From positions 1 to 54,607 of the forward strand of contig JANXYN010000027.1 in the NCBI GenBank assembly GCA_025356035.1: DNA of 54,607 nucleotides. Direction: 5' to 3'. Numbering within the stretch: the stretch's first letter is position 1; every line of letters begins with the position of its first letter. The translations under genes were made by a program, and so were the position numbers. The DNA is from Geobacteraceae bacterium (GTDB lineage Bacteria > Desulfobacterota > Desulfuromonadia > Geobacterales > Geobacteraceae). The notes under the pieces are model-generated. The model did not search any database and was not told where the DNA came from. It saw only the letters and a program-made list of their open reading frames with translations. This document shows positions 1 through 54,607 of this stretch, one piece after another.

Positions 1-1
1 C

Positions 2-21
2 CACGTCACGTACGTGACGTG
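2..21. repeat. Perfect 20-bp palindrome
   Basis: All ten base pairs of the dyad centred between positions 11 and 12 match, and the word ACGT occurs three times in it. It lies downstream of rarA, which reads leftwards. There is no unpaired loop, so it fits a protein-binding dyad better than a terminator. Function is unknown, and the left edge of the window hides its other flank. Confidence 0.6.
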
Positions 22-41
22 AGGATATCTTGTCTCATTGA

Positions 42-87
42 CCGGGGAATGAATTCCCCGGCTACCATCCTTCTGTCCCTACGGGAC
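42..87. repeat. REP-like pair of hairpins
   Basis: Two adjacent hairpins: CCGGGGAA (42-49) with TTCCCCGG (54-61), and GTCCC (75-79) with GGGAC (83-87) around a TAC loop. They sit just past the rarA stop codon. The arrangement resembles the intergenic REP-like elements I recall from Geobacter genomes. No second copy is visible in this window. Confidence 0.45.
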
Positions 88-103
88 GTAAGCAAAACCC
101 TAC

Positions 104-1468
104 TTATTCTTTATTTTTTGCATCTTTCTCTGTCTCAGTGGTGGATTCTTCCGGCTTTGCGCCGCGTAGCCACGCCATCCGCTCCTTGATCTGTTTTTCG
201 TAACCGTGGCCGGGGGGGCGGTAGAACTTGCGGCCTTGCAACTCGTCGGGGAGGTATTCCTGCGTCACGTATCCTTCCTTATAAGCGTGGGCGTATCTGT
301 AATCCTTGCCGTAACCGAGCTCCTTCATCAGGCGGGTAGGGGCGTTGCGGATATGGAGCGGCACCGGCAGTGCACCGCTTTTGCGGACCTCGGCCAGCGC
401 CTCGTCAATCCCTAAATAGGAGGCGTTGGATTTAGGTGCGGTGGCGAGGTACGTGACCGCCTGGGCGAGGATAATCCGTCCCTCCGGGAGCCCAACCAAC
501 TGGAAAGCCTGCAGGGCAGCCACTGCCATTTGCAATCCCCGCGGGTCGGCGTTGCCCACATCCTCGCTGGCGAGGATCACCATCCGACGCAGTATAAAGA
601 GCGGGTCTTCACCTGACTCCAGCATCCGCGCCAGCCAGTAAAGGGCTCCATCCGGGTCGCTGCCGCGCATTGACTTGATGAAGGCGGAAATAACGTTATA
701 GTGTTCTTCGCCTCCCTTGTCGTAGAGGAGCGGTTTTTTCTGGACCGCCTCCCGGGTGGTGTCGAGGTCGATCAGCCTGTTTTTGGTGAGGCGCGCCGCA
801 GTTTCCAGGGTGTTGAGGGCGATCCGGGCGTCCCCCTCGGCCTGCTCGGCCATGAATTTGAGAGCCCCGGGCTCGACTTCGAGCCGGAGTTTGCCGAGGC
901 CGCGCGCTTCGTCGTGCAGGGCCGCCGTCAGCACCTTTTCCACCTCCTCGTCCTTCAGCGGGTAGAGGACCAGCACCTTGCAGCGCGACAGCAGCGGCGC
1001 GATCACTTCGAAGGAGGGATTCTCGGTGGTGGCGCCGATGATTGTGAAGGTCCCCTTTTCCACGTGGGGAAGGAAGGCGTCTTGCTGGGTCTTGTTGAAA
1101 CGGTGGATCTCGTCGACGAAGAGGATGGTCTTCTTCCCTTGGTAGCGCCGCTCGTCCTCGGCCTCCTTGATCACCTCGCGGATTTCCTTGATCCCGGAGA
1201 GGATGGCGGAGAAGAAGATGAAGTGGGCTTTGGTGGCGTTGGCGATGATCCGGGCCAGGGTGGTTTTTCCCGAGCCGGGGGGGCCCCAGAAGATGAGGGA
1301 GGTGACCTCATCCGCTTCGATCAGCCGGCGCAGAAGTTTGCCCGGTCCCAGGATATGCTCCTGGCCCACAAACTCGGCCAGAGTCTGGGGCCGCATCCGT
1401 TCTGCCAGAGGCGCCTCCCGGAGCTTCTCGGCGGCGCCGGTCTTGTCGAAAAGGTCTATGGTCTTCAT
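104..1468 (-). CDS. rarA: Replication-associated recombination protein A (RarA/MgsA), AAA+ ATPase
   Basis: RarA is a clamp-loader-like AAA+ ATPase that acts at stalled replication forks. The 454-residue protein has the family's usual length. Visible motifs are Walker A GPPGSGKT (62-69), Walker B ILFVDE (115-120) followed by IHRFNK, the sensor-1 segment [10 protein letters not shown] (145-154) and an arginine after the AAA+ core (SRC, R162). The C-terminal half matches the MgsA tetramerisation part of the family (for example [11 protein letters not shown]). The ATG start is preceded on the minus strand by a weak GGAA element. The gene follows glgP on the same strand but is separated from it by an inverted repeat at 1525-1601, so co-transcription is uncertain. 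Family assignment is firm; fork repair in this organism is inferred. Confidence 0.95.
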
Positions 1469-1524
1469 TGCGGGGCTTCCGTGTCTACTCTCATTCTAGG
1501 TCTATTTATTGACGTAAATGGGCC

Positions 1525-1601
1525 GGCTAAAGGCACTAGGCAAAGGGCTAAAGGTCCTAAATTTTAACCATTCGCCTTTAGCCTTTAGCCCTTAGCCTGC
1601 T
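1525..1601. repeat. Inverted repeat made of heptamer units
   Basis: The left side reads as consecutive seven-base units GGCTAAA, GGCACTA, GGCAAAG, GGCTAAA, GGTCCTA (1525-1559). The right side reads GCCTTTA, GCCTTTA, GCCCTTA, GCCTGCT (1574-1601). Positions 1538-1554 pair with 1582-1598 with one mismatch in 17. It lies immediately downstream of the glgP stop codon. It could end glgP transcription, but no run of T follows the stem on the minus strand. Confidence 0.75.
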
Positions 1602-1602
1602 T

Positions 1603-4101
1603 CTACCTATGCAGAATCTTGCAGTTGACGGGCACTTCCACCGGTTCCACCTGCCAGATCTCCCGGGCGTACTCCGCAATGGTCCGGTCGCTGGAGAATT
1701 TACCCATGCCAGCGGCATTGAGAATGGCCCGTCTGCTCCATTCGGCCTGGTCGAGATAGAGCCGGCTCACCTCCTCCTGGCAGGCCACGTAGGCTGCATA
1801 ATCGGCGAGTAGCAGGTATTGGTCGCCATGGTTAAGGAGGGCATCCAGCAGCGGCTTGAACAGATCCGGGTTGCCGGGGGAGAAGAAGCCGTCGCCGATC
1901 ATGTCGAGCGCCTTTTTCAACTCCGGTTGGCGCTGGTAGTAGTCGCGCGGGTTGTAGCCGTTGCGTTTCAAGGTGGCGGCCTCTGCCGCCGTGAGGCCGA
2001 AGATGAAGATATTTTCCTTCCCTACCTCTTCCATGATCTCGATGTTGGCGCCGTCGAGGGTGCCGATGGTCAGCGCGCCGTTCAGGGCGAACTTCATGTT
2101 GCCGGTCCCCGAAGCTTCGGTGCCGGCGGTGGAGATCTGCTCCGAGAGATCGGCGGCGGGGAAGACCAACTCCGCCAGGGAGACGCTGTAGTTGGCGAGG
2201 AACACCACCTTGAGCCGGTCGCCTACCGCTGCGTCGCTGTTCACCACATTGCTCAGAGCATTGATCAGGCGGATGATGAGCTTGGCCAGGAAGTAGGAGG
2301 GGGCGGCCTTGCCGCTGAAGATGAAGGTGCGGGGGACGAAATGGCCGGTCGGGTTTTCCCGCATCTGGTTATAGAGCGTGATAATATGAAGTACGTTCAA
2401 CAACTGCCGCTTGTATTCATGGATCCGCTTTACCTGGCAGTCGAACAGCGAATCGAGCGAGATCTCCACGCAGTTGTGCTGGAAGATATATTCCGCCAGC
2501 CGCTTTTTGTTGGCCCGCTTCACCTGCTGCCAGTCGGCGAGGAAAGCCGGGTCCGCCGTCAGTGGCCTGAGCTTGTGCAGTTCGTAGAGATCGGTAATCC
2601 ATCTGTCGCCGATCTTGGCGGTGACCAGTTCGGCCAGGCCCGGGTTCGCCTTTTTCAGCCAGCGTCGCTGGGTGATGCCGTTGGTTTTGTTGTTGAACCG
2701 CTCGGGGTAGAGTTCGGCGAAATCTCGGAACACTTCATTCTTGACGATTTCCGAATGGAGTGCGGAGACGCCATTGATGGAGTGGCTGCCAACGATGGCC
2801 AGGTGCGCCATCCGCACCATCCGTTCGCCGTTTTCCTCGATCAGCGACATCCGCGCCAGCCGGGCGTCATCGCCGGGGAAGCGCGTTTTAACTTCCAGCA
2901 GCAACTGCTCATTGATTTGATAGATGATCTGCAGGTGGCGGGGGAGCACCTTGGCAATCAGCCAGATTGGCCATTTTTCCAGGGCTTCCGGCAGGATCGT
3001 GTGATTGGTATAGGCACAGATCCTGACCACGATGCTCCAGGCCTTTTCCCAGTAGAGTCCCTCCTGATCGCAGAGGATTCGCATCATCTCGGCAATGGCG
3101 AGCGCCGGGTGGGTGTCGTTCAGCTGGATAGCCACCTTGTCCGGCAGCAGTTCCAGGTTCTTATGCTTCTTTCGGAAGCGGTAGAGAATGTCTTGAAGCG
3201 TGGCCGAGGCGAGGAAGTATTCCTGTTTGAGGCGCAGCTCCTTCCCCTCCACCACGTTATCGGCAGGGTAGAGGACTTTGGAGATGTTCTCGGTCATCAG
3301 CTTCTTTTCCACCGCACCGATGTATTTTCCTTCGATAAAAAACTGCAGGTCGAATTCACGGGTCGCCTTGGCGCTCCAGAGGCGCATGGTATTGACGGTG
3401 TTGTTGCCATAGCCGGGGATCTGGATGTCGTAGGCCATCGCCATCACGTTCTCGGTATCGACCCATTCGTAAAGTTTCTGGCCGCTGCCGCCACTCCTGG
3501 TGGTCACCTTGCCATAGAATTTGACCGGGTGCAGGTGTTCCTGTCGGGCGAATTCCCAGGGGTTACCATAACGGAGCCAGTTGTCCGGCATTTCCACCTG
3601 GGCGCCGTCGACTATTTTCTGGTAGAAGATGCCATATTCGTACCGGATCCCGTAGCCATAGGCCGGGATCGACAGGGTGGCCATCGAATCGAGAAAGCAG
3701 GCGGCCAGCCGCCCGAGGCCGCCATTGCCAAGGCCGGCGTCCCATTCGACTTCGCTGAGGGTCTCCAGATCGAGCCCCATCTCCCGGACCGCCGCTTCCC
3801 ACTTCTCCTGTAACCCAAGGTTGATCAGGCTGTTGTCGAGGGTGCGGCCGATCATGAATTCCATGGAGATGTAATAGACCCGTTTGACGTCGTTCTGGTA
3901 ATAGGACTGTTGGGTGTCGAGCCACTTTTCCACGAGCAGGTCGCGCACCGCAAAGGCCAGCGCCAGATAAAGGTCGGACCTGGTGGCGGAAAACTTGTCC
4001 TTGCTGAGGGTGAATTCCAGATGGCGGAGGAAGGAGTTTTTCAAATCCTCCACGCTGTAGGTTTCGTCGTTGTTCTGTAGGGGATTTTCCGGTTTGGGCA
4101 T
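1603..4101 (-). CDS. glgP: Glycogen/alpha-glucan phosphorylase
   Basis: This enzyme releases glucose-1-phosphate from glycogen or maltodextrin by phosphorolysis, using pyridoxal phosphate. The 832-residue protein is full length for the family (about 800-840). The PLP-lysine motif [14 protein letters not shown] is present with the lysine at residue 670, followed by LDGANIEI. The N-terminal part has [14 protein letters not shown]-type residues (here [19 protein letters not shown]), typical of the family. The ATG start has a good AAGGAAAGG ribosome site upstream. A strong candidate promoter lies on the minus strand at 4168-4196, giving a leader of about 60 bases. No other glycogen gene is nearby, so the gene appears to stand alone. 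Exact substrate (glycogen or maltodextrin) cannot be told from sequence. Confidence 0.96.
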
Positions 4102-4167
4102 GGACCTTTCCTTTCGCGGCTGCGTGTAGAGACGCTTTGCAATGGGCCTCTACCCGACTTCACGGCC

Positions 4168-4196
4168 AGTATAGCCGCAAAGTAGCGCTAATGCAA
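4168..4196 (-). promoter_or_regulatory. Candidate sigma-70 promoter of glgP
   Basis: On the minus strand, TTGCAT (4196-4191) is followed after exactly 17 bases by TATACT (4173-4168). It points at glgP and fills the divergent gap between glgP and nadK. Confidence 0.6.
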
Positions 4197-4209
4197 CTGC
4201 GCGTTTGTA

Positions 4210-4239
4210 TTGGACAAGAGTGGCAATCTGTGGTAAAAA
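4210..4239 (+). promoter_or_regulatory. Weak candidate promoter of nadK
   Basis: TTGGAC (4210-4215), an 18-base spacer and TAAAAA (4234-4239), about 30 bases before the proposed TTG start of nadK. The -10 box is poor, so this is a suggestion only. Confidence 0.3.
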
Positions 4240-4268
4240 ATCCACAAACTAACGCACCGAGGACTCGT

Positions 4269-5123
4269 TTGAAACATATCGGCATATTTGCCAAAGTTCA
4301 TGACCCCCGCTGTCAGGGGGTGGCGGAAGAACTCGTCAGATGGCTCGACCGGCGCGGCTTGACCCCCTTGGTGGAAGCCCATCTTGCCAAACATCTTCGG
4401 TATGACGGCGGCATTGACGCCGATCAGATCGCGGCCCGGGCCGACCTGCTGGTGGTACTCGGCGGCGATGGCACCCTCATTTCTGCAGCTCGACTGGTGG
4501 GGGAACGGGAGGTGCCGATCCTCGGCGTGAACCTCGGCAGCCTCGGCTTTCTCACCGAAATCACCCTTGATGAGCTCTATCCCTCCCTGGAGGCGTGCAT
4601 AAACGGCGATTACCGGCTTTCCGAGCGGATGATGCTGAAGGCGACCATCCTCCGCCGGGAGCAAGAGTTTAGCAGCCACCTGGTGCTGAACGATGTGGTA
4701 ATCAACAAGGGGGCTCTGGCCCGGATCATCGACCTGGAGACCTCCGTCAACGGCTATTATCTGACCACCTTCAAGGCCGACGGCCTGATTGTCTCCAGCC
4801 CCACCGGCTCCACCGGTTACTCGCTCTCCGCCAACGGTCCGATCATTCACCCCTGCTTGAAATGCCTGGTCATTACCCCGATCTGTCCCCACACCCTCAC
4901 CAACCGGCCGATCGTGGTAGCTGATGACGCCCTGGTCTCGGTAACGCTGCAATCTACCCATGAGGATGTGTATTTGACCCTGGATGGCCAGGTGGGAGTG
5001 GAGCTCAAGTACGGCGACATCCTCCAGATCAGGCAGGCGGAGCATAGCACCAAACTGATCATGTCGCGGAACAAGGATTATTTCGAGGTGCTAAGGACCA
5101 AGCTCAAATGGGGCGAACGCTAG
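4269..5123 (+). CDS. nadK: NAD kinase
   Basis: Phosphorylates NAD to NADP with ATP or polyphosphate. The protein has the GGDGT motif (65-69, catalytic D67), the NDVVI segment, SPTGSTGYSLSANGPI and a late LDGQ, all hallmarks of the family. The reading frame is open from 4137, but I choose the TTG at 4269: it gives 284 residues beginning MKHIGIFAKVHDPRC, which is where homology to the family starts, and GAGG lies five bases before it. The extra upstream residues look like translated leader. The TAG stop overlaps the first base of the inverted repeat at 5123-5243. The gene is divergent from glgP. Confidence 0.93.
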   Translation: MKHIGIFAKVHDPRCQGVAEELVRWLDRRGLTPLVEAHLAKHLRYDGGIDADQIAARADLLVVLGGDGTLISAARLVGEREVPILGVNLGSLGFLTEITLDELYPSLEACINGDYRLSERMMLKATILRREQEFSSHLVLNDVVINKGALARIIDLETSVNGYYLTTFKADGLIVSSPTGSTGYSLSANGPIIHPCLKCLVITPICPHTLTNRPIVVADDALVSVTLQSTHEDVYLTLDGQVGVELKYGDILQIRQAEHSTKLIMSRNKDYFEVLRTKLKWGER

Positions 5124-5243
5124 TTCACGCTGAAAAACGCCCAGCTGCGGCGTTGCCTTCGTCTCTGCGCAGCTCACATACTATTCGTATGCTCCGCTGC
5201 TCGCTCCTCGGCGCCTTGCACCTGGGCATTTTTGAGCGTGAAC
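5123..5243. repeat. Long imperfect inverted repeat, about 120 bp (recN left flank)
   Basis: Arms of about 31 bases (5123-5153 and 5213-5243) pair with a handful of mismatches. The outer GTTCACGCT/AGCGTGAAC-type ends and the CGCCCAG/CTGGGC words are the clearest. Inside is a small hairpin CATAC-loop-GTATG (5177-5191). The interior words GCTCGCTC and CGCCTTGCA recur in the repeat at 6968-7063, so the two look like members of one family. Confidence 0.75.
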
Positions 5244-5291
5244 GTTAGATTTGGGATTTTTCTCAACCTTTACCTTTACCCTGGTACTGCC

Positions 5292-6962
5292 ATGCTGACC
5301 GATCTGAACATCAAAAACTTTGCGATCATCGACTCGCTGCATGTCTCCTTCAAACCGGGGCTCAATATCCTCACCGGCGAGACCGGCGCGGGGAAGTCGA
5401 TCATCATCGATGCGGTCAACCTGATCTTGGGGGGGCGGGCCTTTGCCGACGTGATCAGGACGGGTGAGGAAGAGGCGACCGTGGAAGCGCTCTTCGATCT
5501 CTCCGGCCGGCCGGAGCTGTTGAAGAAGCTGGCCGAGATGGGGGTGGAGAGCTCCGGCGAGCTTTTGGTGAAGCGGGTGATCTCCCGGGCGGGCAAGAAC
5601 CGGGTCTTCCTCAACGGCACCATGTCGATTATCACCCTGTTGGCGGAGCGGTCCCGGGAGATGATCAATATCTACGGCCAGCATGAGTCCCAGACCCTGC
5701 TCCGGCCAGACAACCATCTGACCCTCCTCGACGGCTACGCCGGTCTGCTGCCGAGGCGCGCCGAGTTTGGTGCGATCTTCGGCGACTACCGCAAGACCCT
5801 CGACGAGCTCAAGCGGCTGGAGGAACTGGAGCGGGAAGCAGTCCAGCGTATTGATCTGCTTGGCTTCCAATCTAGCGAGCTTGCTGACGCAGCGCTGCAG
5901 CCTGGTGAAGAGGAAGCCCTCACCCAGGAGCGGCAGCTCCTGGCCCACGCGGAGAAGCTCTTCCAGAACAGCCAGGGGGCCTTTGAGGCCCTCTACGAAG
6001 GGGACGCTGCCATCCTCGGCGTGTTGGCCGGGATCAGGGCCAGGGTAGCCGAGATCGCCGCTATTGATGGCTCCCTGCAATTGCCACTTGAGGGGCTGAG
6101 TAGTGCCCATGCCCAACTGGAGGATGCGGCTCTGGCCCTCCGCGACTACGCTGCACGGGTGGAGGTTGACCCTTTGCGTCTGCAGGCCGTGGAGGAACGG
6201 CTGGATCTCATTCAGCGTCTGAAACGGAAGTACGCGCCGACCATTGAGGAAATCTTGGCCCTCAAGGAGCAGATCGACCGGGAGCTGGAGCAGCTGCTGA
6301 ACGCGGAGCGGACCAGGGGGGAACTCGATGCCCAATTGACTGAGCTGGCGGCTCGCCTGCAGCTGAAGGGGAAAGAACTCAGCGAAAAGCGTTTGCTGGC
6401 GGCCAAAGCGTTAAAGTACGCCATGGAAAAGGAACTGCATGGCCTTAACATGAAGGATGCGGTATTCGAAGCCGGCTTTGAGACCCTTGCCGAGCCGAGA
6501 GCCGCTGGTCTGGAGCGGGTCGAGTTTCTCTTTTCCCCCAACCCCGGCGAGCCGCCGAAACCGCTTTCGCGGATCGCCTCCGGTGGCGAGTTGTCACGAC
6601 TGATGCTGGCTCTGAAGCAGATCCACCCGGAAAGCGACGTTCCGACCCTGATCTTTGACGAGGTAGACAGCGGCATCGGTGGCGCCACCTCGGCACTGGT
6701 GGGGAAGAAGCTGAAGAAGGTGGCGAACCGCCAGCAGGTCCTCTGTATTACCCATCTTCCCCAGGTGGCGGCCTTTGCGGATCACCACTTCAAGGTGGAG
6801 AAGCGGGTGGAAGGGGGGCGGACCACCACCGCGGTGGCCCTCCTCGCCGGCGAGGCACGGGTGGCTGAGATGGCCCGCATGCTAGGCGGGGAGAAGATCA
6901 CCAGCAACACGCTGGCCCACGCACGGGAAATGATCGAGGAAGGGCGGCTTACGAATTCGTAA
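5292..6962 (+). CDS. recN: DNA repair protein RecN
   Basis: RecN is an SMC-like ATPase that acts in double-strand-break repair. The protein has Walker A GETGAGKS (29-36), central coiled-coil halves, the ABC signature SRIASGGELSRL, and Walker B TLIFDEVDSGIGG near the C terminus. I start at ATG 5292 (MLTDLNIKNFAII), where family homology begins, giving 556 residues. An in-frame TTG at 5232 would start inside the flanking inverted repeat and add unlikely residues. No strong ribosome site precedes 5292. The gene is bracketed by related inverted repeats, so it is probably its own transcription unit or is insulated by them. Confidence 0.95.
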   Translation: MLTDLNIKNFAIIDSLHVSFKPGLNILTGETGAGKSIIIDAVNLILGGRAFADVIRTGEEEATVEALFDLSGRPELLKKLAEMGVESSGELLVKRVISRAGKNRVFLNGTMSIITLLAERSREMINIYGQHESQTLLRPDNHLTLLDGYAGLLPRRAEFGAIFGDYRKTLDELKRLEELEREAVQRIDLLGFQSSELADAALQPGEEEALTQERQLLAHAEKLFQNSQGAFEALYEGDAAILGVLAGIRARVAEIAAIDGSLQLPLEGLSSAHAQLEDAALALRDYAARVEVDPLRLQAVEERLDLIQRLKRKYAPTIEEILALKEQIDRELEQLLNAERTRGELDAQLTELAARLQLKGKELSEKRLLAAKALKYAMEKELHGLNMKDAVFEAGFETLAEPRAAGLERVEFLFSPNPGEPPKPLSRIASGGELSRLMLALKQIHPESDVPTLIFDEVDSGIGGATSALVGKKLKKVANRQQVLCITHLPQVAAFADHHFKVEKRVEGGRTTTAVALLAGEARVAEMARMLGGEKITSNTLAHAREMIEEGRLTNS

Positions 6963-6967
6963 TAATG

Positions 6968-7063
6968 GAGGCTCTTGCAAAACTTTTGCGGGGCCGGTCT
7001 GCAGTGTTGCCGCTCGCTCGCGCCTTGCATCCCGGCCTCCTCATGACGTTTTGCAAGAGCCTC
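6968..7063. repeat. Inverted repeat, about 96 bp (recN right flank)
   Basis: Perfect 16-base arms (6968-6983 and 7048-7063, GAGGCTCTTGCAAAAC and its complement) enclose a second inner pair, GGCCGG/CCGGCC. It begins six bases past the recN stop. It shares GCTCGCTC and CGCCTTGCA with the repeat at 5123-5243. The long stem could also terminate transcription. Confidence 0.8.
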
Positions 7064-7088
7064 AATTGAGTCGCAAAAGGAATCCCCC

Positions 7089-7541
7089 ATGCTCCGCAAG
7101 GCAGAGATAAATGATGTGAAAGAGATTCAGAAGCTCCTTACCCACTTCGCCAACCGTGGTGAGATGCTGTCACGCTCCCTTTCCGAGCTGTACGAGGCGG
7201 TGCGCGATTTTTACGTGGTTGAGGAGGAGGGGAAGCTCCTCGGCACCACCGCCCTCCATATTGTCTGGGAGGACCTGGCCGAAATCCGTTCGGTGGCGGT
7301 GGCTGAGGATGCCGGCCGCAAGGGGATCGGCACCCAGCTCATTGAAGCCAGCCTGGCCGAGGCCCGCGAGCTGGGGTTAAAGCGGGTTTTTTGCCTTACC
7401 TATAAACCCGACTTCTTCGCCAGGTTCGGTTTCCGCATTGTCGATAAGGCGGAGCTACCCCACAAGGTCTGGGGCGACTGCATGAAGTGCGTGAAATTCC
7501 CGGACTGCGACGAGATAGCGATGATCCTCGATCTGCAGTAA
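7089..7541 (+). CDS. GNAT acetyltransferase, short ArgA-like (N-acetylglutamate synthase type)
   Basis: A single GNAT domain of 150 residues. The acetyl-CoA loop is visible as GRKGIG (76-81) after the SVAVAEDA strand. The C-terminal segment LPHKVWGDCMKCVKFPDCDEIAM (cysteines 131, 134, 140) resembles the stand-alone short N-acetylglutamate synthases that replace classical ArgA in some bacteria. That would make it the first step of arginine synthesis, but no other arg gene of that pathway is beside it, so the substrate is inferred. AAAGGAA lies ahead of the ATG. It follows the inverted repeat downstream of recN. Confidence 0.8.
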   Translation: MLRKAEINDVKEIQKLLTHFANRGEMLSRSLSELYEAVRDFYVVEEEGKLLGTTALHIVWEDLAEIRSVAVAEDAGRKGIGTQLIEASLAEARELGLKRVFCLTYKPDFFARFGFRIVDKAELPHKVWGDCMKCVKFPDCDEIAMILDLQ

Positions 7542-7668
7542 TCTCGCTCATATCCTGCCATTTTTTATGAGTTCACCGGCAGTAACCACCACTACCGGTT
7601 CCCTTTCTCTTCTGCGGGCTTGCTCGAATGGGGTAAGTGGGCGCCGTTATCTTAAGCGTGAGGCCCCC

Positions 7669-9006
7669 TTGGATACCCTTGGCATAGTCGCGAAAGTGGA
7701 AAAACTCCTTAAATCTCGCTCTCTGGATGGCTATGAGATCTATCTGGCCAGCTCCCACAATCTTTCCATCGAGGTGAAGGAGCAGAAGGTCGACACCTTC
7801 AAGTGTTCGGCGCCGGTGGGGGTCAGTGTCCGGGGCTTGAAGGGAGGCGGGCTCGGCTTTTCCTTTTCCACCAGTCTCGACGAGGCAGATCTTGGCCGGA
7901 TGGTGGAGAGCGCCCTGGTCGGGGCGCAGACCCAGACCCCTGACGAGTTTAACGGTCTGCCGTTGCCCCAGGAATATCCTGTGTTGGGCGGTCTCTGTGA
8001 CGAGCAGCTGACGTCAGTGGCCGAACCGGACAAGATCGGCCGGGCCATGGAGCTGGAACGGCAGGTACTTGCTTTTGACCATCGACTCAAGCGGGTGCGC
8101 AAGGCAAGCTATGCTGAATCCAGTTATGAGGTTGCCATTTGCAACTCCCACGGGGTGAACGGGAATTACCGCGGGACCTCGTTCTCCGCCAGTGTCACCG
8201 CCGTGGCCGAGGAGGGAGGGGATTCGCAGATGGGGTGGGACTTCGGCCACAGCAATCTTTACTCCGGCATTGAAGTGGAAAAAATCGCGCGGCAAGCTGC
8301 AGCAAAGGCGGTGGGATTGCTGGGCGCAAGAAAAATAGCGACCATGCGCGCACCGGTGGTGCTTGACTCATATGTGGCCGCGGAGATCCTGGAAGTGCTC
8401 GCCCCCTCCTTTTTGGCGGATAATGTGCAGAAGGGGAAATCGATGCTGGCCGGCCGTCTGGGGTCGCACCCATTTTCTTCGCTCCTGCGGATCAGGGACG
8501 ACGGCACTCTGCCGGGCGGGACCGATACCGCCCCCTTTGATGGCGAAGGTGTGCCCCAGCAGGATACGGTCATTGTCGAAGGGGGCCGGTTGTTAAGGTT
8601 CCTCTACGACAGTTACTCTGCCCGCAAGGATGGAGTGAGTTCCACCGGCAACTCGGCACGGGGCGGAGTCAAGGGGCCGCCCCGGCTGGGGATTACCAAC
8701 TTTTTCATCGAAAATGGCGCCCTTCCCCGTGCCGACCTGTTGCGGGGGATCGACCGCGGCGTGCTGATTACCGACGTGCTCGGCATGCACACGGCCAATG
8801 CCATCACCGGTGATTTTTCGGTGGGAGCAGCAGGCTTTCTGATCGAACAGGGGCGTGCGGCCCATCCGGTGAAAGGAATTGCCATCTCCGGCAATATAGT
8901 TGAGCTGTTCCGCGACGTGGAAATGGTCGGCGATGATCTCCGTTTTTACGGCGGCATCGGTGCACCGTCCCTGCGGATTGGAGCCCTGGATGTGAGCGGC
9001 GATTAA
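7669..9006 (+). CDS. pmbA: PmbA/TldD-family metallopeptidase
   Basis: PmbA (TldE) works with TldD as a metalloprotease that matures small peptides and helps degrade CcdA-type antitoxins in E. coli. The protein has the family's N-terminal domain (EIYLASSHNLSIEVKEQKVDTF), the NSHG segment, and a C-terminal beta-domain ending in gly-rich GNIVELFRDVEMVGDDL. The frame is open from an ATG at 7567. The TTG at 7669 is preferred because it has GAGG five bases upstream and gives 445 residues, the usual family length. No TldD partner is in the window. A strong terminator follows at 9065. Confidence 0.88.
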   Translation: MDTLGIVAKVEKLLKSRSLDGYEIYLASSHNLSIEVKEQKVDTFKCSAPVGVSVRGLKGGGLGFSFSTSLDEADLGRMVESALVGAQTQTPDEFNGLPLPQEYPVLGGLCDEQLTSVAEPDKIGRAMELERQVLAFDHRLKRVRKASYAESSYEVAICNSHGVNGNYRGTSFSASVTAVAEEGGDSQMGWDFGHSNLYSGIEVEKIARQAAAKAVGLLGARKIATMRAPVVLDSYVAAEILEVLAPSFLADNVQKGKSMLAGRLGSHPFSSLLRIRDDGTLPGGTDTAPFDGEGVPQQDTVIVEGGRLLRFLYDSYSARKDGVSSTGNSARGGVKGPPRLGITNFFIENGALPRADLLRGIDRGVLITDVLGMHTANAITGDFSVGAAGFLIEQGRAAHPVKGIAISGNIVELFRDVEMVGDDLRFYGGIGAPSLRIGALDVSGD

Positions 9007-9064
9007 CCACGGGCTGTCCGGCTCCGTTGTTGTGAACATCTTCTGAATCAGGCGGTAAGGGGGG

Positions 9065-9092
9065 GGGGCGGATTTCGTTCGCCCCTTTTTTC
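9065..9092 (+). terminator. Rho-independent terminator after pmbA
   Basis: GGGGCG (9065-9070) pairs with CGCCCC (9080-9085) and is followed by seven T. It sits at the end of a poly-G tract. The AT-rich stretch from about 9110 to 9289 that follows probably carries the promoter of the next gene, but no convincing -35/-10 pair is seen. Confidence 0.8.
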
Positions 9093-9289
9093 TTGCGCAA
9101 ATTCAATATAACCCAGTTTGCCGGGGATCGTTTTATTTTTGAGCTCGACCAAGCCGAGGTATGGATTTTGCTGTAAAGATAATGTATACTTAAAGAAATT
9201 TTACATAATAATTGCTAATTCAGTCTGTTGGTAAGAGGGATGCCGCCTTGAAGCCGTGCCTTGCCAGGGCCGTGGGAGAGCGTGTGGAC

Positions 9290-10543
9290 ATGCCACTAAG
9301 TGTATTGCTTGTGGAAGACTCGGCTGATGACGCGGACTTGCTGCTGCGTTCATTGTGCAAAGGCGGTTATGTACCAGCCTGGCTGCGAGTTGAAACTGCG
9401 GAGGCAATGGCGATTGCCCTCGCCGGGCAAAAATGGGATGTGATAATCGCCGATTACATTTTGCCGCGTTTTAGCGGGCTTGCCGCGTTACAACTGCTTC
9501 AGCAAACCGGGCTTGATCTGCCATTCATCATTGTTTCCGGGAAAGTTGGCGAAGAGCGAGCGGTGGAGGCCATGAGGGCTGGTGCCCATGATTTCCTGCT
9601 CAAGGAGCGTCTGGAGCGCCTTGTCCCTGCCATTCAGCGGGAACTGCATGAGGTGGAGGTCCGTCGGGAATGGGCACGGGCCGAGGAGGATTTGCGCAAT
9701 GCCAAGAGCAGGGCGGAAGAGGATAGGTCCAGGTGGGAATCAATTTTTGAAGCCATCGGTGACGGGATCAGCGTGCAGGACACCGATTTCAGGATCCTCT
9801 ACCAGAACCAGGCCCAGAAACAACTGATGGGGGAGCATGTGGGGGAGTACTGCTACCGTGCCTACCAGGGGCGAGAGACGGTGTGCGATGCCTGTCACCT
9901 AGTCCAGGCGTTCCGTGACGGCCTGATTTACAAGGTCGAAAGTAGTTCCCCTGCTGACTCCGGGAAGCCTACAGTCGAGATTACCGCTTCCCCCCTGCGG
10001 GACCAGGGAGGTATGATTGTCGGCGGCATTGAGGTGGTCAGGGATATTTCCGCGCGCAAGGAAGCGGAGGAGAAGATGCGCTATATGAGCAGCCATGACA
10101 TCCTTACCGGCCTCTATAACCGGGCGTACTTCGAGGAGGAGATGGCCAGGCTGGAACGGGGGAGGACCCAGGCGGTAAGCATCATCATGGCAGACATGGA
10201 TGGCCTGAAGGAGGTCAACGACAGCAGGGGGCACGCCGCTGGCGACCGGATGCTGCAGGAGGCGGCACGCATCTTCAAGTCGGTGTTTCGCGCCGAGGAT
10301 ATGGTGGCAAGGATCGGTGGCGATGAGTTTGCCGTTCTCCTCCCCGATAGTGATGCTGCGGCAGTCGCGATTATCATAGAGCGGATCAGGACCACGCTCG
10401 CCGCTCATAACGGCTCACCGAAAGAAGTTCCTCTCAGTCTGTCGTTTGGCGCCGCCACCGCGGAAAACGGCATGACTTTGGTTGAAGTGTTAAAGCTGGC
10501 GGATGAACGGATGTATCGAGCCAAATTCGCTCGCGCCGGCTGA
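9290..10543 (+). CDS. Response regulator with PAS and GGDEF domains (probable diguanylate cyclase)
   Basis: Domains in order: receiver (about 3-120, likely phospho-acceptor D55 in IADYILP, K105), a coiled linker, PAS (about 148-255) and GGDEF (about 270-415). The catalytic motif is intact as GGDEF (343-347), and an inhibitory-site motif RAED (334-337) sits exactly five residues before it, so synthesis of c-di-GMP with product feedback is expected. The PAS domain carries C188 and a CDAC motif (199-202), a possible redox or metal site. I start at ATG 9290 (MPLSVLLVED); the frame is open from 9212 but the extra residues are not receiver-like. No histidine kinase is adjacent, so this regulator is an orphan here. 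The 233 bases after it (10544-10776) hold no gene I can support. Confidence 0.88.
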   Translation: MPLSVLLVEDSADDADLLLRSLCKGGYVPAWLRVETAEAMAIALAGQKWDVIIADYILPRFSGLAALQLLQQTGLDLPFIIVSGKVGEERAVEAMRAGAHDFLLKERLERLVPAIQRELHEVEVRREWARAEEDLRNAKSRAEEDRSRWESIFEAIGDGISVQDTDFRILYQNQAQKQLMGEHVGEYCYRAYQGRETVCDACHLVQAFRDGLIYKVESSSPADSGKPTVEITASPLRDQGGMIVGGIEVVRDISARKEAEEKMRYMSSHDILTGLYNRAYFEEEMARLERGRTQAVSIIMADMDGLKEVNDSRGHAAGDRMLQEAARIFKSVFRAEDMVARIGGDEFAVLLPDSDAAAVAIIIERIRTTLAAHNGSPKEVPLSLSFGAATAENGMTLVEVLKLADERMYRAKFARAG

Positions 10544-10776
10544 AGATTGTCCCCACCGATCTACCTAAACGTCACCCGCCATTTTATCGGAATGTCTGCG
10601 GACTACGCAGCCACCCCCCACTGTCCCACCTTTGGTCTACGGCCAGTCAGAGACGCAATTCCCTTTTAGCAGCAGTTTCGGCCACGCCTGCCAACCCTGG
10701 TACTGAAAATTATGGCATGTGGGGCGACTGTTGTGGTATAAAATAAAGTTTCAAATTTCCTCAAAGGGGATGGAGC

Positions 10777-12129
10777 ATGAAGATATCAGTTATCGGCACC
10801 GGTTATGTGGGGTTGGTGGCCGGCACTTGTTTTGCCGAGAGTGGCAATAGTGTGGTCTGTGTTGATGTTGATCAGAGCAAGATCGACGGGCTTAAGCAGG
10901 GCGTAATCCCTATTTATGAGCCAGGCCTCAAGGAGCTGGTGCTGCGCAACAGTGAAGAAGGGAGGCTCACTTTTAGTACGGATCTGGCTGCCTCGATCAA
11001 GTCCTCTTTGATCAATTTTATCGCGGTTGGTACCCCGCCAGGGGAGGACGGCTCGGCCGACCTCAAGCATGTGCTGGCCGTGGCCCGGGAAATTGGCCGG
11101 CAGATGGAGAGCTATAAGATAATTGTTGATAAATCGACCGTGCCGGTCGGGACGGCGGACCGGGTGCGGGCGGCGGTAAAAGAAGAACTGGCCAAGCGCG
11201 GAGTCACTATCGAGTTCGATGTGGTGTCCAACCCCGAATTTCTCAAAGAGGGGGCCGCCCTCGATGATTTCATGAAGCCAGACCGGGTGGTGATCGGCAC
11301 CGACAATGTCCGCACCGCCGAGATCATGAAGGAGCTCTATGCACCATTCATGCGCAAGAGTAACCGGCTGATCATCATGGACATCAAGAGCGCTGAGATG
11401 ACTAAATATGCCGCCAATGCCATGCTTGCCACCAAAATCGCCTTTATCAACCAGATCGCCAACCTCTGCGAGCGGCTTGGGGCCGATGTGGCTGCAGTGC
11501 GCGAAGGGATCGGCTCCGATTCCCGGATCGGCTATGATTTTCTCTTCCCAGGAGTAGGTTATGGTGGTTCCTGCTTTCCCAAGGATGTGAAAGCCCTGGT
11601 CAAAACCGCCGAAGAGAATGGTTATGATTTTCTCTTACTGCGGGCGGTGGAAGCGGCCAATGAGCTGCAGAAAGAGGTTCTGACCGAAAAGATCGCCGCC
11701 TATTTCGCCCGGACCTCCCCGGAGCGGCCACTGGCTGGCAAGAATATTGCCATTTGGGGGCTTTCGTTCAAACCGCGCACCGACGACATGCGGGAAGCCC
11801 CATCGGTGGTGATCATCAACCGTCTGCTGGAGATGGGAGCAAAGGTCTCTGCCCATGATCCGGAAGCGATCCGGGAGGCGCAGAAGATCTTTGGCGATCG
11901 CATCAGTTACAGCCACAATCTTTACGAGATCCTGCCGGGAGCCGATGGCCTCGCCATCGTCACCGAGTGGAACGAATACCGCAACCCGGACTTTGATAAA
12001 ATCCGGGAGCTGATGAAACAGCCGCTCATCTTTGATGGCAGAAACCTGTATGAGCCACGCCGGATGCGTGATGCCGGTTTCGACTATTTCCCGATCGGCC
12101 GCAACGGTAAAACAATGCTGGAAGGGTAA
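10777..12129 (+). CDS. ugd: UDP-glucose 6-dehydrogenase
   Basis: Oxidises UDP-glucose twice to UDP-glucuronate using NAD. The Rossmann motif GTGYVGLVAG is at the N terminus, and the catalytic cysteine is C266 in GYGGSCFPKD. The length of 450 residues is normal. A strong ribosome site (GGGGATGGAG) precedes the ATG. It is followed 78 bases later by a UDP-glucuronate decarboxylase gene, so the pair most likely makes UDP-xylose, a sugar donor for surface polysaccharide. No glycosyltransferase cluster is next to them. Confidence 0.95.
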   Translation: MKISVIGTGYVGLVAGTCFAESGNSVVCVDVDQSKIDGLKQGVIPIYEPGLKELVLRNSEEGRLTFSTDLAASIKSSLINFIAVGTPPGEDGSADLKHVLAVAREIGRQMESYKIIVDKSTVPVGTADRVRAAVKEELAKRGVTIEFDVVSNPEFLKEGAALDDFMKPDRVVIGTDNVRTAEIMKELYAPFMRKSNRLIIMDIKSAEMTKYAANAMLATKIAFINQIANLCERLGADVAAVREGIGSDSRIGYDFLFPGVGYGGSCFPKDVKALVKTAEENGYDFLLLRAVEAANELQKEVLTEKIAAYFARTSPERPLAGKNIAIWGLSFKPRTDDMREAPSVVIINRLLEMGAKVSAHDPEAIREAQKIFGDRISYSHNLYEILPGADGLAIVTEWNEYRNPDFDKIRELMKQPLIFDGRNLYEPRRMRDAGFDYFPIGRNGKTMLEG

Positions 12130-12130
12130 A

Positions 12131-12193
12131 GAGGGGTGAGGAGTGAGGGGTGACTTTGAGCTTTTGAACCTCGAACTTGTGAACTTTGAACAA
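12131..12193. repeat. Heptamer-period repeat patch between ugd and the decarboxylase gene
   Basis: Begins with GAGGGGT, GAGGAGT, GAGGGGT (12131-12151) and continues with GAAC-containing units such as TTTGAAC, CTCGAAC, TTGTGAAC and TTTGAAC. The period is about seven although the words change. No protein is encoded. It resembles in design, not in sequence, the patches at 1525, 25937, 28301 and 53871. Confidence 0.5.
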
Positions 12194-12207
12194 AAAAGGG
12201 TTTAGTT

Positions 12208-13143
12208 ATGCGCATTCTGGTCACCGGCGGCGCCGGGTTCATAGGCTCCCATCTCTGCGAAAGGCTGCTCGGCGAAGGGCATGAAGTCCTCTGCCTCGAC
12301 AATTTTTTTACCGGCAGCAAAGGGAATATTGAGCCGCTTCTCGATCACCACCGGTTCGAGCTGATTCGCCACGATATAACCCAGCCGATTCTGCTCGAGG
12401 TGGAGCGGGTCTACAACCTGGCTTGTCCCGCCTCCCCTATCCATTACCAGTATAACCCGGTGAAGACCATCAAGACGAGCGTGCTCGGGACTATTCACAT
12501 GCTTGGCCTGGCCAAGCGGGTGCGGGCGAGGATCCTGCAGGCATCGACTTCGGAGGTTTACGGCGACCCCCAGGTTCATCCGCAGACCGAGAATTACTGG
12601 GGGCATGTCAATCCGATCGGGATCAGAAGCTGCTACGATGAGGGGAAACGGGTGGCTGAGACGCTGATGATGGATTATCACCGGCAAAACCAGGTGGATA
12701 TCCGTATCGTCCGTATCTTCAACACCTATGGCCCACGGATGGCTGTCAATGACGGCCGGGTGGTTTCCAATTTCATCGTTCAGGCGCTCCGTGGAGAGGA
12801 TCTTACGGTCTATGGCGATGGTAGCCAAACCCGCTCCTTCTGCTATGTGGACGATCTGGTCGAAGGGATGATCAGAATGATGGAACGTGAAGCGGTTACC
12901 GGCCCCCTGAATCTGGGGAATCCAGCCGAGACCTCCATTCTGGAATTTGCCCAGCGCATCATCGATCTTACCGGCTCAACGTCGCGGATTGTGTTTAAAC
13001 CCCTGCCGGCTGATGATCCGCAACAACGCCGTCCGGAGATCAGCATGGCCAGGGAAATGCTTGGCTGGCAACCTGACGTTCCCCTTGAAGCTGGCCTACG
13101 CAAGACGATCGACTATTTTACCGCGCTGCTGGCTCGGGGTTAG
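12208..13143 (+). CDS. UDP-glucuronate decarboxylase (UDP-xylose synthase), SDR family
   Basis: Extended short-chain dehydrogenase with the NAD-binding GGAGFIGS motif (7-14), the [10 protein letters not shown] segment and a YDEGKR catalytic Tyr-x-x-x-Lys. The stretch [18 protein letters not shown] is characteristic of UDP-xylose synthases and distinguishes it from the epimerases GalE and RmlB. It would convert UDP-glucuronate from Ugd to UDP-xylose. The length of 311 residues is normal for the soluble bacterial enzyme. It is followed 20 bases later by the ftsB-like gene. Confidence 0.9.
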
Positions 13144-13163
13144 CCGCACCTTCCGGAGAGCGT

Positions 13164-13493
13164 ATGAAAAAGAAGATGTATCTCATTCCCGCCGGCGGGA
13201 TCCTGTTTATCCTTTTCTTTACCATTTTCGGCGAGCGGGGACTGCTGAGGATCTACCAGCTGAATCGGGAAAAACAGGTGATGCAGAAACGTTTGGAAGA
13301 GTTGCACGTCGAAAATGATCAGCTGAAAAGGGAGCTAGAGGCACTCAAGTCTGACCGGCGCTACCTGGAGAGCATCGCGCGGAAGGATTTCGGGCTGGTG
13401 AAGAAGAACGAGACCATCTACCAGTTCCCTTCGACCGACAAACCGATCGGGAATGATGCATCGAAAATGCAGGATAAGAAACGGACGGAGTAA
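13164..13493 (+). CDS. ftsB: FtsB/DivIC-family cell division protein
   Basis: A 109-residue bitopic membrane protein with one N-terminal transmembrane segment (about 5-23). A coiled coil follows (about 30-66: REKQVMQKRLEELHVEN and on), then the short ARKDFGLVKKNETIYQF motif typical of the family. It would join FtsL and FtsQ in the divisome in the periplasm. CGGAGAG precedes the ATG. It lies two bases before the next small gene. In many bacteria ftsB sits beside eno; here it is beside argS. Confidence 0.85.
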   Translation: MKKKMYLIPAGGILFILFFTIFGERGLLRIYQLNREKQVMQKRLEELHVENDQLKRELEALKSDRRYLESIARKDFGLVKKNETIYQFPSTDKPIGNDASKMQDKKRTE

Positions 13494-13495
13494 CT

Positions 13496-13681
13496 ATGAA
13501 CACCAGCAGCAGACAGTTCTGCGCCATCTGTGCCTGGCGGGAGAACTGCGCCAAGAAATTCTGTGTGCCCGATGGCGGGGCGCATTGCCCGGATTATAGC
13601 CGGGACATTTCGATCAAGGATGACCGGGTCGCTGAAGCAGGGCAAAGCAAGGATACAAGCGGCGATCGGGAGGAACAATGA
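13496..13681 (+). CDS. Small cysteine-rich hypothetical protein
   Basis: Sixty-one residues with five cysteines in the N-terminal half: [15 protein letters not shown] and AHCPDYSRD, spaced C-x2-C-x5-C-x4-C-x6-C. No signal peptide or membrane segment is seen. The start codon is two bases after the ftsB stop, and its stop overlaps the argS start as ATGA, so it is translationally coupled on both sides. That context supports a real gene. A metal-binding role is plausible from the cysteines but not shown; I do not recognise the family with confidence. Confidence 0.65.
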
Positions 13682-15360
13682 AAGAGCTGGTGCGGGAACT
13701 GGTCAGGAAAAGTCTGGAGCAGGCCTATGCAAAAGGCGAGTTGGCATCCGGGCAATTTCCGGCAGTCGTCGTCGAGACCCCTGCCCACGCCGAGCATGGC
13801 GATTTCGCCAGTAACGTTGCCATGCAGCTGGCGAAGCTGGAGAAGAAGTCTCCCCGTGTGGTGGCGGAAATTCTCGTCCAGCATCTTGCTGCTGCCGACA
13901 CTTTTGATAAGGTGGAGATTGCCGGTCCCGGTTTCATTAATTTCTACCTGAAGGGAGCCCTCTGGCGACAAGCCCTGGGGGAGATCGACCGGGTCGGGGC
14001 TGAGTACGGCAAAAGCCGGATCGGCAATGGTGAAAAAGTACAGGTGGAATTTGTCAGTGCCAACCCGACTGGGCCGTTGCACATTGGCCATGGACGGGGA
14101 GCGGCCATAGGCGATTCCCTCTGTCGACTTCTTGACGCCACCGGCTGGGATGTATCCCGGGAGTTCTATTACAATGACGCCGGTCAGCAGATAGCCAACC
14201 TGGCCCGGTCGGTGCAGGCCCGTTGTCTCGGCATCGAGCCGGACGATCCAAGCTGGCCGGCCGACGGCTACCAGGGAGAGTACATCAAGGATCTGGCCCG
14301 ATGCTATCTGGCGGGTGAGACAGCCGATGCCGGTGACCAGCACGTCACAGCAGCTCGGGATGCGCACGACCTCGAGGCGATTCGCCATTTTGCCGTAGCC
14401 TATCTGCGGCGCGAGCAGGACCAAGATCTGGAAGCCTTCGACGTCCGGTTCGACGTCTATTATCTTGAGTCAAGCCTCTATGCCGATGGCCGCGTCGCCG
14501 AAGTGGTCAAGCGCCTTATGGACAATGGCCATACCTATGAACAGGACGGCGCCCTCTGGCTGCGTACCACCGCCTTTGGCGACGACAAGGACCGGGTTAT
14601 GCGCAAGGCGGATGGGAGCTATACCTACTTCGTCCCGGATATTGCCTACCACCTGACCAAGTGGGAGCGCGGCTTCATCAGGGTCATCAACGAGCAGGGG
14701 GCCGATCACCACAGCACCATCACCCGGGTGCGTGCCGGTCTGCAGGCGCTCGACCTGGGGATTCCACAGGGGTGGCCCGAGTATGTCCTGCACCAGATGG
14801 TGACGGTCATGCGCGGTGGCGAGGAAGTTAAGATCTCCAAGCGTGCCGGCAGCTATGTCACGTTGCGGGATCTGATTGACGAGGTGGGACGTGACGCCAC
14901 CCGTTTTTTCTTTGTCATGCGCAAGCCGGATTCCCAGCTCGTCTTCGATATCGATCTGGCCAAGCAGCAGACACTCGACAATCCGGTCTACTACGTCCAG
15001 TATGCCCATGCGCGGATCTGCAGTATCTTCGAGAATGCACGGGAGAAGGGGCTGGTACCGGCAAATCTCGCTTCAGTCCCGCTGGACCGGCTTGAGACAA
15101 CCGAGGAGATGCTGCTGATCAAGGCGCTCGCCTCGTTCCCGGAGGTGGTGGAAGGGAGCGCCCTGAATTTTGAGCCCCACCGGATCACTAATTATCTGCA
15201 AGAGCTGGCCGGTCTGTTTCACAGTTTTTACAACAAAAACCGGGTCGTCACCGAAGAGCCGGCCTTGACGGCGGCGCGCCTCTTTCTGCTGAAATGCGTG
15301 GCCCAGACTGTGCGCAACGGCCTGGCCATGTTGGGGATTGCAGCGCCGGAGCGTATGTAA
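13678..15360 (+). CDS. argS: Arginyl-tRNA synthetase
   Basis: Class I synthetase that charges tRNA-Arg. The HIGH motif is intact (135-138, in [10 protein letters not shown]), and the KMSK-like loop is KISK (385-388). The additional N-terminal ArgS domain and C-terminal DALR anticodon-binding domain are present, ending in [11 protein letters not shown]-like residues. The length of 560 residues is normal. The ATG overlaps the stop of the preceding Cys-rich ORF. Confidence 0.96.
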
Positions 15361-15375
15361 GAGGAAGATGCAGCC

Positions 15376-16044
15376 ATGGTTCAAGATTACCGGGAACGCA
15401 AGGTTGGGAAAAACCTTCCGCGAAAAGGGGATGGCTGGCGCCGGCAAGCTCACCTGCCGCTGACGGTTCTGCTGGCCTTTGTGCTCGGGATTGCTGCCGG
15501 TTGGGTTCTGTTCAGGCATGGCGCGCAACGAGCGGGAGCCGGCCCGGGAGCCAAGGCTGAGTCGGCAGCTCCGCCTGCAGTAGCTCAACCGCCGGTCGCT
15601 GACGGTGCCGGGGACAAGGGGAAGGACCCCCCCATGACCTTTTATTATACGTTGCCGAAGGGGGAGAATCCCCCGCTTGGCAGTGGCATCAATTCGCCGA
15701 GACGTGAGGAGCGTGGGGGCATCAAGGGAGCGGCTCCGCTGGGTGTATCGGTGCCGGTAAAGTCCACTCAGCCGCAGCGCCCAGCCGCAACTGGCGAGGC
15801 GAGCAAGGCGCATCCAGCAAAGGGTCGCTATTGTGTGCAGGTAGCCTCCTATCAGCACAAAAAGGAAGCAGAGCTGGTAAAGGCCCGGCTTGCAGCCAGC
15901 GGTTTCGACGCCTATATCGTGGAGTCAAACGTCCCTGATAAGGGAGTAAGGTTCCGGGTGAGGATCGGGAGAAGTCTTGATCTCTCCACGGCAACCGGCC
16001 TGGCTGCAAAGGCGGCTAAGGGGGCAATGGTCGTGCCAGAGTAA
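15376..16044 (+). CDS. SPOR-domain membrane protein
   Basis: A short cytoplasmic N terminus, one transmembrane helix (about 28-48, LTVLLAFVLGIAAGWVLF), a Pro/Ala/Gly-rich periplasmic linker and a C-terminal SPOR domain (about 152-222, GRYCVQVASYQHKKEAELVK onward). SPOR domains bind denuded glycan strands at the septum, so a role in division or peptidoglycan remodelling is expected. It follows argS by 15 bases with AGAGGAAG upstream and probably ends the ftsB-argS transcript, although no clear terminator follows before the tRNA promoter at 16127. Confidence 0.85.
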   Translation: MVQDYRERKVGKNLPRKGDGWRRQAHLPLTVLLAFVLGIAAGWVLFRHGAQRAGAGPGAKAESAAPPAVAQPPVADGAGDKGKDPPMTFYYTLPKGENPPLGSGINSPRREERGGIKGAAPLGVSVPVKSTQPQRPAATGEASKAHPAKGRYCVQVASYQHKKEAELVKARLAASGFDAYIVESNVPDKGVRFRVRIGRSLDLSTATGLAAKAAKGAMVVPE

Positions 16045-16126
16045 CCGGGTGAGCGCTTTTGACGAGATTGGCAGGGGAGCTTCCCTTTAGTCGGGCCAGA
16101 AAAAAATGGCCAGCAGTAAATTTTGT

Positions 16127-16156
16127 TTGACATTCTGCTGCCGCCGATGGTATAAA
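16127..16156 (+). promoter_or_regulatory. Sigma-70 promoter of tRNA-fMet
   Basis: TTGACA (16127-16132), an 18-base spacer and TATAAA (16151-16156), ending 16 bases before the mature tRNA 5' end. Confidence 0.75.
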
Positions 16157-16172
16157 TACCAAGTTAACTTGT

Positions 16173-16249
<77 letters not shown>

Positions 16250-16259
16250 ATCAACAATA

Positions 16260-16288
16260 CCTCTTTGGCGCTGCCAAGGAGGTTTTTT
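16260..16288 (+). terminator. Rho-independent terminator of tRNA-fMet
   Basis: CCTCTTTGGC (16260-16269) pairs with GCCAAGGAGG (16273-16282) around a three-base loop, with one G-T pair, followed by six T. The same bases appear to carry the -35 box of the next tRNA promoter. Confidence 0.85.
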
Positions 16289-16293
16289 ATAAA
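16265..16293 (+). promoter_or_regulatory. Candidate promoter of tRNA-Met inside the terminator
   Basis: TTGGCG (16265-16270), a 17-base spacer and TATAAA (16288-16293). The -35 box is in the left arm of the upstream terminator stem, and the -10 box uses its last T. It would start RNA about 20 bases before tRNA-Met. Confidence 0.5.
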
Positions 16294-16318
16294 TGTAACG
16301 GTGGATCGTCAGATTTCT

Positions 16319-16395
16319 GGCGGTGTAGCTCAGCTGGTTAGAGCACACGGCTCATATCCGTGTTGTCCGGGGTTCGAGTCCCTGCACCGCCACCA
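16319..16395 (+). tRNA. tRNA-Met (CAT), elongator
   Basis: A 77-base cloverleaf with acceptor GGCGGTG/CACCGCC, encoded CCA and a CTCATAT anticodon loop. It lacks the initiator marks. A CAT anticodon can also belong to tRNA-Ile whose C34 is modified by TilS. The overall sequence looks like elongator Met, but the tilS gene next door is a reminder that the isotype should be confirmed. Confidence 0.88.
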
Positions 16396-16405
16396 AACAA
16401 CAGGA

Positions 16406-16435
16406 CCCCTCTTTCTCCAGAAGAGGGGTTTTTTT
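16406..16435 (+). terminator. Rho-independent terminator of tRNA-Met
   Basis: CCCCTCTT (16406-16413) pairs with AAGAGGGG (16421-16428), followed by seven T. Confidence 0.9.
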
Positions 16436-16493
16436 GTATCCGGATGCTGGTAAGGCGAAACTTGATAGGCTTGCTAATTGCAAAGGGTGCCAT

Positions 16494-17879
16494 GTGCTGA
16501 ACAGGGTGCGGAGATACATTGCGGAGCATCGCCTGCTTGCCTTTGGTGATAGGGTAGTTGTGGCGGTTTCCGGAGGGGCGGATTCGGTGGCACTCCTCGA
16601 TCTGCTGGCCAACCTTGCCGAGCTCAATCTTTCGCTGGTTGTTGCGCACCTAAACCATAGACTCCGCGCCGGAGAGGCCGATGCCGATGCGGCATTTGTC
16701 AAAGAGCTGACTGGGCGTTACGGAGTTTTGGCGGAGATTGGCACAACAGATGTGCGAAAACTGGCCAAGGAGCGGCGTCTTTCCCTGGAAGATGCTGGCC
16801 GGGCTGCCCGGTATACCTTTTTTGCAGAAGTTGCCAGCCGATTCCAGGCAAACCGGATCGCTCTCGGCCATCATGCCGACGATCAAGCCGAGACCGTGTT
16901 GATGCGCATTTTACGCGGGGCTGGCACCAGCGGGCTTGCCGGCATGGCGCCGCAAACTGCAGGAGGTAAATATATCCGGCCGTTGCTCGGCGTGAGCAGG
17001 CGGGAGCTGGAAGAATATCTTGCAACACAGGGGCTTTCGTGGCGGACTGACAGCAGCAATGCAGATCCGCAGTTCCTCCGCAACCGGATCCGTCATGAAC
17101 TCCTGCCGCAGCTGGCGACGTATAATCCTGCCATCTCAGCCAGGCTGGTGGCCACTGCGCAAATAGCGGCCGCTGATGAAGCTTTGCTGCAGACTGTCAC
17201 GAACCAGGCCTTTGAACGTCTTGCCACGTTGGGCGAAGCCGTGGTCACCATGGATATAGCCAAACTAAGAACTGAGCCTGACGGTCTCCGTCTGCGTCTT
17301 TACCGGCGCGCTCTGAAACAGGTAAAAGGTGATCTGGAGCGGATCAATTTTCACCATTTGCTGGAGATTGACGCAGCTCTAGTTTCCCCGCGGCCCCACC
17401 TGACCCTGGTGTTGCCCGATGGTCTGTTGATCAGGCGGTGCTATGCCGAGCTCTGCTTCAGCTTGGCGGCGGTTGGGGAGATCGACGCCTCTTACGAGCT
17501 TGTGATCGGAGGGGCTGGATCGTACCCTCTCCCTGGCGGTGGAGTGTTGCAGGTGGCACTGGGTCGGGCGCCGGCCGATTGGGCAGGAACCACTCGGGAG
17601 CAAGCCTTCTTTGACTTGGATCTGGCGCCGTTTCCCTGGTGCGTCAGGACTTTCCGCCCTGGCGACCGCCTTGTGCCACTTGGCATGACCGGCCGGAAAA
17701 AAGTCAAGGAGCTGTTTATCGATGAGAAGATTCCGCTCTCCACCCGCCGCCGAGTGCCGATGTTGTTCGCCAATGGGGAACTGATCTGGGTCTGCGGCAT
17801 CCGAGTGGCGAATGGGGCAAGCGTTACGGCCCGGACAAAAACGGTCGCAGCGGTGGAGATCGCTGGTTTTACACCGTAA
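16494..17879 (+). CDS. tilS: tRNA(Ile)-lysidine synthase
   Basis: Adds lysine to C34 of the CAT-anticodon tRNA-Ile so that it reads AUA. The PP-loop ATP-binding motif SGGADS is at 26-31, followed by [19 protein letters not shown]. The middle substrate-binding domain and the C-terminal TilS-C domain ([14 protein letters not shown]...[13 protein letters not shown]) are present. I start at GTG 16494 with AAAGGG eight bases upstream, giving 461 residues. The frame is open from 16434, but that ATG lies in the T-tract of the tRNA terminator and is unlikely. The ftsH gene follows, as it does in many bacteria. Confidence 0.94.
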
Positions 17880-18015
17880 ATTAACTTGTAACTGGCGACG
17901 CTTTTGTGATAATTTAACAAACTTCCTGCAACTATACTATACACGGCATTTATTCAGCCAAGCCGGCGGCACATCCAGATTGGTGCCTGTCGTGCTCAAA
18001 TACATGGGGGTAACC

Positions 18016-19836
18016 TTGAATCAATTTTACAAAAACCTGGCGCTCTGGCTCGTTATTATCCTGATGATGGTCCTTTTGTTTAACGTCATGAAAGACCAGC
18101 ACCAAACCCAGGCTCCGCTCAGTTTCAGCGAGTTCCTCACGGCGGTTGACGCCGGCAAGGTTACTTCAGTGACTCTCCAGGGAAATGACATTACTGGGAC
18201 CTATGTTGATGGCAAGGAATTCAAATCCTATAAACCGGCAGATGCGCTCCTCTCTGACAAGCTCTACGGCAAAAATGTGAAAATCACCGCTACGCCCGAG
18301 GCGGAGAAGATTTCCTGGTTCTCCATATTCATTTCGCTGTTTCCGGTGATCTTGCTAGTGGGGATCTGGATCTTTGTCATGCGACAGATGCAGGGGGGGG
18401 GCGGCAAGGCGATGGCTTTTGGCAAGAGTCGCGCCAAGCTCCTCAATGAGACGGAAGGACGGATCACGTTCGATGACGTGGCCGGCGTGGAAGAGGCCAA
18501 GGAGGAACTGGAGGAGATCATCGCCTTCCTCAAGGACCCGAAGAAATTTACCAAGCTGGGGGGGCATATTCCGAAAGGGGTGCTGCTGGTAGGCTCTCCC
18601 GGGACCGGTAAGACTTTGCTGGCCAGGGCCATAGCTGGCGAGGCAGGGGTGCCGTTCTTCACTATTTCCGGCTCCGACTTCGTCGAGATGTTCGTAGGCG
18701 TAGGCGCCAGCCGGGTCCGTGACCTGTTTCTGCAGGGGAAAAAGAACGCCCCCTGCATCATCTTCATCGATGAAATCGATGCGGTCGGCCGGCATCGCGG
18801 CGCCGGCCTGGGCGGAGGCCATGACGAGCGGGAGCAGACCCTTAACCAGTTGCTGGTGGAGATGGACGGCTTCGAGTCGAACGAGGGGGTGATTCTGATC
18901 GCCGCCACCAACCGTCCTGACGTGCTTGATCCGGCTTTACTCCGTCCCGGCCGCTTTGACCGGCAAGTGGTGGTGTCGCGTCCAGACGTGAAGGGGCGGG
19001 AAGCCATTCTCAAGGTCCATACCAGAAAAACTCCCCTTGGTCCCGACGTGGAGCTGGCGTTTATTGCCCGGGGGACCCCTGGTTTCTCTGGGGCGGACCT
19101 GGCCAACGTGGTGAATGAGGCGGCCCTATTGGCAGCCCGTAAAGACAAGAGTATGGTCGAGATGGAAGACTTCGACAATGCCAAGGACAAGGTGCTGATG
19201 GGGGTGGAACGCCGCAGCATGGTCATTTCCGACGAAGAGAAAAAGAACACCGCCTATCACGAAGCCGGCCATACCTTGGTAGCCAAACTGATTCCCGGCA
19301 CCGATCCGGTGCACAAGGTCTCCATCATCCCGCGGGGCAGGGCGCTTGGCGTTACCATGCAGCTCCCGATCGAGGACAAGCACAGCTATTCTAAGGAGTT
19401 TCTCCTGAACAAGATTGCCGTGCTGATGGGGGGGCGAGCCGCCGAAGAGATCATCTTCAGCAGCAGGACTACTGGCGCGGGGAACGACATCGAACGGGCC
19501 ACCGAGATTGCCCGCAAGATGATCTGCGAGTGGGGGATGAGTGACAAGATGGGGCCGGTGAACTTTGGCAAGAAGGAGGAGCAGATCTTCCTCGGCCGGG
19601 AAATGGCTACCCACAAAAACTACAGCGAGGCGACCGCCGTGGAGATCGACACCGAGATCAGGCGCATTGTTGAGGACAATTACAAGCGGGCCCACGAGCT
19701 CATTGCCGATCGCATCGAGATCATGCACAAACTCTCCGAGGCGCTGATTGAAAAGGAGAGTCTGACCAGTTTCGAAGTCGATGAGATCATGGCAGGGCGG
19801 CAACTTGCCGCACCAATAGTGGTCCCTGCGGTGTAA
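18016..19836 (+). CDS. ftsH: ATP-dependent zinc metalloprotease FtsH
   Basis: Membrane-anchored AAA+ protease that degrades damaged membrane proteins and regulatory substrates. Two transmembrane helices (about 7-24 and 101-122) flank a small periplasmic domain. The AAA module has Walker A GSPGTGKT (193-200) and Walker [10 protein letters not shown]. The zinc site is HEAGH (415-419). The TTG at 18016 is chosen ([11 protein letters not shown], the usual family N terminus; GGGGGT upstream), giving 606 residues. An ATG four codons earlier lacks a ribosome site. The stop overlaps the folP start by one base. Confidence 0.95.
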
Positions 19837-20693
19837 TGACGAGATCTTCGCAGTTATGGGAGATCGGCAACCGCGCCCTTGATCTGTCCCTGCGTCCCTT
19901 GATCATGGGGATTCTTAATGTGACCCCCGATTCGTTTTCCGACGGCTCCCTGTTTCTTGATCCGCAGCGGGCAGTGGCCCGAGCCCTGGAGATGGAAGCT
20001 GAGGGGGCAGATATTATCGACATCGGGGGGGAAAGCACCCGCCCCAATGCAGCACCGGTTGATGAGGCTGAGGAGTTGCGGCGGGTGCTGCCGGTTCTGG
20101 AGAGGCTTGCCGGCCAGCTAAAAATCCCGGTATCCATTGATACCTACAAGGCGGCAGTGGCGGAAAGAGCCCTGGCAGCAGGGGCAGAGATCGTTAACGA
20201 CATCAGCGGCCTCACCTTTGACGAGCGGATGGGAGAGGTGGTTGCTGCGGCCAGGGCTGGTCTGGTCGTGATGCACACCCGGGGCACGCCTGCCGAGATG
20301 CAGAAGGAAACCGGCTATCGCTCGCTGATCGGTGAAATTACCCAGTCGCTGCGGGCTTCGCTGGCCAGGGCTGAATCTGCCGGGATTGCTGCAACGCGGG
20401 TGGTCATCGACCCCGGCATTGGCTTTGGCAAAAGTGTTGACGGCAACCTGGAAATATTAGCGCGGCTCCGGGAGTTTGCCGTGCTGGGGCGGCCGATCCT
20501 GATTGGTACTTCCCGCAAATCCTTTATTGGCAAGGTGCTTGGCAGAGAGGGGGGAGACCGCCTCTTTGGCACGGCGGCAACGGTAGCCGTAGCCCTGCTC
20601 AATGGGGCCTCTATTTTTCGGGTCCATGATGTGAGGGAGATGCGCGATCTGGTCGATATGACCCAGGCAATAGTGAAGCATGCTCCCCCGTAA
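19836..20693 (+). CDS. folP: Dihydropteroate synthase
   Basis: Condenses 6-hydroxymethyl-dihydropterin pyrophosphate with p-aminobenzoate in folate synthesis; it is the sulfonamide target. Both family signatures are visible: IMGILNVTPDSFSDGS near residue 25 and IDIGGESTRPNA near 65, with NDISG and the DPGIGFGKS loop later. The length of 285 residues is normal. It begins on the last base of the ftsH stop codon, so translation is coupled, and lies five bases before cdaA. Confidence 0.96.
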   Translation: MTRSSQLWEIGNRALDLSLRPLIMGILNVTPDSFSDGSLFLDPQRAVARALEMEAEGADIIDIGGESTRPNAAPVDEAEELRRVLPVLERLAGQLKIPVSIDTYKAAVAERALAAGAEIVNDISGLTFDERMGEVVAAARAGLVVMHTRGTPAEMQKETGYRSLIGEITQSLRASLARAESAGIAATRVVIDPGIGFGKSVDGNLEILARLREFAVLGRPILIGTSRKSFIGKVLGREGGDRLFGTAATVAVALLNGASIFRVHDVREMRDLVDMTQAIVKHAPP

Positions 20694-20698
20694 AGGCG

Positions 20699-21472
20699 AT
20701 GATGTCTCTATTTCACGATCTACAATGGCTGGATCTGCTGGATATTGCAATTGTCGCCTTTCTTATTTATCGACTCGTCCTGCTGATCAAAAATGCCATG
20801 GCGGTCCGGATCCTGCTCGGCATCGTCATCGCACTCATCGTTTTTACCGGCGCCCAGTTGCTGGGGCTGTCGACCTTATCCTGGATTGTTGGCAATCTGC
20901 TCGGTTCGCTGGTGGTGGTGCTGGCCATCATCTTCCAGCATGACATCCGACGGGTGCTCCTCACCATAGGCCGGAAAGGGTTGAACAGGTCCCGGGGCGC
21001 AGCGGAAGTTACCGAGCTCATTGAAGAGCTCGCCGATGCCGTGGAATCCCTCGTGAACAAGAAAATCGGCGCACTGCTGGTAATCGAAAGGGATACGGGT
21101 GTTGACGATTTTATCGAGGTTGGCACCGAGATCGATGCCAAGGTTACCAGTGAGCTGATTAACTCGATATTCCTCCCCTATTCCCCCATTCACGACGGTG
21201 CGGTTATCATCCAGAAGGGGAAGTTGACCAAGGCGGGCTGTTTTCTCCCCCTATCAGCGAATCCCGAAATTAGCAAAGCTCTGGGGACTAGGCATCGGGC
21301 TGCTATCGGTCTGACCGAGCAGGTGGACGCCGTGGTGCTGGTGGTTTCCGAGGAAACCGGCCGAATTTCCCTGGTGGTCGGTGGCAGGATTACTCCTGAA
21401 CTTGACCTGGTTTCGCTGCGTAAGTTGCTCAAGAAGCTTCTGGAGAGTCAACACCAACGGTGGTTGAAGTGA
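20699..21472 (+). CDS. cdaA: Diadenylate cyclase CdaA (c-di-AMP synthase)
   Basis: Makes cyclic di-AMP from two ATP at the membrane. Three predicted transmembrane helices (about 14-30, 36-55, 60-79) precede a DisA_N cyclase domain. Both catalytic motifs are intact: DGA (166-168, in HDGAVI) and RHR (198-200, in GTRHRAA). Two ATG codons are adjacent (20699 and 20702); the second is better spaced from AAAGG. The gene is followed by cdaR and glmM, the arrangement best known from Firmicutes. Expected roles are turgor, potassium balance and coordination with wall synthesis; these are inferred from family knowledge. Confidence 0.95.
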   Translation: MMSLFHDLQWLDLLDIAIVAFLIYRLVLLIKNAMAVRILLGIVIALIVFTGAQLLGLSTLSWIVGNLLGSLVVVLAIIFQHDIRRVLLTIGRKGLNRSRGAAEVTELIEELADAVESLVNKKIGALLVIERDTGVDDFIEVGTEIDAKVTSELINSIFLPYSPIHDGAVIIQKGKLTKAGCFLPLSANPEISKALGTRHRAAIGLTEQVDAVVLVVSEETGRISLVVGGRITPELDLVSLRKLLKKLLESQHQRWLK

Positions 21473-21852
21473 CGATACCTGAAAGGCTCACCAGAAACCT
21501 GTTGGTCAAGGTGCTGGCACTACTGCTGGCTTGTGCTCTCTGGTTTTACGTAACCGGCGGCAGAGTGGCAGAAAAAGAGCTGACGGTACCGCTGGCAGTA
21601 AAGGATCTGCCGGCGGGCTTCGTTGTCGCAGAAAGTTACCCGGCAACGATAATGGTGTCCGTGGTTGGCCCGCGCCTCCTGCTGAGCCAGCTACGTTCCG
21701 AGCAGTTGCGGCTGGAACTGGAGCTACAGGGGCTCAGAGAAGGAACGGCGCTCTTCACCGGTTTCGAGCATAAGATCCAGCTCCCGGTAGGCCTGCATAT
21801 TACGCGGGTATCCCCGGCCACCATTGAGCTCAGGTTGATTCGGAATCGTTGA
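21469..21852 (+). CDS. cdaR: CdaR/YbbR-domain protein, putative CdaA regulator
   Basis: An N-terminal transmembrane segment (about 10-27, VKVLALLLACALWFYVTGG) is followed by a single YbbR domain facing outward. The protein is short (127 residues from the GTG at 21469, or 130 from the GTG at 21460); Firmicute CdaR usually has several YbbR repeats. The GTGA overlap with the cdaA stop favours 21469 and shows coupling. In other bacteria CdaR binds CdaA and alters its activity, so the same is inferred here. Confidence 0.85.
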   Translation: MTIPERLTRNLLVKVLALLLACALWFYVTGGRVAEKELTVPLAVKDLPAGFVVAESYPATIMVSVVGPRLLLSQLRSEQLRLELELQGLREGTALFTGFEHKIQLPVGLHITRVSPATIELRLIRNR

Positions 21853-21937
21853 TGGCAGTTGCTTAGTTTTACGTATATCTTCATGGCAGTTCTGACACTG
21901 CTGTCTGGTTAATTATTCAGGTTAAGGAGTTGCAGGG

Positions 21938-23293
21938 ATGAAAAAACTGTTTGGAACCGATGGGGTGCGCGGGGTGGCGAATGTTTATCCCATGACTACC
22001 GAGATGGCCATGCAGCTTGGCAGGGCTGCTGCCTATATCTTTAAGAACGGCCATCGGCGGCACCGTATTGTGATTGGCAAGGATACCCGTATTTCCGGCT
22101 ACATGATCGAAAACGCCCTGGCGGCAGGAATCTGCTCCATGGGGGTGGATGTGTTGCTGGTGGGACCGCTCCCTACGCCGGGGATTGCCAATATTACTTC
22201 TTCTATGCGTGCCGATGCCGGGGTGGTTATCTCCGCCTCGCACAACGCCTTTCAGGACAACGGCATCAAGTTTTTTTCCCGGGACGGTTTCAAGCTTCCT
22301 GACGAGATGGAACTGAAGATCGAGGAGCTGATCTTTTCGAAGAAGATCGATTCGCTTCGACCGGTGGCCACCGAAGTGGGGAAGGCTTACCGGATTGACG
22401 ATGCGGTCGGGCGCTACGTGGTGTTTCTCAAGAGTAGTTTCCCCAAGGAGCTCGACCTGGCCGGCATGAAGATTGTCCTCGACTGCGCCAACGGGGCTGC
22501 CTATAAGGTGGCGCCGGCGGTGCTAGAAGAACTTGGGGCGGAGGTGATTCTGCTGGGGGCAAAGCCGAACGGGACAAATATCAATGCTGGCTGCGGTTCC
22601 CTCCACCCGGAGGTGATCAGTGAGGCGGTCAAGGAACACCGGGCAGATCTCGGCATTGCTCTCGATGGCGACGCGGACCGGGTCATTTTTGTCGATGAGT
22701 TTGGCAATGAAGTTGACGGTGACCATATCATGGCCATCTGTGCCACCGATATGCTGAAACAGAAGAAGCTGCGCAAGGGCACCCTAGTGTCGACGGTTAT
22801 GAGCAACATGGGGCTCGACATTGCGCTAAAGAAGGCTGGTGGTAAAGTTATCAAGACTGCCGTTGGCGACCGTTACGTGGTGGAGGAAATGCGCAAGGGT
22901 GGGTATAACCTTGGCGGCGAACAGTCGGGGCATATGATTTTCCTCGATTACAGCACCACCGGTGACGGCGTGCAGTCTGCTCTGCAGGTGTTGGCAGTCA
23001 TGCGGCGGACGGGGAAGACCCTTTCCGAGCTGGCAGAGGTGATGATTCCGTTGCCCCAGGTGCTGGTCAACGTCAGGGTGGCAGAAAAAAAGGATATTCT
23101 CATCATTCCCGAAATCGCCCGGCTGATCAAGGGGATCGAGGAGAAGCTGCAGGATGAAGGACGGATCCTGATCCGTTATTCCGGAACCGAACCGTTGTTG
23201 CGCATCATGCTCGAAGGGCAGGACAAGTACCAGATCACGGCTTTCGCCAAGGAGATTGCCGATTTGGTGGAGAAGAAGCTCGGGGGGAAATGA
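21938..23293 (+). CDS. glmM: Phosphoglucosamine mutase
   Basis: Converts glucosamine-6-phosphate to glucosamine-1-phosphate, the precursor of UDP-GlcNAc for peptidoglycan and LPS. The active-site serine is S101 in SASHN. The magnesium site DGDADR is at 243-248, and the phosphate loop [12 protein letters not shown] is near the C terminus. The length of 451 residues is normal. It lies 85 bases after cdaR, and no convincing promoter is seen between. In other bacteria CdaA binds and is inhibited by GlmM, which makes this order meaningful. Confidence 0.96.
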
Positions 23294-23295
23294 CC

Positions 23296-24024
23296 ATGGC
23301 CAAGCTGGGGGTTAATATCGACCATGTTGCCACCATCCGCCAGGCCAGGGGTGGGGCGGAGCCAGATCCAGTGGCTGCTGCGGCCATTGCCGAGCTGGCC
23401 GGAGCAGATGGCATCACTATTCATCTTCGCGAGGACCGGCGACACATTCAGGACCGTGATCTGCGACTGTTGCGCCAGACGGTCAAGACCCGTCTGAACT
23501 TGGAAATGGCTGCCACGGAGGAGATGGTGGCCATCGCCATGGCGGTAAAACCGGATATGTGTACTCTGGTGCCGGAAAAGCGCCAGGAGCTCACCACTGA
23601 GGGTGGGCTGGACGTGCAGCTTCTGCTGAAAACCATCGCAGAAGCGATTGCTAAGCTTAAGGACAGCGGCATAGTCGTCAGTCTCTTTATCGATCCCGAT
23701 CCTGACCAGGTCAAGGCGGCCAACAAGGCCGGCGCTGACTTTGTGGAAATTCATACCGGTGCATTTGCCGAGGCAACTGGCGAGAAGCGCCAGCGGGAAG
23801 AACTGCAAAAGATCGAGAACGCCATCAAGCTCGCGGCTAAGCTCGGTCTTGGGGTAAATGCCGGCCATGGTCTGAATTATAGCAACATCAAACGGCTGGT
23901 TCGCCTCGGCGGGATCGAGGAGTTCAATATCGGCCATGCCATTATTTCCAGGGCGGTGCTGGTTGGTCTTGACCGGGCGGTGCGAGAGATGGTGGATCTG
24001 CTAAGCGCCGTTGAGGCCAGATGA
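23296..24024 (+). CDS. pdxJ: Pyridoxine 5'-phosphate synthase
   Basis: Joins 1-deoxyxylulose-5-phosphate and 3-amino-2-oxopropyl phosphate in the DXP-dependent vitamin B6 route. The N terminus [17 protein letters not shown] and the later [12 protein letters not shown] and EFNIGHAII segments are diagnostic. I choose ATG 23296 because the GGGGGG tract lies eight bases before it; the ATG at 23290, which overlaps the glmM stop, is too close. This gives 242 residues. The end overlaps acpS as ATGA. Confidence 0.95.
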
Positions 24025-24401
24025 TCTTCGGCACCGGCGTAGACATAGTAGCGATCTCCCGGTTTGAGCGCTTTGTTCGGGAAGGTAACGATGCCCTGTT
24101 CAGGCGGCTCTTTACCCAGGCTGAGATCGCTTACTGTGCCGGCAAAAGGCGTAGCGCCCAGCACTATGCACTCCGTTTTGCCGCCAAGGAGGCCTTTTTG
24201 AAAGCTTGCGGCATGGGGCTGCGCGAGGGGTTGTCCTGGCAGGATATCGAGGTGGTGAACGATCCCCTGGGCAAGCCGGAACTGCACCTGTCGGGCGCGG
24301 CGCAGAAACTGTTTTGCGAGATGGAGCTGGCAAAGAGCTTTGTTTCCCTCTCCCATGACGGTGATTATGCCGTGGCGCTGGTGGTGTTGGAGCGTCAATG
24401 A
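24021..24401 (+). CDS. acpS: Holo-[acyl-carrier-protein] synthase
   Basis: Transfers 4'-phosphopantetheine from CoA to acyl carrier protein. The magnesium-binding GTGVDIV motif is at residues 4-10, and [11 protein letters not shown] near residue 53 is the second signature. The length of 126 residues is normal. It is coupled by ATGA overlaps to pdxJ before it and nnr after it; pdxJ-acpS is a common pair in proteobacteria. Confidence 0.95.
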
Positions 24402-25942
24402 AAGTTGTCAGTGCAGAAACCATGCAGGCCATCGACCGGCGCGTTATTGGAGAATTCGGCGTGGCTGGCCTCACCCTGATGGAAAATGCCGGGCGTGGCT
24501 GTGCCGAAGCAATTGTCGCCGAATTCGGCCGAGAGGTGCGGTCTAAAGCGGTTATTGTTGCAGGAAAGGGGAATAATGGCGGAGATGGTTTCGTCATTGC
24601 CCGGTTGCTGCAGCAGCAAGGGTGGGAGGTAAAGGTCTTTGTGCTGGCGGGGCGTGGGGAGATCAGCGGTGATGCGGCCGTAAATCTTGACCGGCTGGCG
24701 AGTGCATCGGTTATTTTCTGCCCCGCTACGGGAGGGCTTGCCTGTTACAGCGCAGATTTAGCGGGGGCGTCAGTCATTGTCGATGCTCTGTTCGGCACTG
24801 GCCTCAACAGTGAAGTCAAGGGGGCCTATGCAGAGGCTGTTGCTCTGGTTAACGGCGCAGGCCGGCCGGTGGTCGCAGTAGATATCGCCTCCGGCATCGA
24901 TGCCAGCTCCGGTCGACTGCTTGGAATAGCGGTCAAAGCGGATCTGACCGTGACCTTCGGTCTGGCCAAGTTTGGCCAAGTGTTATACCCAGGCGCCGAA
25001 TATACTGGGCGGCTCAAGGTCGTGGAGATCGGTATTCCCGCCGAGGTCACTGTGGCGGCCCAAGGAGGTGAATTTCTCGACGTAGAGACGGTCAGCTCTT
25101 TGCTGAAAAGTCGGCAACGGAGCGCGCACAAGGGCGAGTTCGGCCACTGCCTGCTGGTAGCGGGTTCGACCGGCAAGACAGGCGCTGCTGCCATGGCCGC
25201 CAACAGTGCGGTGCGCGCCGGTGCTGGACTTGTTACTTTGGCGGTCCCCGCCAGCCTCAATGCCATTCTGGAAGTGAAAGTCACCGAGGCGATGACCCTG
25301 CCGTTGGTGGATCTGGAAAAGGGATATCTCTGCTGCCATGCCCATGACCAGCTGACCATGGCGTTGAGCGGTAAGGCAGCGATTGCCATCGGTCCCGGCC
25401 TTTCCTGGAACCCTGAGACTGCTGATCTGGTGCGCCGGCTTGTGACGGAGATTTCGCTGCCGCTGGTGATTGACGCAGACGGGCTTAACGCCGTTGCCGA
25501 AGATATCTCGGTATTGCAGCGGAAACAGTCGGCCAGCGTCGTCCTCACTCCACATCCCGGGGAGATGGCCCGGCTTACCGGTCTCACCACTGCTGCGGTG
25601 GAGGCTGACCGCCTCGGGGTGGCCCGCGAGTTTGCTGGACGCTACGGGGTTTACCTGGTGTTGAAGGGGGCGCGCACCATTGTTGCCACGCCGGCGGGGG
25701 AGCTCTCCATTAATGGCAGCGGCAACCCTGGTATGGCCTCCGGTGGCATGGGGGATGTGCTGACCGGGTTGTTGGTGGCGCTCCTCGGTCAGGGATATCC
25801 ACCTGACGTAGCTTGTCGCCTTGGGGTTTTTCTCCATGGGCTCGCCGCTGACCTTGTGGCAGCCGACAAGGGGGAAATCGGTATTTCGGCGGTGGATGTG
25901 CAAGAGCGGCTGCCGTACGCGTTTAAAAAACTTATGGGCTAA
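24398..25942 (+). CDS. nnr: Bifunctional NAD(P)H-hydrate epimerase / ADP-dependent NAD(P)H-hydrate dehydratase
   Basis: Repairs damaged, hydrated NAD(P)H. The N-terminal YjeF_N epimerase domain (about 1-215) has [16 protein letters not shown]. The C-terminal ribokinase-like dehydratase domain (about 225-510) has the [18 protein letters not shown] loop. The fused length of 514 residues is typical. The ATGA overlap couples it to acpS. The stop codon is itself part of a heptamer-period repeat patch (25937-25964). Confidence 0.95.
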
Positions 25943-25964
25943 GGGCAAAAGTCTAAGGGAAAAG
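25937..25964. repeat. Heptamer-period patch at the nnr stop codon
   Basis: Four seven-base units in a row: GGCTAAG, GGCAAAA, GTCTAAG, GGAAAAG. The first contains the nnr TAA. The units resemble those in the right arm, read as its complement, of the repeat at 1525-1601, but here there is no second arm. Confidence 0.5.
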
Positions 25965-26013
25965 CAGGTGATTTACCGGTGCCTTTTGCAAGTTTCTATC
26001 GAGAGGGGTTATT

Positions 26014-26463
26014 ATGCTGACAGTTGGCGAAATCATGACGAAAGAAGTGATCACGGTAAAGAAAGCCACCACCATCCGCGAGCTTGCCGCGCTTATTACC
26101 AAGCACCGTATCGGCAGCGCCCCGGTGGTTGATGACCAGGGGAACCTGATCGGCATCGTCACTGAATCGGATTTGATCGAGCAGGACAAGAGTCTGCACA
26201 TTCCGACGGTCATTTCCCTGTTTGATTGGGTGATCTACCTGGAGAGCGACAAGAAGTTCGAGAAGGAACTAAAGAAGGTGACCGGTCAGACCGTGGCCGA
26301 TATTTACACGGAGCAGGTCGAAACCGTTACCCCGACCACGCCGGTGAACGAAGTGGCTGATCTGATGAGCCGCAAGAAGATCCATACCTTGCCTGTTGTG
26401 GCAGGGAATAAGCTGGTAGGGATCGTTTCCCGCATCGACCTGATCAAGACGATGATTACCTAG
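26014..26463 (+). CDS. CBS-domain pair protein
   Basis: A 149-residue protein made of two CBS motifs (about 1-62 and 90-148), each with the strand-turn pattern APVVDDQGNLIGIVTESDL and LPVVAGNKLVGIVSRIDL. Such tandem pairs bind adenine nucleotides (AMP, ATP, SAM) and act as sensors. No catalytic domain is attached, so the partner is unknown. GAGAGGGG precedes the ATG. It lies between nnr and tsaE on the same strand. Confidence 0.85.
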   Translation: MLTVGEIMTKEVITVKKATTIRELAALITKHRIGSAPVVDDQGNLIGIVTESDLIEQDKSLHIPTVISLFDWVIYLESDKKFEKELKKVTGQTVADIYTEQVETVTPTTPVNEVADLMSRKKIHTLPVVAGNKLVGIVSRIDLIKTMIT

Positions 26464-26479
26464 GCTGTCGGTGCGAACG

Positions 26480-26941
26480 ATGGTTACCAACAGTGTGGTG
26501 GAGACGCTGACCCTCGGCGAGCGGCTTGGCAGGCTCCTTGCCCCCGGCGATTTTGTCGCGCTGGTGGGCGAACTGGGCGCCGGTAAAACCCATTTTGTCC
26601 AGGGAGTTGCACGGGGGCTCGGCATTGATCCGGCAGTTCCGGTCACCAGCCCCACCTATACCTTGCTTCATGAATATCGAGGCCGGATTCCCCTCTACCA
26701 TTTTGACCTCTATCGGCTTGGTGGTGTTGACGACATTCTAGAACTCGGTTTTGTCGAATATTTTTATGGCGACGGCGCCTGTCTGGTGGAGTGGGCGGAG
26801 CGGCTCGGCAACGAGCTTCCCCCGGAACAGTTGACGATTTTTCTGACGCATCGCGGTGATGACGCCCGCGACATTGTGTTTGAGCCACATGGTGCAAGAT
26901 ATGTGGAGCTGCTGGAGCGGCTCCTCTCCGCCACCGGGTGA
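26480..26941 (+). CDS. tsaE: tRNA threonylcarbamoyladenosine biosynthesis ATPase TsaE
   Basis: Small P-loop ATPase needed with TsaB, TsaC and TsaD to make t6A37 in tRNAs reading ANN codons. The Walker A GELGAGKTHF is near residue 33, followed by SPTYTLLHEY and HFDLYRL, which are family signatures. Start choice is uncertain: ATG 26480 gives 153 residues and a GTG at 26471 would add three. TsaB, C and D are not in the window. Confidence 0.93.
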   Translation: MVTNSVVETLTLGERLGRLLAPGDFVALVGELGAGKTHFVQGVARGLGIDPAVPVTSPTYTLLHEYRGRIPLYHFDLYRLGGVDDILELGFVEYFYGDGACLVEWAERLGNELPPEQLTIFLTHRGDDARDIVFEPHGARYVELLERLLSATG

Positions 26942-26949
26942 AAAATGTT

Positions 26950-26978
26950 TTGACCCTGACGTGGATTCTTGCTATTAA
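26950..26978 (+). promoter_or_regulatory. Candidate sigma-70 promoter of lysC
   Basis: TTGACC (26950-26955), a 17-base spacer and TATTAA (26973-26978). It starts nine bases past the tsaE stop and gives a leader of about 75 bases before lysC. No lysine riboswitch structure was recognised in that leader. Confidence 0.6.
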
Positions 26979-27058
26979 GGAGCGGTAAAAAAACGTTTCT
27001 AAGATGCTGCGGATAAATTATTGGTATCATTCTTTGTGACAAAAGGAGGAATCGTTAA

Positions 27059-28291
27059 ATGGCCCTGGTAGTTCAAAAATACGGCGGCACCTCGATGGGA
27101 ACAGTGGAGCGGATAAAGAACGTTGCCAAAAGGGTCGCCAAAACCTATGATGCCGGCAACGACATGGTGGTGGTGGTGTCGGCCATGTCTGGCGAGACCA
27201 ACAAGCTGGTGGCGCTCGCCAACGAAACCTGTGAATTCCCGGACAACCGTGAGTACGATGTGCTGGTTGCTTCCGGCGAACAGGTCTCCATCGCCCTGTT
27301 GGCCATGTGTCTGAAAGCCATGGGGTATAAGGCAAAGTCCTATCATGGCTGGCAGGTGCCGATTCTTACCGACAATGCATACAGCAAGGCGCGGATCGAG
27401 AAGATTGATGATACCAAGATGCGGGCCGACTTAAATGATGGCACCATTGTCATCGTTGCCGGCTTCCAGGGGGTGGACAAGGATGGCAATGTGACCACCC
27501 TCGGCCGTGGTGGCTCGGATACCTCGGCAGTGGCGCTGGCGGCGGCGTTGAAGGCCGATGTCTGCGAAATTTATACCGATGTGGACGGGGTCTACACCAC
27601 CGATCCGAACATCTGCACTGATGCGCGCAAGATCGAGAAGATTTCCTATGACGAGATGCTGGAGCTGGCCAGCCTGGGGGCGAAGGTGCTGCAGATCCGC
27701 TCGGTGGAATTTGCCAAGAAGTACAGCGTCGATGTGCACGTGCGCTCGAGTTTTAATGATAATCAGGGAACCATGGTTACCAAGGAGGATAAGGATATGG
27801 AAGCAATTCTCGTTTCAGGGATAGCGTACGACAAGAACGAAGCCAAGATCGCGGTGATGAATGTGCCCGACAAGCCGGGGATTGCCGCCAAGATCCTGTC
27901 GGCCCTGTCCGATGCCAATATTTCGGTCGATATGATCGTGCAGAACGTAAGCGAAGCCGGTTTCACCGATTTCACCTTCACCGTCACCAAGGCCGATTTC
28001 AAAAAGGCGCTCGCCATTACCAGAGAGACCGCCAAAGAGATCAGTGCCAAGGATGTGGTGACCGATGAAAATATCAGCAAGATCTCCATCGTCGGCCTCG
28101 GAATGCGGAGCCACGCCGGCGTCGCCACCAAAATGTTCCAGACCTTGGCCCGGGAGGGGATCAATATCCAGATGATCTCCACCTCTGAGATCAAGATCTC
28201 GGTGGTGATTGACGCCAAGTACACCGAACTGGCGGTGCGGGTCCTGCACGAAGCATTTGGCTTGTCCGGCAAGGGTGTAAAGGTCGCATAG
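27059..28291 (+). CDS. lysC: Aspartate kinase
   Basis: Phosphorylates aspartate, the first step to lysine, threonine, methionine and diaminopimelate. The N terminus [11 protein letters not shown] is the kinase signature. The amino-acid kinase domain spans about 1-235, and two ACT domains follow (about 260-410), so feedback control by end products is expected. The length of 410 residues fits the monofunctional class with tandem ACT domains. A near-perfect AAAAGGAGG ribosome site precedes the ATG. A repeat patch (28301-28366) separates it from cimA. Confidence 0.96.
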
Positions 28292-28300
28292 CGTTCGGCA

Positions 28301-28366
28301 GGGCGGAAGTACGGAAGTGCGGAAGTTGGTTCTCCCTCCGCGCTTCCGCACTTCAGACTTCCGCTC
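28301..28366. repeat. Inverted repeat built of octamer units between lysC and cimA
   Basis: The left arm contains CGGAAGTA, CGGAAGTG, CGGAAGTT in tandem. The right arm, CTTCCGCACTTCAGACTTCC (28343-28362), is its approximate complement with one indel, giving a long stem of about 24 bases. The design matches the patch at 1525-1601 although the words differ. Confidence 0.75.
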
Positions 28367-28383
28367 TAACTAAGGTGAGAAAT

Positions 28384-29970
28384 ATGAGCTTAGTCAAACT
28401 ATACGACACCACTCTGCGGGACGGGACCCAGGCGGAAGATATTTCACTGCTGGTGGAGGACAAGATCCGGATTGCCCGCAAGCTGGATGAGATGGGGGTC
28501 CACTACATCGAGGGTGGCTGGCCGGGTAGCAACCCCAAGGATGTGGCCTTCTTCAAGGATATCCGCAAGGAAAAACTGTCTCACGCCAAGATCGCGGCGT
28601 TTGGTTCGACCCGCCGCGCCAAGGACACTCCCGACAAGGACCACAACATCCGTACCTTGATCCAGTCCGAAGCGGATGCCATCACCATTTTCGGTAAGAC
28701 CTGGGACTTTCATGTGCGCGAGGCGCTGCGCATCTCCCTGGAGGAAAACCTGGAGCTGATCTATGACTCCCTTGAGTACCTGAAAAGACACGCGCCGGAG
28801 GTCTTTTACGACGCCGAGCATTTCTTTGACGGTTACAAGGCCAACCCCGAGTACGCCATCAAGACGTTACAGGCAGCAGAGGAAGCAAAGGTCGACTGCA
28901 TCGTGCTCTGCGATACCAACGGTGGCACCATGCCGTTCGAACTGGTGCAGATCATCAAGGATGTGAAAAAACAGATCAAGTCTCCATTGGGAATTCATAC
29001 CCACAACGATTCCGAATGCGCTGTGGCCAACTCGCTCCATGCTGTGGAGCAAGGGATCGTACAGGTCCAGGGAACCATTAACGGCTTTGGCGAGCGCTGC
29101 GGCAACGCCAACCTCTGTTCGATCATTCCAGCGCTACGACTGAAAATGAAACGGGAATGCATCAGTGACGAACAGCTGAAAAAGCTCCGGGAGCTTTCCC
29201 GCTACGTCTACGAGCTGGCCAACTACTCGCCGCACAAGCACCAACCCTATGTGGGGAACTCAGCCTTCGCCCACAAAGGGGGCGTTCATGTCAGTGCCAT
29301 CCAGCGTCATCCTGAGACGTATGAGCATATAAGGCCAGAACTAGTGGGAAACACAACCCGCGTGCTGATTTCCGACCTTTCCGGGCGGGCCAACATCCTG
29401 GCCAAGGCCGAGGAATTTAAGATCAACCTTGACAGCAAGGACCCTGTTACCCTGGAGATCCTGGAGAATATCAAGGAGATGGAGAATCGTGGCTACCAGT
29501 TCGAAGGGGCGGAGGCCTCGTTTGAACTGCTGATGAAACGTGCTTTGGGGACCCATAGGAAATTCTTCTCGGTGATTGGTTTCCGGGTCATCGACGAGAA
29601 GCGCCACGAAGATCAGAAGCCGATCTCCGAGGCGACCATCATGGTCAAGGTGGGGGGAAAGGTTGAACATACCGCCGCCGAAGGGAATGGCCCGGTAAAT
29701 GCTCTGGACAATGCGCTGCGTAAGGCTCTGGAGAAGTTTTATCCAAAACTGAAGGAGGTCAAGCTCCTCGATTACAAGGTGCGGGTTCTGCCGGCCGGCC
29801 AGGGTACCGCCTCGGCTATCCGGGTCTTGATAGAATCGGGTGACCGGGAGAGCCGCTGGGGGACGGTGGGGGTTTCCGACAACATCATTGACGCTTCCTA
29901 CCAGGCTCTGATCGACAGCATCGAGTACAAGCTGCACAAGGAGGATGAGACGGAGCCAGGCAGGAAGTGA
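28384..29970 (+). CDS. cimA: (R)-citramalate synthase
   Basis: Condenses pyruvate with acetyl-CoA to citramalate, the threonine-independent entry to isoleucine that operates in Geobacter. The HMGL-like catalytic domain begins [15 protein letters not shown]. It is followed by [13 protein letters not shown] metal-site residues, and a C-terminal LeuA dimerisation domain spans about 395-525. The residues after DGTQ and the 528-residue length fit the CimA class more than isopropylmalate synthase. ATG 28384 is chosen with AAGGTGAG upstream. The stop overlaps the next start. Confidence 0.92.
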
Positions 29971-30524
29971 TGGAACGCCACCATCGTTTCATGCTCTGGT
30001 TTGTTGCGTTGGTGCTGATTTTGCCCCTGTTGCTGAAAGGCCACAGCTCCCCGGAAAAACAGGGGGCCGTGGCCTTTTTACCTTATACAGCAAGGGGCAT
30101 CTCGGTGCGGCTGGCGGGAGAGTTGAGCGCCCCCGGTGTGTATAAATTCCCTGACGGAAGCCGGCTAAGTACCGTCACAAAAATGACGGTTTATTCGCCA
30201 GAGGTTTATGTAGCTGAACGGGGGGGCGTGGATCTCCCCTTACATAATGGTGACATACTGCAAGTTGTCTCTACTCCCTCCCAACATATCAGAATCACAG
30301 TGAAAAAAATGCGGGCGCCGGAGCGGATGGCTCTGGGGATACCGCTCGATCCGAATCTGATGGACCAAGATGACTGGGATGCGCTGCCGGGAATTGGCCC
30401 CCAATTGGCGGAACGGATCGTCTATGACCGTCAAATTAATGGCGACTTTAAGGCTGTTGAAGATCTGCTGCGGGTATCGGGCATCGGTAAAGGGAAGCTG
30501 GGAAAAATAAAAAGTTTTTTCTAA
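29970..30524 (+). CDS. ComEA-like helix-hairpin-helix protein
   Basis: One N-terminal transmembrane segment (about 6-23) is followed by an SLBB-like middle (SVRLAGELSAPGVYKF). A C-terminal double helix-hairpin-helix completes it (ALPGIGPQLAERIV and LLRVSGIGKGKLGKIKSFF). This is the layout of ComEA, which binds incoming DNA in the periplasm during natural transformation. The start overlaps the cimA stop (TGATG, or a GTG three bases earlier), so it is coupled to a metabolic gene. Competence in this organism is not shown; the protein could have another DNA-binding role. Confidence 0.78.
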   Translation: MERHHRFMLWFVALVLILPLLLKGHSSPEKQGAVAFLPYTARGISVRLAGELSAPGVYKFPDGSRLSTVTKMTVYSPEVYVAERGGVDLPLHNGDILQVVSTPSQHIRITVKKMRAPERMALGIPLDPNLMDQDDWDALPGIGPQLAERIVYDRQINGDFKAVEDLLRVSGIGKGKLGKIKSFF

Positions 30525-30678
30525 TCTATGGCTAACTGTTTAAATTATTGGTTAAATGTATCTAGTGTCGAGCAAGTGTTATAAAGATAGCGTTTGAGAA
30601 TTTTGAAGGGTGGCATGCATTGTGTACACAGTATTCCCCATCCAGGTTGTTAATTCCATGGTTGATGGGGGTGCTCAT

Positions 30679-30834
30679 ATGAAATGTCCAAAATGTAAAG
30701 GCCGCATGTTTGCAGAAAAATTCTACGATTTTGTCAGGTCTTTTGATGCAATGAAATGCACCAATTGTGGTGAAGTGCTCGATCCTACCATCCTGGCGAA
30801 CCGGGCCAGAAATTTCAATACATATCTAGGCTAA
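30679..30834 (+). CDS. Small two-CXXC (zinc-ribbon) protein
   Basis: Fifty-one residues starting MKCPKCKGRMF, with a second pair TNCGEV preceded by KC, giving CPKC and CTNC. The pairs lie about 24 residues apart and could form one zinc ribbon. GGGGGTG stands before the ATG at 30679; the frame is open from 30610, but the added residues do not look like the domain. It stands alone with a likely terminator 34 bases downstream. Function unknown. Confidence 0.65.
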   Translation: MKCPKCKGRMFAEKFYDFVRSFDAMKCTNCGEVLDPTILANRARNFNTYLG

Positions 30835-30867
30835 GCGTCGTTTTGTAGTATGCTTTTACTTTGCAGA

Positions 30868-30893
30868 GGGGGGATTGTAGATTCCCCCTTTCA
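30868..30893 (+). terminator. Probable terminator after the zinc-ribbon gene
   Basis: GGGGGA (30869-30874) pairs with TCCCCC (30883-30888), followed by TTTC. The T-tract is short. The rest of the gap up to 31066 shows no gene I can support. Confidence 0.45.
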
Positions 30894-31066
30894 ATTCTTC
30901 ACCAATCCTCTTCGGTACAGGACCATCCTACCTCAGTTCGTTTGCGCTGTCAGCTCCGGCATGGGCAGATGCGCACCTCTTTAGTTGTCCGCTTTATCTT
31001 GTATTTCCCACCCATTACGCTAAACTGTAGCGGATTCATTCTTGCCAGGGATTACAAGGAGGCCCG

Positions 31067-32125
31067 ATGCCGGCCGTGTCTGCTGATCGGCTGCAACAAA
31101 CGAAGGAATATACGGACAGGCTGCTGAGCTGGGTAAGGGGGAAGGGGAAGGTCGTCATTGTTGTCCATGACAATCCGGACCCGGACTGCCTTGCGTCAGC
31201 CATGGCACTACGGCACCTGTTCGTCATGAAGCTGAACCGCGACGCTGTCATTACCTTTTCCGGCATGATCGGCCGTAGTGAAAATCTCGCCATGGCCAAG
31301 GAACTGGAGATTCCGCTGACCCCTTTGACAATTGTCGATCTGAAGGATTATCAGGTTGTCTGCATGCTCGATACCCAGCCGGCCACCGGCAACAATTCCC
31401 TTCCTCCCGGCACCAGGGTGGATATTCTCATTGATCATCATCCGCCGCGAGAGGCAAGCAAGCAGTGCCGGTGGGTGGATATTCGCGACGATTATGGCGT
31501 CACCGCAACCATCCTCTGCGAATATTTGGTGGCCCAGGAGGTTTCCATCGGGACAAAGCTGGCGACGGCACTATTTTATGCCATCAAATCAGAAACCCAG
31601 GACCTTGGCCGGGAGGCCAACCGCCCCGACCGGGATGCCTATCTTAAGCTGTTTCCTTTCACCAACAAAAAACTCCTCTATGAGATTACCCATCCCAAAC
31701 TTCCCATCGAGTATTTTCTCACGGTCAATCGTGCCCTGGAAAACACCAGGATTTATGGCAACCTGCTCATTGCAAATTTGCTGGAGATAAGTTTTCCCGA
31801 AGTGGTGGCCGAGATCTGCGATCTGCTGGTAAGGCTGGAAGGGATTGAAACCGCCCTCTGCATGGGACATTATAACAATGAGATGATCCTCTCCATCCGC
31901 ACCACCACGCATACTATTAATGCAGGTGAAGTCATTAGGCGCCTGGTGGCTGGGCGCGGCACGGCCGGCGGGCATGGCATGACTGCCGGTGGCAAAGTGG
32001 ATCAGGTGCCGGCCGAGCCTGTCGTCATCCACGAGGTTGAATCGTTTCTTGCCAAAAGGCTGCTGGCGGAGTTGCATCTGGAAGGGATGGTTTCACGGCG
32101 GCTGATTGGGTCCAAACAACCCTGA
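31067..32125 (+). CDS. DHH/DHHA1-family phosphoesterase (NrnA/PDE-like)
   Basis: The N-terminal DHH domain shows VVHDNPDPDCLASA, MLDTQP and the IDHHPP motif; the C-terminal DHHA1 domain shows GRGTAGGHGMTAGG. Together these are the residues that bind two manganese ions and the nucleotide in NrnA and in c-di-AMP/pApA phosphodiesterases. At 352 residues it has no PAS or GGDEF part, so it is a soluble stand-alone enzyme. Likely substrates are pAp, nanoRNA or pApA. A role in clearing the product of CdaA, encoded 10 kb upstream, is possible but inferred. AGGAGG precedes the ATG. Confidence 0.85.
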   Translation: MPAVSADRLQQTKEYTDRLLSWVRGKGKVVIVVHDNPDPDCLASAMALRHLFVMKLNRDAVITFSGMIGRSENLAMAKELEIPLTPLTIVDLKDYQVVCMLDTQPATGNNSLPPGTRVDILIDHHPPREASKQCRWVDIRDDYGVTATILCEYLVAQEVSIGTKLATALFYAIKSETQDLGREANRPDRDAYLKLFPFTNKKLLYEITHPKLPIEYFLTVNRALENTRIYGNLLIANLLEISFPEVVAEICDLLVRLEGIETALCMGHYNNEMILSIRTTTHTINAGEVIRRLVAGRGTAGGHGMTAGGKVDQVPAEPVVIHEVESFLAKRLLAELHLEGMVSRRLIGSKQP

Positions 32126-32168
32126 AGGGAATCGTTAGTGGTTGTGGCGCTTCACGCCAGGAGAGACG

Positions 32169-32198
32169 TTGACAAGATGGGCTTCTTTAGGATATAAA
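32169..32198 (+). promoter_or_regulatory. Sigma-70 promoter of rph overlapping a terminator
   Basis: TTGACA (32169-32174), an 18-base spacer and TATAAA (32193-32198). The -10 box spans the loop and right arm of the hairpin at 32179-32205. Confidence 0.65.
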
Positions 32199-32209
32199 GA
32201 AGCCCTTTT
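32179..32209 (+). terminator. Rho-independent terminator of the DHH gene
   Basis: GGGCTTCTTTA (32179-32189) pairs perfectly with TAAAGAAGCCC (32195-32205) around a five-base loop, followed by four T. It lies between the -35 box and the start of rph. Confidence 0.8.
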
Positions 32210-32236
32210 CAATCGAGCAAGTCGCCAGGGAGAATT

Positions 32237-32949
<713 letters not shown>

Positions 32950-32953
<4 letters not shown>

Positions 32954-33540
32954 AGGAGCTTTTGGTTGCCACTGGCAACAAGGGAAAGCTGAGGGAGCTG
33001 CAACTGCTGTTGCAGGGAAGTGTCGAGCGTCTCCTTTCGCTGGCCGATTTTCCGGAGCTCCCGGCAGTGGAGGAAGACGGCAAGACCTTTGTGGAAAACG
33101 CCATCAAGAAGGCCCGCAGCGCTGCAATGGCGACCGGGCTGCCGGTGCTTGCCGATGATTCGGGGCTGGTGGTCGATTTCCTTGACGGTAGACCGGGGGT
33201 CCATTCTGCGCGGTTTGCCGGAGCAGCGGCCACCGATGCTGAGAACAATGCCCTGTTGTTAAGGGAACTGGCAGGGGTGCCTGTCGATTTGCGGGGCGCT
33301 GCTTTTCGCTGTTTCATTGCCCTCTGTTTACCCGATGGCGCTTGTGAAACCTTTGACGGTGAATTACGGGGCATTATACTGGAAACGCCGCGTGGCACGG
33401 AAGGATTCGGCTACGATCCGCTTTTCCTGGTGCCGGAATACGGCAAGACCCTTGCGGAGCTTCCATTGGCCACCAAAAACCGCATAAGTCATCGGGGCAA
33501 GGCGCTTCTCAGCTTAAAGCAATTTCTTGCTGGCCATTGA
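32950..33540 (+). CDS. rdgB: XTP/dITP diphosphatase (RdgB/HAM1)
   Basis: House-cleaning enzyme that hydrolyses dITP, dXTP and ITP to monophosphates. The N-terminal [12 protein letters not shown] motif, the catalytic DDSGL segment near residue 70 and the [12 protein letters not shown] loop are all present. The length of 196 residues is normal. It is translationally coupled to rph. Confidence 0.96.
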
Positions 33541-33595
33541 CAGCGGCCGCTCTTTTTTATAAATCACTGCCGGTGGCAGCCTGTTCTAAAAATGC

Positions 33596-33624
33596 TTGCA
33601 TCACGTTTTGTTCTATGTTATAAA
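33596..33624 (+). promoter_or_regulatory. Sigma-70 promoter of the tRNA-Pro cluster
   Basis: TTGCAT (33596-33601), a 17-base spacer and TATAAA (33619-33624), 14 bases before tRNA-Pro. Confidence 0.7.
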
Positions 33625-33638
33625 CATTATCTTTGTAT

Positions 33639-33716
<78 letters not shown>

Positions 33717-33722
33717 ATCTCT

Positions 33723-33799
<77 letters not shown>

Positions 33800-33810
33800 A
33801 ATCTCATTAT

Positions 33811-33887
33811 GGTGGCTGTGGTGAAGCGGTTAACACAAACGACTGTGACTCGTTCATGCGTGGGTTCGAACCCCACCAGCCACCCCA
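33811..33887 (+). tRNA. tRNA-His (GTG)
   Basis: Anticodon loop CTGTGAC. The extra G at -1 (33811) faces C73 (33884), the identity mark of tRNA-His. CCA is encoded. Confidence 0.97.
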
Positions 33888-33898
33888 TTAATTAATCC

Positions 33899-33926
33899 AG
33901 CCCCGTTGATCACGGGGCTTATTGTT
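33899..33926 (+). terminator. Weak hairpin between tRNA-His and tRNA-Leu
   Basis: AGCCCCGT (33899-33906) pairs with ACGGGGCT (33912-33919), followed by TATTGTT. The T-tract is broken, so it may only attenuate transcription or mark an RNA processing site. Confidence 0.35.
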
Positions 33927-33938
33927 ATCTACAAAGCT

Positions 33939-34021
33939 GCGAGAGTGGCGGAACTGGCAGACGCACTGGACTTAGGATCCAGCGGGCAACCGTGGGGGTT
34001 CAACTCCCCCCTCTCGCACCA
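33939..34021 (+). tRNA. tRNA-Leu (TAG)
   Basis: An 83-base class II tRNA with acceptor GCGAGAG/CTCTCGC, anticodon loop CTTAGGA, a variable arm and encoded CCA. Confidence 0.97.
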
Positions 34022-34145
34022 GTCACCTTACAATGTCTGAGCTCCCTTTCTTATCTTATCCCTGTCAGACTAGTACATCAAAAACCTCATGTGAAAAATA
34101 GGTAAGTTTTAGAACTGTATAAATAGGTATAGAAAGGTTTTTATC

Positions 34146-35447
34146 ATGCGTGTCAATGTGGAAAAAGTGAGTCCCGTTAAACAGAAGATCAATTTTGAAC
34201 TTCCTGCTGATCGTGTTACGTCCGAGATCGATAAGGTGTTTGGCGAGATCAGGAAACATGCCGCGATCAAGGGGTTCCGCAAGGGAAAGGTGCCCCAGGC
34301 CCTTATCGAAAAGCACTTCAGTGACAAGATGTTGGAAGATGTCCTGAAAAATTTGATCAACGAGACTTTTTACAAAGCCCTCTACGAGCATAAAATTCAT
34401 CCGATTTCACAACCGGTCATCGAGAGTAAGCAGCTGAAAAATGGGGAGCCGTTTACCTACTCGGCCACTGTGGAGGTTCTGCCGGAGATAGAGGTTAAGG
34501 ACTACCTTGGCCTGAAGCTGAAAAAAGAACAGTACGTGCAGAGCGACGACGTGATCAATTCCAGGCTCAAGCAGATGCAGGAAAGCATGGGGCAACTAAA
34601 GCCGGTCGAGGAAAAGCGTCCTGCCGCTGTGGGTGATCAGGTAACCCTGGATTTCACCGGTTCCATTGGCGATAAGCCGATTGAAGGGGGTTCTGCCGAG
34701 GATTACCAGCTGGAGCTTGGCTCCAATCAGTTTATCCCTGGTTTTGAGGAGCAGTTGGTCGGGATGCAGGTGGGAGACGAAGGGCCGATCAAGGTCAGCT
34801 TTCCCGGGGAGTACAACAATAAAGAGCTTGCCGGCAAAGAGGCGAGCTTCGCTGTGAAGATCAAGGAGCTGAAAACCAAGGAACTGCCGGCGCTTGATGA
34901 CGATTTTGCTAAACAGTTTGGCGAGTTTGAGACCCTAGATCAGTTAAAGGCTAAGCTGGCCGAGGTTCACAAGGGTCAGGAACTGGAAAGGATCGAGGCT
35001 GAACTTCGGGAGCGCCTGGTGAAGGCCCTCATCGAAAAAAATCCTATCGAAGTTCCTGACGCCATGGTGGATAAGCAGTTGCAATATATGCGCGAGAATA
35101 TGAAGAAACGTCTCTCCTATCAGCAACTCACTTTAGAAATGGTCGGTCTTGACGAAGAGAAGTTCAATAGTCACTACCGCGAAGAGGCGCTGACTCAAGT
35201 GCGGGGTATGCTACTCCTCGATGCGGTTGCCAAAAAGGAAGCATTGACCGTTGAGGAGCCTGAACTGGCGGCGAAGATTGCAGAGATTGCCACCAAGACC
35301 GGACAGAAACCTGAACTGGTGAAAAAGCATTACCAGGAAGACGAATATGCCAGAGAAAACCTGGCTGCCCAGCTAAGAGAAGACAAGGCGCTTGCGCTGA
35401 TGCTTGAAAAGGCCGAGGTTTCCGAAGTTTCCCGGGAGAAACTCTAA
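34146..35447 (+). CDS. tig: Trigger factor
   Basis: Ribosome-bound chaperone and prolyl isomerase. The N-terminal ribosome-binding domain carries the signature GFRKGKVP near residues 40-47. An FKBP-type domain follows (about 160-245, [25 protein letters not shown] in part), and a long helical C-terminal domain completes the 433 residues. GAAAGG lies nine bases before the ATG. The gap after tRNA-Leu (34022-34145) has TATAAA-like -10 candidates but no convincing -35. It leads the tig-clpP-clpX-lon cluster. Confidence 0.96.
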
Positions 35448-35464
35448 GATCGATGGGGGTTGCT

Positions 35465-36064
35465 ATGTATGTACCGATAGTGGTTGAGCAGTCCGGCAGG
35501 GGCGAGCGTTCCTACGATATTTACTCACGGCTCCTGAAAGATCGGATCATCTTCCTTGGCGGCGCGATCGACGACCATGTGGCCAATCTGGTCATTGCTC
35601 AGTTGTTGTTCCTTGAGGCAGAAGACCCGGACAAGGATATCCATCTGTACATCAATTCTCCAGGCGGCGTGGTGACAGCAGGGATGGCCATATATGACAC
35701 GATGCGTTATATTAAAGCACCTGTTTCAACAATCTGTATCGGGCAGGCGGCTTCGATGGCGGCCCTGCTACTAGCTGCCGGCGAGAAGAAAAAACGTTTC
35801 AGCTTGACCCATTCGCGGATCATGATTCATCAGCCCCTTGGCGGTTTCCAGGGGCAGGCCACCGATATCCATATACATGCACAGGAAATCCTACGGATGA
35901 AACAGGAGTTGAGCGAGCTGCTGGCATCCCTCTCCGGCCAGCCGCTGGAAAAGGTAGCAGCCGATACCGAACGTGATTATTTTATGTCTGGTGAAGAAGC
36001 CAGGAAGTATGGTATCATTGATGAATTGGTAGTCCGAAAAAGTATCACGGGAGGTCCCCGGTGA
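35465..36064 (+). CDS. clpP: ATP-dependent Clp protease proteolytic subunit
   Basis: Serine protease that forms the double-heptamer chamber of ClpXP. The catalytic triad is visible: S97 (GQAASMA), H122 (MIHQPLGG) and D171 (ERDYFM). ATG 35465 ([10 protein letters not shown]) is chosen over the ATG four codons upstream because the GGGGGT between the two can serve it as a ribosome site. The length is 199 residues. It overlaps clpX as GTGA. Confidence 0.96.
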
Positions 36065-37311
36065 GCAAAGACGATAGATCCGATCACCTGACCTGTTCTT
36101 TTTGTGGCAAGAGTCAGGAAGAAGTCAAAAAGCTGATCGCTGGGCCAACTGTTTATATTTGTGACGAGTGCATCGAGCTGTGCAATGACATCATCGCCGA
36201 GGAGACTAAGCTCGAAGAGGCTATCGGACCGGATATCAAAAGGCTTCCTAAGCCGCGCGAAATCAAAGAAGTGCTTGATGAATACGTGATCGGCCAGGAA
36301 CGGGCAAAAAAAATCCTGGCGGTGGCGGTTTACAACCACTATAAGCGGATCGAGTCGATGAAAAAACCTGGTGAAGTGGAGATGCAGAAGAGCAATATTT
36401 TGCTTCTGGGACCCACTGGCTCCGGCAAGACCCTGCTGGCTCAGACTCTGGCCCGGGTTCTGAAAGTTCCGTTCGCCATGGCTGATGCCACTAATCTCAC
36501 CGAGGCAGGTTATGTGGGCGAGGATGTGGAGAACATTATTCTCAACCTGCTCCAGGCTGCCGAGTATGATGTGGAAAAGGCACAGCGTGGGATCATCTAC
36601 ATTGACGAGATCGACAAGATCGCCCGCAAATCCGATTCGCCCTCGATCACCAGGGATGTTTCCGGTGAAGGGGTGCAGCAGGCGCTGTTGAAAATAATCG
36701 AGGGTACCGTTGCCAGCGTCCCTCCCAAGGGTGGGCGGAAGCACCCGCAGCAGGAATTTCTCAAGGTAGACACCACCAATATCCTGTTTATCTGCGGCGG
36801 CGCCTTTGCCGGTCTGGAAAATGTCATCCAGCAACGGATCGGGGTGAAAACCCTCGGTTTTGGCGCGGATGTGAAGAAAAAATTTGAGAAAAAAGTCGGT
36901 GAACTGCTGACTGACGTGACTCCTGAGGATCTCCTCAAGTTTGGATTCATTCCTGAATTTATCGGTCGACTGCCGGTCCCTGCCACCTTAAGCGAGCTAG
37001 ATGAAGAGGCGATGGTGCAGATCCTGAAAGAGCCGAAAAATGCCCTGATTAAACAGTATCAGAAGCTGTTTGAAATGGAGCATGTGAAACTGAAGTTTAC
37101 CGACGGCTCGCTGGTGGCGATTGCCAAGGAGGCGCTTAAGCGCAAGACCGGCGCGCGTGGGCTCCGCTCAATCCTGGAAAATGTCATGCTCGACATCATG
37201 TATGAAATCCCTTCCCAGACCATGGTCAAGGAAGTAATCATCAGTGAAGAAGTGATTAGCAGCAAGGAAAAACCGATCATCGTTTATGAAACCATGGCGG
37301 AATCCGCCTGA
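36061..37311 (+). CDS. clpX: ATP-dependent Clp protease ATP-binding subunit ClpX
   Basis: AAA+ unfoldase that feeds tagged proteins to ClpP. An N-terminal C4 zinc-binding domain ([21 protein letters not shown]) precedes the AAA+ core, with Walker A GPTGSGKT (117-124) and Walker [12 protein letters not shown]. The start is GTG, overlapping the clpP stop, so the two subunits are translationally coupled. The length of 416 residues is normal. Confidence 0.96.
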
Positions 37312-37331
37312 GTTTTCGACAGGACAGAGAT

Positions 37332-39749
37332 ATGGCGTTCAATGCAGTTGAGAAGCAGTCAAAAGGAGGGGATCCTAACAGATTCCCTCTTTTGCCTTTA
37401 CGAGACATGGTCATCTTTCCATCGATGGTGGTGCCACTGTTTGTGGGTCGTGAAAAATCGATCCTCGCCCTGGAAGCGGCAATGAACGGCAGCAGATCCA
37501 TCTTTCTGGCTGCCCAGAAGAATGCCAAGACGGAAGAGCCTGGCGAAGACGACATCTTTGAGGCCGGTACGATCTGCCAGATTATCCAGCTGCTAAAGCT
37601 TCCCGATGGCACCGTTAAGGTGCTGGTGGAAGGGAAAAAACGCGGGACGATCCGGAGTTATCTGCCCCATGCGCAATATTTTGTTGTAGCGGTAGAGGAG
37701 GTTGTCGAAGATAACCAGTTGACTGCCGGGACCGAGGCCCTCATGCGCGGAGTAAAGGCGGCCTTTGACAACTATGTCAAGCTGACCAAGAAGATTCCGC
37801 AGGAGATCCTGACGAGCTTAGTCGCTATTTCTGAACCGACACGGCTTGCGGATAGCCTGGTCGTGCATCTTAATCTGAAAATCTCCGACAAGCAGGAACT
37901 CCTTGCTTCCCGGGAATCGCTCTATCGGCTGGAAAAGCTCCTCGGCCACCTGGAATCGGAAATTGAGATCCTGCAGATCGAGAAGAAGATCCGGAGCCGG
38001 GTAAAGAAGCAGATGGAGAAGACCCAGAAGGAATATTACCTTAATGAGCAGATGCGAGCGATCCAGAAGGAGCTCGGCAGCAAGGACGAATTCAAGCAGG
38101 AGATCCGGGAGATCGAGGAGAAGGTCGAGAAGCTGAAGCTTTCTGCGGAAGCAAAGGGTAAGGCGTTGTCGGAGCTGAAAAAACTTCGGCTGATGTCTCC
38201 CATGTCCGCCGAGGCGGCGGTGGTGAGGAATTATGTAGATTGGCTGGTGTCGTTGCCGTGGGGCAAGCTCACCAGGGAAAAACATGATATTGTCAAGGCC
38301 GAGGAAGTCCTCCATGAGGACCATTATGGCTTGGACAAGGTCAAGGAGCGGATACTCGAATACTTGTCGGTGCAGACCCTAGTAAAAAAGATTAAGGGAC
38401 CGATCCTTTGTCTGGTCGGACCACCGGGGGTAGGGAAAACCTCCTTGGCCCGCTCGGTCGCCCGGGCAACTGGCCGCAATTTCGTCAAGATGTCCCTCGG
38501 CGGGGTCCGTGATGAGGCTGAAATCAGGGGGCATCGCCGTACCTACGTGGGAGCGATGCCGGGAAAAATTATCCAGAACCTGAAAAAGGCCGCAACCAAC
38601 AATCCGGTGTTTCTCCTGGATGAAATCGACAAGATGAGTGCCGATTTCCGTGGTGATCCTTCTTCGGCCTTACTGGAAGTGCTTGACCCGGAGCAGAACG
38701 CCATCTTTAACGACCATTTTCTCGATCTGGACTATGACCTCTCCCATGTGATGTTCATTACCACGGCCAATTCGCTCCATGCCATCCCCAGACCTTTGCT
38801 GGACAGGCTTGAGGTGATCAGGATCGATGGTTATACCGAAAACGAGAAACTGCATATTGCCCGGCGCTATCTGCTAAAGAAGCAGTTGGAAGCCCATGGC
38901 CTGAAACCCAGCGAGGTGACCGTTTCCGACAAAACTATCAGCGAGATCATCCGCTGTTATACCCGGGAGGCAGGGGTACGTAACCTGGAGCGGGAGTTGG
39001 CCAATCTTTGCCGTAAGATCGCGCACCGGCGGGTTAAGGGGGCAAAACAGAAAGTTGCCATCCAGCCCCGGCATATTAGTGAATACCTCGGGGTGCCACG
39101 TTTCACCCATGGGGTCGTTGAGGAAAAGGACGCCGTCGGGATGGTGACCGGTCTTGCCTGGACCGAGGTGGGGGGGGAGCTGCTTAATATCGAAGTGGCA
39201 ATTTTGCCAGGCAAGGGGAAGCTTACTATTACCGGCAAGCTGGGGGAGGTAATGCAGGAGTCTGCCCAGGCAGCCATGACCTACGTCCGTTCCCGTGGGG
39301 AGCTCCTCGGCCTTGATCGGCAATTCTATCAGAATATGGACATTCATATCCATGTGCCGGAAGGGGCGATCCCCAAAGATGGTCCATCGGCCGGCATTAC
39401 CATGGCGACAGCCATCACCTCTGCCTTGACCGGGCGAGCTGTGCGGCGTGACATTGCCATGACCGGCGAGATCACCTTGCGCGGCAGGGTGCTTGCCATC
39501 GGTGGGCTCAAGGAAAAAATCTTTGCCGCCAGACGGGGAGGTATCAAGACGGTGATGATCCCGCACGCCAATGGCAAAGATCTTACCGAGGTGCCGAAGG
39601 ATATCCTGGATGGGATGACCATTCATCTTGTGGAACATATGGATGAGGTGCTCTCCCATGCCCTAGTGGGAGAAACCACTATTAGCGGTCCACTGGGCGT
39701 GTCGCCGGCACCGACGGAACTCGGCGTTGACGGCCAGATTGCCCATTAA
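37332..39749 (+). CDS. lon: ATP-dependent protease La (Lon)
   Basis: Single-chain AAA+ protease for damaged and regulatory proteins. The N-terminal LON domain begins [21 protein letters not shown]. The ATPase has Walker A GPPGVGKT (363-370). The protease domain has the catalytic dyad S686 ([11 protein letters not shown]) and K729 (GGLKEK), 43 residues apart as in E. coli Lon. The length of 805 residues is complete. It starts 20 bases after clpX with AGGACAGAG upstream. Confidence 0.97.
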
Positions 39750-39866
39750 CCCTGAGGGGGGGGCCGTTTACGTTGCAAGTCCCTGTTTCATGGGAGCAAA
39801 AAACCCGCTCTGGGTCAGGCAGCTTGCTGGAATGCTTTTCTACGCCAAGTTCCGCTAAAAAATAAC

Positions 39867-39896
39867 TTGACATAGGGCCTGCCACTTTGGTATAAG
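39867..39896 (+). promoter_or_regulatory. Sigma-70 promoter of hup
   Basis: TTGACA (39867-39872), an 18-base spacer and TATAAG (39891-39896). The predicted RNA start is about 45 bases before the GTG start of hup. Confidence 0.72.
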
Positions 39897-39947
39897 AGTT
39901 CCTCTTTGTCAATTATATGCTAACTTACTTCATTACGGGGGTGCGTT

Positions 39948-40232
39948 GTGACCAAGGCTGAATTGGTAACTGCAGTTGCTGGAAAAGCTGGGATCACCAA
40001 GGTTGATGCCGAGAAAGCGGTAAAGGGCTTAATCGATGCAGTCGGCAAATGCTTGAAAAAAGGTGACAAGGTCAGCCTGGTCGGTTTCGGTACCTTCAGC
40101 ACGGCAAAACGGGCCGCCCGTCAGGGGCAGAACCCTCAGACCGGCAAAAAGATCAATATCCCCGCCTCCGTTTATCCGAAGTTTAAGGCAGGCAAGGGGT
40201 TGAAAGAAGTTGTCAACGGCAAAAAGAAGTAG
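39948..40232 (+). CDS. hup: HU-family DNA-binding protein
   Basis: Small histone-like protein that bends and compacts DNA. The 94-residue sequence has the dimerisation helices (MTKAELVTAVAGKAGITK), the VGFGTFS turn and the flexible arm with AARQGQNPQTGKKINIPAS, where the conserved proline intercalates. The start is GTG with GGGGGT upstream. A small dyad, GAGTAAA/TTTACTC (40248-40263), lies after the stop, followed by pyrimidines. Transcription may run on into tRNA-Asp, for which no separate promoter is obvious. Confidence 0.95.
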   Translation: MTKAELVTAVAGKAGITKVDAEKAVKGLIDAVGKCLKKGDKVSLVGFGTFSTAKRAARQGQNPQTGKKINIPASVYPKFKAGKGLKEVVNGKKK

Positions 40233-40294
40233 GCTGAACCGTCCCGGGAGTAAATGTTTACTCTTCCTTCCGTTCATGTAACGTGTTGTTTTCA

Positions 40295-40371
<77 letters not shown>

Positions 40372-40376
40372 ATCAA

Positions 40377-40452
40377 GGGCGAATAGCTCAGCTGGGAGAG
40401 CGCCAGCCTTACAAGCTGGATGTCACAGGTTCGATCCCTGTTTCGCCCACCA
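40377..40452 (+). tRNA. tRNA-Val (TAC)
   Basis: A 76-base cloverleaf with acceptor GGGCGAA/TTCGCCC, anticodon loop CTTACAA and encoded CCA. It begins five bases after tRNA-Asp, so the two form one transcript. Confidence 0.97.
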
Positions 40453-40455
40453 TCT

Positions 40456-40496
40456 CTGCATCGGGAAGGTCTTTCCCGATGCAGGTTTTGGTTTTT
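40456..40496 (+). terminator. Rho-independent terminator after tRNA-Val
   Basis: A perfect 12-bp stem (40456-40467 with 40473-40484) with a five-base loop, followed by GTTTTGGTTTTT. Confidence 0.9.
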
Positions 40497-40549
40497 AGAA
40501 GGTAGCACAAACCAGTAACTTGCTTCGCGTTACACGTCACATTTCATCA

Positions 40550-40626
<77 letters not shown>

Positions 40627-40634
40627 GCTATTCG

Positions 40635-40669
40635 AAGATCATGGGTTTCCGCCCATGATCTTTTTTTTT
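40635..40669 (+). terminator. Rho-independent terminator after tRNA-Asp copy 2
   Basis: AAGATCATGGG (40635-40645) pairs with CCCATGATCTT (40652-40662) around TTTCCG, and T continues to 40669. Confidence 0.92.
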
Positions 40670-40695
40670 GGACTCCGCTCCACTCCCCGTTTCCC

Positions 40696-40723
40696 TTGAC
40701 TTCAACGGCTCAAATCGTATATT
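40696..40723 (+). promoter_or_regulatory. Candidate promoter of the parvulin gene
   Basis: TTGACT (40696-40701), a 16-base spacer and TATATT (40718-40723), about 30 bases before the ATG at 40755. Confidence 0.6.
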
Positions 40724-40754
40724 CTATCAACAATTCAACTACAAAGGGGCATAT

Positions 40755-41723
40755 ATGCGCTTATCCCGGATGATTCTTTCAGTATTGGTGCTGCTGCTTG
40801 CAGTTGCTATCTCGCCATTCGCGCTGGCCAAAGAGGGAGTAGTGGTGACCGTCAATGGCGTTGACCTCTCCGCTGCTGATCTGAATCAGGAGCTGCAGAG
40901 GATTCTGCCAACCGAGACAAGCTTTCACAGCGGCGTATCTGCGGAAAAGAAGAAGGATCTGGAAGCCAAGGCGCTTGCTGTACTTGTTGATAAGGAACTG
41001 CAATACCAGGACGGCCTTGCCAAGGGGCTTAAACTGAGCAAACAGGAGTTGGCGGAAGAACTGGATAAACTTGCCAGGAATTTCAGCTCAAAGGCTGAAT
41101 TTGCGAAGGCGCTGCAGGGTGCCGGCTTCACCGAAAAAACCATCGCCAGCTTTGTGGAGAGGAATATCGTCGCGGAGAAGATAACACATCGCGAGGTGGA
41201 CGAAAAAATCATGATCACCGACGAGATCATTAAGGCATATTATGAAAAAAATCGGGCCCGCTTTTTCAAACCGGAGGAGTTCAGGGCCAGCCAGATCATG
41301 GTCAAGGTCGACCCGGCCGCCACTGCTGAGGAAAAAGGGAAACTGAAGGAACGGGCGGAACAGATTCTGAAGAAGTTGAAGGAAGGCGCAGACTTTGCCG
41401 CTCTGGCCGCAGCGGAATCCGATGATGCCTCGCGGATCAAGGGGGGCGATCTTGGCTATTTCCATCTGGGCCGGACGATTCCCGAGTTTGAGGCGACGGT
41501 CAAAACCTTGAAGGTGGGGGAGGTGAGCGGCGTTGTTGACACTATCTATGGTTTTCACATCATCAAGCTGACCGAAAAAAAGGAGCCCCGCCAGTTATCG
41601 TTTGAGGAGATGAAGGACAAGCTGAAGGGCCAGCTTTCCGCGGAGGAACGGTCCCGCCTGCATGGGGAGTGGATGGCCGGCTTGAAGGCCAAGGCCAAGA
41701 TTGTTTATCCCGAGAGCAGGTGA
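40755..41723 (+). CDS. Secreted parvulin-type peptidyl-prolyl isomerase
   Basis: A signal peptide (about 1-26, ending FALA before KEG) leads to an N-terminal SurA-like helical chaperone region, then a PpiC-type rotamase domain (about 170-290). Visible rotamase residues include FRASQIMVKVDP, GGDLGYFHLGRTIPEFE and GFHIIKLTEK. It should act in the periplasm on folding of exported or outer-membrane proteins. ATG 40755 is used with AAAGGGG upstream, giving 322 residues. A frame open from 40668 begins inside the upstream terminator and is rejected. The position ahead of surface-protein and secretion genes fits an export-folding role. Confidence 0.87.
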   Translation: MRLSRMILSVLVLLLAVAISPFALAKEGVVVTVNGVDLSAADLNQELQRILPTETSFHSGVSAEKKKDLEAKALAVLVDKELQYQDGLAKGLKLSKQELAEELDKLARNFSSKAEFAKALQGAGFTEKTIASFVERNIVAEKITHREVDEKIMITDEIIKAYYEKNRARFFKPEEFRASQIMVKVDPAATAEEKGKLKERAEQILKKLKEGADFAALAAAESDDASRIKGGDLGYFHLGRTIPEFEATVKTLKVGEVSGVVDTIYGFHIIKLTEKKEPRQLSFEEMKDKLKGQLSAEERSRLHGEWMAGLKAKAKIVYPESR

Positions 41724-41727
41724 TAGC

Positions 41728-42456
41728 TTGAAAGTAATGGTGGTGGTCCCGACCTACAACGAACGGGACAACGTTGAAAAACTGATCGGTCAGGTGCTGG
41801 CCCAGGACCCGGATATCCATATCCTCGTGGTCGATGATAATTCTCCCGACGGAACCGGCGCTTTGGTGGACAAGCTGGCCGCTGACAACGGTCGAGTCCA
41901 TGTTCTCCATCGCAGCGGCAAGCTTGGGCTCGGTTCCGCCTACCGGGACGGATTCAGTGTCGCGCTTGAGAAGGGTGCTGATTACATCGTGGAGATGGAT
42001 GCCGATTTTTCCCACGACCCGGCATCCCTGCCGCAGTTTTTTGCGAAAATGGGCAATTACGACCTGGTGATCGGTTCCCGCTATCTGAACGGCGTGAGCG
42101 TGGTCAACTGGCCTCTCCGCCGGCTGATGCTCAGTTACTGCGCCAGCGTTTACACCCGGCTCGTCACCGGCCTTAAGATTTCCGATTGTACCAGCGGCTT
42201 TAAATGCTTTCGTCGTGAGGTAATCGAGGCGATTGACTTAGGCCGGATCAAGTCCGACGGCTATTCTTTTCAGATTGAAATGAATTACCGCTGTGTGGAA
42301 AGAGGGTTTCGGGTAGGAGAGATACCCATTATCTTTATCGACCGCCACTCAGGCTCCTCCAAGATGTCGAAGAAAATCGTCCGGGAGGCGGTGGTGATGG
42401 TTTGGAAACTGAAGCTCGGTTCACTCCTGAGAAAATTGTTCCGCTGGAGATCGTGA
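41728..42456 (+). CDS. Polyprenol/dolichol-phosphate mannosyltransferase-like glycosyltransferase (GT2)
   Basis: GT-A fold with VVVPTYNERDNV at the N terminus, VDDNSPDGT and the metal-binding EMDADFSHDP. These match the Dpm1 branch, which transfers a sugar from a nucleotide sugar to polyprenyl phosphate. The 242-residue protein lacks the C-terminal membrane helices found in some homologues. The TTG at 41728, with AGGTGA upstream, gives MKVMVVVPTYN. It starts four bases after the parvulin stop, and its stop abuts the next ATG. The sugar donor is not known. Confidence 0.85.
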   Translation: MKVMVVVPTYNERDNVEKLIGQVLAQDPDIHILVVDDNSPDGTGALVDKLAADNGRVHVLHRSGKLGLGSAYRDGFSVALEKGADYIVEMDADFSHDPASLPQFFAKMGNYDLVIGSRYLNGVSVVNWPLRRLMLSYCASVYTRLVTGLKISDCTSGFKCFRREVIEAIDLGRIKSDGYSFQIEMNYRCVERGFRVGEIPIIFIDRHSGSSKMSKKIVREAVVMVWKLKLGSLLRKLFRWRS

Positions 42457-42642
42457 ATGTTAAATGAAGGCTGGGCCCTTATCTGTGAAATTGGCCTGTG
42501 GGGATGGATACTTGCGGCCGTAGGCTTGATTCTGCATGCATTTCCCGCCAGGGACGCCTTCAACGGCCGGGCAGCCCTCCGCTGGGGAAGCTGTCTGGTT
42601 ATACTTTATGCCGTTTGGATCGTCGGGATGCTCAACGCCTGA
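42457..42642 (+). CDS. Small membrane protein, hypothetical
   Basis: Sixty-one residues with two hydrophobic helices (about 7-27 and 45-60) separated by a charged loop with FPARDAFNGR. Its ATG directly follows the stop codon of the glycosyltransferase, so it would be translated by coupling. It ends 17 bases before the lipoprotein start. Context supports a real gene, possibly helping the glycosyltransferase at the membrane, but the family is not recognised. Confidence 0.55.
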   Translation: MLNEGWALICEIGLWGWILAAVGLILHAFPARDAFNGRAALRWGSCLVILYAVWIVGMLNA

Positions 42643-42659
42643 TTCCGGGAGCGTGTAAT

Positions 42660-43697
42660 TTGCCGTACCGCCTGCTTATAGTGTTGATTTTCATTTTTGT
42701 CTCAGGCTGCTCCTGGATCCATGGCGACCCGCTTCCGCTGCGTGATCCCGGCGTTGATCTGGTCTGGCCGCGTCCCCCTGACCAGGCACGGATCAGATTC
42801 CTGCGTGTGATCAACGGTCCAGACGATCTCCTGCCAGAGAAGGGCCGTGCGCGGCGTCTCTTCGACATGGTTACCGGAGAGCTGGAGCAAAAAGTGGAGT
42901 TTTCCACTCCTTATGCCATTGCCACCGATGGCGGTTCTATCATCTACATTGCTGACAGTGCCGCCGGGGTGGTACATCGCTATGATCTGGCCGCCAGGGA
43001 GGTTTCGTATATATTCCAGGCCGGTGAGGAATTCCTTGAAAGCCCGGTCGGGGTGGCGGTGGATCAGGGGGGGAACCTTTATGTTGCCGATTCCGTCAAG
43101 GCGCGGGTTTACAAATTCAGCAAGAATGGCTCCTTTCTCCGGGAACTTGGCGCGAGAACGGTGACGTTGCAACGGCCTGCCGGTATCGCCATCAACAGCC
43201 GAGGTGAAAAGCTGGTCGTTGATGTTTTGGCACACAAATTGAAGGTTTTTGCCCAGGATGACACTTTTGTGCGGGATTTCCCCCGTGAAGGGGCCGGTGA
43301 ACCGCTCAACCTCCCCTCCAGTGTCGCAATCGACCGCAATGACGACGTTTACGTCACCGATTCCATGAACTTCAAGGTCAAGGTGTACGACCGGGAGGGG
43401 AACTTCAAAAAGGCGATCGGTGAAATAGGGGATGCACCCGGTTCTTTCGCTAGGCCGAAGGGTGTCGCCGTTGACAGCGAGCTCCACGTATATATCATCG
43501 ATGCCACCTTTGGCAATTTCCAGGTTTTTAATCAAGAGGGGAAGCTCCTGATCTTCATTGGCAGAAACGGCAAGGGGCCCGGCGAGTTTTCCCTTCCGAG
43601 CGGTATCTTTATCGATGGCGGCGACCGGATTTTTGTTGCGGACACTTATAACGGCAGGGTCCAGATTTTTCAGTATCTCAAACAGGGTGGTAGGTAA
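42660..43697 (+). CDS. NHL-repeat beta-propeller lipoprotein
   Basis: A lipoprotein signal with lipobox VSGC near residue 16 is followed by a six-bladed NHL-type propeller. Repeated units such as PVGVAVDQGGNLYVADS, PSSVAIDRNDDVYVTDS and PSGIFIDGGDRIFVADT are easily seen. It is probably outer-membrane anchored. The TTG at 42660 (GGGAG upstream) begins a clean signal peptide; an earlier open frame from 42498 overlaps the small membrane protein and is not signal-like. The length is 345 residues. The stop overlaps the next start (TAATG), tying it to the cytochrome gene. NHL proteins often accompany multihaem cytochromes in Geobacter, perhaps as scaffold. Confidence 0.85.
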   Translation: MPYRLLIVLIFIFVSGCSWIHGDPLPLRDPGVDLVWPRPPDQARIRFLRVINGPDDLLPEKGRARRLFDMVTGELEQKVEFSTPYAIATDGGSIIYIADSAAGVVHRYDLAAREVSYIFQAGEEFLESPVGVAVDQGGNLYVADSVKARVYKFSKNGSFLRELGARTVTLQRPAGIAINSRGEKLVVDVLAHKLKVFAQDDTFVRDFPREGAGEPLNLPSSVAIDRNDDVYVTDSMNFKVKVYDREGNFKKAIGEIGDAPGSFARPKGVAVDSELHVYIIDATFGNFQVFNQEGKLLIFIGRNGKGPGEFSLPSGIFIDGGDRIFVADTYNGRVQIFQYLKQGGR

Positions 43698-44545
43698 TGG
43701 GGAAGAAACTCATATTTCTGGCAGTCGTTGCAACGTCTCTTTTATATGTCGAAGCAGCTCTTGCGGCCGGGCCGAAACTTTCAGAGAGTTTGGGCGTAAA
43801 TAGCAACAAGCACAATCTATCTTCGAAGAGTGCCAATACCTATAAGGCGGCAGTAAATGCAGCTGACCCATCCCAGCGGGATACCCAGATCTGCATTTTT
43901 TGCCACACCCCGCACAATTCTTCTCCCCAGGGTGCCCTGTGGAACCGTAATGATATTACGGTTTCTTTTGGCCGGTACTCTTCAGCAACACTAGTGATCC
44001 GAAACTTCGCCTCGGCTAAATACGCGGAGCCTAATGGTTCTTCTCGGCTCTGCCTTAGCTGCCACGATGGGGTCACCGCCCTCGGGATGGTGAAAAATGG
44101 TGCGCAGATCTTTATGCAGGGGGGGCAAGACAAGCTTACCGGCATAGCTGTGTTTGACGCAAAGAAAGTGAAACTTGGGCATCATCCGGTGTCGTTCGTC
44201 TATAATGATCAGGCGCTCTTGGATGCTTTAAATCTGAAAACGGGGCTTTATGCCGGCACTTACAGGTTTCCAACCAACCCTGCGGTCCCTGCTGATGTGA
44301 CCGCAGTGGTTAAGCTCGACAAGCTCAGTCGGATGCAATGTGCAACCTGCCACGATCCCCACCAGAACCAGTCATTGGAGGATGTCTATCCTTCATCCAC
44401 CAGAAAAATTGCTCCTTTCTGGGTTTTTCACGAAAATAATCCCCTTGCCACTGCGGTCTCGGACCATGATGCGGTGTGCAAAGCCTGTCATCCATTTACT
44501 AACTACGATCCTGCGGTGCCAACTCGACCCTGGCCGTCCCCGTGA
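43697..44545 (+). CDS. Tetrahaem c-type cytochrome
   Basis: A signal peptide (1-24, ending ALAA) and four CXXCH haem sites: CIFCH (66-70), CLSCH (119-123), CATCH (215-219) and CKACH (261-265). Extra histidines (for example GHHPVSF, HNSS and DPH) can serve as distal ligands. At 282 residues it has few haems per residue, so it may be mainly a scaffolded electron carrier. It is translationally coupled to the NHL lipoprotein. A role in periplasmic or extracellular electron transfer is inferred from family and context. Confidence 0.92.
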   Translation: MGKKLIFLAVVATSLLYVEAALAAGPKLSESLGVNSNKHNLSSKSANTYKAAVNAADPSQRDTQICIFCHTPHNSSPQGALWNRNDITVSFGRYSSATLVIRNFASAKYAEPNGSSRLCLSCHDGVTALGMVKNGAQIFMQGGQDKLTGIAVFDAKKVKLGHHPVSFVYNDQALLDALNLKTGLYAGTYRFPTNPAVPADVTAVVKLDKLSRMQCATCHDPHQNQSLEDVYPSSTRKIAPFWVFHENNPLATAVSDHDAVCKACHPFTNYDPAVPTRPWPSP

Positions 44546-44576
44546 ACTTCTCTTTCAGGCATAAGGAAAAATCTTT

Positions 44577-45647
44577 ATGTTAATCCAACGCCTGCTTCTC
44601 ATGGCTGCCATGCTCTCTCTTTCAATCTCTGCTCTGGCCGCCACCTCCGTGACACCTCCTCATCTTGACCGGCAAAAGCTTCCCTACGGCTGCGGCTCTT
44701 GTCATGTGGGGTTTAATTTCAGAACAGGGGCTGGTTCAGATGGTTGTGTGGCTTGTCATGGCAATCCTTCTAAATTAGCTACTGGCTTGATTGGCGGTGG
44801 GCTTAAGCTCAAAGATATTGAGGCGGAGTTCAAGAAGACTTACCGTCATCCGGTCTTTGACGCCCCCGGTCTGCACAACGGCAACGAAACGCTCCCCGAA
44901 ACCGATCCGCGGGCGCCGCGCCATGCGGAGTGCGTTGACTGCCACAACCCCCACTATGTCGACCCCGCCAACCGTTTTGCCGGGATCAAGGGGAAGCGGG
45001 TCGGCAACCTGACTGCCGACATCACACAGGAGTATGAGCTCTGTTACAAGTGTCATGGTGACAGCGCAAATCTCCCCGGCCGCTACACCAACAAACGGGC
45101 GGAGCATTCGATTAATAACCCCTCCTTCCACCCGGTGGAAGGGGAGGGAAAAAACCTGGCGGTGGTCAGTCTCCTGCGGCCTTACAAGGAGAAGAAGGTG
45201 GCGCCGAATGATGTCTCCGTTATCAAGTGCGCCGACTGCCATGGCAGCGACAACGCCGCTTCTCCCATTGGCCCCCACGGCTCGAACTTCCAGTATATTC
45301 TGGTGGACAACTATTCCACCAAGGATAATCAGCCGGAAAGCCCTTACACCTATGCCCTCTGCTATCGCTGCCACAGCCGCACCAGTATCCTGGCCAACGA
45401 GAGTTTCAAGTTCCACGCCAAGCATATCCAGGGGACCAACCAGGGATTGGCTAACGGCACGTCCTGTTATACCTGCCACAATTCCCACGGTAGCTCGGAC
45501 AACCGGTATCTGATCAAGTTCAACCCGGCAGTGGTCACCCCCAATGCCCGGGGGGTGCTGAAGTTCGCCGAGAAGGGGATATCGACCTTCCAGGGGGAGT
45601 GTTTCCTCTCTTGCCATGGTGTGGACCATGATCCGAAGAGCTATTAA
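44577..45647 (+). CDS. Multihaem c-type cytochrome, seven CXXCH plus one CX3CH
   Basis: A signal peptide (1-21) and seven CXXCH motifs at residues 39, 57, 119, 156, 218, 262 and 297. An eighth motif near the C terminus has three residues between the cysteines (C342-FLS-C346-H347). CX3CH haem sites are known but uncommon. CHNPH and CHNSH segments resemble the doubled-CXXCH family. The length is 356 residues. It follows the tetrahaem gene by 31 bases, and a strong two-way hairpin follows at 45732, so it ends the NHL-cytochrome transcript. Likely exported electron-transfer protein. Confidence 0.92.
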   Translation: MLIQRLLLMAAMLSLSISALAATSVTPPHLDRQKLPYGCGSCHVGFNFRTGAGSDGCVACHGNPSKLATGLIGGGLKLKDIEAEFKKTYRHPVFDAPGLHNGNETLPETDPRAPRHAECVDCHNPHYVDPANRFAGIKGKRVGNLTADITQEYELCYKCHGDSANLPGRYTNKRAEHSINNPSFHPVEGEGKNLAVVSLLRPYKEKKVAPNDVSVIKCADCHGSDNAASPIGPHGSNFQYILVDNYSTKDNQPESPYTYALCYRCHSRTSILANESFKFHAKHIQGTNQGLANGTSCYTCHNSHGSSDNRYLIKFNPAVVTPNARGVLKFAEKGISTFQGECFLSCHGVDHDPKSY

Positions 45648-45731
45648 CCTGGGAATAGAGTTTGTTGCGAATTCCCACCCAGCAGGCTGCCTTTCCTGAT
45701 CCACCAGATAAACAGACACTTGTAAATCCTT

Positions 45732-45776
45732 AACACAAAAACCAGCGGCGTGAATCCGGTGGTTTTTGTGTTTTAC
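45732..45776. terminator. Strong, probably bidirectional terminator
   Basis: A 13-bp perfect outer stem (45732-45744 with 45760-45772), one G-G mismatch, then three more pairs closing a seven-base loop. It is A-rich on the left and T-rich on the right, so it can act on both strands. It separates the cytochrome genes from the secretion operon. Confidence 0.85.
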
Positions 45777-45799
45777 TTTCCCTGTAATTGTGGTAATAC
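45772..45799 (+). promoter_or_regulatory. Candidate promoter of the secretion operon
   Basis: TTTACT (45772-45777), a 16-base spacer and TAATAC (45794-45799). The RNA would begin only a few bases before the ATG at 45809, leaving almost no leader. The fit is moderate. Confidence 0.35.
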
Positions 45800-45808
45800 T
45801 ACTACGTT

Positions 45809-47017
45809 ATGCCACTTTATACCTCCAAACTCGGCTCTCCTGACGGCAGGATCGTCAAAAAGGATTTTGAAGCCGCATCGGCAAAGATCCTTCGGCAGAG
45901 CCTGGAAGAGCAGGGTTTTTCCGTATTCGAGCTCAAGGAAAAACCTTTTCAGTTCCTTTGGGACAAGGGGATTGCGCGCCGTCGGGTCGACAACAAGACG
46001 CTCCTCACCTTCAACCAGGAACTGCTTGTCCTAATCAAGGCTGGTCTGCCGATCATCCAGGTGCTCGACACCATTCTGGAGCGGCTGGAAAAGGGGAAGC
46101 TGCCGGAGATCTTACGGGAGGTACGGGAGGATATTAAGGGGGGGGCATCCCTGTCCGACTCCTTCGAGAAACATCCGAAGGTTTTCCCTCATCTTTATGT
46201 CGCATCCATCCGCGCCGGCGAGCGGACCGGCGACCTGCCGCAGAACATCAAGCGCTACACGCTTTTCCTGAAAAGGATCGAGGCGCTACGCAAGAAGCTT
46301 TATTCCGCCATGGTGTATCCGGCCATCCTGGTTTTTTTCTCGGTGGTTGTCGTGTCGGTCCTGTTTATCTTTGTGGTGCCGGAATTCAGTAAGGTATTTG
46401 CCGATGCCGGGACTCAGCTGCCGCTGGCCACCCGAATTCTGATGACTGCCGCCGGTCTATTGAAAAAGTATATCCTCCTCCTGATCGTCCTGGGGATTGC
46501 CGGGCTGGCCATGTTCAGGCGCTGGGCTGCCACGGAAACCGGCCGGTTCCGGGTTGATGGGTTAAAGCTGAAGATCCCCCTGCTTGGAGATATCTGGGGC
46601 AAATACTCGGTGGCCAGTTTCACCAGAACCTTTGCCAGTGTCCTCGCCAGTGGCATTCCGATTGTCGAGTCGCTGAAGATGTGTGCCGGTACCCTTAACA
46701 ACAAAGTGCTGGAGCGGAAGCTGCTTGAGGCAGTGGTCAGGGTGGAAGAGGGGACCCGACTCTCCATTGCCCTTGAGTCGGCACGATTGATGCCCCCCCT
46801 GGCCATCAGGATGCTTGGGGTGGGGGAAACGACTGGTTCGCTGGAAGAAATGCTGTCGGATATTTCCGAATACTTTGAAGATGAGATAGACGGGCGGCTT
46901 ACCGTGCTGACCTCCATTATCGAGCCGGTGATCCTGATCTGCATGGGGCTTTTCATCGGCACCATCGTCATAACCATGTATCTGCCAATATTCAAACTGG
47001 CTGGCGCGGCAGGTTAA
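45809..47017 (+). CDS. gspF: Type II secretion inner-membrane platform protein GspF
   Basis: Two repeated T2SSF domains (about 70-195 and 270-395) with three transmembrane segments, the clearest being YPAILVFFSVVVVSVLFIFVVP near 170 and the last before the C terminus (IIEPVILICMGLFIGTIVITM in part). GspF couples the ATPase to pseudopilus assembly. The N terminus MPLYTSK matches the usual GspF/PilC start, yet no ribosome site precedes it, so it may be leaderless or coupled otherwise. The length is 402 residues. It opens the operon, 11 bases before gspE. Confidence 0.93.
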   Translation: MPLYTSKLGSPDGRIVKKDFEAASAKILRQSLEEQGFSVFELKEKPFQFLWDKGIARRRVDNKTLLTFNQELLVLIKAGLPIIQVLDTILERLEKGKLPEILREVREDIKGGASLSDSFEKHPKVFPHLYVASIRAGERTGDLPQNIKRYTLFLKRIEALRKKLYSAMVYPAILVFFSVVVVSVLFIFVVPEFSKVFADAGTQLPLATRILMTAAGLLKKYILLLIVLGIAGLAMFRRWAATETGRFRVDGLKLKIPLLGDIWGKYSVASFTRTFASVLASGIPIVESLKMCAGTLNNKVLERKLLEAVVRVEEGTRLSIALESARLMPPLAIRMLGVGETTGSLEEMLSDISEYFEDEIDGRLTVLTSIIEPVILICMGLFIGTIVITMYLPIFKLAGAAG

Positions 47018-47027
47018 AGAAACGCAT

Positions 47028-48749
47028 ATGACCCAGAACTACAAGCGGAAAATTATTGGCGATATACTGGTTGACCGGGGTGATCTCGATCCGGCGAAGC
47101 TCCCTTTTGTCATCGACCGGCTGAAGACGAGCCGGGAGCGATTTGGGAGGATCTGCGTCAGTGAGGGGTTGATCACCGAAGAGGCATTGGCCAAGGCCCT
47201 GGCGGAGCAGTTTGGGTTTGACTATGTCGATCTTAAAGGCTTCAAGATGGATGAGGCGCTGCTCGGTTTGCTCCCCCCCGATGCTATCTATCGTTACCAC
47301 TTTGTGCCGCTGGCTGCCCAGGACGATGGCCTGGTAGTGGCCATTTCCGACCCGACCGACGTAATCAGGCTCGATGAACTGGAACTCCTTCTTGATCGCC
47401 CCCTCATCATCAGGCTCGCCGCCTTAACGGACATTGAAGCGGTGCTGAAAAAAGGTGAGGGGACCAGCCGCGTCCTTAAGGGGGTTTCTGAAGATTTCAT
47501 GCTGCAGCTGGTGAAGGAGACCGACAAGGGGGAAGAAATTCTGTCGGTGGAAAAAATCTCCGAAGACACCAGCCCGATCATCAAGCTGGTCAATTCCACC
47601 ATCATGGATGCGCTTTCCAAGCGGGCGAGCGACATTCACATCGAGAGCAACCAGGACGGGGTTATCGTCAAATACCGGATTGACGGCGTGCTCTACAAGG
47701 CGATGGATCCCATCGACGGACATTTTCAGGGGCCAATCATCTCCCGGCTCAAGGTCATGAGCGAGCTGGATATTTCCGAGCGGCGCATCCCCCAGGACGG
47801 CAGGTTTAAGGTGCGATTCGCCGACAAGGCCATCGACTTCCGGGTCTCCATTATGCCGAGCGTCTTCGGTGAGGATGCGGTCATCCGTATCCTCGACAAG
47901 GAGAGTATCGCCAGCAACCTGAAGGGGCTGACCCTGGAAGCGCTCGGCGTCCATGATCGGGAGCGAAAGAGGATCCGCAAGTTCATTCATGAGCCGTACG
48001 GGATGTTTCTCGTCACCGGCCCCACCGGTTCCGGTAAGACCACCACCCTCTATGCGGCACTGAGCGAAATCCATACCGGCGAAGACAAGATCATTACCAT
48101 CGAGGACCCGGTGGAGTACCTGTTGCGCGGTATCGTCCAGATCCCGGTCAATGAGAAAAAGGGGCTGACCTTTGCCCGGGGCCTCCGTTCCATCCTGCGA
48201 CATGACCCGGACAAGATCATGGTCGGCGAGATCCGCGACCCGGAAACTGCCCAGATCGCGGTGCAGTCAGCACTGACCGGTCATCTGGTCTTCACCACGG
48301 TCCATGCCAACAACGCATTCGACGTCCTTGGCCGTTTCATCCATATGGGGATCGACCCCTATAACTTTGTTTCCTGCCTCAACTGCGTGCTGGCCCAGCG
48401 CCTGGTGCGCAAAATCTGTAGCAAATGCAAGGTGCCGGTTAGTTATGCCGACGAAACCTTGAGAGAAGCGGGGCTTGACCCCGAACAATGCCGCGACGTT
48501 ACCTTTTACGAGGCAAAGGGGTGTGACGAGTGCAACAATACTGGCTACCGCGGTAGATCGGCCATTGTGGAGCTTCTCGATCTTAACGATGAGGTGCGTG
48601 AGCTGATTGTGGCAAAAGCCCCGGCCGCCCAGTTGAAAAAAGCCGCCAGGGAAGCCGGCACCGTCTTTTTGCGTGATGCAGCAGTCGAAAAGGCCTTTGC
48701 TGGCGAGACTACCCTCCGTGAAATTAACCGGGTAACGTTTGTGGAGTGA
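47028..48749 (+). CDS. gspE: Type II secretion ATPase GspE
   Basis: Secretion ATPase of the GspE/PilB family. The N-terminal T2SSE_N domain is followed by the ATPase with Walker A GPTGSGKT (331-338), an Asp box and Walker B with MVGEIRDPETA. A tetracysteine zinc insert has C464, C467, C499 and C502 (CSKC...CDEC). Such a zinc site marks true assembly ATPases rather than retraction ATPases (PilT). The length of 573 residues is normal. It lies between gspF and a PilM-like gene. Confidence 0.94.
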   Translation: MTQNYKRKIIGDILVDRGDLDPAKLPFVIDRLKTSRERFGRICVSEGLITEEALAKALAEQFGFDYVDLKGFKMDEALLGLLPPDAIYRYHFVPLAAQDDGLVVAISDPTDVIRLDELELLLDRPLIIRLAALTDIEAVLKKGEGTSRVLKGVSEDFMLQLVKETDKGEEILSVEKISEDTSPIIKLVNSTIMDALSKRASDIHIESNQDGVIVKYRIDGVLYKAMDPIDGHFQGPIISRLKVMSELDISERRIPQDGRFKVRFADKAIDFRVSIMPSVFGEDAVIRILDKESIASNLKGLTLEALGVHDRERKRIRKFIHEPYGMFLVTGPTGSGKTTTLYAALSEIHTGEDKIITIEDPVEYLLRGIVQIPVNEKKGLTFARGLRSILRHDPDKIMVGEIRDPETAQIAVQSALTGHLVFTTVHANNAFDVLGRFIHMGIDPYNFVSCLNCVLAQRLVRKICSKCKVPVSYADETLREAGLDPEQCRDVTFYEAKGCDECNNTGYRGRSAIVELLDLNDEVRELIVAKAPAAQLKKAAREAGTVFLRDAAVEKAFAGETTLREINRVTFVE

Positions 48750-48758
48750 AAGGTTGCC

Positions 48759-49685
48759 ATGCTGTTTGCAAAGAATGCGGTAGGTATCGAAATTGGCAAT
48801 GACGGCCTGAAAATGGCCGTCATCGGTGGCAAAAGCATCATGCCGCGGCTTGATGCTTGGCAGAGTACCACCTTGCCGGCTGAGACCGTCAGGTTTTCCC
48901 ATCGGGAAGCGAATGTGTTGAATGCTCCGGTCTTCGTCAGCAAAATCCGTGATACCTATATCAGACTACTTACCGGTACCCGGCGTGTTTCGTTGTCACT
49001 TCCCGATACCATCGGCCAGGTACGGCTGCTGGAACTGGAGACCAGGTTCAAAAGTCGGGACGAGGGGGCTGACATCATTCGCTGGAAGCTGAAAAAAAGC
49101 CTCCCTTTTGATGTGAACGAGGCCCATCTCGACTATCAGGTGCTGACAGAAACAGACACAGGCGAAATCGCCGTGCTGGTGTCGCTCATCATGCGGCAGG
49201 TCGTGAACCAGTACGAAGAGTTGTTGCTGGAATCCGGCTTGGAGCCGGTACGTATCGATTTCACCTCGTTCAATCTCTATCGGCTTTATTCCCGGCGGCT
49301 GGAGCTTGCGGAAAGCTCCGTAGTGATTTCCCACTATGGCGGGATGCTGAGTATCCTCATTTTTCATGATGGGGTGCTCGATTTTTACCGGGTCAAGGAG
49401 CTTTCCGCTGGCAAGGGGAATGCCAGCACCCTGTTCCGCGAGATCAACAGCTCGCTGCTGGTCTATCGTGATACCAAGCCTGCGCGCACTTTCAGGGAGG
49501 TCTTTTTCATGGCCCCCCAAGAGGAAGCAGAGCCGTTGCGGCAGATCATTGCAGAAATTTGCGCCCTTGAGCCGGTCCTGCTCGATGTTGGGCAGTTCAT
49601 CACCCGCCGGGAGGGAGTTGCCTTCGACCGGCAAACCTTGTACACTCTGGCTGCTGCCGTCGGTGCCGCGATGAGGGCTTTGTAA
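48759..49685 (+). CDS. PilM/GspL-like actin-fold platform protein
   Basis: A 308-residue protein beginning AVGIEIGNDGLKMAVI, the phosphate-1 strand of the actin-like PilM fold, with later DFTSFNLYRL and VVISHYGGMLSILI strands. No transmembrane helix is seen. In type IV pili PilM binds PilN on the cytoplasmic face; in classical type II systems GspL fuses the two roles. Here the split PilM-like plus PilN-like arrangement is used. GAAAGG precedes the ATG. It overlaps the next gene by one base. Confidence 0.82.
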   Translation: MLFAKNAVGIEIGNDGLKMAVIGGKSIMPRLDAWQSTTLPAETVRFSHREANVLNAPVFVSKIRDTYIRLLTGTRRVSLSLPDTIGQVRLLELETRFKSRDEGADIIRWKLKKSLPFDVNEAHLDYQVLTETDTGEIAVLVSLIMRQVVNQYEELLLESGLEPVRIDFTSFNLYRLYSRRLELAESSVVISHYGGMLSILIFHDGVLDFYRVKELSAGKGNASTLFREINSSLLVYRDTKPARTFREVFFMAPQEEAEPLRQIIAEICALEPVLLDVGQFITRREGVAFDRQTLYTLAAAVGAAMRAL

Positions 49686-50218
49686 TGCGTTTCAGAATTA
49701 ACCTCGCAACCAGGACCTATGTCAACGCCGGCCAGCTCAAAGCTGCGATTGCCGCGGCGTTAGCGCTGCTGGCGCTCCTGCTGCTGATCAATATCCAGCG
49801 GTTTGCTGCCAACGCCGGTGAGACGATGCGCCTGCGAAATGAACTGGGGGTCTCCAAGGGGGGCGGCAAGGTTGTATCCGACCAGGAATATCAGGCACTT
49901 CTGGCCAGAATCAAGTTTGCCAACGGTGTTATTGAGAACAAAACCTTTGACTGGCTGGCATTGCTTGATAAGCTGGAATTAGTGGTCCCTGACGGGATTT
50001 CCCTGACCAAGATCGAGCCTGATATCAGGAAGAACGAGCTCAAGGTCAGTGGTGTGGCAAGGGATTTCAAGAACCTGCGCCATTTCATGGAAAATCTGGA
50101 AGGTTCCGCCACCTTTACCAACGTCTACCTCCTTGGCCAAGGGTTGCCAGGCAGTGGCGAGAAGTTCAAGGGGATAACCTTCAACATTGCCTGCCAGGTG
50201 GATTTTAAAAAGTTATGA
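49685..50218 (+). CDS. PilN-like platform protein
   Basis: A 177-residue bitopic protein that starts MRFRINLATRTY, matching the short cytoplasmic PilN motif that docks into PilM. A single transmembrane helix follows (about 19-38), then a coiled and ferredoxin-like periplasmic domain (GISLTKIEPDIRKNELKVSGVARDF in part). It begins on the last base of the PilM-like stop and overlaps the PilO-like start as ATGA. Confidence 0.82.
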   Translation: MRFRINLATRTYVNAGQLKAAIAAALALLALLLLINIQRFAANAGETMRLRNELGVSKGGGKVVSDQEYQALLARIKFANGVIENKTFDWLALLDKLELVVPDGISLTKIEPDIRKNELKVSGVARDFKNLRHFMENLEGSATFTNVYLLGQGLPGSGEKFKGITFNIACQVDFKKL

Positions 50219-50760
50219 AACTTTTCCTTGAGATCATAAAAGGGCGGAAGAAGACCTTTGTCTTCCTGGTCGCCCTGTTGGCTGTCAACATCGGTATCTA
50301 CACGTATGTTGCCTTCTTTCAGGAGCCTCGGCTTGAGCTCTTGCGCAAGAGCTGGGTTGATATGCGACGGCAGACGGAGAGTGGTGGGAGCTGGGACCCT
50401 GCGGCCGTTTTCAGCCAGGGTACCACCGATCTGGCGACTTTTCAGACCAGGATGCCGACAAAGAAGGAATATGCCCGGCTGGTCGGGGAGTTGTTCGAGA
50501 TGGCGGCCGATAATGGCCTGCAGGTCAAAGGAATCTCCTATAAACCGACGCCGCTCAAGGAAGAAAAATTACTGTTGTACACCATCACGTTGGGTGTGGC
50601 AGGCAAGTATGCGGCGGTGAAGAGTTTCATCGCCGACCTGGAGCAGCTGCACGATCTGATCACCATTGACCATATCTCTCTTGACGGTGATGCGGCGACT
50701 GAAGAATCGGTAAAAATGCAACTTCAGCTCACCGCTTATTTACGGATGGAGGGGCAATGA
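50215..50760 (+). CDS. PilO-like platform protein
   Basis: A 181-residue protein with one transmembrane helix (about 15-36, VFLVALLAVNIGIYTYVAFF), a short coiled region and a C-terminal ferredoxin-like domain (about 95-178). This is the layout of PilO/GspM, which pairs with PilN in the periplasm. It has ATGA overlaps on both sides. Sequence similarity in this family is low, so the call rests partly on position. Confidence 0.78.
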   Translation: MKLFLEIIKGRKKTFVFLVALLAVNIGIYTYVAFFQEPRLELLRKSWVDMRRQTESGGSWDPAAVFSQGTTDLATFQTRMPTKKEYARLVGELFEMAADNGLQVKGISYKPTPLKEEKLLLYTITLGVAGKYAAVKSFIADLEQLHDLITIDHISLDGDAATEESVKMQLQLTAYLRMEGQ

Positions 50761-51344
50761 ACCGGCAGAAACTGACCCTTGCCATTCTGTTGCTGATTTT
50801 GGTCCTGGCTCTGCTCTACAGTTTCTGGCGGACACCACGGCAGCAAAGGGTGGCGAAGCTCAAATACATCCCTGGCGTCGTGGCTGAAACCGCCAGGACG
50901 GTCAAACCGGCGCCCCTTGATGAGAAAAGGGTGCATCTGGAGCTGCTTGACCGGAAGTCCCGGAGGTTTTCTGGGTTCCGCCGCAATATTTTCCGCCCCT
51001 TTTTTCAGGAGGAGGCTGATTCCCTTCCCCAGACAGCCCGGCTCCCCGCTTCTTCTCCACCGCCGGTAGTGCCGCCTCCACCACCGGTGGTGGAGCCAAC
51101 CCCGCTGCAAAGGGATTTGGCGGCGTTTACCTTTCTTGGTTTCCTGAAAAAAGAGCAGCGCAAGACCATCTTCCTGGCGAAGGGGAAAGAGATTTTTCTG
51201 GTGCGGAAGGGGGATCGGATTGCCGGCAAATACGAAGCGGTGGAAATATCCGATGAAGCCCTGACCATCAGTCTCCTGGAAGACGGTGGTGAAATTGTCA
51301 TTCCGCTGGTGGAAAACATGGCGCTCAGCGCCCCCCGGCGCTAG
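50757..51344 (+). CDS. GspC/PilP-like connector protein
   Basis: A 195-residue protein with an N-terminal transmembrane helix (about 5-23). A Pro-rich spacer (about 98-118, PPPVVPPPPPVVEPTP) leads to a C-terminal all-beta domain (about 122-190, FTFLGFLKKEQRKTIFLAK onward) like the homology region of GspC and PilP. That domain links the inner-membrane platform to the secretin. Its place just before the secretin gene supports this. Confidence 0.75.
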   Translation: MNRQKLTLAILLLILVLALLYSFWRTPRQQRVAKLKYIPGVVAETARTVKPAPLDEKRVHLELLDRKSRRFSGFRRNIFRPFFQEEADSLPQTARLPASSPPPVVPPPPPVVEPTPLQRDLAAFTFLGFLKKEQRKTIFLAKGKEIFLVRKGDRIAGKYEAVEISDEALTISLLEDGGEIVIPLVENMALSAPRR

Positions 51345-51380
51345 CAGAATATTGAAGCAATCTGCAACGAGGAGCATGCA

Positions 51381-53828
51381 ATGAGATATATACAAAAGCT
51401 GGCCCTGATTTGCTGTTGCCTGGCGCTGCTGGCAGGTTGTGCCGCCGGCCGCTCAGCCTTCAATACTGGCCTGGAACTCGAGCAGGCTGGAAAACTCGAT
51501 GAGGCGGTGCTGAAATATGCCGAGGCGGCCCAGGCCGACCCGGAGGCCGGAGAATACCGGTTGCGCTTTCTGAAAGCACGTGAACAGGCCGCCATGGTCC
51601 ATTTGAAGCTTGGTGACGACGTCATGGCCGAACAAAAATATGACGAGGCGTTCCAGCAGTATCAGACTGCGCTGGCCCTGAATCCCGGTCTGGATCGTGC
51701 TGCGCTGGGTTCTGCCAAGGCCGGCAAGCTGCGGGATGCACTGCAGTTTTTCAAGGAGGGGGAGAATTTTGAAAAGAACAACAAGCAGCGGGACGCCTAC
51801 CGTTCCTACAAAAAGGTGCTGGAGCTGAACCCAGAGCAGCCTGGCGTCAAGGAAGCCCTCGACCGGCTTCTCAGGAACAGGCGGATTAAAATTGACGGCT
51901 ATGAGTTGAACCTGAAATCGAACAAACCAATTACCCTGAAATTCAAGGACACCCGGCTCAAGGATGTCTTCAATATCCTCTCCCAGTTGTCCGGGATCAA
52001 TTTCATCTATGACGAAGGTCTCAAGGACCAGAACATCAATATCTATCTGGAGAACGCCACCTTTCAACAGGCCCTGGAGATTCTCACCAGTCTGAGCAAG
52101 CTGGGGAAGAAAGTGCTGAACGATAGCACCATCATCCTCTACCCGAAGACGCCGGACAAGGCCAAGCAGTATGAGGAACTCGTGGTTCAGACTTTCGTTC
52201 TTAGTCATCTGGACGCAAAAAAGGCAGTGAACCTTCTGCGCACTATGCTGCAGCTGAAGAAGGTTTATGTGAACGAGGATCTGAACGCGATCGTGGTCCG
52301 CGACACCCCCGAGATGGTGGAGGTGGCTCAGAAGATTATCGACGCCAACGACATGCCGGACGCCGAGGTGCTCCTCGAGGTGGAGGTAATCGAATTCACC
52401 AGTTCCAATGCGGAAAATTTCGGGCTCACTCTCTCGACCTATGGGGTGTCGGGAGTGCTGGCCAAAAACAACCAACTCCTTTCCGACAAGTTGAGCACGG
52501 TGACTACTACCAGTGGCACCACTACGACTACGGCTCCGTCCAACCTCCTCAACGTTTTCAATTCAGGGAGCTACTCCGGGTTTATCACAGTCCCCTCTGC
52601 CACCTACAACTTCGGCAAGACTCTGGCTAATGGCGAAACTCTCGCCAACCCGAAGATCCGGGTAAAGAACCGGGAAAAGGCCAAATTCAACGTGGGGACC
52701 CGCTTGCCGATCACTACTACCTCAACCAACGGCACGGTCGGGGGGGTCAGTGTCAATGTCCAGTATGTGGATGTGGGGGTAAAACTTAATGCCGAGCCGA
52801 CCATTCAGGTGGATAATGGCGTCAATATCAAGGTGAGTCTCGAAGTAAGCTCGGAGCTGAAGCGGGAAACTGTTGGCGGCCCAGAATCAGCGACGGTCGT
52901 CTCCACCATCGGCACCCGTAACCTGGATACCGTCCTCAGTCTCAAGGATGGCGAAACCAGTATCATCGGCGGGCTGATCCAGAACAGCAAGAGCAATAAT
53001 GCTAAAAAAATCTACCTGATCGGCGACATCCCGCTGATCGGGCCACTTCTCTCTGGATACGCAAACTCTAAGGACAAGACCGAACTGGTGCTGGCCATTA
53101 CTCCGCGGATTGTCAGGTCGGTTTCGGTTCCTGAACCGGATCTTGCGCAGTTCTGGTCCGGCAGGGAAGACGATCCATCGACGGCCAAGCCGGGCGCAGT
53201 CTTCAGTCAGGAACCGGACCTGGCCCCGGAGCCGGCAGCGGCTCAATCTGTTAACGAGACGCCTGCAGCCAAGGCGGCCCCTGCTCCATTGCCTGCAGCA
53301 GCGCCAGCTCAGGTCCCAGTCCCAATCGTGGCTCCAGCCCCAGTTGAGGCTCCAGCGACGACTCCGGTTCAGCCGCCACCTGCGGCGCAGCAGCCAGTTA
53401 TGCAGCGTCCAGTCGCGAAGGGGGTGCTCAATCTGATTGTGCGGGCTTCAGTGAAGGTAGGCGAGCAGTTTGCCGTTGAGGTGCGGGGCACCAATCTGCA
53501 GAACATCTACAGCGCTCCGTTCACCCTGGTTTACGATCCGCTCTTTGTCGATTTTGTCGGCGTAGTCGAAGGTGGTTTACTCAAACAGGACGGCAAACCG
53601 ACGGTCTTCCAGAGCTCGGTTGACCCTGCCACTGGCCGCCTCACCGTTACTCTCAGCAGGGTTGGCCAGGTGGTGGGAGTGAGCGGTGCCGGCACCCTGG
53701 TTACCGTCCAGTTACGTGCAAAAAAAGCAGGCCCAGCCAGCCTGGGGTTGCAGAACCTGAACTTCACTGCTGCTGGCGGGACTCCCCTGGAAATGCTCCC
53801 GTATAGTGCCCTGGTGGAGATCAAGTAA
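51381..53828 (+). CDS. gspD: GspD-type secretin with N-terminal TPR and C-terminal cohesin-like domain
   Basis: Outer-membrane channel of the secretion system. Domains in order: lipoprotein signal with lipobox LAGC (C20); TPR repeats (about 25-160); N domains beginning ITLKFKDTRLKDVFN (about 185-330); the secretin core (about 335-590) with VGVKLNAEPTIQ and SLKDGETSIIGGL; a Pro/Ala-rich linker (about 591-680); and a cohesin-like beta-sandwich (about 681-815, with VGEQFAVEVRG, FTLVYDP and VSGAGTLVTVQL). The 815 residues exceed usual GspD length because of the TPR and cohesin parts. GAGGAG precedes the ATG. The secretin assignment is firm; the cohesin call rests on motif recognition and its partner is unknown. 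Confidence 0.9.
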   Translation: MRYIQKLALICCCLALLAGCAAGRSAFNTGLELEQAGKLDEAVLKYAEAAQADPEAGEYRLRFLKAREQAAMVHLKLGDDVMAEQKYDEAFQQYQTALALNPGLDRAALGSAKAGKLRDALQFFKEGENFEKNNKQRDAYRSYKKVLELNPEQPGVKEALDRLLRNRRIKIDGYELNLKSNKPITLKFKDTRLKDVFNILSQLSGINFIYDEGLKDQNINIYLENATFQQALEILTSLSKLGKKVLNDSTIILYPKTPDKAKQYEELVVQTFVLSHLDAKKAVNLLRTMLQLKKVYVNEDLNAIVVRDTPEMVEVAQKIIDANDMPDAEVLLEVEVIEFTSSNAENFGLTLSTYGVSGVLAKNNQLLSDKLSTVTTTSGTTTTTAPSNLLNVFNSGSYSGFITVPSATYNFGKTLANGETLANPKIRVKNREKAKFNVGTRLPITTTSTNGTVGGVSVNVQYVDVGVKLNAEPTIQVDNGVNIKVSLEVSSELKRETVGGPESATVVSTIGTRNLDTVLSLKDGETSIIGGLIQNSKSNNAKKIYLIGDIPLIGPLLSGYANSKDKTELVLAITPRIVRSVSVPEPDLAQFWSGREDDPSTAKPGAVFSQEPDLAPEPAAAQSVNETPAAKAAPAPLPAAAPAQVPVPIVAPAPVEAPATTPVQPPPAAQQPVMQRPVAKGVLNLIVRASVKVGEQFAVEVRGTNLQNIYSAPFTLVYDPLFVDFVGVVEGGLLKQDGKPTVFQSSVDPATGRLTVTLSRVGQVVGVSGAGTLVTVQLRAKKAGPASLGLQNLNFTAAGGTPLEMLPYSALVEIK

Positions 53829-53829
53829 T

Positions 53830-53904
53830 AAAGCAGGGACCGATGACTAGAGATGAAATGCAGGGACGCCCTGTCACCCGCTAACTGTCACTTGTCACTG
53901 CTTT
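53830..53904. repeat. Repeat patch between secretin and pseudopilin genes
   Basis: Contains the heptamer run CTGTCAC, CCGCTAA, CTGTCAC, TTGTCAC (53871-53898) and a small hairpin CAGGG/CCCTG (53861-53873). The ends AAAGCAG and CTGCTTT are complementary. It encodes no protein I can support. Confidence 0.5.
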
Positions 53905-53917
53905 AAAAAGGCCAACC

Positions 53918-54391
53918 ATGCGCATGAACAAACGCGGCCTCACCTTGGTGGAGCTGCTGATAACCTTGACCATTCTGTCGGTGCTGGCTTCGCTCATTCT
54001 CCCCATGGCACAGATGACCAACCGGCGGGTGAAGGAGATCGAGCTGCGGCGGAACCTGCGCGAGATCCGGATGAAGATTGATGAATTCAAGAGGGATTAT
54101 GATCGGCTGGTCACGGTCAGAGTCGTCGGCAAAAACGGCTATCCGGAAACCCTGAAGCAGCTGGTGGAGGGATACGATTTCGGCACGGTCGAAAAAACCA
54201 AGCGAAAGTATCTGCGCCGGATCCCAAGGGACCCGTTCAACCCCCCCAAGCCGGGGGAAGAGCAGGAATGGGGGCTTCGTTCCTATACTGATGAAGCAGA
54301 CAGTACCTCCTGGGGCGGGGAGGATGTTTTTGATGTCTATTCCCTGAGTGAAGAAACGGCCATTGATGGGACGAAATACAAGGATTGGTAG
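53918..54391 (+). CDS. gspG: GspG-like type II pseudopilin
   Basis: Prepilin with a short basic leader cut after KRG, then LTLVELLITLTILSVL with Glu at +5, the hydrophobic assembly helix. The C-terminal part has GYPETLKQL and RRIPRDPFNPPKPG, the latter typical of major pseudopilins, and DVFDVYSL. The length is 157 residues. It would be processed by the prepilin peptidase and form the piston of the secretion system. From memory, G. sulfurreducens has a pseudopilin, OxpG, in an atypical type II system needed for metal-oxide reduction; this gene may be its counterpart, but I cannot confirm that here. Confidence 0.9.
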   Translation: MRMNKRGLTLVELLITLTILSVLASLILPMAQMTNRRVKEIELRRNLREIRMKIDEFKRDYDRLVTVRVVGKNGYPETLKQLVEGYDFGTVEKTKRKYLRRIPRDPFNPPKPGEEQEWGLRSYTDEADSTSWGGEDVFDVYSLSEETAIDGTKYKDW

Positions 54392-54410
54392 ACGGGTGGA
54401 GGGAGAGTAG

Positions 54411-54507
54411 GGGCGAAGCAAACGCCTTATCTGCTTCGCCCTTTTGTGGCAATGTCGACTAGGACGATGAAACATGCTGGGCGAAGCAGAAACTACTTGC
54501 TTCGCCC
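54411..54507. repeat. Two hairpins with the same ten-base stem
   Basis: The stem GGGCGAAGCA/TGCTTCGCCC occurs twice in the same orientation: 54411-54441 with an 11-base loop and 54479-54507 with a 9-base loop. The loops and the spacer between them differ. The first is followed by TTTTG and could act as a weak terminator inside the operon. Confidence 0.8.
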
Positions 54508-54548
54508 CTACCGAATTTGTAAACGTTGTGTATGGGAAGATTAAATCG

Positions 54549-54607
54549 ATGCTGCGAAAGCTGTTAAAAAACCGTCGAGGCTTCACCCTGATCGAGCTGA
54601 TGGTCGT
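54549..54607 (+). CDS. Prepilin-type pseudopilin, 5' end only
   Basis: The first 19 codons of a gene cut by the window edge: a basic leader with NRRG, then FTLIELMV, the type IV prepilin cleavage and helix motif with Glu at +5. GGGAAG lies upstream. It is probably a minor pseudopilin (GspH, I or J) of the same operon; which one cannot be told. Confidence 0.8.
   Translation, partial: MLRKLLKNRRGFTLIELMV

Follow-up and report, generated by a model that had tools for sequence, protein, structure and literature searches.

A secretin of Geobacteraceae ends in a conserved cohesin domain and may grip its cargo

Results

A secretin encoded in the genome of a Geobacteraceae bacterium ends in a true cohesin, a plug-and-socket domain best known in cellulose-degrading complexes. 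The domain is real and conserved, and it sits on a secretion channel, a host that differs from those of the known non-cellulosomal cohesins. Candidate plug-like partners encoded in or near the same gene cluster point to a channel that may hold its cargo by this cohesin, and docking of this kind is plausible.

The stretch of DNA analysed (the window, 54,607 nucleotides) encodes the secretin lipoprotein as a single open frame of 815 amino acids on the + strand (51381–53828), the strand of all the features given here. Its N-terminal lipobox (LLAGC, read by eye) contributes Cys20 (51438–51440), which all 19 orthologues in the alignment share, and is followed by a TPR region of approximately residues 27–170 (51459–51890; outer limits set by eye), where the best of the Pfam TPR matches covers residues 73–103; TPR repeats and a lipobox at this end had been predicted from the sequence alone. 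An STN/N0-like domain (residues 206–256; 51996–52148), the one Secretin_N/N1 stretch found by Pfam (residues 269–327; 52185–52361) and the secretin superfamily core PF00263 (residues 417–579; 52629–53117; E 5.3e-36) come next. Beyond the core lies a segment, VPEPDLAQFWSGREDDP (53127–53177), in which F591, S593, E596, D597 and P599 are invariant among the 19 orthologues. A Pro/Ala linker of 82 residues (600–681; 53178–53423; 51% Pro+Ala) then leads into the cohesin domain (residues 682–815; 53424–53825), which is defined by its fold and by a Pfam match at 53442–53738. According to locus coordinates, the linker between secretin and cohesin ranges from about 35 to 245 residues.

The original prediction of a cohesin-like end behind the secretin core and linker was borne out by both of the approaches it had proposed, profile search and structure prediction. 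The Pfam Cohesin model PF00963 matched residues 688–786 with an E value of 1.1e-11 and 45.5 bits, above the curated cut-off of 24.1, and AlphaFold2 folded residues 681–815 (67 sequences) into a cohesin jelly-roll with a pLDDT of 97.3 and a pTM of 0.89. The top Foldseek match of this model was a cohesin-like module (E 3.7e-10), and rows 1–49 of the 50 returned by VIA-align were cohesin, scaffoldin or cohesin-like-module entries with Z scores of 12.9 to 18.0, among them 2xdh (Z 18.0, rmsd 1.6, 123 residues aligned). The other three secretins of the genome, which served as controls, had no cohesin match at E ≤ 1 in Pfam. A chance motif match was ruled out by the profile match, the fold and these control secretins.

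The cohesin is a common, conserved feature of one secretin lineage, and was detected on the secretin in 116 of the 141 genomes of the order and in 27 of 29 genera; an oddity of a single genome was excluded by this count. Among the 79 best named loci, whose ranking by whole-length similarity favours cohesin-bearing copies, 76 carry it in frame with the secretin. In the phylum sample of 345 genomes, which included 15 members of this class, secretin–cohesin fusions were found in 15 genomes, 12 of them within the class. The possibility that such a domain belongs to all ordinary GspD proteins is contradicted by this scarcity and by its absence from the genome's other three secretins. Some secretins of the family have a Pro-rich tail but lack the cohesin; in Trichlorobacter (L132, L133) they occur alongside a cohesin-bearing copy, and in two further loci (L131, L135) with no cohesin-bearing copy within the stretches covered. 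Among titles and abstract openings on secretin and cohesin, no bacterial secretin with a cohesin was found, which is not a claim of its absence from print; both words occur in PMC13033320, on surface display.

The original prediction took the protein for a classical GspD with a peculiar addition, and in this respect has to be corrected. In sequence it is no classical GspD: it scores 154.9 bits with the GspD model TIGR02517 (equivalog cut-off 351.35) and 146.4 bits with the PilQ model TIGR02515 (curated cut-off 284.35), has one Secretin_N stretch, and has PilM/PilN/PilO-like partners. Upstream of it lie genes for a GspF/PilC-type platform protein (45809–47017), a GspE/PilB-type ATPase with an MshEN domain (47028–48749), PilM/GspL-like (48759–49685), PilN-like (49685–50218) and PilO/GspM-like (50215–50760) proteins, and a protein at the GspC/PilP position with no Pfam match (50757–51344). 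The operon is preceded by genes for two multihaem c-type cytochromes (44577–45647 and 43697–44545), with homologues in 23 and 22 of the 79 loci, respectively. Downstream are a GspG-like pseudopilin (53918–54391; N_methyl match, with the GspG model below its cut-off) and the start, recognised by eye, of a second pseudopilin (54549–54607), which continues on contig C70; the window and C70 overlap by 26 identical bases, at the end of the former and the start of the latter. C70 also carries FtsE and FtsX. Pseudopilins followed by FtsE/FtsX give the arrangement described for the Pul/Oxp system, T2SS genes whose pseudopilins adjoin cell-division genes; the likeness is one of gene order. Pul/Oxp is regarded as an ‘atypical’ type II secretion system (Mehta et al. 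2006, as cited in PMC3543383 and PMC10599522), and the Pul system of Geobacter has been reported to be necessary for secretion of the multicopper oxidase OmpB (PMC3543383, PMC10599522). The cluster fits such a system, with a probable orthology judged from gene order and published description.

The search of the genome for dockerin-type or co-occurring secreted proteins, as originally proposed, yielded a candidate partner on contigs C70 and C57, which continue the window across contig junctions. This predicted secreted protein, here called Coh-Doc, has a cohesin of its own, a beta-rich middle domain and a dockerin-like tail. Another contig, C221, which may be a contaminant, has a tetranucleotide correlation inside the range of window pieces. 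Coh-Doc family members were detected (E ≤ 1e-6) in 108 of the 141 genomes of the order and lie 5.5–9.0 kb downstream of the secretin, on the same strand, in at least 42 of the 98 genomes for which both genes were listed; in the other 56 of 98 a linked copy is absent among the matches listed, to which broken contigs contribute. Of 15 members, 12 gave a PF00963 match with an E value of 0.1 or lower, the best being 1.3e-8, and the cohesin part matched 2xdh with a Z of 14.8 (mean pLDDT of the model 72).

In the tail, the second EF-hand-like loop, D-x-N-x-D-x-x-x-D-Y-x-D-D, is present in 17 of the 18 full-length members read, the first is degenerate in many members, and both are intact by eye in relatives from G458 and G476. 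Alignment of the tail with local dockerins by hhalign gave a probability of 94%, against 2.8% for the best of 50 column shuffles used as the control. The Dockerin_1 model (PF00404) stayed below the Pfam cut-off, with a match in one of 15 members listed (E 0.032) and, for the L085 tail, 12.6 bits against a cut-off of 22.9. Comparison of the tail with solved structures gave weak matches, the best of which (E 0.34) was not a dockerin, with dockerin chains at E 0.42 and 1.6. In the genome under study the two halves are set apart by a Pro/Ala stretch, and in one genome (G063) Coh-Doc was matched without a tail match. Coh-Doc occurs in 104 of the 116 genomes with a cohesin-secretin and in 4 of the 25 without; common descent of the relatives and gaps in some genomes confound this association, which is therefore no proof.

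Dockerins also occur on possible cargo. A C-terminal dockerin was found on multicopper oxidases in 7 of the 30 loci read (seven genomes), and all four oxidases scanned exceeded the Dockerin_1 cut-off (23.7–39.1 against 22.9 bits; best E 8.8e-10). All seven genomes also have the cohesin-secretin and Coh-Doc, as is fairly likely from base rates. A different or no C-terminal addition was seen in 21 of the 30 loci and two could not be judged; the multicopper oxidase of the genome under study has no dockerin. A universal canonical dockerin partner was ruled out, Dockerin_1 being detected at E ≤ 1e-3 in 49 of the 141 genomes of the order, and in only 46 of the 116 with a cohesin-secretin. Neither Coh-Doc (E ≤ 1e-6) nor Dockerin_1 (E ≤ 1e-3) was found in 11 of these 116; when nine of the 11 were searched more loosely, a dockerin in G001 exceeded the cut-off (with its neighbours in the frame), the five genomes G019, G091, G092, G122 and G136 gave weak matches, and G125 (two contigs), G137 and G138 gave nothing.

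An independent case was found in another lineage (G462), where a T2SS operon with GspD and GspE includes a free cohesin that has an apparent signal peptide and overlaps gspE, and a 2153-aa protein ending in Dockerin_1 is encoded near the operon. This arrangement was seen in one of the 345 genomes, where about 1.5 kb of flanking sequence was examined around 29 of the 43 cohesin matches.

Discussion

How type II secretion recognises folded substrates is a long-standing open question, and we know of no general signal. We propose, with confidence evenly divided for and against, that the secretin uses its cohesin as a docking arm for dockerin-type modules of exported proteins. Solved T2SS secretin rings have 15 subunits; each subunit of the present ring would hold one cohesin at the end of a flexible Pro/Ala arm, on the channel's periplasmic side, and these cohesins would bind dockerin-type modules of periplasmic cargo and so gather it where it enters the channel. 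Coh-Doc from the same locus would be the first candidate ligand, and its own cohesin could bridge more dockerin proteins to the channel in the manner of an adaptor scaffoldin. In some species the dockerin may sit directly on a cargo protein, a multicopper oxidase from the class that this type II system reportedly exports. We infer the periplasmic location from solved secretins, in which the rim alone lies in the outer membrane and the remainder is periplasmic (PMC6532946), so that a C-terminal arm should hang in the periplasm.

Three roles for the domain had been put forward with the original prediction. Recruitment of substrates is the best supported, with Coh-Doc, the dockerin-bearing oxidases and the G462 proteins as candidate partners; a surface tether is less likely, and there is less need for replacement of a pilotin, since self-piloting would presumably be possible with the N-terminal lipobox. 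A structural or assembly role, with the fold acting for an S-domain or pilotin or binding a machine part or peptidoglycan and no dockerin involved, seems to us rather unlikely. It is favoured by a cohesin far more constant (116/141) than canonical Dockerin_1 at E ≤ 1e-3 (49/141), by the 11 of 116 genomes without either candidate partner under the thresholds applied, three of which stayed without one in the looser search, and by the part that C-terminal regions of other secretins play in assembly (PMC6532946). However, the same-family secretins without a cohesin (L132, L133; L131, L135) indicate that the channel can probably be built without the domain, the lipobox would already offer outer-membrane targeting, and an assembly role leaves the locus-linked Coh-Doc family unexplained.

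Cohesins usually act outside cells, and the reach of a linker of about 35 to 245 residues would favour a surface-exposed domain that tethers dockerin proteins after export. We consider this improbable, as the arm would have to pass the channel, of which the rim alone lies in the outer membrane in solved secretins (PMC6532946). Binding of another exported partner, such as the Coh-Doc cohesin or the neighbouring multihaem cytochromes, would agree with the cytochrome genes directly upstream (homologues in 22–23 of 79 loci) and with the 92 of 141 genomes that gave no canonical dockerin at E ≤ 1e-3, yet cohesin–cohesin or cohesin–cytochrome pairing is hypothetical here and we hold it to be improbable.

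The docking of cargo may be part of a wider scheme, to which we give somewhat less than even odds. The channel would select and queue cargo by a cohesin–dockerin plug with a locus-encoded adaptor, exporting redox enzymes for metal reduction, and the solution would have arisen twice, once in this class by fusion with the secretin and once in another lineage through a free cohesin encoded within a T2SS operon. If this is true, a modular and well-understood binding pair, with one half on the channel and the other on its candidate cargo, would make recognition testable, and the export of proteins used by metal-reducing bacteria on insoluble iron and manganese oxides would gain a further step.

The system shares with Pul/Oxp of Geobacter the Gsp/Pil-like parts and the two pseudopilins near FtsE/FtsX, whereas the description of Pul/Oxp in PMC3543383 does not contain the word ‘cohesin’. 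Coh-Doc resembles cellulosomal adaptor scaffoldins and X-dockerin modules in joining its cohesin to a dockerin-like tail through a beta-rich middle domain, but differs in its weak dockerin signature and in a middle domain with no known fold, X-module included, among the matches listed, which the cohesin took up. Non-cellulosomal cohesins and dockerins likewise occur in other anaerobic electron-transferring microbes, the ANME archaea and their sulfate-reducing partners (PMC9012536, PMC10553843), where they are discussed as proteins of adhesion or surface assembly; the word ‘secretin’ is in the text of neither paper. A further likeness is to the non-cellulosomal cohesins of Archaeoglobus fulgidus (2xdh) and Clostridium perfringens (2jh2, 2vo8), which share the fold (Z 16.8–18.0) and, like the secretin cohesin, stand outside a cellulosome, but which reside on other proteins, whereas the host of the cohesin described here is a secretion channel.

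Architecture and class of the secretin

The lipoprotein encoded at 51381-53828 (+ strand) occupies a single reading frame of 815 residues and is a secretin with a cohesin at its C-terminus. The N-terminus carries a signal peptide with the lipobox LLAGC (identified by eye), whose Cys20 is kept in 19/19 aligned orthologues, and is followed in order by TPR repeats, an STN/N0-like domain, one Secretin_N stretch and the core (417-579). C-terminal to the core lie a conserved FWSGREDDP segment and, before the cohesin, a linker of 82 residues (Pro+Ala, 51%). Pfam matches the cohesin at residues 688-786 (E 1.1e-11, 45.5 bits against a cut-off of 24.1), and AlphaFold2, supplied with 67 sequences, models residues 681-815 with a pLDDT of 97.3. 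The top Foldseek match of the predicted domain is the cohesin-like module 2jh2 (E 3.7e-10), rows 1-49 of 50 in VIA-align all belong to cohesins, scaffoldins or cohesin-like modules, with 2xdh at the top (Z 18.0, rmsd 1.6, 123 aligned), and cohesin chains come first when solved structures are searched with a 17-sequence profile. The cohesin originally predicted here is thus confirmed by Pfam, the AlphaFold2 model, Foldseek and VIA-align; none was found in the other three secretins of this genome. The accompanying view that the protein is a classical GspD was not borne out, as it scores below the cut-offs of both the NCBIfam GspD model (154.9 versus 351.35 bits) and the PilQ model (146.4 versus 284.35 bits).

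The operon encodes GspF/PilC, GspE/PilB with an MshEN domain, PilM-, PilN- and PilO-like proteins, the secretin and a GspG-like pseudopilin; the protein that occupies the GspC/PilP position has no Pfam match. Upstream are multihaem cytochrome and NHL genes, homologues of which occur in 22-23 of the 79 named loci described below, some of which stop short of that region. In addition to its MshEN domain, the ATPase (47028-48749) matches an MshE-related cyclic di-GMP-binding model (39.2 versus 38 bits), and cyclic di-GMP may therefore control the machine.

Distribution of the cohesin-secretin

The cohesin domain is conserved in 116/141 genomes of the order, representing 27/29 genera (E<=0.001), and is single-copy in all but two of the 116. 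Secretin loci were fetched with a 19-member secretin alignment, and the best 80 of 244 confirmed places gave 79 named loci; secretin and cohesin share one frame in 76 of these (one cut by a contig end), a proportion biased towards cohesin-bearing copies by ranking on whole-length similarity. Of the remainder, L106 has its cohesin in a different frame from the secretin, and L131 and L135 have no cohesin. Trichlorobacter possesses a second secretin copy with a Pro-rich tail and no cohesin, so that neighbouring genes form pairs with and without the domain (L132:9950-12307 and 17915-20278; L133:2216-4588 and 9905-12319), a natural experiment on cohesin function. In genome G122, the secretin gene is apparently split into two frames (L049:6596-8989); intact relatives occur elsewhere.

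Across the phylum sample, the lineage profile matched 21/345 genomes and PF00963 matched 29/345. Secretin-cohesin fusions were seen in 15 genomes: G234, G261, G446 and 12 genomes of this class, which contributed 15 to the sample.

A candidate partner encoded in the same locus

The window ends in 26 bases that are identical to the first 26 of contig C70, whose own last 20 bases are the first 20 of contig C57. On C70, the remainder of a second pseudopilin is followed by FtsE and FtsX (each exceeding its equivalog cut-off), an M23 peptidase and an S41 protease; next come a small putative lipoprotein and, after it, a second protein with a cohesin. By eye, Geotalea sp. SG265 has the same gene order. 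The C-terminal part of the putative lipoprotein (L189:4705-5370 on C70; L085:17732-19279) appears cohesin-like by eye, and the copy in this genome has no Pfam hit.

The second cohesin protein is a member of what is called here the Coh-Doc family. Proteins of this family begin with an apparent signal peptide and a cohesin, run through a disordered stretch into a beta-rich domain and end in a dockerin-like tail. PF00963 matches the cohesin in 12/15 members at E<=0.1 (best 1.3e-8), and a model of mean pLDDT 72 places it at Z 14.8 to 2xdh. The tail falls under the dockerin cut-off in a Pfam scan. Its motif, D-x-N-x-D-x-x-x-D-Y-x-D-D, is present in 17 of 18 full-length members read, Ala replacing Tyr in the remaining one, and when a profile of 14 tails was compared with one of 17 dockerins from this order, the probability was 94.1%, against <=2.8% for the 50 column shuffles that served as the control. 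In G458 and G476, from another family of the class, a related protein lacks the cohesin and by eye has both EF-hand loops.

Coh-Doc occurs in 108/141 genomes (E<=1e-6), often in multiple copies. Copies of both genes were listed for 98 genomes, and in 42 of these Coh-Doc follows the secretin on the same strand, 5.5-9.0 kb downstream; the contig overlaps add this genome as one further linked case. It is found in 104/116 genomes with the cohesin-secretin and in 4/25 without (Fisher 5e-13), an association confounded by shared ancestry and assembly completeness, as in genus g27, which is absent from the 108 and has 7 of its 11 listed genomes without the secretin cohesin. Coh-Doc is a candidate partner of the secretin cohesin.

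Dockerin-tagged multicopper oxidases

Dockerin_1 is present in 49/141 genomes of the order (E<=1e-3). Thirteen such proteins were chosen for reading and 12 were read, of which four are multicopper oxidases with a C-terminal dockerin; Cu-oxidase_2 and Dockerin_1 both exceed their cut-offs in 4/4 such oxidases scanned. With a dockerin-tagged oxidase as query, matches were obtained in 51/141 genomes, many only distant. Among 30 oxidase loci read, seven (one per genome) have a C-terminal dockerin, four have post-oxidase repeats, 17 stop a short way beyond the copper motif, and one carries a different long tail, seen in part; in the last, no copper motif was found. The dockerin in G119 was assigned by reading alone, since this genome is not among the Dockerin_1 matches. 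All seven genomes also encode the cohesin-secretin and Coh-Doc, which is fairly likely from base rates. In L206, L208, L209 and L211, a C-terminal run of repeats (by eye, WYLDxNGNGxWDGTPTD-like) stands in place of the relatives' dockerin. The multicopper oxidase of this genome has no C-terminal dockerin; the genome's sole protein over the Dockerin_1 cut-off (L190/L003, contig C221; 491 aa) carries its dockerin after a hydrophobic segment at the N-terminus.

Proposed mechanism and comparison with known systems

The fold of the secretin cohesin, its conservation, the gene linkage and the candidate ligands are observed here; for the location of this cohesin, its binding and its effect on export, we infer the following arrangement. 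Passages of PMC6532946 describe solved type II secretins as 15-mers of which the outer membrane holds only the rim, and a C-terminal arm should therefore extend into the periplasm. There, the cohesins would hold the dockerin-type modules of Coh-Doc close to the channel and, in some species, might likewise hold the dockerins of multicopper oxidases. Against such docking, 11 of the 116 cohesin-secretin genomes have no candidate partner at the thresholds used; in a looser search of nine of these, G001 yielded one dockerin above the cut-off, five genomes gave weak matches, and G125, G137 and G138 gave none. The dockerin signature of Coh-Doc is also weak, G063 has a Coh-Doc match with no tail match, and the oxidase dockerins are patchy.

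An independent case, separate from the secretin-cohesin fusion, is seen in G462, from another lineage of the phylum (L253 = G462:C4:100500-119500). Its type II operon encodes GspE and a GspD with the customary domains (N0, Secretin_N in three stretches, and core), and a gene overlapping the end of gspE encodes a cohesin as a separate protein, with what appears to be a signal peptide. Beyond it lie a regulator-like gene (CRP-like by eye) and one for a 2153-residue protein with a C-terminal Dockerin_1 (25.5 bits versus a cut-off of 22.9). This arrangement occurs in 1/345 genomes, flanks of about 1.5 kb having been read for 29 of 43 PF00963 matches. Type II genes were absent from the examined stretches of five other cohesin loci, among which L255 and L256 have a cohesin gene beside a dockerin gene and L259 has both domains in a single protein.

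The combination of secretin and cohesin is visible to Pfam and widespread in the class, and is therefore not categorically new; in the cohesin literature searched, judged mostly by titles and the openings of abstracts and with the most relevant survey outside its scope, no link to a bacterial secretin was found. Judged by published descriptions, the operon appears to be the type II system known in Geobacteraceae as Pul. A passage of PMC3543383 states that OmpB, a multicopper oxidase, needs this system for its secretion, and that the system has the pseudopilins PulG, OxpG and TklG and cell-division genes nearby; a passage of PMC10599522 likewise presents pulGPQF as making up the system needed for OmpB.
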